Shown: positions 1 through 64,000 of the stretch, one piece after another
Position numbering within the stretch: position 1 is the first letter of the stretch
Layout of the letters: every line of letters starts with the position of its first letter
NCBI RefSeq assembly: GCF_042453785.1
Contig: NC_091677.1
Location: 33,401,001 to 33,465,000 of the forward strand
Reading direction: 5' to 3'
DNA from: Malus domestica
Lineage: Eukaryota; Streptophyta; Magnoliopsida; Rosales; Rosaceae
DNA: 64,000 bases
Notes under the pieces: model-generated
Told to the model about the DNA's origin: nothing
The model's database searches: none
Seen by the model: the letters and a program-made list of their open reading frames with translations, nothing else
Translations under genes and position numbers: made by a program

Positions 1-2121
1 AAGCAGCTGCCATAACCCCTTGGGACCAAAATTTCTTTGGTACATTCATTTGTAGCATTAGTGCTCTTGTTTTTTCAAGTAAGTCACAGTTTTTGCGTTC
101 GGCTACACCATTTTGTTGAGGTGTGCCAACACAACTTGTTTGATGCATGATGCCATGAGTGCTTAAATATTGTTTCATGATATGGGACATATATTCGGTG
201 CCATTGTCAGACCTTAAGGTTTGAATTTGAGAGGAGAAATGGTTTTTAACAAGGTTATGAAAGTCCTTAAATACTTCCATAACTTCATTCTTAGACTTTA
301 GAAGATACAACCACGTGACTCAAGAGAAATCATCAACAAAGATCACAAAATACTTATAACCATTAAAAGATTCACTAGTTGGTCCCCATACATCTGAATG
401 AACTAGTTTAAAACACTTACTAGCCCTGGACAAGGAAAAGTTAAAAGATAATCTAGTGGCCTTAGACAAGTGGCATGTTTCACATGAAATAGCATCCTTC
501 CCTAAGTTTGGAAATAAAGTTGACAAAATGGGTGGAGAATGGTGAGCTAAACGTTGATGCCACAATTGATTATCTTGAATGAGATTGAACTTGGCTTGGA
601 ATCCTCTGGGATTGCTTTTTGATATGTAATAGAGACCTTCTAAATAAAACCCTTCACCAATCGTCTTCTTGGTGGCACAATCCTAAAAGATGACATTGTG
701 AGGAGAAAATATAGCTAAGCAATTCAAGGTATTTGTGATCTTTCCCACAGATAGAAGTTGAAATGGGAAGGAAGGTACATACAAAGCCATTGATTCAATT
801 TCATCTGACATTATTTTTATTTTTTCCTTTCCTAAAACCTTTACACTTTCACCATTTGCAATTGAAACTTGGGAAGGATTAGTGAATTTTTCAAACTTTT
901 GAGACTTAGACACATGGTTAGTCATATGATCTGTGGCACCCGAATCTACAACCCAAAAATCATGCAACATATTTATTTTAAGAGCAGTTTTAAAGGCTTT
1001 CATGATACCTTGCATGTTCTCTTGGGGTACGGGTTTCGTGTCTGCCAAGAAACCCGCAAACTTGCCGAGCAATGTCGTCGTGTTCCCTTTTCCTATGCTG
1101 TCTGCACGGTCAATTCCAGCCTCTCCTTTCTTGCCTTGAATGTAAGACATAAACTCATTCATGAGTTCAGTTGGATTCGCTGTGAAGTTCTTGAATTGAT
1201 CAGACCCATTAGAGTTGGAGGCAGACGCATGATTTGCTCGATGTGTAGTACGATTCACCCTTTGTAAACCCTTGTTGTCCTTCATGAAGTCAGGCTTTAA
1301 TTCTGGGTGTAAAATCCAGCATGTGTCTTTAACATGACCTATATTGTTGCAGTGTTGACACTTCAAGTTCGAATGTTTTCCTTTGTACTTTCTCTCGTTG
1401 GTTAGATAGACCCTAGCCTCAGGTACACTGGCCATTATACCCATGTTCATGACTTTCCTCCTTACTTCTTCACGTTGGATTGTTGCACATACACTGGTGA
1501 AGGAAGTTCAGTGTTCATGAGTATGTGACATCGTAAATCTTCATACGTTGAATCGAGACTGGACAAGAGGCGAAATATCTTGTCTTCTTCTGCTTTCTTT
1601 CGTAGCAATGCTGCATCGGTTGTATGAGGGCGATAAATTTCCAACTCATTCCACATGTTTTTCATGCTTCCTAGGAGTTGCACAAACGGCTTGCCGTCTT
1701 GTTGCAGATCGGAGATGTCCTTCTTTAATTGGAAAACCCTTGCAGCATTGTTCTGGCTGTCATACATTTCGTTGACCGCCTCCCATAGCTGGTATGAAGA
1801 TTCAGAGTAACTGAATATTTCAGTTAATTTCCGTTCCATGGAATTCAGGAGCCATGACATAACTAGCTGATCCTTGTTAAGCCAGGATTCATAGGTTGGT
1901 GAGGAAGCATCAGGTATTTTGATGCTTCCATTTATGAACCCTAACTTGGACCTTCCACATAGAGCCAGAGGCACTGCTCTCGACCAAGGCAAGTAATTAA
2001 ACTCATTCAACACGACTGAGCTTAATCTTTGATTTGGGTTGACATCCACCTCATGCACATTCATGGAGGAAATCACATGTGCACTTTCAGCTTCTAATCC
2101 TAACGAATTGTCTTCGGTCAT
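1..2121 (-). pseudogene. copia gag-pol polyprotein, broken
   Basis: Gag starts at 2121 and has a UBN2/Retrotran_gag-type domain. Near 1480 a one-base frameshift ends the gag frame at 1462; the other frame carries on through a CCHC knuckle (C-x2-C-x4-H-x4-C, about 1355-1310) and the protease motif DSGATDHM (about 940). An in-frame TAG at 685-683 interrupts the frame just before the pre-integrase domain (motif WHQRLAHH, about 560), and a TGA at 322-320 interrupts the integrase after VDDFS. Downstream, the frame still shows RSDNGTEY and the PQQNGVAER region typical of a copia integrase core. Reverse transcriptase and RNase H would lie left of the window. Two stops and one frameshift indicate an old, inactive copy. 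Confidence 0.85.
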
Positions 2122-2180
2122 TTTGAAGATTGAACACGCTCGCTCGGATAGTAGTACAGCAGAGGCAGGTTAGATTTCCT

Positions 2181-2192
2181 GCTCTAATACCA
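2181..2192 (-). other. Primer-binding site of the copia element
   Basis: The minus strand reads TGGTATTAGAGC, one mismatch from the plant consensus TGGTATCAGAGC complementary to the 3' end of initiator Met tRNA. It lies a few bases inside a probable LTR end (CA at 2197-2196) and upstream of the gag start at 2121. Confidence 0.75.
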
Positions 2193-2195
2193 CGT

Positions 2196-2490
2196 TGATT
2201 TTCAAAGTATGTTTTGTATTTTCATCATAATATCATTACAATTGTACAACAATATATAAGGAGATTGACTCCTTGATTTACACCACAAAGGTGGCTTAGG
2301 GAAGACAACCGACCAAATGGTTTAGGGAAGACAAGCTCCTTGAATTAAGGAGTTGACACAAAGTTGATTGACACAAAGTTGTGATTGACACAAGATTGAT
2401 TGACACAAAGTTGTGATTGACACAAAGTTGCTTCCAATAGAAGTCATGAGTGATCATTGGTCTGGTGCTTTGGGTGAAACCAATTCCCAA
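2196..2490 (-). repeat. Probable 5' LTR of the copia element
   Basis: The terminus next to the PBS is CA on the minus strand. A TATA-like run lies near 2250-2262, and a short degenerate repeat of GATTGACACAAAGTTG spans 2345-2435. The outer end cannot be fixed because the partner LTR is not in the window. Confidence 0.4.
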
Positions 2491-2698
2491 GGTGTGTACA
2501 GGGGATACATATTCACCGCAGCATAACTAGCATTTTCAACTTCATGTTGCCAAGTTGCAAAGAACAATCCAAAATAAGGCAACCTATTTCAGGATTCGCC
2601 CCGCCTTACAAACTTGCTTCCCATTGTTATTGTCATTATATATTAAAAGTTAATATGATTTGTGTTGCACTAACAAATCATTTTTTTTAATTATGCAG

Positions 2699-4069
2699 GT
2701 TACACAGAATTATCAATGCTTGACCAAACTTGCGAAAAACAGGACATCTTTCAAACCAACAGTAGCATGGATGGAGTACGATAATGTTAGTCGCAAGCAC
2801 ACAAAATTTCAGAGAGCAATAATAATCTCTTTTTGTTCTCCAACACTATTGAAAACCTTGGTTGTTTGGGAAGAAAGAATTAAAGTCTTGCATGAGAAGA
2901 TTGTTGCATCAAATTATTAATAGGGAATTTGCATACTTCTACGTATAACATTAATTAATTAGAGTTCATTTATGCAGGGTGCATGGTCTTTTGCAAAGGA
3001 AACATACAAATTGAAGGTCAGTAATTTTCAGGTTCTTTAAAATTCAATCTTTTTCAAGGACTAATGTTCAATAATCTCATTAAAATATAACCCAACGTGA
3101 ATAAAAACAAAAATCATTTTATAGATCAAAGATGAATTAATTATTTAAACTGGCATTCGTGTGTTCAACTTTGGAACATGCAGTATGTGGAAGACGCATT
3201 TGGTGAAAATGTGGATGATTCTATCAACAAGAATACCTACAACATCTCTAGTCCTGACGATTTGGATGCACTGCATGCCATCCTATGTGTGAGTTCACAG
3301 TGTAAATTTTAATCATGAGCGCTCAAGCCCTAACTAGTTACACGTGTCACAATTACTTACCTCAGTTTATTTCTTCATGTAGACCGTGGATGTGGTTATT
3401 GATGAAACATACACTTGGGATCCAGTTATGTACAATTCATCAACGTTTCTGCAAAATATAAACGTGGAAGATCATTCTTGTTTTGCTTTCCTCTCTAACC
3501 AAAGCATTTGGAGATACGATAAAAGAGTTCAGAACTCAACTGCCCTTGGTGAGTGTTTTTATACATATATTGCATTCTTTTTTATATTTAACGTTGAATT
3601 TTTTATTTTTTTAAAGGCAATTAAAATAGGATAACGATTTGGTCTTAAGCAATTGAAATAATAATTTCACTGTGTGCTTTATATTTTAATGAATAATTAT
3701 TTTCTATACCTTGTTATCGTTGAAATATTATTTTTTTATACTTGAAAAATAGTGCATAATTGGCATCTGTATTTGCATGTAAAGACTGGTACAATGGAGC
3801 AATCTCCCAGCCTCAACTGGTCTTAGCAGATCTCATTGAAGTACTGTTCCCTACCGGAAATTATACAACAACATACTTCAGGAATATTGCAAAGGTACGT
3901 AGATCATCGTCTGATAAAATCGCATAAAATCGATTTTTTTTTTTTTTGTAAAACTCGTAGATTTAAGCATCTGAACATGCAGGATGACGGGCTTGTGAAC
4001 ATAACTTCTGAAATGTGTGACAGAGATATCTCCTCTGCAATGGAGCCTACATTACCAGCTTGTGCATAA
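2699..4069 (+). CDS. Class III periplasmic-binding-protein-like protein, 3' exons only
   Basis: Six exons join in one frame with GT-AG introns: 2699-2785, 2978-3016, 3184-3288, 3383-3548, 3785-3894 and 3983-4069 (TAA). Together they give about 197 residues. The exon starting at 3383 contains [12 protein letters not shown], and the next contains [18 protein letters not shown]; this looks like the C-terminal lobe of TroA/BtuF-type (class III) periplasmic binding proteins, where a binding-site loop is followed by a 'P-x-LVL-x-DL' helix. Plants have a poorly characterised secreted-type family of this kind, and the molecular role is unknown to me. The first exon opens directly after an acceptor, so upstream exons and a start codon are missing. 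The copia element sits about 200 bp upstream. Either it inserted in an intron and the 5' exons lie left of the window, or the gene is truncated. The remaining exons carry no internal stop. Confidence 0.6.
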
Positions 4070-5310
4070 CTTGCTGGTTGCATTTTTCTATTTCAATTTG
4101 TGGCCGTTGAATTTTCCCTCTACAAGTTTTATGACATTCTTCTGCTCTATTGCTTTAGTCAGTTACTTTTTTAGAAGTTCAAAGGTATAGAAGGGTTAAA
4201 TTTCTTGAAATATCATTGTTAAATTTCTTATTGTAACATGGCCAAAGGCCCACATAATAATACTAGTATTAGTTTTTCTGCAAGTGCCTTCGCATATGTA
4301 AAACGATTCTTTTTTATTTTTTATCACAACGTGCTACGAGCAAGTTACAGTTTTGAGTGCATTAATCTTTGCAATCACTCATATTTGAAAAAATAATAGA
4401 AATTGGTTCTTTTGTTTTTTTTTTTTTTTTGCACACCCTCTGAACTCATTTGTTCAACTTACTATTGTAGCAAAACAAAATCTTGTCAATATTATTCTGC
4501 AAAAAGAATACTACTATTACTACTTTTTAAATAGGTTTATTTTTAGTTACATTCTTTAAAACTCGATTTTTGATCCAATTTTCTATCTTGAAATTCAAAA
4601 GCTGTCATTTTACTCCTTGCAAAACAATTTTGACATAATAGACAAAATCTCATAAGTAAAGCAAATATGGAGACTTAATGTGCAAAGTGACAACTTTTGA
4701 GTTTCAGGAGAAAAGTAAAATCAAAGTCGAGTTTCAGTAGGTGTATCTAAAAATAAGCTTTTTAAATATTGACATGAACTTTTGATCATATTATTTTAGT
4801 GCAGATGTTGGCATTGTCATATTAGTTAGAACGGATGTCCTTCTCACTATGCACTCGAGTTCGAATCTTCCTCATTACAGTTTAGATTAGTTCAAATCTT
4901 CCATCACTATGTACTCCGCAATATATGAAGATCCTCTTATGTTACTGATTCTCATATACTCTACATAATCAACAAGAAATTATTTTGATTTCACCTGCAA
5001 GTCTGCAACTCCCGTAAATGTCCAAATAAAAACCTACAAATAGAAACCTCCTAGTAAAACGCAATCCCAAACAAACTTTAGTAATTCGTCCAAAACGAAA
5101 AATCTATGCAATGCCATTGCTCGAAATTCATATGATACACAACTGCAATACAATATTTACACAAATTGGTCCTTTTAAAGATCTATAAATAGCAAAATAA
5201 AGCAAAAGATCCAAGAAAAACATATAGAAATCTCGATCTGGCCAGCCTAATGGCAAAAAAGATTGTCCCAAAAAAGATCGAAGCGGATACTAAGATGCAT
5301 GGACGGACTT
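4070..5310. other. Convergent intergenic region, no gene seen
   Basis: AT-rich sequence between the 3' end of the binding-protein-like gene and the 3' end of the ALIS gene, which converge here. It holds only homopolymer runs (for example T-rich near 4420) and the presumed 3' UTRs. No open frame with coding character was seen. Confidence 0.5.
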
Positions 5311-8165
5311 CTAGTATATGTGTCCTCCTGATGCACTCCTGTTCCAAGACAAGTACGATATATCCCCAAGAGGCCTGCACAAAAAGGGCGAAACAATTTC
5401 AAGCACATCTCAGTAGTAGCTTGGGCATAGATACAACACTGCCGATTGTGTTCGATATATAGGGACAGTAATCCACTAAATATTGGTTTCGTAGAGGAAT
5501 TGATCCATTTTAGCAAAAAGACCAGTGTAAATTTACCGTAATTGTCTAAAATAGAATCAAGTTTTAGTTGATCATTGCAGACTGTATGACCTGTGAAATA
5601 ATTCACGTACCTTGGCTTGATCAGATAGAGAAGTAGGAATGCTAGAGCCAAGAACAAACACAGCCCACCAACAGTAAGGTATGCCACGCCTAGTAGATAA
5701 TTCTTTCCGCCAATCCAGCTTGCAGTTGAAAGTACCAACTTCTTATTGCCACGGAAGCTGTAGGTGTTATAATTATTCTCTATTGTCACAGTTACTACAG
5801 CATCGGCTTCAAGGTCCACTTCTATTCTCCCGTACAGTTTTCTGAAAGTTGGCAATGCTGCAGTTCGCATCCAAACCATAAGATCTTCTTGTTCACTCAG
5901 CTGTTGATCGCAGAACAAGAAAAGGATATTAATTTAAAGCAACAAAATAAGGATGGCAAACAAGGGGAACAAAAGACAGAAAGTAGGTGAGAAGATTTAC
6001 AGGTATGCTAGAATTCAGTTTTGCTCCTCCAATCAAACCCTCGCTCTGAAAATTCTTAGGATAGACGTCTGAGCCAAATTTGTTCTTTTGGTCACTTTTC
6101 CATGTGATGTCCTTTTTGCTGACTCCTAGTTGTTTGTTATTCACTGAAAACTTGTATGTGTCGTTAAACAAACTCCATGCAACGAGACCACACGGAACAA
6201 TTACACCCTTTGTTGTATAGCGTTCAGGAGCACAGTCATCTGTTTTATTTTCATTGGACTTGCTCCGCAATTGCTTGTCGCTTCTACTTTTAACATATCT
6301 GGAAACAATAATAAACATACTACATAAGAAACAGAATCATAGTATTTTAGAAATTCAGAACTAGAGGGATAAGGGGAGAGGGGGTCGGTGGGGGATGACG
6401 TTTTATAGTGTGGCCTTTTCAAGTTCCTAATAAAAGTTTTCTAAAATTCCTGTAATAGAAATGCTACACATATAAAATGCTACAGAAATGATGTCCCAAG
6501 TAAACTGACAACTTCATTTTTCCATCTAAATAAATTCTACACACAAATGTAGGCATCATCATCTCTACATATACTCTGATTAGACAGAGTAGCACCACGA
6601 ATCAGGTGGCAGGTGAGTGTTTTAACTTGTCGAACATACCCTCAAGAATAACCTACACTGGACAGAAATGATTTGGTTTTCCTTTTAGTTTCAGATAACA
6701 ATTACAGTTCATCATTCGCATTTACGGGTATGTATCCACATATTGCAGGAAAATTTGACTACCTATGGAAATTGTCTGTAAGGGGACCTCATGTTTATTT
6801 TCAGATGTTTGGTGCACAGTACTGGCAAAGAGAAACAGAGGTTTCATGCCCCTTCCATGAATGTTTTATATCAAACAGCCATGTTCATGTCCATGCCATA
6901 TATTCCATACGAAAAAAAATGATAGTTGACAAGAAAATTTTTACATACCGGCGATGATTCTGATAGAAGTGATCAAGCTGGTAGTAAATGTAAACAGGAG
7001 ATTTCATTTGTTTCGGAATCTGAAAAACCACCAGTAAACGCACATTATCAGAAGTATGTCTTATCAGCCAAGAAAAGCAGATAAAGACTTTGCAAAATTA
7101 GCCTAAACATGACACTGGCTGAGGATCGTACTTACAGTGAGTCTCCTAATGCATGTCTTGTTAGTTTTACTACTCTGAATATATGCAAGCATATTATCCG
7201 CATATTTAAGAGGAATGCAATCTTTGTCATAGTGGTGGACGACTTCCACCACCTGCATGTTAAACAAGGCAAAGTTTAGTTTCATGCTCAAGAATAATCA
7301 GCCGCCACTGTCCAAACTTCACGATAAGCACTACATAAAGGATGTGAAGATATAATACACGCTCTGATGCAAATAAGGAAGCAAGTCCAATTGGTATAAA
7401 GACAATGCCGATGGCGACAAATATTAAAATGACCTGAAATCCAAAAAGGAAACACATTTAGAAACCAAAACACATAACACTGAAGCAAAATCTGCAACTG
7501 AAAAAAAAATAAATAAATAAATAACAAAATGCAGTGTAACCTATACCGACGCTGGTGTTAAAATTGGTTTGCAAGCTGGAAGCTCTTGCTGTGTGAACTT
7601 GGAATCTGTAATGCATCATAGCATGCACCAAGCATATTACTTTCGTTAGAATAACGCTTTAACACCATCCCAAAGGGACTGGATTATGCCCAATGAAAAT
7701 CTAACTGCATCGACTTTTATCTGTTTTTATATGTTTTCATGAATATATAGAAAATATGTTGCTGGATTCCTAGAAGAAAAGGTTGTGGTTTCTTCATAAA
7801 CCAAATAAATTACCCAAGTGGATAGAACCCTCCTTTTTAACCCATTGCATCCCATCTTCGTACCCTCCCACTTTCCCCTAGTTTAGATGAATTTAGTGCT
7901 AGATTATTCTATCGTATGTCAAATAATTACCAAATAAAGCACAATGAAGAAATAAAACATCCACATTCAAGCGTCCAAATAAAAGTTAAGCCGAAAAAAA
8001 CGATGGGAAAATGAAAAGTAAACCAAATTACATAAACAGAGACATGCATTCATGCTACACAAAGGGAGAATGAAACAAAAGGGAGTTAGAAAACGAACAT
8101 TTGGGTTTTCTGGATTTCTTTTTGGTAGAGGAGGTTGGATTTGAGGCTCCATCTTTTGCTTCCAT
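5311..8165 (-). CDS. ALIS: ALA-interacting subunit (CDC50/LEM3 family)
   Basis: CDC50-family proteins are the beta subunits of P4-ATPase phospholipid flippases; they are needed for ER exit and activity of the ALA ATPases. Eight exons in minus order: 8165-8099, 7605-7547, 7433-7359, 7252-7136, 7019-6949, 6298-6001, 5900-5611, 5374-5311. All junctions keep frame and give 346 residues, close to the plant ALIS length of about 350. Visible features are a Lys/Arg-rich cytosolic N terminus (KKKSRKPKYSKF), TM1 at about 43-63, a large exoplasmic loop with paired cysteines and N-x-T sites (for example NDTYKF), the conserved block with LVAWSLFND and WMRTAALPTFRKLYG, and TM2 at about 298-322. The tail (LSWNRSASGG) matches plant ALIS1-like members. 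The ATG at 8165 is chosen because it precedes the basic region and splices in frame. No lesion was seen. Confidence 0.93.
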
Positions 8166-8587
8166 CTCCACGATCCCCTCCCTCTACAATGCCACTATTA
8201 TTCACACAACAAAATTTGATAAATTGAGGAAAATGGAAACAACCCTTTTGAATTCGACCAAAGAAATAAGAACCCTTTTGGAAATTTGGCAACTTTCTTT
8301 GTTCTACTGCAAATTTGGAAGCATGGGAGGATCAAAGTTTTTTCTTTTTGTTCGTTAATCTGAAATCCCACTTACCACTTCTTTTTCTTTTTTGATATTT
8401 TTGTGCTTTTTTTTGGGTAGTTGATTGGTGATTTGGTGTGGAAGGTTGTTAGGAAAGACAATGGAACGAAGGATCACATGTGTGCAGCGTGTGCATTTTG
8501 GTTGGTTTTTGTTTGATTTGGCAGGAGCGCAACAACCGGTCTTGCATCTCCTAAATCCCGACCTAGTCGTCCTACCAGTCGTATGTT
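8166..8587. promoter_or_regulatory. ALIS 5' flank, cut short by the duplication edge
   Basis: Sequence upstream of the ALIS start codon, including its presumed 5' UTR and proximal promoter. The repeated SUS unit begins at 8588, only 423 bp from the ALIS ATG. Bases beyond that point are shared with sequence downstream of the other SUS copies. No clear TATA box could be assigned. Confidence 0.35.
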
Positions 8588-8593
8588 TATTCT

Positions 8594-10910
8594 TAGACAC
8601 TCTCCCTTTTCTTTTCTTTTTTTCGGTTGACAACGGGACATACGTTTAAAAAAAATAAATTATATAAGAATATAACGATACTATGACACTTTATTTATAT
8701 CTGCAACTAGGACGACAAAAAAAAGGAGTTTGCTAAAAAAAGATTGGACCCAAACTGCATGACAAATCCAAACGAGCCAAATCATCATCAACAAAATTCT
8801 TTTCACGATAAATATGACAAGTTTCATAAGACCAAGTTTGGCGCATAGAGGCACGAAAATTCAATTCTAAATTTTCCAGATGATGATTATCCACTTTTGC
8901 ATTTAAAATCAATTATACTGTGAGTAGAGAATCTGATTACACCATAATCTTCTTAATTTCTTCCATGCAAATTGCAGCCTAATAATGTGACACGCATTAT
9001 CTGACCTCGACCATTACACAAAAGCCAAAAACCCATGCTGCCGACTAGTTTATGAGGACTGCATTGAGAGGTTGATCACTCTCTTTTTATCCTTTTTTTT
9101 CTTGTCTTTAACTTATCACTTTTAATTTACTTTATATTTATTTTTGGTTGGATTAAACACCAGAATGATTATCAGAGATTTGATTTCCGTTATTTTGATT
9201 ACCAAGTACCAGATGATTCATATGTTTATTTATCATTTGATTTGATATCAAACACATCTATTTAATCTTCGTCATTGATATCAATCAAAGGGTGAGTGAC
9301 CATGTACTCTTTAGTCACCTAGTGAACAAAGAAACATTTTTGTTTCATATTTTCTCTTTATTTCTTTGTACTTATGTTATAGTTTCTAATCATAAGATTT
9401 AATAAATCAACCATAAACAAATAACAACATATGAGAGGTGGAGGAGAAAATATAATATAGTGAAAATCATAACCCCTATTCCACTAGTAAGACTGTCGGA
9501 GCATGACATGCTGAGCATATGATTTGAACAAGGATTATCTCCCTTATTTTTTCCTTCTCTTTTCTCCTCTTGTTTGAACGCTCAAGATTTCATCTTTGGA
9601 GAAAGAGGAAAAAAAAACAAAGAGTGAGAGAGAGAGAGAAGAAGAAGAAGAAACTATGAGAGGAAGTGAGGGAGGAGAGGAAAAAAGGGAAGGAGAGAAC
9701 CCCCGATAGTTATAGAGATTAAGGAGAGAGTGTGCTTAAAAAGTAGAGTAATGTTATTCATACCATATTTTTATACCATATTTTCATACCACCTTAGGTG
9801 ACATCTGATGTGGACTGCCACATCATTTGAAAATTTTGCAAAAGCCAAGGAAAAGAAGGAGAAAGACTCGTCGTATACCACAATTATCATTTAATTAACT
9901 AGTTTTTCTTAATTATTAGTTTATTAAATAATGAACTAAATTTAAAAATCTGATTAATTAAATGATGTGGCTGTCCACAAATGCCACCTAAGGTGGTATG
10001 AAAATGTAGTACAAAAACATGGTATGAATAACATTACTCTAAAAAGAAGAGATTGTTAATTATAAGTACTTTTAATATTTAAAATTAAAATTGATCGATG
10101 TGAGCAGGACAAATTGGTATTACAATATCTCAATATTTTTAATACATTGATTGAATTGGATTAAATTGTTATGGCAGATGAATTGAAGAACTGAAAATGG
10201 TATAATAATTTAGTCAGAAAGTTTAATTAATCACCATGTAGTGTCATTGAGTAAATCTTAGATGTGGATTACACTAGTTAAGTAGGGCAGTGTTATTTCC
10301 CTCCATTTTTTTATTTCACCGAGTTCAAATCCTACTCCCTCTAGATTATACTAAACTAGAAAATATCGTCTTGTAAAAAAAAAAAAATATTGAGTTCATC
10401 GTGCATAAAATCACAAAGTGTAAATGAACCAACACCGAACTATTATGTTGAAAATATGAATTGAAAGCCTCACGAACTGTAAATTTGGTATAATTTTATT
10501 ACATAGAAACAAACTTTCATGCTTCAATGGTTATGCAACAATAATTCTTCTTTGCAGATGAATAATAGGGAGTTAATGTATAGGAAACAGAAGAGGCAGT
10601 ATTGCAGTTGGGTAGCTCAAATGGCAATCCTCGATCAAGCTCCCTTTATTTGACCTTAACTTCCAAACAACCTGAAATTATGCAGTGAAGAACTTTTTTC
10701 AGTTTATGCTGGCTTTAAGGAAAACATTGAAAACAAGCCGTTTGTGACGATCTTACTCTTTACCTTTGCAATAGAGACTGTGAGCGCCTTGTGCTGCACA
10801 TCAATTATTTGTTGTTAGTTTTGGATGAAGAGTACAATGTGATTAGAGAAATACGAGAGGTCATGTTAACAGATGCATTTTAGAACGATAAACATGCATT
10901 TAAGACGTGT
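8594..10910. other. Spacer downstream of SUS-A; no gene
   Basis: Non-coding spacer homologous to 14625-16610 and 20714-22725. It has a GA-rich purine tract (about 9595-9700) and a MITE at 9744-10041. The part nearest SUS-A (about 10490-10910) probably holds its 3' UTR. No coding frame was seen. Confidence 0.6.
9744..10041. mobile_element. MITE present only in unit A (~298 bp)
   Basis: Terminal inverted repeats of about 20 bp (TAGAGTAATGTTATTCATAC and its complement) with a second inner inverted block around CCACCTTAGGTG / CCACCTAAGGTGG. Flanks share a short A-rich duplication (AAAAG). Units B (about 15757) and C (about 21887) have the uninterrupted empty site at the same position, so the insertion happened after the duplication. 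Confidence 0.8.
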
Positions 10911-13900
10911 TCATAAAGTTTCGTTGCTCAGGTTAACATGCCTTGATGTGGTTTGTGGTTGTTCAGGTTCATCACGTGGGACAGGCACATTCTTCACCTG
11001 CAACAATACCGATTAAAGTTAGGGTCGAAGTCTCGAGCTTAATAGAATGAGAAATAGATATGTGATGTATCCTATGTATAAGCATAATCTGTAACATACC
11101 AGGTTCCTATATTGGAGATTAAAGAACATCTGGATGTATCTTTGCTTTGCCTGTTTCTGCTCTTTGTTCAACTGCCTCCAGAAAGTATAAGTGCTTCCCA
11201 TGTTCAACACCTTGTTTGCATATATCTTCCAAGTGTAGCTACAAAGTTTTGATAACTTGTTTTAAATTCCATGGGAAATGATGTTGGTTTTTAAGCAAAC
11301 AAGTACGGATGCAGAGGTTGTGTGTTTACCATTCGTATATGCGCTGCAAGCCTGCTTTGGAAAATCTGTCCCAGTATGCTGCATCAGTCTTGGAGTTCTC
11401 AAAGAAATCAGCGATTTTTTTGCTTGCTTCATCACCGTTGTTAGGATCAATATGGAAACCAGAGACCCCATCAACGATGATTTCAGCCGGGCCTCCTTGG
11501 TTGATTGCAAAGGTGGGCAATCAACGATGATTTCTTCCGGTCTACTAGAAATCCACTGTTCAAGAAAATGGTTCAGGTTGACGTTAGATTACTTTTGATC
11601 AGCATTTGAATTCTAAAAGAATGATTTGCTAGTCCAGGACTTACAGATGTTCACTGCTATCCTCTTTACTAAACAGTAGTTCTTCAATGGCAGGATAGAA
11701 TGAAGTGAGCCGTTTCTGCTTGTCTGAGTAGGGGAAATATACAGACTGATCTGCCCCAGGAGCGGCAATGTTGAATTTGGGGTCAAATACATTGATGCCA
11801 GAAACAACTCTACAGAGCCCCGGGAGTGTAAATGCAGTATGACTTTCGTATTGTCCTGGTCTGTCCTTGCTGCAAAACAACATCCAAGTAATTGCAATGA
11901 CAAAATCATTTGGTAAGGGTGTCGAATGTATGAATGCTGGTTAATTTTGCTAACCTTCCTGCAATTTCCTGGTATGTGCTTGCAATGACAAAATCTGTAG
12001 CATTCATTGAGATTGTGTCAGCAAGAAATTGGCATGAGAAGTGATACTTGGGATCTAACTCCTTCCAGTTGATGTCTGAATCTTCGTACTTGGTCTTCTC
12101 CAAAGCATGAGCAATAGTTGCCTAGTTTTCACACGCTACGGATTAGTAAATACAAAGTGGGACAAAAATGTGTTACGGTTGTATCTATAATATAAATTAA
12201 CAGTGACCTGAGTTATCCCAAGTTTATTAGCCATGAGAGAAGCCACCAAATTGCCATCTGTGTAGTTTCCAATAATAAGATCCGGCTTTCCTTCCATCAG
12301 GTTGAGAATTTTGGCCGTAGCATCCTAGTAGTTTGAAACAAATGGAACAATTATTTTAGAGCAGAAAGTACATAAGGAACAAAATCAATAATTGAGCACT
12401 CTAAAAGTATGAATTTAAATATCGACGGAAAACATGCCTGTGTAAACAACTCAAGATAGGGATAGATGTCAAAACGAGAAACCCAACGGCGCAGGATACC
12501 CTTTTCTGTCCTAAATGGCACCCTAAGGATGTTAGAGTACTTGGTGCCATTGATTGGTTCCAACTCCTGGTTGCACTTAGTTCCCCTTGCTTCGGGTATG
12601 AGTCTTGTCACCTATTGTAGCCAACAACTGTAGTTAGATAATGCTAAATAAACCGAACTACCTTTCAACATCAAAGCAAATCGTCCATAGTTGTATATGA
12701 AACACACCACAAGAATTTGAGGCTTCACAGTAAGTCCTTGTTGCTTAATTCTCAGAGTCAATTCTTCCTCCATAGCTTTCACTTGATCCAGAATGTAAAC
12801 CACCTGTTTTGAATAGCAGAGTTCAAAAAATTTCGTCTCAGTAACAAATTCGATTTGCAAGGAGACTTAGCATATCGGATACAGTATTCAAATTTATACC
12901 TGCCCGCCTGTGTCTGGTAAGCCAAGAACATCTGCTTGGCCAAAGTAGCCATGGGGAGAGAATATTACGACATTGAATATTGTGGGAAGCCTACTGAAAA
13001 ACCTATCCATGTTCAACGGGTCTGGAGCTTGAAGTACTTCCAAAAGTATTTTCATGGTCTCCTTTGTTCTTTCTGCAGTGTCTCCCCACCCCTTCTCAAA
13101 GCCCCACTCCTTAAAACTGTAAATGACATTCGGTTTCAGATTGCAAGTTACATCACATGATTCACCGGCAGATAGAACATGAGATGAAGAGTCACCTTAG
13201 TTCAAAATTTTGGAACGGTGTGTCCTTAGGGAGATCTGAGAGGTACACTTCCGTTACAATCAGTGCCGCCTGAAGCTTCGAAGCCGTGTTGAGGGTCTCA
13301 TTTAGAATAAGTTGCTGTAAATTTAAAAACACAAACTATGTTTAAGACCTTATCATTAGAATGAAATTTGAATTTCTCTGCATCAAATTTTATTTTTTGT
13401 AGAATTAAATTGTTGTGATTCCCATACTTCTCCCTGATGATTTAGTGAAAGTAAGTAATCCGCAAGGGGTTGTGCATTCTCCAGTTTTCCAGCTAGCCTT
13501 GAAGTGGTGAACTTGGTAACATAATCGATTCCATTTCCGACCGAGGAAGATAGAGTCAAGTGAGGAGTAGAGAAATCAATTGCTCTAAAATCCACCTCCA
13601 ATACATGTTCATCATTCGACCTGCAATGAAAAGCATATGGGGGTTAGGCCGGTTGGTGATTAGCGAAGGTAGTGTGCTCATCCTCGTAGATTTGAGTAGT
13701 TTAGAATATCGTGTTGTAAAAAAGAAAAACTATGAGAAGGAAAAAACATGTACCATTTCTCATCATATAAAGCTTCTTTGTATTTCAAGAAGTCTCGGAC
13801 AGTGATGGCCTCAACTGAGAGATCCTCAGAGCTGACCTTAACGAATTCCCAATATCCTGGATTTGGTCTTATTGAAAAGACAACATGTGGAGGAATAACA

Positions 13901-14374
13901 ACAGCTTCCTGCGGATATTAGGTAAATATCTCATTAAGTCAAAAGTAAAACCAATAACTTATCGTTTTAACGAAAATTCTATGATGCTTTGGAGTATCTT
14001 GTACCTTTGAGTTTTTAACCATTAAATTTTAGTTATTGTATTTTTAATTAACTAACGGTCTAACAGTTAAAAATTCTTGTTAGTCCCCCAAAATGAAAGA
14101 ATATATATATATATATATAAAGAAGTGTTTAATTAGAAACCTGAGTTGAACACAATATATAGCCAAGAACACCCCCCAAAACTTGGGTTCTTTCAGCCTT
14201 GTCATCTATGACTGTCTCCATTTCACTCATTAAATGGTGAAGCTTCATTATCCTTCTTCCTTTCTCGATGTACATAGCGAAGCACCGCTTCATGTGGTAA
14301 CGGCTCTGCCTCAGGGCGTCCGGCATGGTTTCAGCTATGGAATCGGAGCGTTTGACGGCCGCTGCAGAAGCCAT
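10911..14374 (-). pseudogene. SUS: Sucrose synthase copy A, catalytic exon deleted
   Basis: Sucrose synthase cleaves sucrose with UDP to UDP-glucose and fructose in the cytosol. Exons (minus): 14374-14141, 13908-13754, 13620-13428, 13314-13196, 13116-12900, 12803-12708, 12611-12438, 12324-12208, 12121-11955, 11869-11645, 11555-11330, 11238-11100, 10997-10911. All other exons align with copies B and C without a break, but exon 11 is 226 nt instead of 567: a 341-bp net deletion between 11520 and 11535. This removes the glycosyltransferase block with the Arg/Lys pair ([10 protein letters not shown]) and the E-x7-E motif (EAFGLTVIE), shifts the frame and brings a TGA at 11485-11483. The expected product would be about 589 residues without UDP-binding catalytic residues. 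Residues 1-78 match B except for A/E at position 15 and M/K in the RCFA-YIEKG stretch. Transcription may persist, since the TATA region remains. Confidence 0.9.
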
Positions 14375-14467
14375 TTTTGTGTAAAATATATTTCTTTATA
14401 AAGAGGCAAAGGTTTCAAATGCTTAATAGATGAAGCAGTTTGAGGTTTGCTCAGCTTATGTTTCTGC

Positions 14468-14474
14468 ATTTATA
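14468..14474 (-). promoter_or_regulatory. TATA box of SUS-A
   Basis: The minus strand reads CCTATAAATGC, about 95 bp upstream of the ATG at 14374. The motif is conserved in all three copies. Only about 245 bp separate the ATG from the repeat junction at 14619. Confidence 0.55.
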
Positions 14475-14624
14475 GGCGGCTTTCGGAATTCATTACGTAC
14501 GATGTATGCGATGCGGCTGGCTTGTTCATTGTTGCAGATTGCTTTTGATTTCGTCAAGCGCTTTAGAAATCTGAATATTTTTTGCAAAAGAAAAGAATGT
14601 GATCTCTGTAAGTGAAGATATTCT

Positions 14625-16610
14625 TAGACACTCTCCCTTTTCTTTTCTTTTTTTCGGTTGACAACGGGGCATACGTTTTAAAAATATAAATTATATAAGA
14701 CTTTAACAATACTATGAAACTTTAGCTATATCTGCAACTATGATGACAAAAAAAAAGGAATTTGCTAAAAAAAGAATCGACCCAAACTGCATGACAAACC
14801 CAAACAAGCCAAATCATCACCAACAAAATTCTTTTCATGATAAATATGACCAAGTTTTGCGCATATAGGCATGAAAATTCAATACTAAACTTTCTAGATG
14901 GTGATTATCCACCTTTACATTTAAAAATAATTATATTGTAAGTGGAGAATTTGATTCCACCATAATCTTTTTAATTCCATTCTTCCATACAAATTGCAGC
15001 CTAATAATATAACACATATAATCTGACCGCGACCAAGATTAGCACAAAAGCCAAAAACCCATGATGCCGACTAGTTTATGAGGACTGCATTGAGAGGTTG
15101 ATCACTCTCTTTTTATCCTTTTTTTCCTGTCTTTAACTTATCACTTTTAATTTACTTTATATTTATTTTGCAGTTGGATTAAACCCCAGAATGATTATCA
15201 GACTTGATTTCCGTTATTTTGATTACCAAGTACCAAATGATTCATATGTTTATTTATCATTTAATTTGATATCAAACACATCTATTTAATCTCCGTCATT
15301 GATATCAAATCAAGGGGTAAGTGACCATGTACTCCTTAGTCACCTAGTGAACAAAGAAACATTTTTGTTTCGTATTTTCTCTTTATTTCTTTGTACTTTC
15401 GTTATAGTTTCTAATCATAAGATTTAATAAATCAACCGTGAACAAATAACAACATATGAGAGGAGGAGGAGAAAAATTAATACAGTGAAAATCATAACCC
15501 CTATTCCACTAGTGGGACTGTCAGAGCATGACATGCTTAGCATATGATTTGAACAAAGATTATCTCCTTTCTTTTTTCCTTCTCTTTTCTCTTGTTTGAA
15601 CACTCAAGATTTCATCTTTGGAGAAAGAGGAAAAAAAAACACAAAGAGAGAAAGAGAGAAGAAGAAAAAATTGTGCGAGAAAGTGAGGGAGGAAAGGAAA
15701 AAAGGGAGGGAGAGAATCCCGATAGTTATAGAGATTAAGGAGAGAGAGTGCTTAAAAAGAGGAGATTGTTAATTATACGTACTTTTAATATTTAAAACTA
15801 AAATTGATCGATGTGAGCATGACAAATTGGTATTACAATATCCCATACACTGGTTGAATTGGATTAAATTGTTATGGCAGACGAATTGAAGAACTGAAAA
15901 TAGTATAATATTTTAGTTAGAAAGTTTAATTAATCACCATGTAGTGTCATTGAGTACATCTTAGATGTGGATTACACTAGTTGAGTAGGGCAATGTTACG
16001 TTTGTTTATTTCACCAAGTTCAAATCCTACTCCCTTTAAATTAAACTAAATTAGAAAATATCGTCTTGTAAAATAAAATAAAAAAATATTACTGAGTTCA
16101 TCGTGCATAAAATCACAAAGTATATGAACCAACACCGAACCGTTAGGTTGAAAATATGAATTGAAAGCCTCACAAACTGTAAATTTGCTATAATTTTATT
16201 ACATAGAAACAAACTTTCATGCTTCAATGGTTATGCAACAATAATTCTTCTTTGCAGATGAATAATAGGGAGTTAATGTATAGGAAACAGAAGAGGCAGT
16301 ATTGCAGTTGGGTAACTCAAATGGCAATCCTCGATCAAGCTCCCTTTATTTGACCTTAACTTCCAAACAACCTGAAATTATGCAGGGAAGAACTTTTTTC
16401 AGTTTATGCTGGCTTTAAGGAAAAGATTGAAAACAAGCCGTTTGTGGCGATCTTACTCTTTACCTTTGCAATAGAGACTGTGAGCGCCTTGTGCTGCACA
16501 TCAATTATTTGTTGTTAGTTTTGGATGAAGAGTACAATGTGATTAGAGAAATAAGAGAGGTCATGTTAACAGATGCATTTTAGAACGATAAACATGCATT
16601 TAAGACGTGT
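14625..16610. other. Spacer downstream of SUS-B; no gene
   Basis: Unit B counterpart of the unit A spacer. It lacks the unit A MITE and shows the empty site near 15757. It is AT-rich with a purine-rich tract near 15625-15720. It also now lies directly upstream of the SUS-A promoter. No open frame with coding character was seen. Confidence 0.6.
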
Positions 16611-19600
16611 TCATAAAGTTTCGTTGCTCAGGTTAACATGCCTTGATGTGGTTTGTGGTTGTTCAGGTTCATCACGTGGGACAGGCACATTCTTCACCTG
16701 CAACAATACCGATTAAAGTTAGGGTCGAAGTCTCGAGCTTAATAGAATGAGAAATAGATATGTGATGTATCCTATGTATAAGCATAATCTGTAACATACC
16801 AGGTTCCTATATTGGAGATTAAAGAACATCTGGATGTATCTTTGCTTTGCCTGTTTCTGCTCTTTGTTCAACTGCCTCCAGAAAGTATAAGTGCTTCCCA
16901 TGTTCAACACCTTGTTTGCATATATCTTCCAAGTGTAGCTACAAAGTTTTGATAACTTGTTTTAAATTCCATGGGAAATGATGTTGGTTTTTAAGCAAAC
17001 AAGTACGGATGCAGAGGTTGTGTGTTTACCATTCGTATATGCGCTGCAAGCCTGCTTTGGAAAATCTGTCCCAGTATGCTGCATCAGTCTTGGAGTTCTC
17101 AAAGAAATCAGCGATTTTTTTGCTTGCTTCATCACCGTTGTTAGGATCAATATGGAAACCAGAGACCCCATCAACGATGATTTCAGCCGGGCCTCCTTGG
17201 TTGGTTGCAAAGGTGGGCAATCCACAGTTCATTGCCTCAATGACAGTCAGACCGAAAGCTTCATACAGGGCAGGTTGCACAAAAGCTCCCCTTGTGTCAG
17301 CAATGCAACGGTAGAGCTCTCCATTTCGGTTCCTATCAGTCTGTGCTGCTATCCATCTGATCTGACCCCTGAGTTGGTACTTCTCTATCAGTGTATGCAT
17401 CTTCTTTATTTCAGCGATTTCTTCCCTATCTTTTGATTTTGAAGGGTCAAAGAATCCACCAACTACCACAAGGTTAACCAAATTTCTCAGCCTCTTGTTC
17501 TTCCCGTACCACTCAACCAACCCGGTAATGTTTTTAACAATATCCAGCCTTGCCATTGAGAAGATGATAGGTTTCTTCCGGTCTACTAGAAATCCACTGT
17601 TCAAGAAAATGGTTCAGGTTGACGTTAGATTACTTTTGACCAGCATTTGAATTCTAAAAGAATGATTTGCTAGTCCAGGACTTACAGATGTTCACTGTTA
17701 TCCTCTTTACTAAACAGTAGTTCTTCAATGGCAGGATAGAATGAAGTGAGCCGCTTCTGCTTGTCTGAGTAGGGGAAATATACAGACTGATCTGCCCCAG
17801 GAGCAGCAATGTTGAATTTGGGGTCAAATACATTGATGCCAGAAACAACTCTACAGAGCCCCGGGAGTGTAAATGCAGTATGACTTTCGTATTGTCCTGG
17901 TCTGTCTTTGCTGCAAAACAACATCCAAGTACATTATGGTGTAAACTGTAATGTAATCATTTGGTAAGGGTGTCGAATATATGAATGCTGGTTAATTTTG
18001 CTAACCTTCCTGCAATTTCCTGGTATGTGCTTGCAATGACAAAATCTGTAGCATTCATTGAGATTGTGTCAGCAAGAAATTGGCATGAGAAGTGATACTT
18101 GGGATCTAACTCCTTCCAGTTGATGTCTGAATCTTCGTACTTGGTCTTCTCCAAAGCATGAGCAATAGTTGCCTAGTTTTCACACGCTACGGATTAGTAA
18201 ATACAAAGTGGGACAAAAATGTGTTACGGTTGTATCTATAATATAAATTAACAGTGACCTGAGTTATCCCAAGTTTATTAGCCATGAGAGAAGCCACCAA
18301 ATTGCCATCTGTGTAGTTTCCAATAATAAGATCCGGCTTTCCTTCCATCAGGTTGAGAATTTTGGCCGTAGCATCCTAGTAGTTTGAAACAAATGGAACA
18401 ATTATTTTAGAGCAGAAAGTACATAAGGAACAAAATCAATAATTGAGCACTCTAAAAGTATGAATTTAAATATCGACGGAAAACATGCCTGTGTAAACAA
18501 CTCAAGATAGGGATAGATGTCAAAACGAGAAACCCAACGGCGCAGGATACCCTTTTCTGTCCTAAATGGCACCCTAAGGATGTTAGAGTACTTGGTGCCA
18601 TTGATTGGTTCCAACTCCTGGTTGCACTTAGTTCCCCTTGCTTCGGGTATGAGTCTTGTCACCTATTGTAGCCAACAACTGTAGTTAGATAATGCTAAAT
18701 AAACCGAACTACCTTTCAACATCAAAGCAAATCGTCCATAGTTGTATATGAAACACACCACAAGAATTTGAGGCTTCACAGTAAGTCCTTGTTGCTTAAT
18801 TCTCAGAGTCAATTCTTCCTCCATAGCTTTCACTTGATCCAGAATGTAAACCACCTGTTTTGAATAGCAGAGTTCAAAAAATTTCGTCTCAGTAACAAAT
18901 TCGATTTGCAAGGAGACTTAGCATATCGGATACAGTATTCAAATTTATACCTGCCCGCCTGTGTCTGGTAAGCCAAGAACATCTGCTTGGCCAAAGTAAC
19001 CATGGGGAGAGAATATTACGACATTGAATATTGTGGGAAGCCTACTGAAAAACCTATCCATGTTCAACGGGTCTGGAGCTTGAAGTACTTCCGAAAGTAT
19101 TTTCATGGTCTCCTTTGTTCTTTCTGCAGTGTCTCCCCACCCCTTCTCAAAGCCCCACTCCTTAAAACTGTAAATGACATTCGGTTTCAGATTGCAAGTT
19201 ACATCACATGATTCACCGGCAGATAGAACATGAGATGAAGAGTCACCTTAGTTCAAAATTTTGGAACGGTGTGTCCTTAGGGAGCGCTGAGAGGTACACT
19301 TCCGTTACAATCAGTGCCGCCTGAAGCTTTGAAGCCGTGTTGAGGGTCTCATTTAGAATAAGTTGCTGTAAATTCAAAAACGCATAAACTAAGTTTAAGA
19401 CCTTATCATTAGAATGAAATTTGAATTTCTCTGCATCAAATTTTATTTTTTGTAGAATTAAATTGCTGTGATTCCCATACTTCTTCTTCATGATTTAGTG
19501 AAAGTAAGTAATCCACAAGGGGTTGTGCATTCTCCAGTTTTCCAGCTAGCCTTGAAGTGGTGAACTTGGTAACATATTCGATTCCATTTCCGACCGAGGA

Positions 19601-20476
19601 AGATAGAGTCAATTGAGGAGTAGAGAAATCAATTGCTCTAAAATCCACCTCCAATACATGTTCATCATTTGACCTGCAATGAAAAGCATATGGGGGTTAG
19701 GCCGGTTGGTGATTAGCGAAGGTAGTGTGCTCATCATCATCCCTTGCACCCAAAATCAAATCTCGCTCCTCGTAGATTTGAGTAGTTTAGAATATCGTGT
19801 TGTAAAATAGAAACACTATAAGAAGGAAAAAACATGTACCATTTCTCATCATATAAAGCTTCTTTGTGTTTCAAGAAGTCTCGGACAGTGATGGCCTCAA
19901 CTGAGAGATCCTCAGAGCTGACCTTAACAAATTCCCAATATCCTGGATTTGGTCTTATTGAAAAGACAACATGCGGAGGAATAACAACAGCTTCCTGCGG
20001 ATATTAGGTAAATATCTCATTAAGTCAAAAGCAAAACCAATAATTTATCATTTTAACGAAAATTCTATGATGCTTTGGAGTATCTTATACCCTTGAGTTT
20101 TTAACCATTAAATTTTAGTCATTGTATTTTTAATTAACTAACGGTCTAACAGTTAAAAACTAACGGTCTAGCAGTTAAAAATTCTTGTTAGTCCCCCAAA
20201 ATGAAATAATATATATATATAAAGAAGTATTTAATTAGAAACCTGAGTTGAACACAATATATAGCCAAGAACACCCCCCAAAACTTGGGTTCTTTCAGCC
20301 TTGTCATCTATGACTGTCTCCATTTCACTCATCAAATGGTGAAGCTTCATTATCCTTCTTCCTTTCTCGATGTACTTAGCGAAGCACCGCTTCATGTGGT
20401 ACCGGCTCTGCCTCAGGGCGTCCGGCATGGTATCAGCTATGGAATCGGAGCGTTTGACGGCCGCTGCAGAAGCCAT
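16611..20476 (-). CDS. SUS: Sucrose synthase copy B, intact
   Basis: Thirteen exons (minus): 20476-20243, 19994-19840, 19673-19481, 19365-19247, 19167-18951, 18854-18759, 18662-18489, 18375-18259, 18172-18006, 17910-17686, 17596-17030, 16938-16800, 16697-16611. They total 2490 nt, 829 aa, near the family's ~805-840. The N terminus has a phosphosite-like stretch (VKRSDSIAD). DTGGQ ends at residue 306. R582 and K587 lie in [10 protein letters not shown], and E678/E686 form the E-x7-E of the GT4 (GT-B) domain; all expected catalytic residues are present. The N-terminal sequence resembles the SUS5/6/7-type clade more than SUS1, but that is a judgement by eye. Exon 7 ends at a GC donor. Compared with copy C, nine codons are missing near the C terminus. 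The promoter is cut at 20708, about 230 bp upstream. Confidence 0.92.
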
Positions 20477-20569
20477 TTTTGTGTAAAATATATTTCTTTA
20501 TAAAGAGGCAAAGGTTTCAAATGCTTAAAAGATGAAGCAGTTTGAGGTTTGCTCTGCTTATGTTTCTGC

Positions 20570-20576
20570 ATTTATA
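20570..20576 (-). promoter_or_regulatory. TATA box of SUS-B
   Basis: Minus-strand CCTATAAATGC about 95 bp upstream of the ATG at 20476, as in the other two copies. A short deletion relative to copies A and C lies just upstream, near 20608. Confidence 0.55.
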
Positions 20577-20713
20577 GGCGGCTTTCGGAATTCATTACGT
20601 ACGATGTATGTTGTTCATTGTTGCAGATTGCTTTTGGTTTCGTCAAGCGCTTTAGAAATCTGAATATTTTTTGCAAAAGAAAAGAATGTGATCTCTGTAA
20701 GTGAAGATATTCT

Positions 20714-22725
20714 TAGACACTCTCCCTTTTCTTTTCTTTTTTTCGGTTGACAACGGGGCATACGTTTTAAAAATATAAATTATATAAGACTGTAACAATA
20801 CTCTCAGAATTTAGCTATATTTGCAACTATGACGACAAAAAAAAGGAATTTGCTAAAAAAAGAATGGACCCAAACTGCATGACAAACCCAAACAAGCAAA
20901 ATCATCGCCAACAAAATTCTTTTTACGATAAATATGACAAGTTTCATATGACCAAGTTTGGTGCATATAGGCATGAAAATTCAATACTAAACTTTCTAGA
21001 TGGTGATTATCCACTTTTGCATTTAAAAATAATTATATTGTAAGTGGAGAATTTGATTCCACCATAATCTTTTTAATTCCATTCTTCCATGCAAATTGCA
21101 GCCTAATAATATAACACATATAATCTGACCTCAACCAAGATTAGCACAAAAGCCAAAAACCCATGATGTCGACTAGTTTATGAGGACTGCATTGAGAGGT
21201 TGATCACTCTCTTTTTATCCTTTTTTTCCTGTCTTTAACTTATCACTTTTAATTTACTTTATATTTATTTTGCAGTTGGATTAAACACTAGAATGATTAT
21301 CAGATTTGATTTCCGTTATTTTGATTACCAAGTACCAGATGAGTCATATGTTTATTTATTATTTGATTTGATATCAAACACATCTATTTAATCTCCGTCA
21401 TTGATATCAAATCAAGGGGTGAGTGACCATGTACTCCTTAGTTACCTAGTGAACAAAGAAACATTTTTGTTTCGTATTTTCTCTTTATTTCTCTGTACTT
21501 ATTTTCTCTTTATTTCTTTGTACTTTTGTTATAGTTTCTAATCATAAGATTTAATAAATCAACCGCGAACAAATAACAACATATGAGCGGTGGAAGAGAA
21601 AAATTAATACAGTGAAAATCATAACCCCTATTCCACTAGTGGGATTGTCGGAGCATGAAATGCTTTGCATATGATTTGAACAAGGATTATCTCCTTTCTT
21701 TTTTCCTTCTCTTTTCTCTTGTTTAAACGCTCAAGATTTCATCTTTGGAGAAAGAGAAAAAAAAACACAAAGAGAGACAGAGAGAGAAGAAGAAAAAAAA
21801 CTGTGCCAGGAAGTGAGGGAGGAGAGGAAAAAAAGGAGGGAGAGAATCCCCGATAGTTATAGAGATTAAGGAGAGAGAGTGCTTAAAAATGAGATTGTTA
21901 ATTATACGTACTTTTAATATTTAAAATTAAAATTGATCAATGTGAGCATGACAAATTGGTATTGCAATATCCCATACACTGGTTGAATTGGATTAAATTG
22001 TTATGGCAGACGAATTGAAGAACTAAAAATAGTATAATAATTTAGTTAGAAAGTTTAATTAATCACCATGTAGTGTCATTGAGTACATCTTAGATGTGGA
22101 TTACACTAGTTGAGTAGGGCAATGTTACGTTTTTTTATTTCACCAAGTTCAAATCCTACTCCCTTTAAATTAAACTAAATTAGAAAATATCGTCTTGTAA
22201 AATAAATAAATAAAATATTACTGAGTTCATCGTGCATAAAATCACAAAGTGTAAATGAACCAACACCGAACCGTTAGGTTGAAAATATGAATTGAAAGCC
22301 TCACAAACTGTAAATTTGGTATAATTTTATTACATAAAAACAAACTTTCATGCTTCAATGGTTATGCAACAATAATTCTTCTTTGCAAATGAATAATAGG
22401 GAGTCAATGTATAATTGCAGTTGGGTAGCTCAAATGGCAATCCTCGATCAAGCTCCCTTTATTTGACCTTAACTTCCAAACAACCTGAAATTATGCAGGG
22501 AAGATTTTTTTTTTCAGTTTATGCTGGCTTTAGGGAAAAGATTGAAAACAAGCCGTTTATGGCGATCTTACTCCTTACCTTTGCAATCGAGACTGTGAGC
22601 GCCTTGAGCTGCACATCAATTATTTGTTGTTAGTTTTGGATGAACAATACAATGTGATTAGAGAAATAAGAGAGGTCATGTTAACGGATGCATTTTAGAA
22701 CGGTAAGCATGCATTGAAGACGTGT
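20714..22725. other. Spacer downstream of SUS-C; no gene
   Basis: Unit C counterpart of the spacers in A and B. It contains a local duplication of a TTTCTCTTTATTTCT-type segment near 21475-21520. It now forms the upstream neighbour of SUS-B. No gene was seen. Confidence 0.6.
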
Positions 22726-25700
22726 TCATAAAGTTTCGTTGCTTAGGTTAACATGCCTTAATGTGGTCTGTGGTTTGGAAGTTGCCTTTGGCGCAGCTGG
22801 TTGCTCAGGTTCATCACTTGAGACAGGTACATTCTTCACCTGCAACAATGCCGATTAAAGTTAGGGTCGAAATCTCGAGCTTAATAGAATGAGAAATAGA
22901 TACGGGGTGCATCCTATGTATAAGCATAATCTGTAACATACCAAGTTCTTATATTGGAGATTAAAGAACATCTGGATGTATCTTTGCTTTGCCTGTTTCT
23001 GCTCTTTGTTCAACTGCCTCCAGAAAGTATAAGTGCTCCCCATGTTCAACACCTTGTTTGCATATATCTTCCAAGTGTAGCTACAAAGTTTTGATAACTT
23101 GTTTTAAGTTCCATGGGAAAAGATGTTGGTTTTTAAGCAAACAAGTATGGATGCAGAGGTTGTGTGTTTACCATTCGTATATGCGCTGCAAGCCTGCTTT
23201 GGAAAATCTGTCCCAGTATGCTGCATCAGTCTTAGAGTTCTCGAAGAAATCAGCGATTTTGTTGCTTGCTTCATCACCGTTGTTAGGATCAATATGGAAA
23301 CCAGAGACCCCATCAATGATGATTTCAGCCGGGCCTCCTTGGTTGGTTGCAAAGGTGGGCAATCCACAGTTCATTGCCTCAATGACAGTCAGACCGAAAG
23401 CTTCATACAGGGCAGGTTGCACAAAAGCTCCCCTTGTGTCAGCAATGCAACGGTAGAGCTCTCCATTTCGGTTCCTATCAGTCTGTGCTGCTATCCATCT
23501 GATCTGACCCCTGAGTTGGTACTTCTCTATCAGTGTATGCATCTTTTTTATTTCAGCGATTTCTTCTCTATCTTTTGACTTTGAAGGGTCAAAGAATCCA
23601 CCAACTACCACAAGATTAACCAAATTTCTCAGCCTCTTGTTCTTCCCGTACCACTCAACCAACCCGGTAATGTTTTTAACAATATCCAGCCTTGCCATTG
23701 AGAAGATGATAGGTTTCTTCCGGTCTACTAGAAATCCACTGTTCAAGAAAATGGTTCAGGTTGACGTTAGATTACTTTTGATCAGCATTTGAATTCTAAA
23801 AGAATGATTTGCTAGTCCAGGACTTACAGATGTTCACTGTTATCCTCTTTACTAAACAGTAGTTCTTCAATGGCAGGATAGAATGAAGTGAGCCGTTTCT
23901 GCTTGTCTGAGTAGGGGAAATATACAGACTGATCTGCCCCAGGAGCGGCAATGTTGAATTTGGGGTCAAATACATTGATGCCAGAAACAACTCTACAGAG
24001 CCCCGGGAGTGTAAATGCAGTATGACTTTCGTATTGTCCTGGTCTGTCTTTGCTGCAAAACAACATCCAAGTACATTATGGTGTAAACTGTAATGTAATC
24101 ATTTGGTAAGGGTGTCGAATATATGAATGCTGGTTAATTTTGCTAACCTTCCTGCAATTTCCTGGTATGTGCTTGCAATGACAAAATCTGTAGCATTCAT
24201 TGAGATTGTGTCAGCAAGAAATTGGCATGAGAAGTGATACTTGGGATCTAACTCCTTCCAGTTGATGTCTGAATTTTCGTACTTGGTCTTCTCCAAAGCA
24301 TGAGCAATAGTTGCCTGGTTTTAACGCGCTACGGGTTAGTAAATACAAAGTGGGAGAAAAATGTGTTACGGTTGTATCTATAAGATAAATTAACAGTGAC
24401 CTGAGTTATCCCAAGTTTATTAGCCATGAGAGACGCCACCAAATTGCCATCTGTGTAGTTTCCAATAATAAGATCCGGCTTTCCTTCCATCAGGTCGAGG
24501 ATTTTGGCAGTAGCATCCTAGTAGTTTGAAACAAATGGAACAATTATTTTAGAACAGAAAGTACGTAAGGAACAAATAAATAATTGAGCACTCTAAAAGT
24601 ATGAAAATAAATATCGACGGAAAACATGCCTGTGTAAACAACTCAAGATAGGGATAGATGTCAAAACGAGAAACCCAACGGCGCAGGATACCCTTTTCTG
24701 TCCTAAATGGCACCCTAAGGATGTTAGAGTACTTGGTGCCATAGATTGGTTCCAACTCCTGGTTGCACTTAGTTCCCCTTGCTTCGGGTATGAGTCTTGT
24801 CACCTATTGTAGCCAGTGGTTAGATAATGCTAAATAAACCGAACTACCTTCCAACTTCCTAGTAAATCGTCCATAGTTGTATATGAAACATACCACAAGA
24901 ATTTGAGGCTTCACAGTAAGTCCTTGTTGCTTAATTCTCAGAGTCAATTCTTCCTCCATAGCTTTCACTTGATCCAGAATGTAAACTACCTGTTTTCGAT
25001 AGCAGATTCAAAAAATTTCGTCTCAGTAACGAATTCCATTTGCAAAGAGACTTAGCATATCGGATGTAGTATTCAAATTAATACCTGCCCGCCTGTGTCT
25101 GGTAAGCCAAGAACATCTGCTTGGCCAAAGTAGCCATGGGGAGAGAATATTACAACATTGAATATTATGGGAAGCCTACTGAAAAACCTATCCATGTTCA
25201 ACGGGTCTGGAGCTTGAAGTACTTCTGAAAGTATTTTCATTGTCTCCTTTGTTCTTTCTGCAGTGTCTCCCCACCCCTTCTCAAAGCCCCACTCCTTAAA
25301 CCTGTAAATGACGCTCGGTTTTAGATTGCAAGTTACATTACATGACAGCGGCAGATAGAACATGAGAGGAAGAGTCACCTTAGCTCAAAATTTTGGAATG
25401 GTGTGTCCTTAGGAAGTGTTGAGAGGTACACTTCTGTTACAATCAGAGCCGCCTGAAGCTTCGAAGCTGTGTTGAGGGTCTCATTTAGAATAAGTTGCTG
25501 TAAATTCAAAATCACATAAACTATGTTTCAGACCTTATCATTAGAATGAAATTTGAATTCTCCTCATCAAATTTTATTTTTTGTAGAATTAAATTGCTGT
25601 GATTCCCATACTTCTCCTTGATGGTTTAGTGAAAGTAAATAATCCACAAGGGGTTGTGCATTCTCCAGTTTTCCAGCTAGCTTTGAAGTGGTGAACTTGG

Positions 25701-26597
25701 TAACATATTCGATTCCATTTCCGATCGAGGAAGATAGAGTCAAGTGAGGAGTAGAGAAATCAATTGCTCTAAAATCCACCTCCAATACATGTTCGTCATT
25801 TGACCTGCAATGAAAAGCATACGGGGGGTTAGGCCGGTTGGTAGTTAGCAAAGGTAGTGTGTTCATCGTCATCCCTTGCACCCAAAATCAAATCTCGCTC
25901 CTCGTAGATTTGAGTAGTTTAGAATATCGTGTTGTGAAAAAGAAAAAAACTTTAAGAAGGGAAAAAACATGTACCATTTCTCATCATATAAGGCTTCTTT
26001 GTATTTCAAGAAGTCTCGGACAGTGATAGCCTCAACTGAGAGATCCTCAGAGCTGACCTTAACGAATTCCCAATATCCTGGATTTAGTCTTATTGAAAAG
26101 ACAACATGTGGAGGAACAACAACAGCTTCCTGTGGATTATATTAAGTAAACATCTCATCAAGTCAAAAGTAAAACCAATAATTATTTGTTTAACGAAAAT
26201 TCTATGATGCTCTGGAGTATCCTATACCCTAGAGTTTTTAACCATTAAATTTTAGTCATTGTATTTTTAATTAACTAATGGTCTAACAGTTAAAAATTCT
26301 AGTTAGTCCCCCAAAATGAAAGAACATATATATATATATATAAAGAAGTGTTTAATTAGAAACCTGAGTTGAACACAATATATAGCCAAGAACACCCCCC
26401 AAAACTTGGGTTCTTTCAGCCTTGTCATCGATGACTGTCTCCATTTCACTCATCAAATGGTGAAGCTTCATGATCCTTCTTCCTTGCTCGATGTACTTTG
26501 CAAAGCACCGCTTCATGTGGTATCGGCTCTGCCTCAGGGCGTCCGGCATGGTATCAGCTATGGAATCGGAGCGTTTGATGGCCGCTGCAGAAGCCAT
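22726..26597 (-). CDS. SUS: Sucrose synthase copy C, intact, original promoter
   Basis: Thirteen exons (minus): 26597-26364, 26129-25975, 25804-25612, 25497-25379, 25301-25085, 24989-24894, 24803-24630, 24517-24401, 24314-24148, 24052-23828, 23738-23172, 23080-22942, 22839-22726. They total 2517 nt, 838 aa. Same GT4 layout as copy B: DTGGQ, the Arg/Lys pair and E-x7-E are all present. The last exon is 114 nt and keeps a nine-residue segment (PAAPKATSK region) missing from A and B. The exon 4/5 junction codes Arg here but Ser in A and B. The sequence beyond 26847 is unique, so this copy probably retains the ancestral regulatory region. The intron after exon 7 starts with GC. Likely cytosolic; the SUS III-type clade assignment is tentative. 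Confidence 0.93.
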
Positions 26598-26690
26598 TTT
26601 TGTGTAAAATATATTTGTTTTTAAAGAGGCAAAGGTTTCAAATGCTTAAAAGATGAAGCAGTTTGAGGGTTGCTCAGCTCATTTTTCTGC

Positions 26691-26697
26691 ATTTATA
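26691..26697 (-). promoter_or_regulatory. TATA box of SUS-C
   Basis: Minus-strand CCTATAAATGC about 95 bp upstream of the ATG at 26597. It is the same motif as in copies A and B, but followed upstream by unique sequence past 26847. Confidence 0.55.
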
Positions 26698-26847
26698 GGC
26701 GGCTTTCGGAATTCATTACGTACGATGTATGCGATGCATCTGGCTTGTTCATTGTTGCAGATTGCTTTTGGTTTCGTCAAGCGCTTTAGAAATCTGAACA
26801 TTTTTTGCAAAAGGAAAGAATGTGATTTCTGTAAGTGAAGATATTCT

Positions 26848-27494
26848 GGTTTTGAAAAGTAGGTGTTTCTCTCTCACGTAATTTACTGGTATCATTCTTT
26901 CCTTCTTTGTTTCTTCTTGCATTGGTTGGCACAAGAAAGAATCTCGAACGATGGTCTCTCCACGATACATAACTAATAAAATTCGTTCGTTTCTGTGTAA
27001 TATTTGTAAAAGGGCAATACTTTTGGTATTGCGGGCGAGTGCATTTTTGCTCACTATCCTTAAGTGGTGGTAATGTTTATCGTCCTATTTATCACGGTTA
27101 AATGAGTTTGAATTTTGAGATTCGTGCCTATCCACTACACGAATCTCGAAATTCAAACTCATCTAACGATCATAAATATGATGGAAAGCATATACCATAG
27201 TTTATGTTGGTGAGCAAAAATACTCTCATTACGATAAAACGTCATTTATCCTATTGCGTTTCGCCGCTGCAGTAAAACGTCATTTGCAATGAAAATACTT
27301 GGGTATTACAAACGAGCCCATATGCGCAAAACTTGAAACTAAATTTATTGTTTGGGCTTTTCTTTTCAAAGCCACAGCCCGATGAAATGGAGGAGAAAAA
27401 AGGGACACAAAATCCAATAGGCCGACACCGACCGCTGATGGAAAGACACAAAAGATCAGCCGTACACCTGGCATTCCCCGCTACAAGCTAAAGG
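26848..27494. other. Unique upstream region of SUS-C
   Basis: Single-copy sequence that lies upstream only of SUS-C, so it probably holds the ancestral distal promoter. It contains a MITE at about 27037-27226. No coding gene was seen. Confidence 0.45.
27037..27226. mobile_element. Palindromic MITE (~190 bp)
   Basis: Two arms are inverted copies of each other: a left end with GAGTGCATTTTTGCTCAC and a right end with GTGAGCAAAAATACTC. A near-perfect inner palindrome centres near 27131 (GAGATTCGTG / CACGAATCTC). Termini are approximate and no clear target-site duplication was found. Confidence 0.6.
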
Positions 27495-27564
27495 AAATTA
27501 GGGTTTCGAAGCAGTTCGCGAGGGCCTATAAATTCCAGTCCTTCCAACAACTTACTCATCTCGT

Positions 27565-27618
27565 TCCGCCTTCCGCCTTCCGCCATCCGCCTTCCGCCAT
27601 CCGCCATCCGCCTTCCGC
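27565..27618 (+). repeat. 7-bp tandem repeat CCGCCWT
   Basis: About eight units of CCGCCTT or CCGCCAT in tandem, directly downstream of the TATA-like motif. Confidence 0.85.
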
Positions 27619-27657
27619 CTGCGTCGTTATATTGTTAGGATGTAGGATTACTTCTAC

Positions 27658-27680
27658 ATTAGGGTTAGGGTTAGGGTTTG
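27658..27680 (+). repeat. Short telomere-type repeat
   Basis: Three consecutive TTAGGG-type units ending in AGGGTTTG. This is the Arabidopsis-type telomere motif (TTTAGGG) in short interstitial form, here probably acting as a telo-box cluster. Confidence 0.7.
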
Positions 27681-27914
27681 TGAAAGGGCGTCGAATAAAC
27701 TGATTACCATCGCCGTCATAACATTGGGCGCTGAGTATGAGCCGACGCCATAGTCATACGGGTTCTGTGAATAGTTGAGGGCCTTCTTGTTGTTTGTTCT
27801 CTCGCAGATTCGGACAAAGTTTTCGTCTTTTTATTTATTCTTTGTTTATTTGGGGTGTTTTTCCTAATTTTGTGTTGAAATTAGGGTTTTTGATATGGGG
27901 GTGGATTTGGGATT

Positions 27915-27950
27915 GAAGTGATGCTACTTTCCCCATATGATCGAAGCTGA
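27915..27950 (+). ncRNA. C/D snoRNA-like motif, copy 1
   Basis: A 36-nt block with a C-box-like GTGATGC at its start and CTGA at its end. It matches the block at 28114-28149 at 32 of 36 positions. A further CTGA lies at about 27996-27999, giving an ~85-nt span that a box C/D RNA could occupy. Terminal stems and guide targets were not verified, so the class is tentative. Confidence 0.3.
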
Positions 27951-28113
27951 TTCAAACTTGCGCTATTTTTAATTTCCAAGCCAGAACTCTGATCTTTCCC
28001 AAATCCCCAAAATCCACTATCTTTTTTATTTTTTCCTTCTAAATTTCTTGTTTGTTTTAGAATTTAGTGTTTGTTTTATGATATTGTTGTTGAAAAAAGA
28101 AAAAGAAAAGATG

Positions 28114-28149
28114 GAAGTGATGATTATTTCCCCAAATGATCGAAGCTGA
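28114..28149 (+). ncRNA. C/D snoRNA-like motif, copy 2
   Basis: Second copy of the 36-nt block, here with a perfect C box (GTGATGA) and CTGA at the end; a second CTGA follows at about 28155. It lies about 199 bp from copy 1, in the same orientation, downstream of the promoter-like segment. The duplication is directly visible; the snoRNA interpretation is inference. Confidence 0.3.
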
Positions 28150-28903
28150 AATAACTGAGCGAATTACATCTCTGTATTGCACAGAGACCACCAAGCCAGG
28201 TGTATCTGATCCATCTTCTTTAATTTTTCTTAAGATTTTGTCCAGTTTTTGTCCAAAACTCGACTAATATCAATCTTGTTTTTGGAGTTTGGGTTGTAAC
28301 GTTTGACATTGTATTTTGGTTTAGTTATGTTTTCTTAATCTTCCTATGGACCTTTTGATGGGTTTGATTTGGTTGCAATCATGAAGACTGCAATGTGGAT
28401 GTCAATCATATCGGAAACAATATGTAAAATTTTAGTCTTTCAAAATAAATGGTAGCATTGTAATCACATATTTTTCTAATTTTTAATCGTCGGATGAAAT
28501 AAATTAAAAAAAATTAATAGGAAAAGAATTAACAAGAGTGAGAATTAAAATGGATTAACAAGCCCATTTTTCCATCCCCATCTTCGCCTTCAACTTTTCG
28601 GTCCTCAATAAGATGAGAAACCGAACTCTAGAGCCTTCCCATATCACAGTACTTATTTGACACTGCATCAATAACAGCAAACCTTAAAACAGCGAACCTT
28701 TCCTACCTCAGCTTAAATATTTTTATTTAAAATTAAATATGAATAGCACTTGGACGAAAATTGGCCGCACGAGTACGATAAACAGACATTACATTACTTG
28801 AGAATCGTTAGGAGTGGATCGGAAAACTGGCTGCATGATGTAGATGAACGGATACTATTTGAGAATCCTCAGGAGAGGATCCCCATTCATAAGGACTAGT
28901 TTT
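28150..28903. other. Region between the putative ncRNA locus and SDG40
   Basis: AT-rich sequence presumed to contain the end of the plus-strand transcript and the SDG40 3' UTR. No reading frame or repeat of note was seen. Confidence 0.4.
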
Positions 28904-31900
28904 CTATGTGACTAATTGTTTGAATTTGATCAACCGCTGCATAAGGTTTCGCCTCATACCCAGTATTTCACCTGAATTCCCCAATGTGGATGTATTCTCT
29001 TAACCACATCAAAACAAATAAATGAAAAAAAGAAAGGCAGAAGATTTTCATTTTTGGACCGAGTTGTTTTCATGAAATAGATAACTTACAGTTTCATCAC
29101 AATAAGAAATGCAATCAACCAGGATCTTCTTATAACTGAACCTCCACTCCACAGCTAATCTCCACCTCTCCCTTGACTGCATACTGCTTCTTTCTCCCTT
29201 CTGCGCAACATTAGATTTGAAGGCACAAATCTCATCTCTACAAGTGGATGACAAATGATTGAGCTCCAAAGGGGACTCGAGATTTTGGATTTTGTCAATG
29301 GCACTTGATAACAAACGATCATCTTCAAAAGATGTCGGCAGACTCTTCAAAATAGTGTTGCACTTCTTCGATGTCCATGTCATGACATACATCTCATTTT
29401 GAATTGAGAGTTGGAGTCCTGAATAAACAAGGTGTCCAACAGACCTTCGCTGGTTCTGTGGGGTCGCCCATAATCGCAAGGCAGACAGTAGAGCAAAAGA
29501 TGGTTTCCCGCTCTGATGTATATACAATGACTCTTTAGGCCATGAACAGGACGAATATATTTCAGGTTCCAAGGGAATAAAAACTTTGTCATTTGGGTTT
29601 CCATTTAAGAGAAAGCCATAGTGCTCAAGAAGCTCCAGATTCGTGTATGTTCCGTAGCTTAAAAGGGCCTGCATACAATAAACAAGTATCGGTTTTAAAA
29701 TATCCAATTCAAGACCTAAAAATAACGTAATGAAAACAAATGGATCCCAGTAATCCTATACAAGGAAGTCATAACAAAGTTGAAGTAATATGCACTCATA
29801 AAGTTATAAAACAAACACTGGAATAATACGGCTATAAACATTTTTATCTTTTTTCACAACAGCACTACATAGAATCAGAAGGACAGCCTAGTTAACTAGC
29901 TAATGCAGAACAGCACTACTATCCCAAACCATATCCTGGATATTCCAAAGCACCTGCAGCCAGACTACTACTGCAACGTATAATTGGAAATTAAAAATTA
30001 AAAATCTCATCAAAATGAAAACCAAAGCATCCACACCAGATTCTCTATTCAACCATCACCAAAAGCACGACTTCATCTTCCAAGCTTTTCTTCTTTTTAC
30101 GATTTCCATTTTCACCTTTTCCAACCATTAAACTCTGGTTTTCCATGCCAACTCCAGACCACTAGCAAACTCCGAATTTTATTTTACTTCTTTTCTCTGT
30201 GGTTGGGTGAGGGATTTCCAAACTCCAAAGGGATTGAGGCCAAGTTAGTAAGGAATGAAACACAAAACGTGTATAGCGGAGTTTGAAATGCAGTTCATGA
30301 GCATTGCAAAGGCATGTATGAGGGATTTGTAAACAAGTCCTTCCAAGTCGTCATTTACAGATTCCTCTCATATACCTTTACTGCTCATGTGGTGCATTTC
30401 TAATGCCTCCTATTAACATTTTGTGATCCATTCCTTGCTTGGCCTCAATACCTTGGAACTTCAAAGTCCCATACACAAAACATAGCCTACAGGTTGTCTG
30501 ATTGCTCAATTTTAGGCTATCTTCTACACCATAACAAATGGCAACACCCACCTTATGGTCTACATCAAATCAATCATAAACTCTTTACCAAGGTGGTTCA
30601 CCATCTACCACAAATACTGTAAAAGTAAATATCAAGGTTTAGTGAATATCTTGAAGAAACAAAGATAGGTTAACCTAATAAATAACCTCAAATTTGCCAA
30701 TCAAAGTCAAACTATGTCACAAATGTAAAAATGTAAAGCACTTTAGGAGATTAGTTGAAACTGGAAGAGAAATGTAAATATTTCAATGTAGTAAGATATT
30801 GCCCACAAAACTGGTACCTGGAAGCTATCATGCAGCAATAAATGATATCTTTAAAAGGAGACAAAAAGAACAAATTACCTGCTCCCCTTTTTTGTAGCTT
30901 TTCTTAGCATAGAAGCAATAGGCGTCAATATCCTTCTCAAACCCTCCGTCAGTTAATCTTCGTGAATCAGAAACGTCCACGTCCAGTGTACCAGAACTAT
31001 CATCATTCACCAAGTCAAGCGTTGCATGCTCCATACTTTCACAAGCCGAAGGCTCTTCTCCAGGTGCAGAATAATTAAATAAGTCTCCAACAGGACATAA
31101 GCACCCAGCTGCATCCCATGGTATATGCAACGTCCTTGAGGATATCTTTAAATAAGATAACAATTTAACAATTTGAAACATTGGAATATTAATTAAAAAG
31201 ACCAGAAGGTCCAACCATTACAAGACAGTACAAAAAAACAATTCATTAAACCAACAAAACTGTACACTGTGAAACATGTGATTTAATAATGTGGATAACT
31301 CAGTCAGTGATATATAAGTGAAACTGATCGATCTAACAAATAAGATGTCACATTGAATATTGTAAATGACGTGAAACATACAGATTTCTTGTTGTGAACT
31401 GAGAGAGAACAGAGAAAATAAAATTAAAGAGAGGCCGAGGAAAACAAAGAAACAAAACTAGAATAGAGAAATACACAGTTTGCATTACATTATGGATACA
31501 CTAATGTCTGTGTTCTCATTTTAGAAAACTCTGAATTCCTAATACAGTTGCTCCTTTGTGCACAAATCAATTTATTTCTGATATGGACAATGTGCCAAGA
31601 ATGTTAAATGAATTCTGAAACTAGCGTTAGACAATGGAAACTCATATGTATAATGTACATATATACATATATATATATATGTGTGTACAGGCCCTTTATG
31701 CAAAGGGATCCCCATTTTTTTCAAAAAATGGGGATTAGGTGTGGGGCTCACTCCACATCGAACTTCAACAATCCGAACCGTCTATTTTGTAAGTCTCGAT
31801 ACATAGATCATCCTTGCAAAAATTCAATTCAATCCAAAACCATTTGTTTATTTAATTATCAAGATAAAATTTCATTGTTTCTTATATAACAAAGTATTTG

Positions 31901-33581
31901 TTAATTTCTTTGAACCCAATTAGATGTCTTAAACATTTACGATTTGGCTAATATTTTGCATGGATGATCTATGAGGTGCAACTTGAAAAATAGACGGTTC
32001 GTATCGTTAAAGTTCGATGTAGTGTGGACCCCATAACTAATACCCATTTTTATAAAAAAAATGGAGATCCCTTCCCTTAAAGATTTCCTGTATATATATG
32101 TAAACCCTTACATCAGCTGTGGATATTTTGAATAAGCTAGACTTCCATTTAGCAGACAGTTAGCTACATGAGTTTACTTCCAGAGTATAGAATTCACATC
32201 GAGAAACCTAAGCCGAGCATCATAAGGTATTAGATCCTTGGTCAATTACTTTGTGGTTGGATGCGAAAGAAGTAGCTGTTCAATGCTTCTTAGTTTAATG
32301 CACCACTAAATTGGGAAACATATGATTTCCTATTGTTCTTGTTTTGGGTTTTAAAAAAAAAAAGCCAAAACTCATCGGGGAATCTGTGATTTATCAATGT
32401 GAAAGGTTCCCAAATCATATACAATAATCCAAAATGTAATCTTTGACACCCTATTAACGTCTTTCATCTTTCATTAAAAGAAAAAGGTGGGGAACTTTAT
32501 GTCTGTGTACTCATTTTTAGAAAACTCTGAAACCCAAATATAGTTGCTCCTTTGTACACAGGCAATGCCGAAACTACAAGATACCTAAAACAAACTTACT
32601 GATATAACAGAATGGTTAAACGAAAAATTAATTCATTCAAACAATTATCTCAAACCCTAAGCACCATGATAGTTCTCAAACCCGGGAAAGAGTGTATACT
32701 CACAGTTGCGGAAGCCCAAAGCCATGCCTGAAATGTCCGAAGTTGAGGCTTGAGCTTAAGTTGTTCCATGAGCGCATTAGCTTCTTTCCAATCATCCTCA
32801 GCCTTCAATGTGGCCTTTTCAGCAGCCCATATAGCATCATCCACCTATAAATATTGCAAAAGAAAAATATTTTAGCTCCTAAATCCCAACAACAAAGGGA
32901 AAAACACAGAAAAGTAAGTAAGCAGAATACAACTGAACTTGCAGAGCTTGCTTCTCAAATTCACCAAAAGTTGCTAGAATGTCGTAGCTGTGCGGCAAAT
33001 TCACCAGGTAAGGGTGCCACCATGAACTCTTCCCTTTCCCCATTTCATATAGTAAACAAACAGCCAATATCTGCATAGTATGAAAACAATAAAGGAATTT
33101 AATTTGACCAAAACAAACAATTGGGTTTTTCAATTCAGCAAAAACAAACAATTGGGTTATCAAAAATTCAAAAAATCGAGTAAAAAAAAAACCTGGGTAG
33201 GGGAGAGAGAGTGATGAGCATTGAGAGCACGAGAGAGTTTGTCATCCTTCATTGCAAGACTTGTGCTTGTCATCAAAGCGGACTTTGGAACTTTGAGAAT
33301 CAACTCTCCTTCTGTAAGATCACGAGCAGCACCCAGACCTCTTCTGCAACATTTTTTCTGTGAGTTGTTGTGAGAGCAGAAAGTTGGTGAATTTACAGAG
33401 AGGAGAGGAGAGGAGAGAGTGTGGACGTTAGTGCAGAAATTGCATACCCGCCGGAATCAGGAAAGAAGGAGACGGCGAGAGAGTGGCCCAAACACGAAGC
33501 TTGGCAACTGGTTGACTCTGATATTCCAATTTCTGATGCCCATTTCAAAAGCCGTTGGAGATTTCCTTCTCCTTGCTCCAT
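28904..33581 (-). CDS. SDG40: SET-domain protein methyltransferase, SDG40-like
   Basis: Probable lysine methyltransferase of the plant LSMT-type SET family; the substrate is unknown. Exons (minus): 33581-33448, 33343-33193, 33070-32939, 32844-32704, 31145-30879, 29668-29090, 28996-28904, giving 498 aa. The SET N-flank is seen as GRGLGAARDLTEGELILKVP (about 45-64). The SET core contains RTLHIPWDAAG followed by GDLFNYSAPG, and ends with SYGTYTNLELLEHYGF, the AdoMet/Tyr-containing end of this family. A helical Rubisco-LSMT-like C-terminal domain follows. The start at 33581 opens the frame leading to the first splice site; an overlapping upstream ATG at 33654 is in another frame. For the last exon, the acceptor ending AAGAG at 28997 keeps frame, whereas the AG at 28972 would shift it. 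The 1.6-kb intron 4 holds a MITE. The SDG40 name rests on remembered family resemblance. Confidence 0.85.
31686..32092. mobile_element. MITE in SDG40 intron 4 (~407 bp)
   Basis: Long imperfect inverted repeats: the left arm has TACAGG, then AAAGGGATCCCCATTTTTTT; the right arm has the complement, ending CCTGTA. A second inverted block around GAACCGTCTATTTT / AAATAGACGGTTC lies further in. It sits in a TA-rich stretch, so the target-site duplication is ambiguous. Confidence 0.7.
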
Positions 33582-33804
33582 CTCCCACCTGCAGAGAACT
33601 TTTGGCAAACCTCAACGCTTTCGCTGCAATGGATCGGAATGCGGCTGCGAATGACATGGGCTTTTGGAAAATAAATGGAAAGAAACAATGCAACTTTAAC
33701 AAAAAAAAATTTCGGTACTGTTTATTTTAGAAAAATCATATTTTTACACTAAAAGTCAATTCTAGTTGTAAGATCTCACATCGCCCAGAGGTGAGAATCC
33801 TGTA

Positions 33805-33984
33805 TGACACGCTCCGACCCTGATATTCCCTGAATACCAGAATAGACATGTGTTGGCTGACACCCGAAGGTGACAAAAGACATTAATTGATACAAAAGCT
33901 AAGAATAAGAAGTAAATAAGGGTTATGAATTTAAAATACAATGAATTAACAATTTTTAAATACAAATGGGGTTGGGGTGTTTCA
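33805..33984 (-). repeat. 3' LTR of the LARD-like element
   Basis: 180 bp, TG...CA on the minus strand; highly similar to 36729-36907. Confidence 0.9.
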
Positions 33985-36728
33985 ATCTACCTCCCTTAAA
34001 AGAATTTCGTCCCCGAAATTTAAAATAACATACTACACTGAAAAACTCGAAAATACGAAAAAGGATACACATATATATACGTAACGAAGAAATCAAGTCA
34101 GAGCGGTTGCACAAAAGGAAAAATGTCATCCTGTCGCGATCGGGTTGCAATGATTCCATATTCCGTGCCTCCAGGCTCATACTTTCTTTCCCCATCAGTG
34201 TAAAAATAGAAAACATACTTTAATAAAATATAAAGTCAAAAACACAGAATAATTTAAGGCAAGATAACGTCAAAATAGATATGTACTAACATATATATCA
34301 AAAACTCGAATCAACTTAAAACTGAAAAGAAAATATTTTCTCCAAAACATATGTAACGTCAAAACAATTAACTAGAGTAAATGAAGTTAAAATACTTACA
34401 CTGAAAACCAAAACTGAAAAATGAGAGTGGGTCTCGCCTAAGCATACGAAATGTCACGCACTTCGAGAACATGAGTCTTTGATTAGAGTCCCAAAAATAA
34501 CAATTCTGAATCTGCATTAGCTGCTGTAGACAAATCTTCTTGCCCACTTGCTTAACGAACCCAACAAATAAGCTATCGATATACCGGTCGGCCGCCCGTG
34601 ATATTGATCACACATTTGTTGTCTCGATAAGCAAGGAGTAATTTCTTGAGGATGAATAATTTCACACGTCGTAAATTCGATCCTCCGAATACAAGCGCAC
34701 ACAACTCCTCTAACAACCAATGTGGCCCGTGGAAAACTCTCGTACCATGTCGCAAAAGTGTCGTACCCCAAACCAAACGAAACAAAAACGGTCGTCGTCA
34801 GAACTCTAACTAGCACCAAGGATTCTATTCTTCTCAGTTCCTCTAAATGTGACCAGCAGCTTCAAAATTTTGTCAACGAGGAACTCACTTGGTAACCGTA
34901 CCTTGAGATACCGATGTGATGCCTATGAATTGTAGTAAGATGGTGATCAAACAATTCAGTCTGAAGATACTGATGCAATCTGTTGATCACCCGCACTACA
35001 ATCTTCACCAAACTTTTACCAAAAGACGGCTCAAATCTCATACCCACGTGGAACTCTTCCTGATAAGTCTGATAAACTTGTGAAAAGGTTCTGTTTCTAA
35101 TGTTCCTGTCAGAAACAATAAGAGTTGGGCGCACACTTTCGTCGAATCGATTAATCATGAATTCCTCACTAATTGAGCGAGAAATCATGTCGGAAAGGCT
35201 GAAAGAACACTCAAGAATTTGAGGGTCAAAACAAGTCCATTACAATCCAGAGTACAAGATATCGAGATTTGAACTAGAAACCATGCCGAGAATAAATGTT
35301 TTTTTTTATTTTTTTTTTACACCCTCTGTATAATCTTCCCGCATGATCCAGTTCACATTGAGAAACAAACAAGCGAAGGAAGGTAAAGATGCAGAAATAT
35401 AAGTCACTGTTTATGATTATTTTGTAAATCATCACAGTATGGTCAACTAGTTTCTTAGTCAAAAAGGAAATAGGTCCAAACTCAGGAATATTTAAGAACT
35501 GATAATAAGATTTGACAAGGCCAAAGACAATTTGAAATTCACAACACTTTATGAGAGTTGTTTAAAAGTTCAAAAATTTAAACATAGAACCTCTGAATCA
35601 ACAGAGTGACAAAGAAGAAAGGTACGAAGCAGCTTGTGTATGCATGCAGTGACACAATTGCCTACCTTAAAGTGATGCTCTTGAGCAAACCAAGGCTCAA
35701 TGAGTCCAGAGAAGTTTAGAGCAAAGCTCGATCTTCATACAATGATGAATATGGTAGAGTCTCAAACCATCACACTGAAAATTACAAGGCTAAACATTTA
35801 GTGGACAAGAGTACTGATCAGTTGGGCTACAAGCAAGAAGCTAAGTCCAACTCTATCGAAAAGTACACGAACAAGGAGCTAGGGTTTTCCGCCAAGTACC
35901 AGACTCGGTGAACTTCAAGGAATCTGTTTATCCAAACAAGACTGAATCTTCATTTTCCAAGTCCAATTACAACCACAACAAGAATCGCAACTCCTTTTTG
36001 GAAATTGATTGAGCATAATCTGCTACCAAGGAGTTCCCAAGAAAAGAAATAAATGTAAACGAAGTCAACACTCGAAGAATTTGATATAAAGCAGACGGTC
36101 AACAGTTAAGGAACTTGACTTCATCGTTAGAGTAAGCAAGAAAGATATCGATAGAACAACCGCCGAGGACTTGTACCAAAGATCCACACGAATTTCCTCA
36201 GTGGAAACGAGTTCAAGAATTTTGATTCAAATTCCAACTAACACTTTCTAGATTTCGTCACAACCAACGTTTACTTGTTTTCTCCAACATGCATGTCAAA
36301 TGTCTTAAGTAGTTTCCACATAGATGTGACCTTGCCTGCCATTCCTAGGTAACGCATGTCACAGAGTGACACCATCGATTCAGATTTCCAGTTGGTCTTG
36401 ACCAACTCGTACCACGAAGATTTTATGTTTCCCAACATTCTAATGTCGATTCCGCCCGAAATTCCTTGGAAAGCATATTGTAGAGTATCGATCTGATGTT
36501 GAAAGTCGTCCAGCAAACCAATTCGTCACCTAGGAGGCATAACCCCGACACGAGTTCTTGTATTTTAATCAGAAGGTGACAATTCAAACAGAGAAAGAAT
36601 TGCACAATTGCGCTGAAAGACAGCAAATTCGGAAGTCATGACATCCAAATAATGTCATAACCGACACAAAACGAGATTTGAATAGGATCCTAAGTATGCT
36701 CTGAACAAACCACGCTCTGATACCAATC

Positions 36729-36907
36729 TGACACGCCCCAACCCTGATATTCCTCGAATACCAGGATAGACATGTGTTGGCCGACACCCGAGGGTGACGA
36801 AAACCATTAATTGATACAAAAGCTAAGAATAAGAAGTAAATAAGGGTTATGAATTTAAAATACAATGAATTAACAATTTTAAATACAAATGGGGTTGGGG
36901 TGTTTCA
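36729..36907 (-). repeat. 5' LTR of the LARD-like element
   Basis: 179 bp, TG...CA on the minus strand; followed by the PBS at 36725-36714. Confidence 0.9.
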
Positions 36908-36960
36908 CTGTAAGCCTTATATGTATATTCTCATCTCTACTGAGCACGAGGCCTTTTGGA

Positions 36961-37065
36961 AACTCACTGGCTTTGGGTTCCGTAGGAACTCCGAAGTTAA
37001 GCGAGTTCGGACGAGATCAATCCTGGATGGGTGACCCACTGAGAAGTTCTCATGTGAGTTCCCAT
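36961..37065 (+). other. 5S rRNA-like segment in the Cassandra 5' LTR
   Basis: Contains the 5S-type blocks GGAACTCCGAAGTTAAGCG and GATGGGTGACCC, which include the internal RNA polymerase III promoter region of plant 5S rRNA. It is not a functional 5S gene because the ends differ. Confidence 0.75.
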
Positions 37066-37220
37066 AAACAAAACCGTGAGGGTGTGATAGGGGCCCAAAG
37101 CGACGAGGACGTCGGGCCCCTAAAAGGGGTGGAGTGTAAGATCCCACATCGCCCAGGGGTGAGGATCTTGTAAGCCTTATATGTATATTCTCATCTCTAC
37201 CTAGCATGAGGCCTTTTGGA

Positions 37221-37325
37221 AGCTCACTGGCTTCGGGTTCCTACAGAACTCTGAAGTTAAGCCAGTTCGGACGAGAGCAATCCCATGATGGGTGACCCGC
37301 TGGGAAGTTCTCGTGTGAGTTCCCA
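37221..37325 (+). other. 5S rRNA-like segment in the Cassandra 3' LTR
   Basis: Same blocks as the 5' copy (AACTCTGAAGTTAAGC and GATGGGTGACCCGCTGGGAA), slightly diverged. Located inside the complete 3' LTR. Confidence 0.8.
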
Positions 37326-37624
37326 TAAACAAAACCGTGAAGGCGTGGTTGGGGCCCAAAGCAGACAATATCGTGCTTCGGTGGAGTCGAGCCCGGATGT
37401 GGTGGGGGCTTGGGCCGAGATGTGACACTGGTACTATTCACTTTACTCTTTATTTTGTCCTTATCGTTAAAACTCAAAATTTTCAAATCATTTCATTAGT
37501 TTTCCTAAGAATGAATACTGATTTTTTTTTTTCAAAATTAAAATTAATAGCTTTTTTTTGCACTCAAATTTTTCTCTTCTACCATGTAAATCTCTTCATG
37601 GCCTATTGAAATTAAGATTTAAAA

Positions 37625-38210
37625 ATTAATCTTAAGAAGAGTGTTTTTTCCTTCCAATCAAGGTTTAGTTTGGTGGTCTTGGGTAATTTTACAATTAATG
37701 ACATCGAACGAGTTCCGTTACTTTTAGTTGAGTGATTTCCAAGGTATAATATATATTAGTATTAATAATGTAGAAAATGTAAGGTAATTTCCTTATATAA
37801 AGGGCTCTGTTTGAATTTTAAAAATAGCAGTCAAATAGTGAACTTTAAAAAATAATTAATCTTAGGAAGAGAGTGTTTTCTTCTTTTAATCAATTGGCTT
37901 GATTGTGTCGGGTGACTCCACATTTAACGTCATCGAGCGAGCTTTGTTGCTTTTGGTTGAGTGATTCTCAAGTCATAATATTGGTGTTAATAATCTAGAA
38001 AATGTAAGGTAATTTCCTTATATAAAGGGCTCCTTTTGATTTTTTTTTAAAGGCAGTCAAATAGTGAATTAAAAAATAATAATCTTAAGAAGAGAGCATT
38101 TTCTCCTTATAATCAATTGGCTTGGTTGTGTCAAGTGACTCCACAATTAACGACGTCAAGCGAGCTTCGTTGCTCTTAGTTGATTGATTCCTAAATTATC
38201 TATCTTTTGT
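37625..38210 (+). repeat. Three tandem copies of a ~230-bp sequence
   Basis: The anchor CTTAAGAAGAG (or CTTAGGAAGAG) recurs at 37631, 37861 and 38084. Each full copy has the same order: an AATCAA...GGCTT or GGTTT block, a CGAGCGAG-like block, GTAAGGTAATTTCCTTATAT and AAAGGGCTC. The third copy is truncated after about 125 bp. The sequence is non-coding. Confidence 0.8.
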
Positions 38211-39780
38211 TTCTTTGAGACTCTTGTTATGCATCACATTGGTTGGGAGAGAGAGTTCTCTTAATATATAACAGTATAGATTATTATTCTTATTAATTAT
38301 TGTTGTTGTTGCTGTGTTGATGTAAGGTGTTCATGCAACCACATATACAATAGCCAAATATAGACTTAGCAGGCCAACACATTTAATTAAACAAACCACT
38401 AACAAAAAAAAAAAAAAACAAAAAAAAACAAAACAAAACTTAAAACTACAAATTCTCACAAAGAGAGGATACCAAAAGCTTATAAAGAAAAAAGAAAACT
38501 CTCACAACGACCCTAGGGGGATGTTACATTTACAAGCCTATTTGTCACCTTCACTATTAATGTCACAATTGCTGCCACTATCGTTAAGCTGATCTACTTA
38601 GCGTAGCTGTTATGTATGTAGATTCAATCCATTCCTAGTTCACTAAATCTAAAAACGAATTCAAAATAGAAACTCATCGATATGACAAGATAGTTTAGAT
38701 TCGAAACAATAAGTAACATGAGCAAAATATGGTTGGAACTTGAAACAAATGAGTAGTAAGTACTAAGAGAGAAGCACATTGTTCATTAACTTAACAATCC
38801 AAATTCTCAAATCCGCACTAAGATGTATAAATATAATTATTGTTTGCTCTATGCTAAAATGACATATGTTATCAAGATTAATATCGTAATCAACCAAACC
38901 CTAATATTTATTTGCCTACTTTTAATCTCGCCTCCCTCCTTTTTGGCTTTTTCTCTTCCAACTTGTACTACAATTTTGGATTTTTATATATTCTCCACAT
39001 GCATGAATCATGCAAATTTGAGGCCGCCTTGGCCAATATGTATCTCCAAAAAGGAGTCAAAATAACTTTGATTTCCTAGCACTTTAATACTTCTGTTAGA
39101 CGTTGATTTTTCTTTTCAGTTTTACACCTAAATTTTGACTTTTATAACACTTTAATACTTTCATTAAACTTTTCATCAAGTTCTCTGACGTGATATAACT
39201 TTGGCTCACTAAATCTAAGTCATTATGTCTAGTTAATTCTTAACAAATATGGTAGGTTAAAGTTAGGTCATGTCGTCACTTAATGCAGAACTTACAAAAA
39301 GCCCAATAAAGATATTAAATTGTCAAAAAATCAAAGCTTAAGTACGAAACTGAGACGAAATTTTTTCAAAAGTAGCAAAGTACGAAGACCACGTTACTCC
39401 ACGGTAGTGAAGCAAGAATTACATGAAAAAATAAAAATATGATACATGAGTAAATCAGACACGTGCGGGGGTGCAGAGAGTCGGCCGTTACTTATAATTT
39501 AAAAAGAAAATCTTGCAAAAATATCTGTGAATAATTTAACTACAAAAATTAATTAATAACAAACTTTACAATCCTTTCGGCTGATAAGCATTTGCGTCCA
39601 AGTTGGACGCTGCTGGATCCGAGCTTGAAGATTCATAAAATATTCCCCCAATTGGCCATTGGCCATCGCAATTGGCGATTTGGGTTTCTTTCGTCGCCTT
39701 CATCCCCCCTTGACCGAAAAGGGAATTCAGAATTCATGCCATATTAACATCTGGTTGAAAATTTTACTTGCCATCGTTGC
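38211..39780. other. Intergenic region upstream of PAO
   Basis: AT-rich sequence with an A-rich stretch near 38405-38440. No gene, RNA or transposon end was recognised. The distal PAO promoter may lie in its right part. Confidence 0.4.
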
Positions 39781-39799
39781 AGAGAAGTGAGAGAGACGA

Positions 39800-39838
39800 T
39801 TCTTCTTCTTCTTCTTCTTCTTCTTCTTCTTCTTCTTT
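39800..39838 (+). repeat. (TTC)n microsatellite in the PAO 5' region
   Basis: Thirteen consecutive TTC units, followed by a GA-rich stretch at 39857-39897. Located about 320 bp upstream of the PAO start codon, probably in the promoter or 5' UTR. Confidence 0.9.
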
Positions 39839-40155
39839 CCGTTTCGAATTGTGATATAGAGAGAGGAGAGAGAGAAGAGAGAGAGAGAGAGAGAGCATAT
39901 GTGACATGATAAATGACATGAGCTGGTTTGAGAAGCTGCGTTGTAGTTGTTCTTCTTCAAATCTCAGCCGCATAATTGCAGGCCTTCTAATATTCATTCT
40001 TTGTCATTCTTTCCAATTAGTCTCCAAGATTCCTATACACCCTGAAAATTGAAACCCACAATTCCAAATTCCAAATTTTGTTCGAATTAATCATTCAATT
40101 GAAAAATTCAATTCAATTCAATTCTTTTCGTTTCCCAATTTTCTTTTCAATTCCA

Positions 40156-40443
40156 ATGGACCCGAAGGATCCATTCTCTGCTGTATTATTTGATGGTATG
40201 CTTTCTGTCTTTGTATAATTTGCATTTGCATTTGAAATCTTGGGCTGTTATTTTTGAAAAAGTTTGTTGCTTTTGGTCTGAAAATTGTGATATTTGTGTT
40301 GAGTAGGCTCTGTTTCGTCTCACATTGAGAGGCAACAGAATGCATGCCCTTCTGTTATTGTTATTGGTGGTGGGATATCAGGGATTGCTGCTGCACGTAT
40401 TCTCCATGATGCATCTTTTAAGGTCACTGATCTGCAACTTTTA

Positions 40444-40508
<65 letters not shown>

Positions 40509-43500
40509 GTGAATATGTTTAGACCCCTCAGGAATGATTGAAAAATTGTTGTATCTTGCTTGATTTCAGCAATGTCTTAACTTTATGTCATCATTTTGTC
40601 AGGTGCTTTTGCTCGAATCACGGGACAGACTTGGTGGCCGGATTCATACGGACTACTCATTTGGTTGTCCAGTCGATATGGGAGCATCATGGTAACTTCA
40701 TTGCTTTTAGTTCTGAGTATTTGAGGACCTCCCTTTTTTTGTTGTTTTTTTTTTTTATAGTTTTACATTCTTGTTACCAAATTGGTTGGTTAATATAGCT
40801 GTACATGTTAATGAACAAATTTCCTGCTGTTTGATTAGTTTAATTTGGTTCCCGTGGCATTAGTTTATGTTTCATTGTTTAATTTGTATGCTCTATGCTG
40901 TATTTGAATCCTTTCTGCTGTTTGATTGAGAATATCTCCTGTTCCATTGCATAGAATCCTATGAACATGAAAAGGGTAAGAAATAAACAATTTACACTTA
41001 ATGTGGCTTTTCCTAGTTTATGAGCGTTACTCTTGGAAATTAGTTCTACATATTCCTTTAAGCATAGAAGCTCGTTTAGTGTGGACTAAACAAAGATAGA
41101 ACTTTTCTTTCTCTAGCCACTAACAAGGTTCTAAAAGACGCTAGGCACTAGGCGGGTGCCTAGGCGGACTAGGGCGGATTTAAGTAAATCTATTATATTC
41201 TTCCCTTGTCTATTGTATTCATCAGCATGAACTCTGCTTCTTTTATTATAAATTGGGTCTTGGAGTGTGTATGCTTCTCTCAGTGTTGAAAGGAATCCTT
41301 TTTACTAAAAGTTAAAATTAGAGGTTTTAAAAGGCCGCTGTCGCTTCCAGTTGTGCATTGCATTTGAAGAACTGAAGAAGATTAACTTAGGTTGAAACTA
41401 AAAGTCTAATAGACTAATACTGTCTTCAATTTTATTTCAGGCTACATGGTGTTTGCAACGAGAATCCTTTGGCTCCACTGATACGCCGCCTAGGACTTAC
41501 TCTATACCGTACGAGTGGCGATGACTCTGTGTTGTATGACCACGATTTGGAAAGGTAATCATATCATTGATTAAGTTACTATTTTTCTGACTGTACTTTA
41601 GATTTATGCTCGTAAATGTGTTGCACACAAGTTTTAAGAGCTAGAAGTGTCTTCCTTTTACCTACTTGATAAAGATTTATTTAATCTTAGGATTTAAACC
41701 ATTGGGAAAGTTCCATTTGATGTCATTAGAACTGATATTAGTACTTTCAGTGTTTCACATAACTCCGTTAAATTCCTATTTTGTTTTTTGCAATTTTCAT
41801 CTTTGAAGTAGCGGAAAAAAATTGAATTCAGGCCTTATCTTTTGCATTCTTTAAAATTTTATTTTCCACAGAATCACACCATGATATTTTCCTTTGTAAT
41901 AATTTTAATATTCAGTCTGAACTATTGTTTTACCTTCCAGCTTTGCTCTTTTTGATACGGATGGCCACCAAGTTCCTCAAAAGATGGTAGTTGAAGTTGG
42001 TGATACTTTCAAGAAAATTCTCAGAGAGGTAGAATCTTTAAACTGCAATCCGGGTGCTTTGATTTTCTGGTTAATTATGAATCTAGCTCTGATGCAATCT
42101 GCAAACAAAATTTTATCGGTTTATTTCTCTAGACTGAGAAAGTAAGGAATGAGCATACCGATGACATGTCCGTTTCTCAAGCAATTTCTGTTGTGATGGA
42201 TAGGCATCCTGAATTAAGGTATTAGAAACAAAGTAAATTAGGACACATTTTATTGTATTATGCTTCATTGTTTGATCTGTTAGTCTTACTGATTTAACTC
42301 CCACCATATGTAGACAAAACGGACTTGCTCACGAAGTGTTACAATGGTACATATGTCGAATGGAAGCCTGGTTTGCCGCAGATGCAGATGTAATATCACT
42401 AAAAAACTGGGATCAGGTTAGTTCAATATCTAAACTTTAATAATTGCTCTTTGTGGGCTGGTCTTCTTACAATTGATGTCTCTTTGGTAAGTACCTTGGG
42501 AGAGATCTCTTTAATGGGGAATGAATTGTTTGGGCCGGGTAATCATGATGCATTTAAGTCTAGGTACCTTTGAGTTATCTATTCATGACGGCTTACAAGT
42601 TGAGGGTACTTGTTATACAGGAGCATGTTCTATCCGGTGGTCATGGACTTATGGTGCAAGGGTATGACCCAATAATAAAGGCTCTTGCAAAAGATATTGA
42701 TGTACGCTTGAATCACAGGTATGTGTGCATGTACCATAATTGACAAATGCGTTTACTTACGTTGGCATGGGTGTATTGTGAGTTCTGCAAACAAAAAAAT
42801 TGGCATAATACCCTTGTGGTAGCAACATATATACATTTTGTTGAGGTCACAGACATTAAATAGGATTCTGAACTTTCAATCTTTGCTGTGATGTTCTTAG
42901 TTATGTTTTTCTTAATGCCCCTCCTTCCTAGACCTTTCTGCCACCATTGGTTCTCAAATTATAAAATTAGCTTGTTCATTCCTTGACAAGCTTTGTTGCA
43001 TGGATTAGCTTTATCATTTTGGTGTATAGCTTCCAAGGTTTACATTAGATTTTGAATATATATAGTTTCGTTAGGGCCTACAATTCCAAAGACTCAGGCT
43101 TCTTTGAGTTTGGGTTGTACTTCAACTTTGCTCGAATTTACTGGGTGATGACTAGAATATGGTGGCTGGTTTGCTGGTTTTGCCTAATTCCACTCCATCT
43201 TCAGTCCTAACAGATACAGATAGGATATAATTTTGAAATATGCAATCTATATTATTACAGTATTGGCTCTCCAAAGAGATATTTGACACTAGAGTCTTCT
43301 ATGCAAGACAATTTCTTCGAATTTTTTTATTCTACCAATACACCTTACGATCAATACAACTCTTATCTCTAAGAAGAGAGCTGGTATAAGTCTCTTTTAA
43401 AACAGTCGAAACAAAAGCCTATGGCATATCAGTATGACTGCCCCGGCCTCAAGGCTCAGATGGTGTCATATGTTGGTTATGGCAGTTTTAAGTCTGGATG

Positions 43501-44728
43501 GATGAATAATACGAAAGTTTGTATTTTCTTCTCTCTTCACTTCAAGAGAATACGTTGATAGTTTGATTATTGCAATGGTTTATTTAACGACAAATTTAGG
43601 TTTCTTCTACTCTATTACCAATCCTTTTGTGAACGTATCCTTTTTGAGATTTAGGGTGCAACTTCTTATAATAACTTATGCTTCTTTAGTTCTCAAATGT
43701 AAGATAAGTAAATTAAGAAGTGCACACATTCTTAGGGAAGACTACGTTTTTAATTTTTGCGATTCTTGATAATCAGGGTGACAAAGTTATTAAATGGGTC
43801 TAACAAGGTGATGGTCACAATTGAGGACGGAAGAAACTTCATTGCAGATGCTGCTATAATAACAGTACCCCATGGGATTCTTAAAGCCAAGTTGATTGAG
43901 TTCGTACCCCAGTTGCCTGAGTGGAAGGTTGCTGCAATTTCTGATCTCGGTGTGGGCAATGAAAACAAAGTTGCCCTACGGTTTGAGAAAATTTTCTGGC
44001 CAAATGTAGAGCTCTTGGGCATTGTTGCACCAAATTCTTATGCATGTGGTTATTTTCTCAATCTTCACAAGGCCACAGGCCATCCGGTCCTCGTCTACAT
44101 GGCTGCTGGAAGATTTGCATATGACCTTGAAAAACTAACTGACGATGCTGCTGTTAATTTTGTGATGTTGCAGCTTAAGAAGATGTTACCTGATGCCACC
44201 GAGCCAGTAAGTTCTTCATTTCCAGATATTTCTCAGTTATTGGTCAATCTTTTTATTTTCTCAAGTTTGTACCATATGTAATTGAAAATAGTGACTCAGT
44301 CCCAAAACAATCAGCCAGCGGGATAAAATTTCTTCTCAATGCCGGTGTTCAGGAGTCGAATCATATTAAAAAATTTGTGGACATACCTTTTACTGGTCTC
44401 TATTTAACAGGTTCAATATCTGTTATCACGATGGGGAACGGACCTGAATTCTCTTGGATGTTACGCGTTGGATTTGGTTGGAAAGCCAGGAGATATATAT
44501 GAGAGGCTTCGGGCACCTTTGGGTAATCTCTTTTTCGGTGGGGAAGCTGTTAGCATGGACCACCAAGGATCTGTACACGGAGCTTACTCCGCAGGAGTTA
44601 TGGCTGCTGAGAACTGTCAGCAGCATCTGTTGAAGAAACTCGGTAATTTGGAGAGCCCTCAGCATGCTTACCTTATGGAGGAAGTGCTTGAAGCAGCAAC
44701 AGTTCCCCTCCAAATCTCAAGGATGTGA
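40156..44728 (+). CDS. PAO: Polyamine oxidase, peroxisomal PAO2/3/4 type
   Basis: FAD-dependent oxidase that back-converts spermine and spermidine in peroxisomes, yielding H2O2 and an aminoaldehyde. Exons: 40156-40195, 40307-40422, 40603-40691, 41441-41554, 41941-42028, 42133-42218, 42314-42416, 42621-42718, 43777-44206, 44411-44728, giving 493 aa (family about 490). The dinucleotide-binding motif GGGISG is at residues 34-39, followed by [12 protein letters not shown]. The substrate-side block VDMGASWLHG and the C-terminal FAD contact [20 protein letters not shown] are conserved. The protein ends in SRM, a type 1 peroxisomal targeting signal as in Arabidopsis PAO3/PAO4. The ATG at 40156 starts the only frame that splices into exon 2. 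Ten coding exons in the same frame without lesions. A long CT repeat lies close to the start of intron 2. Paralogue within PAO2-4 not resolved. Confidence 0.93.
40446..40507 (+). repeat. (CT)n microsatellite in PAO intron 2
   Basis: About 31 uninterrupted CT units beginning 24 bp after the exon 2 donor at 40423. Confidence 0.95.
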
Positions 44729-45684
44729 ACCATTTTCTGATACTTCAGACATGAAAGATGGGATTTACAATTTCAAAGTTGTTGATCTAATTTAATCTTT
44801 TGGATTTATCAAGGAAAACCCGAAGACCCGACCTCTGCCTCTACCTTTTCTCCTCTCTCTTGAACTTTTGTTTCATCACCTCACGCCTCAGTGCTGCTTC
44901 CCTCTTAACAAATGCATGCATGTCGAGTTCGACCTCCCATGGAAGTGCGAGAACGAACGGTACATTAGTATAAAGTCATAAACGAATGGTACATTAGTAT
45001 AAAGTTGTTGATATAACTTGAACGATACAGTTGTTGATATGACGTCAATATTCGATATCAATATCGTTATTCACATCGTTCGCATTATTGCGGGTACTCT
45101 AGTTGGGCGTTATGACCGTTTGTAATATAATACCAACTTTAACCATGACACACTAGTTTGAAGCCCTGGTTTACGGCTGTTGAGCGATTAGCATACCAAA
45201 TTCTTTGGTAGGCCTATATATCGTAGTTTTTGCAGTTGAACTATGTATAAAGAAAGAAGTAGATTAAATTTAAAAGGGCTTGGAGATTTTAGCCTGTGAA
45301 CTAAAGAGAGGCGCGATGACGTCATTTAAAAGCTGCATAGGCTTTCCTTATGTGTAAGCTACAACAATAACTACAATTTTATGTTACATGTCAAAGTCTC
45401 AAGAGATCTCTGATCCGTTATGCACATTAACTACTAATAACATCAAGTCTTTCATTGATTTCTAACTTCTTACTAGTTTGACGGATGTTTTTGCTCATTT
45501 TGGTGTGATGAATAGTAATTTTACGTGGTGGGATTTTATACCAGATTTTGCTAAGGAGTCTTTATAGAAGAGATTGTGTTGAGCTTCCATTCTTCCGTTC
45601 GAGCTCATGAGGAGTAGATTGATGATAAGGAGGTGAATATTGGCAGTGAAATATGAGCAGCGAAATTATGCCAAAAAAAAAAAA
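44729..45684. other. Downstream of PAO; no gene seen
   Basis: Presumed PAO 3' UTR followed by AT-rich intergenic sequence. A short direct repeat around ACGGTACATTAGTATAAAGT occurs near 44957-45005. No coding frame was seen. Confidence 0.45.
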
Positions 45685-45831
45685 GGGGTGTGCTATCCAC
45701 ACATCCCTTTTTACTTCATACACACCCTCTTAATTTGCGGCCGTTGGATCAACTGAATTAAAGAAGATCAAAGGGTAAAAATTAACAAAAGGTGTGTGAG
45801 AAGTAAAAAAAGGTTGTGAATAGCACACCCC
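45685..45831. mobile_element. hAT-like MITE, copy 1 (147 bp)
   Basis: Terminal inverted repeats GGGGTGTGCTATCCACAC / complement ending in CACACCCC, with A-runs on both sides that can hide an 8-bp duplication. Same family as 46710-46857; the internal CGGCCGTTGGATC-type block is in the opposite orientation. Confidence 0.8.
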
Positions 45832-46709
45832 AAAAAAAAATGTAAGTGATTGAAGCTGAAGAATTCTTGATCCAGAAAATATGGCTTTGGTTTACTTTTG
45901 TTTTTTCTTCATATTATTAATAAAATCTAGCAGAGGGGGACAAGCAGTGGATTTTCTGGGTGCAACGGTCCTTTCATCTTTGGAGGAGGGTTGGTGCCTC
46001 ACACACATTTGTTGGCAAAAAGCTAACCTCGCCTAATCCTTCTCTATACAAATAATAATAAATAAATAAATATTAAAAAAAAATTCACTTTCCTATCTTG
46101 AATGACATGTACAATGAAGGGCATATTGGCAAGCGAATGCAAATCTGAACTGATTTGTAGAGAATTACTCTCAGACCAACAATTAGAAAACCACGATTCA
46201 ACCACCAAAGTTGCATAAAAAATCCTACATTCAGTTTATGCAACTCACTGAAGGTTGAACTGAATATAAAAACACCATGGTTATGAGAAGTAGCCCGACT
46301 CTTTATAAACTCAATCAAAATTCATTCTCTCATCAATCTGGAATTCATTCTCAACAATGCTATTATAGTTGGCGTCTAGTTGGGCATCAAACGACCACTA
46401 TGTGCAAACCAAGACGATCTACTTAATTAATATGAACGAGAAAAACAAATGATAAACAAAGTGCCTATTGTGAGGTATTAATTATAAAAAATGTATATAA
46501 AAAAAATTAAAAAATAAAAAACTGCACAAAAAGAATTAATTATTTAAAAACACTGTTTATGTGACGAAAATACCCCTGCATTATTTTGGGCTACTTTTGA
46601 ACTTTTTTGTTTGAGGGGCATTTTTGTCCAAAACTTTTTGGTGAAGCCGTGACCCCAAATGGAGCCTGCTAGCTTTATATATACAGATACGTGCCATCCG
46701 ATACTAATA

Positions 46710-46857
46710 GGGATGTGCTATCCACACACCCCTTTTTATTTCCCACACACCCTTTGTTAATTTTTATCCGTTGATCTTCTTTAATTCATCTGATCTAACG
46801 GCCGAAAATTAGAAGGGTGTGTGAGAAATAAAAAGAGGTGTGTGGATATCACACCCC
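46710..46857. mobile_element. hAT-like MITE, copy 2 (148 bp)
   Basis: Inverted ends GGGATGTGCTATCCACAC / ...CACACCCC, flanked by a perfect 8-bp duplication TACTAATA (46702-46709 and 46858-46865). Eight-base duplications are characteristic of hAT elements. Confidence 0.88.
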
Positions 46858-47089
46858 TACTAATAATACGTGTGCATAAAATCCACATTAGAAATTTAAT
46901 GTGCTTAGTTCTTCAAAGTTCAAAGGAATTTCAAAGGTTTTTGGTAAGGTCAATGTTTGCTCACTCTATTTGATCAATTTGCATATGGATATCATGCATG
47001 TCCACAAGATATTGTTTTGTTGATCCTAAAAACTATCAAGCCTATATGACGTGCAGGTCAAGTAATTAAAAAACTAACTATGTCATTCG

Positions 47090-48130
47090 GTTGTGTGCGG
47101 GGCGTGCCAACTCGACGACCGAGCTCGGCCGGTGAGTAAAATGAGTTGATGTTGTGTTGGGCGCTCTTGACTTCTGAATCTCGCAACTACAGCCGAGAAA
47201 GAAACACGTCTCGGCCTTCGAGTTCTAAAGCCTAAAGACAAGGCTGCTAGTTATGCGAAGTTTAATATCAAATTCGGCTCTCAATGTACCGAATGTAGTA
47301 ACCTAGTAATACCTCACTTCGCCGAGAAGGCTGATGAGATGACCTCTGCCAATAAGGACTCGAAAATCCTTCTTGATCGAGACTTGGATAGGTAACCAGT
47401 CGGTCTCAGAGCAGTGTTGTTTATCCAAACTGAAGGTACTTTGCGGTCAAATGGTTCTACGGCTATAGTATTGTTTATCCAAACTGAAAATGTTCACCGG
47501 TTGCTTTCACAGTGCTATTTATCAAAACTAAAGATGTGTCAGGGGGAAAAAGAAAATAAAAATATCAAGGTTGTTGAGAGGTTTTACGTAGAGTGAGAGT
47601 TTGAGCAGGGCAATTTGTGTGTTGAATTGGAGAGAGTCCGAATGATGCAAAATGCCATGTATTTATAGAAAACTTGCTTGATGTGTCGTACTATCGTAGG
47701 ATCTAACTCGTGGAATACTATCCTGATGCCAAACATATCGAAGCACTGACCTTCTCTCGTACATTGCTAATCTGAATGTATTTGAAATTATCCTTGAGAT
47801 AATTCTCATGTACATGTGCATTTAATCTTCCACGTGGAAGCCATAGAATGCTCCCTTATTGTTTGTCTCATCAGTGCAAACCCATTGCAGCCAAAAATGT
47901 AATCATTATCTTCCATCACCTTGCCATTACCAAAAATGTAATCATTATACTCCATCACATTTATATCTGTGCATTCATTCTTCATTATCTGATTAGTTTG
48001 AACTTGATAACGATCATGCCACACTCTGACTCCACATGTATATCCGTGCATTCATTCTTCATTGTCTGATTAGTCTTTGAACTTGATAACAATCATGCCA
48101 TACTCTGACTCCATTCATGATAGTCATATT
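47090..48130. mobile_element. Probable LTR-retrotransposon remnant
   Basis: GC-richer than its surroundings, with the texture of an LTR or untranslated leader. Features are repeated GTTTATCCAAACTGAA motifs at 47419 and 47474, a GAGAGTTTGAGCAGGGCAA leader-like piece, and no gene. No partner LTR, PBS or PPT was found, so this is a weak call. Confidence 0.3.
47961..48114 (+). repeat. Tandem duplication of ~77 bp
   Basis: Two adjacent copies share GTGCATTCATTCTTCATT, CTGATTAGT, GAACTTGATAAC and ATCATGCCA in the same order, with about 10% divergence. Confidence 0.8.
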
Positions 48131-49418
48131 ATCTTTCTACAAAATTGCAGCAGTTTAAACCACACGACATTGCATCAAATCACCACAACTTTATTACCCA
48201 ACTATGCTTTAGATAATTTAATATATTATTAAGAGATAATTATTATGATAAAAATCACAATATTATTTCTCAATAATAATTGAAAATCATTTCAACCACT
48301 TTATCGTTCAACAGTCTAAAATCCTGCTCATTCAACGGTCCAGATTACTCAAACCGATGGTGTAAAATCGGGTCCAAATATGTTCTTAATCATCTAATTT
48401 TTCAAATGGAGCAGATGCCAAACTTGAAGTGGTTAATTTAAACATATAACAATTGATCAGTCAAGGGATGATATGAGCAGACAAAACCTTGTCATTAAAA
48501 CAAATAAATAAAATAACAACTACAACCAAGTCATTTCGTTTTGACCAAGAACAAAATATCAATTGCCGACTACATGACCCACTCCCCCTCTTTCTTTATC
48601 CATGCTTAGAATCGAGAGCACGTAAGGTAAATTTACACATGCAGAATTAAATATATAATAAAAAAAGGAAAAAAATATATATATGATCCCGAGTCAAGTG
48701 CGGAAGTCATATCAATAACTCATTCATTCTCTTTAGGCTATCTGTGATCTAATAGTTAAAAACTAAAAGTTATAAAGTTATAAAGTTATATTTACACAAA
48801 GTAAAATTTAACTTCAAATGTTATATCATCCTCGATGCACAACAAATAAGAATCAAACATAATGTTTGATGTTAAATACATAATCATATACGACTAAATG
48901 CCCAATAATGAAATCAGGAATTTTTTAGTGGGTGGACTAAGTTAAAATAATTAAAATTTCAAGTATAAACTCTTAAAATCCAAACAATAAACAAATAAAC
49001 TCGCAGCTATTTCAAGAACTTACTAATTGATAAGAGACATCAATAAACTTGCAGACTAAGAGTCAAAGAATATATGTCTATGTCTGGGTGCCTCTTTTGT
49101 CTTTGGCAAGAAGTGTAGGCTATTGTTTTTTAGACTTCAAAATGTCTAGTCAGGTCTGTAACTATAACTATGTATTGAATTAACAAACAGCTTTCATAAT
49201 TTATGAGTGAGTGTATTGAGTGGTGAAAGGTTACAATCTATAGAAAGTCAAACGACAATGAAGTTTTAACTTAATACTATAAATTTGTATTGTTGGTTAA
49301 AGTGGTTAGTTTTTTAGCATTTAAAATACTTTTATTGTTTTATATTCTCTAAAAGAAAACTAATTAGGATTCAGATTTTTCATTAGTTGGGTGGGTTAGA
49401 ATCATAAAAAAAAAAAAA
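48131..49418. other. AT-rich intergenic, nothing recognised
   Basis: No open frame, RNA gene or transposon termini seen. A small GTTATAAA repeat occurs at 48768-48790. Confidence 0.4.
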
Positions 49419-49566
49419 CTTTAACGAAAAGCTCCCGGTACTGTTCATTTTAACGAAAAACCACATTTTTACATTAAAAAGTCAATTCTGATACCATTCA
49501 CTTTACCCTTTATTTTGTCATTATCGTTAAAACTCAAAATTTTCAAACCCTTTTAATTAGTTTTCT
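49419..49566 (+). mobile_element. Short unnamed repeat, family copy 2
   Basis: Uninterrupted copy of the ~150-bp repeat that also occurs at 33692-37508 (split), 52232-52390 (reverse) and 60062-60222. It has AACGAAAA motifs at the start, CATTCACTTTACC in the centre and AATTAGTTTTC at the end. Confidence 0.75.
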
Positions 49567-50410
49567 TTAAAATAAATCATATGATAGTGGAACTAATTAG
49601 TATTTTTAATGTTAAAAACCTCAAACCCTCCCTGTGCTAGAGCCTACCCTAGCCTTGTACATGGCTTAGCCAAAATGCATAATTAAATATTTCTTTGCAC
49701 ATAACTCCAAGTTCATATATGACTCCAACTGTTTAAGCGCGTTGGAGAGAAATTGATCTCTAGACCATTTAATCTGAGATACATGACATTAATATTGATA
49801 ATGACTCCTTAACCATCAAATTTGAAATAAAAATTTACACCTTTCAATTTTTTATGTGTATTGTAGATAGCCTCAATTCGCAATACTCGTTTTATTTGTC
49901 TCTGTAGTCTCTATCAATGTGCACTAAACTCCGCATGCTCTCATATTTATTTGTTTTTTTAATTTAATGTGACCAAAATATTTATTAGTTTAGTTGACAT
50001 GTTATTCGCACCCTAATGCAAATAATATAAGTATTTGAATAACTGAATTCAACTTGTATATCGTCACCAAAAGCACGAGTATATCACCTCCGCCCTTACT
50101 AACAAACACAGATTTATATTTTGTTTGACATTTTAGATATTGGTACTAAACACATTTTAAATGCTTTCATTCTAAAAAATTATTCTTGAATTAAATTGTT
50201 CGACGTATTCTCAAATCATAAAAATACAACATCCTATTTGTCATTTCTGTCTACAAAACAGTTCTTCAAAATTCAATTTGCAAAAGGTCCGGACGGGCCC
50301 GAAGCTTTTTCATTTTCAGCTTTTAGTACTTAAGGTTTTTTTTCTCACTTTCGTTTACATTGATTTTTTTTACCACTTTCATACATTAGTTAGTCTATCT
50401 CTATCATTTA

Positions 50411-51298
50411 GGGTGCGTTTGTTGTACCAGACTATCTCGGACTGGACTAGCTTTAGGGACTAAGCTGGACTGGCTTAGACTAAACTAAGCTGAATTAACT
50501 TAATGAAGCGTTTGGTACAATGTCAAACTAAAAATTAGGATAATTAATAAACTTTAATATTATATTATTTAACCGATATCTATTAATATTTTAATATTAA
50601 TATATTTATTTATTCTTTTATAATTTCTTCCTCCCTCTTAACCTCTCTTTTTCTCCGCCCATGGTCTTCCTGCCCTTTCCCATTTTTACTCTCTTTTTTC
50701 TTCGTCCACTGTCACCCTCCCCACTCTCTCTTTTTCACCATTTTCACTCAAATTACTTTGCTCTGTTCTTCTCTTCTTCAAAATATGAAACTCTGAATTT
50801 GTTTTGATATTTAAATTTCAGTTCTTTGAGATTACAATTTCAGTTCTTGGCGTTGGATTAAATCCAAAGCAAATCCAGCTAGGTATTCTTTCTTGAAGCA
50901 AAGAGGGGAAATCTGGGTTGTGGGTTCGTCGGGTTTCATAAGAGGGAGAGAAATCAATTTGAAGCAAATAGAAGGTTGGGTTCGCGAGACGAAGGAGATC
51001 GGCTAGACGGCAAGATTTGGTGATGGTTTTGCAGGGATGATGGAGATCGACGAGACCGCAGGATTTGATAACTGGATTTGGCAACGCATGGTTGCAGATC
51101 GCAAACGATGCAGATATTAGAGAGTCGGGATTAGCAATCCCAATCTTTTCGATGGTCCTAGCTAAGACAAGGTAGCGAAGCCTTTAGTCGGAACGAGTCC
51201 GACTTAATCCCATTAAAGACAGTCCCAGATCAAACCAAACACAGACTAATAAGCCAGTCTAGTCTAGTGAAACCTAAGGAGCTCAAACAAACACATCC
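50411..51298. mobile_element. PIF/Harbinger-like non-autonomous element (888 bp)
   Basis: Ends GGGTGCGTTTG / CAAACACATCC are inverted repeats with two mismatches, flanked by the 3-bp duplication TTA (50408-50410 and 51299-51301). Subterminal regions are rich in GACTGGACTAG / CTAGTCTAG-type inverted motifs. No transposase frame. Confidence 0.7.
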
Positions 51299-51455
51299 TT
51301 AAAGTCCTCCGCATACCCATGACGTAGCATGTCTTTGTCCCTCCACATATCAAAGTCCCACATATCATTAGTTAACGGAAAATTTGACAAAAACACTAAC
51401 AGATGTATGAAAACGTCTGAAATCAACTCACAATAATAAAGTAGAAATTACTCCA

Positions 51456-51459
51456 ATAT

Positions 51460-51503
<44 letters not shown>
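51456..51503. repeat. (TA)n microsatellite
   Basis: More than 20 consecutive TA units. Confidence 0.95.
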
Positions 51504-51505
<2 letters not shown>

Positions 51506-52231
51506 TTCCGCCGAAGTGCTGTCAATGCATTCTAGGTTTAGTGAATTGGATTTACTACTCTTAGATGTTTGGCACACCATGATTCGACCAAGATTCCTTA
51601 CATAATGAACTATTTTGGTATAAAGTTGTAGATCGCATTATCAGTTTTGAGTAATGCTACGTAGTTAAATTTGTAGACTATATTTGCAGATTAAATGATG
51701 TATTACCAATAAGAAATAAACACATTAATCAATACTTAAATAATAATCCAATTATCAACTTCCACGTTATTTAGTTTACAAAATTTTACTTACACATTTA
51801 GTCTCTATAAATTATGCGCATCAAATTAGTTTACAAAATTTTACATACACATTTAGTTACAAAGTTCTACCTACAGCACGTTAATTACCCATCAGTTTTT
51901 GTATGTTGCGCATATGGGTTGTGCGTGTCAAGTGCGCATGACCCTGCCACAATTAAAGGAAAGAGATCATCTCTATATCTCTACATAACTTAAAACTAAC
52001 GGATATAATGGGTCTCATAGAAGATAAGTAAATTTAAAGAAGACAAGCGTGTAAAAACTCAATCATGCATGGCGATGTCCTTGCCTTCCCTCTCGCTTGC
52101 TGCCTTCAAAAAAATTTTCATGGTCCCGAGAATACAGATCAGTTCATCAAATATCATAGTGCAAGTGGTTGAAAATTTGTTCAAAAAAAACTTCATTTTA
52201 ATGCCTAAAATTTTTTCAATGCTATTATTAT
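51504..52231. other. Intergenic, no gene
   Basis: AT-rich sequence. Two TTTACAAAATTTTAC motifs (51775 and 51830) form a small direct repeat. No coding signal. Confidence 0.4.
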
Positions 52232-52390
52232 AAGGAAAACTAATGAAAATAACTTGAAAACTTTGAGTTTTAAGTTTTAACCAAAATAACAAAAATGTGT
52301 TGTAAGTGAATAGTATCATGAGTGACTTTTTAGAGTAAAAATATTTTTAACATTAAAAGTTAATAGTACCATGAGTGTTTTGTTAAGACT
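52232..52390 (-). mobile_element. Short unnamed repeat, family copy 3 (reverse)
   Basis: Reads in the opposite direction to the copies at 49419 and 60062: starts AAGGAAAACTAATGAAAA, then TTTGAGTTTTAAG, GTGAATAGTATCATGAGTGA and AAAAATATTTTTAACATT. Confidence 0.65.
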
Positions 52391-54342
52391 CCCATCATTA
52401 TGAACATAATAACACCGTATGTAAGATTAAAAACTAAAAAGTAATCCTTTGACTTGTGTCCACGTCAAAATATGTATTCCATGTCATTTTAATTACTTTT
52501 TTATGGATTTATTGTATTTTTAGTTTGACCATACCAAAACGACCATACCTATACAACATAACTAATTGAAATTATAACCAAATTCACCGTACCGAATGAA
52601 ATGGACCTAAACTACATAACTTAACTAATTGGAATCAACCCAACCGACTGTACCAAAATGATTGGATCTAAACTATATAACTTATGTAAGTGAAATCACA
52701 AACTAATTGACCGTACCTAAATGTAAACAAAACCAAAAAAGTGCAAATTCCCCCACATAGGCCTTTCAAGGGCCCCCATCTTCCCTGGTCCATGTTTTAA
52801 GTAATGATGGCCTTCCTTGCCCTCCGTAGTTGATTTTTGTTAGTTTGAGAAGGGACGTTTTAGCATTTGGTGCGGCGTCATGGTTTCCTTGTACCTTCTT
52901 ATTCTCCTTTCTGCTGTTGTGTAGTTTGTTTGTTAGCCTCTTTGTATGGCTTTCGTGTTCCTGTTTGGCATCTTTGCCCGATTTTGAAAAATCTGTTTGC
53001 CCAAAAAAAAAAAAAACACATGGTATGCATTGTAAAGTAATCATGTCTTGTTAAGACAAAAATTGGTTAGGAGAGCTATCAAAAGTATCGGTCCTAATCA
53101 TATTCTCCACATATTATCATTATCAGAGCTTTCGAAATCTTGACAAGGAAACTGGGTATACAATATTCAAAATTTGATTAAATATCAAGAAAAAAAACAA
53201 AATTAAAGAGCAGGGTTTTCAAAATTAACTACAAATCAAAGCTTACAAGTGATTCGCTGGTTCCGGCGAAGTCAGCAAATCGATTAAGCTGGACAATAAT
53301 TTCCTTTTCAATTGTAGCTTCAAACAGATTTTCAGAGAGCACGATTCCAACACGTAACAACAACTAAAATACTGTTTTGTGAGAGTATATAGTTGCTGTT
53401 TGAAAAACTTGAAAATTTTCATTGATTACATGTATAATTGAAGCATGCTTTCATGTCGTGTTTTCACCTTGAAAATCTTTGGTTATGTTTATGAAACTTT
53501 GGTTACGGTTCTGAAACTTTGATGGTATCGGTTTTTTGTTTTTTTTTTTTTTAATTTGGTTTACGTTTCTGAAACTTTGATGGTGCATGCATAGAAATTA
53601 TGGTAAAATATGTCGCATTGTTATAAGTGACATGTCATGGTAATAGATAAAAAAACCTTTCAAGTTATATTGTAAAATTCATCTTATTTAAGCCTTTATC
53701 TCTCAAGCCTCTTTATTTATTTTAGGTTTTTTTAACCAAAATAGTTCATGAAATTTGCATAACTTCTCACGGTTCTTAAGATTTGAAATCAATAGAAGTA
53801 ATCCCTGAGTTTGTCCACCATCAATTATTTTGACCCTTCCATAAAAAATCTCCATTAAATAAGGTTAAAATGACAAAATTACCCTCAATTTTTATCAAAT
53901 CATTTGGTCATTTGTTTAATAAATTGAGGGTTTTTTTGTCATTATGGTCCTTATTTAATATAATTTTTTATGGAATAACCAAAATGATTGATGGTGTATA
54001 AACTTAGAAATCACTTTTATTAATTTCAAATCTCAAGAACTAAAGTAACGAGTTATGTAAATCTCAAAGACTATTATCACTAAAAAGCTTTTATTTTATG
54101 AAAAATAGCAATATCTTTGTTGTAATGAAAAAATGTGAATAATGAAAGGTATGGATCCATTCATGCGATGTGAATAATGAGGGGAAATATTTTATATGTA
54201 CCACAATGTACAATCCCTCTGACTTTTGTGCACTAACTTTGTCACGTTCCTTTCGCTGGAGATTTGTTCAATTTGAGGGAGATGCCTTTATTTCTCGTCT
54301 TTTAGTTTATTTTGTTTAATTTTAATAAATAAATATAACGTT
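52391..54342. other. Intergenic, no gene
   Basis: AT-rich. At 52800-53020 a T/C-rich segment ends in a 14-A run and could be the tail of a truncated non-LTR element. An imperfect inverted repeat spans about 53735-54070. No coding gene. Confidence 0.35.
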
Positions 54343-54351
54343 GCAGTTGTG

Positions 54352-54550
54352 GGACATGGATCCTCTCCTGATCCAATTGTCCTAATTCTAGGGATTCATC
54401 AATTCAGACCGTTGAAATTTGATCCAACGGTTACAAATAGGAGTCCACTTTAAAAGTTCTAATAATTTTAACCGTTGGATCAAATTTCAATGGTCCGGAT
54501 TGATGGATCATTAGGATTAGGACAATTGAATTCGGAGAGGATCCGTGTCC
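54352..54550. mobile_element. MULE-like MITE, copy 1 (199 bp)
   Basis: Inverted ends GGACATGGATCCTCTCC / GGAGAGGATCCGTGTCC extend almost to the centre (CCGTTGAAATTTGATCC / GGATCAAATTTCAATGG). Flanks GCAGTTGTG (54343-54351) and GTAGTTGTG (54551-54559) form a 9-bp duplication with one mismatch, as expected for Mutator-like elements. Confidence 0.8.
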
Positions 54551-54559
54551 GTAGTTGTG

Positions 54560-55530
54560 TTCGATTTGAGATGCTTTTATTTCTTGTCTTTTAGCTTATT
54601 TTGTCCACAATTGCAATCCTATTCACAGCACCCAAATGTTGATCATACTCTTGCAAACCTACTGTTATTATCCACACTTTCCTTATTTACAAACCACCAG
54701 TTGTGCCATTTACCAACCGAGCCAGCCAATAATTTTGGTTGAACCGATTTTTGACAACCGCAAGAAGACGGTTGGCTAACAGTAACTTATTTTCGGTAAT
54801 TACGTATATGTGATTGGCAGGTGACACAAGGAATTTGGCACAATTTGCCAACCGAACCCAACCCTAGATCGATTTGAGGTTTTGTTTAGTTTTAATAAAT
54901 AAATATAACTATAAGGCCACTTAGTATTACAATTTTGTATAAAAAGTCTTGAGTTTGGTTCGTATAGATGTTGGATTTGAATTAAATTATTGGGGTTGAT
55001 CTTTAAGGTTATAAAGGAAACGTGTAGGTTGATAAGTCATGTTTTTAATATATTCGATATTATCTACACTAAAAATGATGAAATAGACTAAATTAAACAA
55101 TGAGCTATGCATATTAATTTGGTTTGAATTTACCTTTAAAGAGAATCGAATCTAAGATCTCTCACTTATAAATGAAGATGAATATTACTAGATGGTAATA
55201 ATAAGTGACAAGTTCTTTTCTCTTAACAATAGTATAGATATACATTAACTAATCAATCGTAAGAGGAGCATAAGTTCTATTATTAGCACTACATCTCAGT
55301 GTGCACTCCAAACTTCGTATATTTAAAAAGAAAAATATACTTACGAGAAGTGCATAATCAATTTTCTGAAGTGCCAATAATAGCAACCGAAGAATTATTA
55401 TATCCAATCAGTATAAGGAATCAAGCAATATATATATATTTACAACTATAATAACCAACTAAAATTACAAGAATCAAATTGAAATTGAACCTAATAACAA
55501 CAATTGAAATTGAAATGTACTAACTTGATC
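54560..55530. other. Intergenic, no gene
   Basis: AT-rich sequence with no recognisable frame or repeat ends. Confidence 0.4.
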
Positions 55531-56035
55531 AGATAGAGGCCTGCGATGCAGTGACCTAAGACAGAAATTCGTCCCCACTTGTGCTGTAGTTTTGGACGTC
55601 TATCTAGAGGATACAACTATCTAGAACAAGTTCTTGCACACGAACTTGTTCCCTAACGAATTTACTTTATGTTTTTCCAAGAACAACAGAAGAAGAAGAG
55701 GGAAGAAGATCAAGTTTTTTTTTTTCTGTGTTTCAAGGATGAATGGTTTCGTCCTTATATAAAACCCAAATGAGTGGTTATGTCGTCAGTTGCAACTGTT
55801 CGATTTTATCCGAGATTATTGAAAATAATAAAATTACATTAAAAATTAAATCGGATTTAATCAACAGAGCCCCAAGGCCCAAGGCCATTTTTGACTCTTT
55901 TATATATATGTAGCCCACTAGTAAGCCCACTTCTCACTTGTCATCCATTTAACTCTTACATGGGTAAAACCGATATAAAGGGTATAAATCCTCAACCTTC
56001 CTTCGATGCGGGACTAAAGTCCCACAAGTTCCTAC
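55531..56035 (-). repeat. Possible solo LTR or LTR fragment
   Basis: The minus strand has GTGGGACTTTAGTCCCGCAT near 56030-56010, a typical plant LTR start region. It then has a TATA-like TTTTATATAAGGAC at about 55768-55755 followed by a leader-like segment. No partner LTR or coding region is visible. Confidence 0.35.
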
Positions 56036-56173
56036 AAGAATATAATTCATGATTCGGCATTAACCAAATGATGATGCATAACAAATAGACTACAAGACCA
56101 TGTTAAGCTTTTGATCAATGCACATGCTATGCATTTTAGAGTTCAGAATGCTTGCGACTTTATAAAAAAACTT

Positions 56174-56374
56174 GGAAAGGGATCCTCTCCAGATCCCTTC
56201 CACCAAGTTCTCTCTATCAAATAATCTGGGTTCTTGAAATTTGATTCAACGGCTAAAGTTATTATAACTTTTAAAGTGGGCTTCTGTTTGTAGCCGTTGG
56301 ATCAAATTTCAAGGGCTCGGATTAGTTGATGATGAGGACTTGGTGGAAGGGATTCGGAGATGATTCCTTTTTCC
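56174..56374. mobile_element. MULE-like MITE, copy 2 (201 bp)
   Basis: Ends GGAAAGGGATCCTCTCC / GAGATGATTCCTTTTTCC plus long inner inverted blocks (CTTCCACCAAGT, TTGAAATTTGATTCAACGG). Flanks AAAAAACTT (56165-56173) and AAAGAACTT (56375-56383) form a 9-bp duplication with one mismatch. Size and inner motifs match 54352-54550. Confidence 0.75.
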
Positions 56375-56672
56375 AAAGAACTTAACGTGGAAGTGCAATT
56401 ACAGAATAGGCTATTAATATTCATGGGTAAATCCACCTTTTAGATGTGTCACTACCAAACTAGAAAAAACTTTATAAACTGAGAAAATATGTGTGGGATA
56501 CGCACAGCTCCAGATCAACGATTTTGAGCCAAGTGAGAAACTGGTTCGGCATAAATTTTTGTTTCCATTTCTGGTTCACCACATGGTAAGTTTTGAATAG
56601 GTACGAGCTAGTGTTACTTAGCATGGTCCAATAGCAAGTTAGGTTTACCAAAATTTCTAATTTAAATTAATT

Positions 56673-57030
56673 TTGATGGCTTTGTGGTGAGTTCTCAGGT
56701 TGTGGGTGAATTTGTCATAAGAGATTCTAATGGTTCACCTCCATTGTGGCTAGTGCCCGCAATCTTGGAGAAAGTACCATTTATGTTGTTGAAGCTCTTG
56801 CCCTTTGTGATACTTTGAGATTTTCAAAGGTCAAGGGTTTTAGGAAGGTTTGCGTTAAGGAGATTTTAAGCTCATCATTGATGTTATTTTAAACAAATGC
56901 AGTACACTGTGGCGCTTAAAGACAATTATTGACAACATTAGATACCTTGCCAGTTCCTTTTCTTTTATTTCATGGTCTAATGTCCTAATCAAGGTAAATT
57001 TTCTTGCTTATGTCATTACTAGTGTTTGTC
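56673..57030 (+). pseudogene. Degraded LINE-type RNase H (RVT_3) domain
   Basis: Three frames in turn give the order of an RVT_3 domain. First a start strand with DGFVV and VIRDSNGSP, then GESTIYVVEALALCDTLRFS, then GDFKLIIDVILN, WRLKTIIDNIRYL and SFISWSNVLIKVNFLAYVI. This is the C-terminal RNase H-like domain common in plant non-LTR retroelements and related host genes. Frame changes near 56755 and 56855 mean no intact protein is made. Sequence to 58.1 kb may be further remnant, but I could not identify it. Confidence 0.65.
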
Positions 57031-58768
57031 AATTGATCCAAAACACTTACATTTGGAATAAACTTTTACCATTCTTGCTAATACTACTTTTTTGTGTCAT
57101 TTGCAACGCTGGTAGTTCTCAAGGGGAGTTTAGTCAAACTCAAGAGAAATATTATGTAGTATCTCACTTGACTTTAATCTATTCTTTTTCCCTTAGATCA
57201 TGAGCATTTTTTTCCATTGAGTTTTTGCTAACCTGATGAAGGTTAAACGAGACATCCACTAGGGTTGGTCATAACCTTGACATGAGCATATTTACTGCCG
57301 CTTGTTCATCTCAAGCGTCGACATTGCATTAGCTCATCTTTTTATTCTTAGAATATGGGTTTGACCTATTGGGTTTACCACAATGAATACAAGTTTGTCT
57401 CATTGGACTTACCATAGCCAGATTTTGGTGAGACTATACTTTTTATATGCATCCCTACTTGGAAACTCTTGTATGCATTGCATGTGCCTGACGAGAAGGC
57501 TTCATCAATTGCTTCCACATTTGTCTAAATACATGATTCAAATGCTTCTTTAGTTATACAAACTCAAGGAAATGTTATCGTTATTATTTCAAACACGTTA
57601 TGTTTGACTCAGTTTTGGAATAATTATTTTATTCATACGAATATTATATATGACATGGTAAACGTGTATTAAATTTCTATATTCTTTTTGCCATCTATTA
57701 ACTATCCGCCCATGGATACAATAAGCTTTGATCATTCAATGTGATTGATTTCTCTTGCATTGTTAAAGCAATATGATTGGCTATGAATCCACTTGAATTT
57801 TTTATACTCTTACGCTACATATTGTTAGTGCTCAAACCTTCCATGGATGAGTCTGAGTAGTGAGAATTCTATTCTTTGGTGTGAAGAATCTCTACATGTA
57901 ATGTGGACCTTCCCTTTGAGGATAATTTTTCTTAATTTGTTTGGTGCGGGACACTTTTTTTCTCTTTGACTAGCTTAAAATTGACAAAAAAAAAAATTGA
58001 TACCCATTGTATGCCCCCTATCCTTATTGATTGTACATATTCTCTTCTTTAATGGATATTGTACCTTTTCTCAACAAATTAAAACAATAAACCCTTGATG
58101 TGCTTGGGATACAGACCAAAATGAAATGGAATCAAAGATTTGAGTGGTTCACCTCTTAAAACTAGGCTACACACACTATGTTGCTCAAATTGTATTGATC
58201 TCAAGTCCATTCTCTTAGTCGTCCACCCCCTTACAAGAGGTTCATACCCCTTTATTTAGGTCCTCAATGAACCTAGAAGCCTTGTGTTCAACTTCCTTTG
58301 CTTTCTCGGCATTTAATGTGCCACTAGAAATCGTCAGTGTTCAGTTCTAAAAACAGTAGTAACAACTTTTTTAAATCCACAACAGTCTCAAATTGACTCT
58401 TTATAAACAACTTATAAAAAAATTATATTAATCTTATTTTGTTTCTATAAATATTTCAATAAGCATTTCAACATGAGTTTGATTTTGAATCTTCCTCACT
58501 CTAAATACTTCTCAATTCAATTCCTCTAATTTTGTTTAGTAGTTTATAAATTAGTAGATGAGCAATTCTTCTTCTCATTTTAGTTTCTCTAATTTCATTT
58601 ACAAATTTTTATTCACGCCATAATTGTAGTTGAAGCTCCTGTCAAGCACCATCACCCCAAAAATAAGAACATAACCTGACCCAATTGCCCTGGAGAGTTG
58701 AGATCCGTAGAGACTTAATCAGTTCAATTTTAATTATGTATTATTAATGTTCAGCAAGTAAAAGAGTA
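57031..58768. other. Intergenic, no intact gene
   Basis: AT-rich sequence following the LINE-type remnant. No frame over 60 codons with coding character and no clear repeat ends. Confidence 0.35.
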
Positions 58769-58776
58769 TATTACTA

Positions 58777-59954
58777 GGCTAATTATATTAACACCCCACA
58801 AATTATTGAATAAACCCCACATACTTAATACACCTCATATTTGCTTTTTCACTTAAAAATTATCTAAATACACCCCACATACTTTTCCATAATACCCCCA
58901 CACCACACATCTCATTTCTCAAATCTTATAACACTCATTTTTAATTTTCAGGGATTGAATCTAACCATTTGAACGTTTAATTTGTCAAAATATTTCAAAT
59001 CATCTGAACGTTTAGTTTACCGAATGATTTCAAAATGATGATTTGAAATCATCTTAGTATAGTTTGAAATCATCTTATTCAACTTCTAAAAAGCCTTAAA
59101 AATGACCCGTGGTGCTGAGTCTTTTCGAGTAAAAAAAAAGAAAAAAAAAAGACTCTCTCGTTACTGCTAACAAAGAATGCTTCTATATATATTTCACAAG
59201 TCTTTAGACTTAGTCTTGAACAAAATAAATAAAGACCCTCTCTCTGCTAATGATCCAGGTGTAGAAGTTAATTAATAAATCAAAACTGAATCGGTCTCAG
59301 ATTTCTTTAAATATAGGCCATGTCTCTCCTCATTTTCCACTGATCATCTCCCAGTGACAAGAAAAGAAGAAGAAAAACGAAAGAAAAACTCACAATGAGA
59401 AACGTACGTCAATCAAACGGCTAAAGATTGAGAGTAGGAGTTCATGTGGAGAATGGCTATCGTCAATTTGTAAAAGTAGTATATGACTCTAGCACTAATA
59501 CGACTCATGTTACTGGGTTCGCAAGATTAATATGAACCCTAAAAGATGAATATGAATATATAGAAGTTTAAATAATGCAGCAAACGCAAGATTAAATAAT
59601 TATTGATGTCATCGAAATCACTAAAACAATGAAAAATGTGAAGTCTTATCTCATGTAAAGCTTCAGAAACATCGATTTTGTATTCCATTCGTCAAAAACA
59701 ATTTTTCTCAATCAACATGTTTGTAGTTTCATTGGTTAGAGTTTTATTCAACAATGGAAGATGAGAGGGTTTTGATAGTTGAGAAAATAAATAATATGCT
59801 AAAAGTGATTTGAGGTGTATTTATAAATTTTTATTTTTTTTAAAACCTAATAAGGTCAAAATTGTCATTGCATAGTGGAGTAAATAAGTCATTTAATATT
59901 AAATTTTAATATGGGGTGCATTCAACATTTTGTGGGGTGCTAATATAAAAAGCC
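58777..59954. mobile_element. TIR transposon, non-autonomous (1178 bp)
   Basis: Inverted ends of about 45 bp: the left starts GGCTAATTATATTAACACC and the right is its imperfect complement ending AAAAAGCC; both carry a GTGGGGT-type block. A perfect 8-bp duplication TATTACTA flanks it (58769-58776 and 59955-59962). No transposase frame inside. Eight bases fits hAT, but the long ends would also suit a MULE-like origin. Confidence 0.8.
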
Positions 59955-60061
59955 TATTACTATAGCATGCGGATGCCAAATATATTGACTGAGCTTAACT
60001 GGTCTCTGAAATGACTTAAAATAAAGTTACTAAATGAGACGCAAAGAGGATACATTTTAGG

Positions 60062-60222
60062 GAATTTCAACGAAAAACTTCCGGTATTATTCATTTTAAC
60101 GAAAAATCATATTTTTACACTAAAAAATCAATCATAATACTATTCACTTTACCATTTATTTTTTCTTTATCGTTAAAACTTAAAGTTTTCAAACTTTTTT
60201 AATTAGTTTTCCTTATATTATT
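60062..60222 (+). mobile_element. Short unnamed repeat, family copy 4
   Basis: Same motif order as 49419-49566: CAACGAAAAACTTCCGGTAT, ATTCATTTTAACGAAAAATC, ATTCACTTTACCATTTAT, TATCGTTAAAACTTAAAG and AATTAGTTTTCCTT. Confidence 0.75.
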
Positions 60223-60379
60223 TTATTGCGCCACATTCTAAAACATTTAATGTAACTGAGCTTGAATTAAGTTTATTTTAATAAAAAAAATTATCTAATA
60301 ATTTTATTTAATGTAAGAGCCTAAAATTTAATTTCTCCCATCACATGCATTCAATCCAAAAACCAGAAGCGGACACTAA

Positions 60380-61444
60380 GGGCGTGTTTACTAACCTGGA
60401 GTCGGAATGGAAGTATGGAGTTCGATTCCGATTACGGATCATACATGTGTTTACTAAAATTGTGAGGAATCAACAGTGCGTGGGACCCACACAAAAAGTG
60501 GAATTCAATTCCTGAAATGGGAGGAATTGGACTCCCTGCATCGATGTGGTAATTGAATTCTGGGAGGATGAGGGAATTGGGAATCCATTTGCTCTTCCTA
60601 TTATGCCCTCCAATCAATCTGCCGTTTAACCCAACAAATTAATCTCACGAGCTTGAAATCTGGTAAGGTGAGGGAATTGGAAATCTGATAGGTTCAGGAG
60701 ATATGAGGGTCGCATACGAGATCTTGTCCCCGAACACCGGATCGCCGTCATTCAGGAGGCGATGGTCCAACCGCTTCGATACCGCCAACACGCACGCGTG
60801 GACGTAGCTTCGGACGATGACGCCAACATCACGGATGTGCTTCTCGCTCGCCGGCTCATGTTTCTGGGTTTTTTCTTCTGCGGGGAGGGAAGATGAATGC
60901 GGCTGGGTTTTTTCTTTTGCGGGGAAGGAAGGTGAGTGCAGCTGGGTTCTTTATTTGGTTATACTAATTAAAGTTTAATTATATTACGAATAATTTAAGT
61001 AGTAACAAAATAATGGAAAAAACAAATTAGACCATAAATAATTTTTTATGAAAAAGTGTGTTTTAGTAATTATATTAAATTTAGATATTAAAGTAAATAC
61101 TTAAATTTATAAAAAAAAAATTAACAAAATCATTTTAGTGTGTCTATGAAATAAAAAAGTAATTTAATTTTTCTTACTATTATATACTATATCAAATTTT
61201 ATTAAAAAAATATATAAAATATTTGATTTGGGACAAGGGCATTTTAGTAATCATATTGGTTTATATTCCGATTATGCTGAATTAGTAAACAGCTTTATGA
61301 AATTCTATTCCGATTCCAGACAGTTTTAGTAAACAATTTCAACAGGAATCTGATTCTGATTCCGCCTCATTTCAATTCCTCCTCAATCCAATTCCTCCTC
61401 AATCCAATTCCTCTCAATTTGATTACGGATTAGTAAACGCGCCA
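60380..61444. mobile_element. PIF/Harbinger-like non-autonomous element (1065 bp)
   Basis: Left end GGGCGTGTTTACTAA and right end TTAGTAAACGCGCC are inverted repeats flanked by TAA (60377-60379 and 61445-61447). Subterminal sequence has repeated GGAATTG / CAATTCC motifs. A GC-rich insert at about 60700-60860 stands out against the AT-rich element and may be captured host sequence. No transposase. Confidence 0.75.
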
Positions 61445-61526
61445 TAAAAGAGAGAATACGCAGAGAGAAGCAATATGCCGTGCTAAAAAAAAAAAAAATC
61501 TCACAAACCTCCAAGTCCTCCACTAT

Positions 61527-61805
61527 ATCCCATGTACTATTTTCTCTCTTTCAACAAATTTGAATGCATGGACAGGATTTTGCAAATAAGACTCATCATA
61601 CAGTATGACACCAGACCTAAAAGTAATTATTGGCATAGGTTAGGGGCGAGGGACCATAGGACTACATCCCATGTACTATTTTCTCTCTTTCAACAAATTT
61701 GAATGCATGGACAGGATTTTGCAAATAAGACTCATCATACAGTATGACACCAGACCTATAAGTAATTATTGGCATAGGTTAGGGGCGGAGGGACCATAGG
61801 ACTAC
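61527..61805 (+). repeat. Tandem duplication of 139 bp
   Basis: Copies at 61527-61665 and 61666-61805 differ by only a few bases (including one extra G near 61788), so the duplication is recent. The right copy overlaps the left end of the hAT-like element at 61780. Confidence 0.95.
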
Positions 61806-62694
61806 AGTAATCCTAAGCTCATCCTGCTTTTGTTTATAAATAAAAAAAATTAGTACTACTTTTTTTTTATTATCATTTTTTCATGACTTTTTCATTTAAA
61901 CCATTCCAATTTCTTAGATAAAAGATTTGACCCTTTTTAAATATTTTAAGGATATTTATGTAATCTAGTCTAACCCTAAAGCCTACCTATTCCAGCTTCC
62001 AACACTTTCATTCTTTTTTCCCAATACTAAAAATTTGTATTTTATTATTCTCCAAATTTCTAGCCGACTGCAGTCTGCCAGTTTGAGTTAGGGTTGATAT
62101 ATGTGTATTGTTTTTCGATCAGTCTTCAATTTCCATGATCCTCAAAAGTATGAACTTCGAATCTTCAAAGTTGTCATTTTCAATTTTTTTGCAATCTGCT
62201 AATTCATATATGTTGTCGTCTACAATTGTAAATTAATTTAACAAATAATTTTTTTTTTGCAAATTAAAGAATACCATTATTCCATCATTCCATCATTCCA
62301 TCAAAGAAATGACATTGAAGTTTAGTTAATTGGTCAACAACCCAAAGTATGTATTTTACTCTCAATTCCTCTTACAATTTTTTGTTTATAAATTATGATT
62401 AAATTGATGTCTTGCAATATCTCTTAACTATTGCCTAATTTGTTTTAGTTTGTAAAATTAGCATATATATACCATGCAACGGTTTCAAAACATGAAAATT
62501 CATCGTGGACAATTATTTTAATTATTGGGAATATGTAACATTATCAATGCTATGTTATTTTGAATTTTGGTTACTTTTCATATATATATACTATGATGTT
62601 TTGGTTAATAGTTTTGTAAATACTATCGATTTAATTTATTTTTTTTAATATTTATGAGAGACCCCTCCTAACCCGAAATTCTGGCTCCGCCACT
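61780..62694. mobile_element. hAT-like non-autonomous element (~915 bp)
   Basis: Left end TAGGGGCGGAG and right end CTCCGCCACT are inverted, a common plant hAT terminus. The octamer GCATAGGT lies on both sides (61772-61779 and 62695-62702); shifting the end by one base gives a 7 of 8 match instead. The interior is AT-rich with no transposase. Confidence 0.65.
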
Positions 62695-62800
62695 GCATAG
62701 GTCCCACAGACTCATAGTGACAAAGTTATTAAAAAATAAATGTTGGGAATTAAATTTCCTTCTTTCTCAATCCCATGGTTAGATTTTATCTGAAATCCTT

Positions 62801-64000
62801 TGTGACACACCCCGACCGAGATCAAGGCATGTTGGCCATCACGTGAGGGCAACGTAGCCATGTGCAGAAATATATGAATAATTAAAAACCGAAACTACTA
62901 GAGTGCACTAGTAAACAGGAAGTGTTAGGAGTAAGATACAGAAGTAAATACTCCTAATCAGAGCATAGGAAGTCTAGGTGCAATCCAGTAGGACAAATAC
63001 TAATTATACAGTACCATAAGATGTCTTACAATTAATTTAATATGTCAAAACGCCGAAATCCTCGTACCCAGCAACAACAAGCTTGCATAAAACTTGGAGG
63101 GGGGCAAAACAAAAAACGTGAGTGGGCAAAAACAAATGTTCTACAAAACCATTTCATTTATCAACATTTCTAACCCCTCGCTGTCAAACATGTATAATTT
63201 TTCCCAGAATTAGAATATAAGCATATACATAAATATATATGTAAATATATCAATTCAAATCATGCTTCACATAATCATATTCATATGTATGTCATACCAA
63301 GATATAACAGAGTAAGTAATTCAGGTGAGAATAACTTCATAGAAATATAACATATTAGTCGGAACCCCTGTGGTAGTCTGTACGGCTGAATTCATAGCTC
63401 AAAAGTCAATCTAGCCGGAGTCACTACAATGACTTATACGACACTATACTGCACAAGAGTCGGAACCAAAAGAAAAGGTTTGTACGACAATACTGGGTGT
63501 AATATAATTATGCTCAATACTACTCTCTCATAATAACTGGGCGATAAATCGCTAGTCATATACGAGTCGGAACCATAGTAAAGGTCTGTACGACAAGACT
63601 GTGCACCTAAATTGGATCCAATATGAGCATATGGTGCGGAATGTGACATTATAAACAGGCATGTGCCATATCTCTGGCTCAATCACAATCACCCTAGGTG
63701 TAGTTTTATGAGCTCAATGTTATTCAATCACATATCACATTATCGATAATTCACATAACCAAACATAACTCACCTGAGCTTACCTTAGCGTCCAGAGCAC
63801 CACAATTATATATATAATGCATCATATACCAATTCATATACGAATTATAAACTTATATGCATGGCATTCAAGGCATAATCTCATTTAAACATATTTTATA
63901 GGAAAATATAAAGTATATAAATATATACTGAAAACCAAAAGCTCACTCACTGGTATGTCGAAGGATCGTAGCCCCCGAGTCGTTCTTGAACGCGCTCATT
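62801..64000. mobile_element. Edge of an LTR retrotransposon
   Basis: Starts TGTGACACACCCCGACCGAG, a form very common at plant LTR termini and similar to the LTR of the element at 33805. It is followed by non-coding sequence with a repeated motif around GAGTCGGAACCA...GGT-TGTACGACA (63450-63490 and 63563-63596). The rest lies beyond the window, so neither superfamily nor completeness can be fixed. Confidence 0.5.

Follow-up and report, generated by a model that had tools for sequence, protein, structure and literature searches.

A three-unit sucrose synthase array in apple that very probably grew by unequal crossing-over after a single microhomology join

Array structure

Contig 17 of the apple genome carries three head-to-tail sucrose synthase units in direct orientation (6,031, 6,089 and 6,140 bp). 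Judged from comparisons among the units and with a single-copy homeologue on contig 9, this array very probably arose from a single illegitimate join at a microhomology of 6 nt and then an unequal crossover that turned an A-B array into A-(B/A)-B, with a deletion in the first unit and later gene conversion. All coordinates below refer to the window, i.e. the whole 64-kb stretch of DNA that was analysed.

8588..14618: unit 1 (U1)
14619..20707: unit 2 (U2), the middle unit, a putative B/A hybrid
20708..26847: unit 3 (U3), which retains the ancestral right-hand (upstream) flank

As expected from the original prediction, the three units align, with aligned-base identities of 96.8% (U1-U2), 94.6% (U1-U3) and 96.1% (U2-U3), and direct-repeat families across the array are in register, with three copies in 16 of 18 families and two copies in the other 2. 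Some stretches of U1 and U2 are identical, as might be seen if the array were an assembly artefact made of uncollapsed haplotypes or repeated contig ends. However, the units differ by 3-5%, with indels, a MITE-like insertion and a deletion confined to single units, the join between units recurs base-exact, and the window contains 0 N bases, so that such an artefact is very improbable.

The join and the array edges

8588..8593: left edge, TATTCT; colinearity with contig 9 continues across it
14617..14631, + strand: derived join 1 (GATATTCTTAGACAC)
20706..20720, + strand: derived join 2, identical to join 1
26842..26847: right edge, TATTCT; the contig 9 alignment spans it

The sequence GATATTCTTAGACAC occurs exactly twice in the window, at 14617 and 20706, and in 0 of 100 shuffles. 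Its right part, TATTCTTAGACAC, is present at 8588, 14619 and 20708, and its left part, GATATTCT, at 14617, 20706 and 26840. The earlier claim that one join appears twice, with its left half taken from the right edge of the array and its right half from the left edge, is thus exact to the base, and the two joins do not differ between units. The edges have exactly six bases in common, TATTCT, as had also been stated; among 200,000 random breakpoint pairs lying 5-6.5 kb apart and drawn from the window flanks and contig 9, 0.25% share six bases or more.

We searched the genome itself with a 601-bp probe over the join and obtained at least 41 matches (40 of 86 candidates were scored). Among the matches listed, the probe is full length at the two joins only, the two array edges and the contig 9 gene give half-matches, and the remainder belong to a dispersed repeat starting near 14638. 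The contig 9 sucrose synthase matches represent one gene, homologous to all three units. Contig 9 holds the left flank too, its alignment crossing the left edge (window 8038-8603), and on the upstream side it can be aligned to the right flank of the array as far as window 27028. The contig 9 sequence at the left edge is TTTATTCTTAGGCACTCT, and that at the right edge is ATATTCTG. Because this single-copy homeologue reads through both edges, the comparison identifies both array edges as ancestral and the internal join as derived. TATTCT is found at both ancestral edges and also in contig 9, indicating that the microhomology predates the join and supporting the proposal that the first duplication occurred by microhomology-mediated joining. 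The 6-nt edge identity favours such a join, although it does not name a repair enzyme.

The original prediction had also described the breakpoint as reused. Two independent duplications that broke at the same two sites would account for the identity of the joins, and the left edge, about 20 bp from the T-rich end of the dispersed repeat, might mark a fragile place. Recombination between units, however, copies the join for free, and a second break leaves the mosaic middle unit unexplained. The join was most simply made once and the second is an inherited copy; true reuse, which becomes superfluous if the join was copied, is scarcely credible and was rejected.

8612..9056: old dispersed repeat, about 445 bp, ends approximate; copies also in U2 (about 14638-15085) and U3

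This repeat is present in all three units and absent from the contig 9 locus. We realigned seven of its copies, picked from among the repeat loci listed, and in six of the seven a T-rich run is followed by a TTGACA-like motif and preceded by unrelated sequence. The T-run is therefore the end of the repeat and lies inside the array edge rather than at it. No target-site duplication was obvious by eye at the repeat. With its end thus displaced from the edge, a transposable-element end is not supported as the cause of the duplication.

Probable hybrid ancestry of the middle unit

16037..16256: putative crossover region of U2, bounded by the last shared-derived site of U2+U3 and the first of U1+U2

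We classed 354 variable columns across the three units, leaving out columns with a gap in any unit; polarised against the contig 9 gene region, 72 of them are shared-derived between two units. Left of 16250, all seven such sites (15843-16036) unite U2 with U3, whereas to the right 59 of 65 unite U1 with U2, four U2 with U3 and two U1 with U3 (Fisher 2.8e-7 for left versus right). The 299 unpolarised sites at which either U1 or U3 is the odd unit place the switch at 16174-16206, and 0 of 2000 permutations gave one as large. The ancestry of U2 therefore switches near 16.2 kb, and we infer a crossover as the cause. The ratio of third-copy to first-copy distance, 0.56 +/- 0.08 on the left and 0.39 +/- 0.10 on the right, agrees within error between the two sides. 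U2 is of B ancestry to the left of about 16.2 kb and of A ancestry to the right, the order required from a crossover between B and A on different chromatids. The proposal that the third copy came from unequal crossing-over is accordingly supported by the hybrid middle unit, with the reservation that its leftmost part is mixed. The six conflicting sites right of 16250 count against a single crossover, and at 17213-17963 no U1+U2 shared sites were observed when about 6.5 were expected.

Toward the left end of U2, 14619-15750 is without an outgroup in the main alignment; U1 is the odd unit at 58 of its 114 sites, U3 at 30 and U2 at 23, with three three-state sites. When the 62 variable sites of 15080-15757 were compared with a contig 9 stretch, a distant outgroup that is identical to U3 at 302 of 494 positions, five supported U2+U3, four U1+U2 and one U1+U3. 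Because these sites came out mixed, the interval does not decide between the ancestries and our confidence in the crossover reading is lowered; either local conversion or noise from the outgroup would explain this leftmost part. At 15240-15750 the three non-coding distances differ little (6.9, 8.4 and 6.5%).

Putative conversion between U1 and U2

16555..18998: putative U1-U2 conversion zone, with identical runs flanking the broken U1 exon

U1 and U2 are identical over 16555-17203 (649 bp) and 17980-18998 (1019 bp). They differ at 6 of 1042 non-coding positions in the core (16250-19213 without 17213-17963) versus 19 of 741 at the right end (Fisher 0.0007). The identical runs suggest that homogenisation of the two units came later and reached both sides of the broken exon 11 without spanning it.

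Conversion that is apparently active in the array might itself have put the U3-like left stretch into the middle unit, with the crossover lying elsewhere, and the mixture of polarised sites at the far left would suit this explanation as well. Nevertheless, a single crossover already yields the order seen near 16.2 kb together with compatible distances on both sides, and even in outgroup-free 14619-15750 U1 is still the commonest odd unit. We therefore consider a conversion origin of the left stretch unlikely and prefer a crossover near 16.2 kb.

It is possible, if doubtful, that conversion between U1 and U2 is recent or ongoing on either side of the deletion and has not passed across it, with selection or heterology screening the tracts one exon at a time and keeping the catalytic exon of U2 functional; equally tentatively, and as part of the same reading, the U1 pseudogene would otherwise serve as a sequence partner of U2. 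Rescue of the U2 catalytic exon by U3 was rejected, most U1-only differences there being the deletion scar and a single small complex change (11891-11903).

Gene content and upstream regions

10911..14374, - strand: sucrose synthase pseudogene of U1; 13 exons can still be recognised, with the frame disrupted in exon 11 (11330-11555)
16611..20476, - strand: sucrose synthase gene of U2, predicted with 13 exons and an uninterrupted frame of 829 aa
22726..26597, - strand: sucrose synthase gene of U3, predicted with 13 exons and an uninterrupted frame of 838 aa
11520..11534: scar of the deletion in exon 11 of U1; its 15 nt repeat those at 11470-11484, in the pattern of a templated insertion

The gene on contig 9 has a product of 834 aa. 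The U2 and U3 models match PF24861, PF24862, PF00862 and PF00534 above cut-off, in the order SUS_N, EPBD, GT-B sucrose synthase and Glycos_transf_1; the models used for this domain search were 3 aa shorter (826 and 835 aa), and the final ones were set after comparison with Arabidopsis SUS1, to which U3 aligns over residues 8-810. The E-X7-E motif of the GT-B domain, described for sucrose synthase in an excerpt of PMC6375876, is at residues 678 and 686 of U2 and is also present in the U3 translation. Ka/Ks between U2 and U3 is 0.14 (exons 1-12). In the last exon, U1 and U2 share the absence of 27 bp at a place where U3 and contig 9 carry sequence, which adds to the grouping of U2 with U1 right of the switch. 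On these models, U2 and U3 are the two genes that should make full-length enzyme today.

U1 exon 11 lacks a net 341 bp relative to U2 and U3, and the U1 reading ends after 589 codons. The missing segment corresponds to U2 residues 575-689, so that U1 is without the E-X7-E motif. The product of U1 should thus be at most truncated and inactive. Because U1 has lost this segment, only two copies look intact: the description of the locus as a triplicated sucrose synthase holds for the units and overstates the number of genes. The 15-mer at the scar recurs 50 bp away at 11470, while such recurrence within 75 bp upstream was found at 16 of 9086 sampled window positions. The scar with its locally copied 15-mer resembles polymerase-theta-type repair, the pathway that we infer from it.

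14375..14618, - strand: what is left of the U1 upstream region (244 bp), bounded by the join
20477..20707, - strand: what is left of the U2 upstream region (231 bp), bounded by the join
26598..27028, - strand: upstream region of U3; the alignment to contig 9 continues past the edge

The ancestral upstream flank is retained in U3 only, and U1 and U2 keep about 240 bp before the ATG. Because the next unit begins so close upstream, the control of U1 and U2 may differ from that of U3.

Proposed history and age

The history would start after the whole-genome duplication of the Maleae, when contig 17 carried one copy of a sucrose synthase gene, probably of SUS6/7 type. Two sites sharing TATTCT would then have been illegitimately joined, presumably by microhomology-mediated end joining or template switch. 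Mispairing of the resulting A-B array, with unequal crossing-over roughly 0.35-0.57 kb beyond the stop codon, would have produced A-(B/A)-B and copied the existing join unchanged into the second position. U1 lost its catalytic exon segment at the scar, and conversion would later have evened out U1 and U2 on both sides of that exon.

Ks between U3 and the contig 9 gene is 0.227 (exons 1-12), and over exons 1-4 it is 0.128 for U1-U3 and 0.047 for U1-U2. Apple has a recent duplication peak at Ks 0.2-0.3, according to a portion of PMC10623406. The U1-U3 distance lies below both the distance to contig 9 and this peak, so the first duplication is younger than the whole-genome duplication; from the same distances it would be far older than domestication. 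Pear has two SUS genes on chromosome 17 (PMC6100409, in part). In loquat, EjSUS6 and EjSUS7 are likewise Group III sucrose synthases called tandem duplicates, but they are two genes and the pair is linked to apple Chr9 rather than Chr17 (PMC13287058, in part). The pear pair and the loquat tandem pair fit an old two-unit stage without proving one.

Relation to known arrays and SUS genes

Tandem gene arrays are known to grow by unequal crossing-over after a microhomology join. The apple array shares with them head-to-tail units, a base-exact repeated join, a mosaic middle unit, patchy homogenisation and one decayed member, and differs in nothing essential; the single-copy homeologous locus is what allows the steps to be polarised here. 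As a tandem duplication it is ordinary and holds no surprise in mechanism; what is unusual is how completely its record survives. Ancestral edges, microhomology join, ancestry switch, homogenisation and the death of one copy can all be read at one locus. For apple, we suggest regarding the contig 17 SUS locus as a pair of functional genes and one pseudogene that differ in upstream sequence; this is relevant to gene models, to the mapping of reads and to work on expression. No paper describing the three-unit array was found in the portions of the literature searched.

In excerpts of PMC10707870, apple MD17G1287000 is named 'SUS7' and MD09G1202200 'SUS6', and the array gene is probably of this type. 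It resembles the apple SUS6/7 type in sucrose synthase domain order and in being represented on each contig of the homeologous pair 9/17, but contig 17 carries three units (one broken) versus one on contig 9. The same excerpts report SUS7 (MD17G1287000) as a 95.8-kDa protein in buds with a pI of 7.52. The computed masses are 95.27 kDa for U3 and 94.38 kDa for U2; the closeness of the first is only suggestive of SUS7 being U3, and the reported pI fits neither U3 (6.48) nor U2 (6.28). Arabidopsis sus5 sus6 mutants have reduced sieve-plate callose (PMC6375876, in part) and SUS6 acts with PDLP6 and CALS7 (PMC11371196, in part). By analogy of gene names, a phloem role may be supposed for the array genes.

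SUS matches in the genome fall on contig pairs 9/17, 3/11, 6/14, 2/15 and 13/16, the first four of which are chromosome pairs of a Maleae genome (PMC10623406, in part). In the catalytic exon the genes on contigs 2 and 15 are closer to Arabidopsis SUS1 (83-87% identity) than U2 and U3 are (70-71%), and the contig 11, 13 and 16 genes are more distant (60-61%). A SUS gene on contig 15 (18.09 Mb) lies near the position given for MD15G1223500 in GDDH13 (Chr15:18,156,590; PMC8369641, in part). The MITE-like element private to U1 has at least 39 near full-length places elsewhere in the genome (40 of 696 candidates were scored).

9744..10041: MITE-like insertion with inverted ends, about 298 bp, in U1 only

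Shared-derived sites and the last exon

With sites polarised against the single-copy homeologous sucrose synthase locus on contig 9, two stretches of the middle unit (U2) stand out. Between 17213 and 17963 there are no sites at which the first and middle units (U1 and U2) share a derived state, where about 6.5 would be expected. Between 15080 and 15757 the polarised sites are mixed (five shared by U2 and the third unit, U3, four by U1 and U2, and one by U1 and U3), which would fit either a tract converted at an earlier time or noise introduced by a distant outgroup. An in-frame 27-bp stretch of the U3 last exon (about 22771-22797) is absent from both U1 and U2, and its counterpart is present on contig 9.

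Homeology and flanking sequence

Positions 38524-44963, which include the exon listed below, are colinear with contig 9, and this colinearity supports homeology between contigs 9 and 17.

43757-44278: amine oxidase exon

Beyond this region, matches to contig 9 are dispersed and some are inverted. On contig 9, the left flank and the 3' side of the gene lie about 33 kb apart (G000:C9:34046496-34079655; G000 is the window's own genome), whereas almost no sequence lies between 10096 and 10151 on the corresponding side of U1, indicating that a large stretch was either gained by contig 9 or lost by contig 17.

Two regions with protein-domain or family matches lie left of the array.

683-2121, minus strand: copia-type gag and Pol beta-barrel domain matches in two ORFs
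5250-5918, minus strand: CDC50/LEM3 family match in one exon

The two ORFs are remnants of an LTR retrotransposon.

Other sucrose synthase loci

Sucrose synthase matches also occur as close pairs on contig 2 (G000:C2:7714536-7729984) and contig 13 (G000:C13:12541839-12581330), which likely carry further tandem copies.
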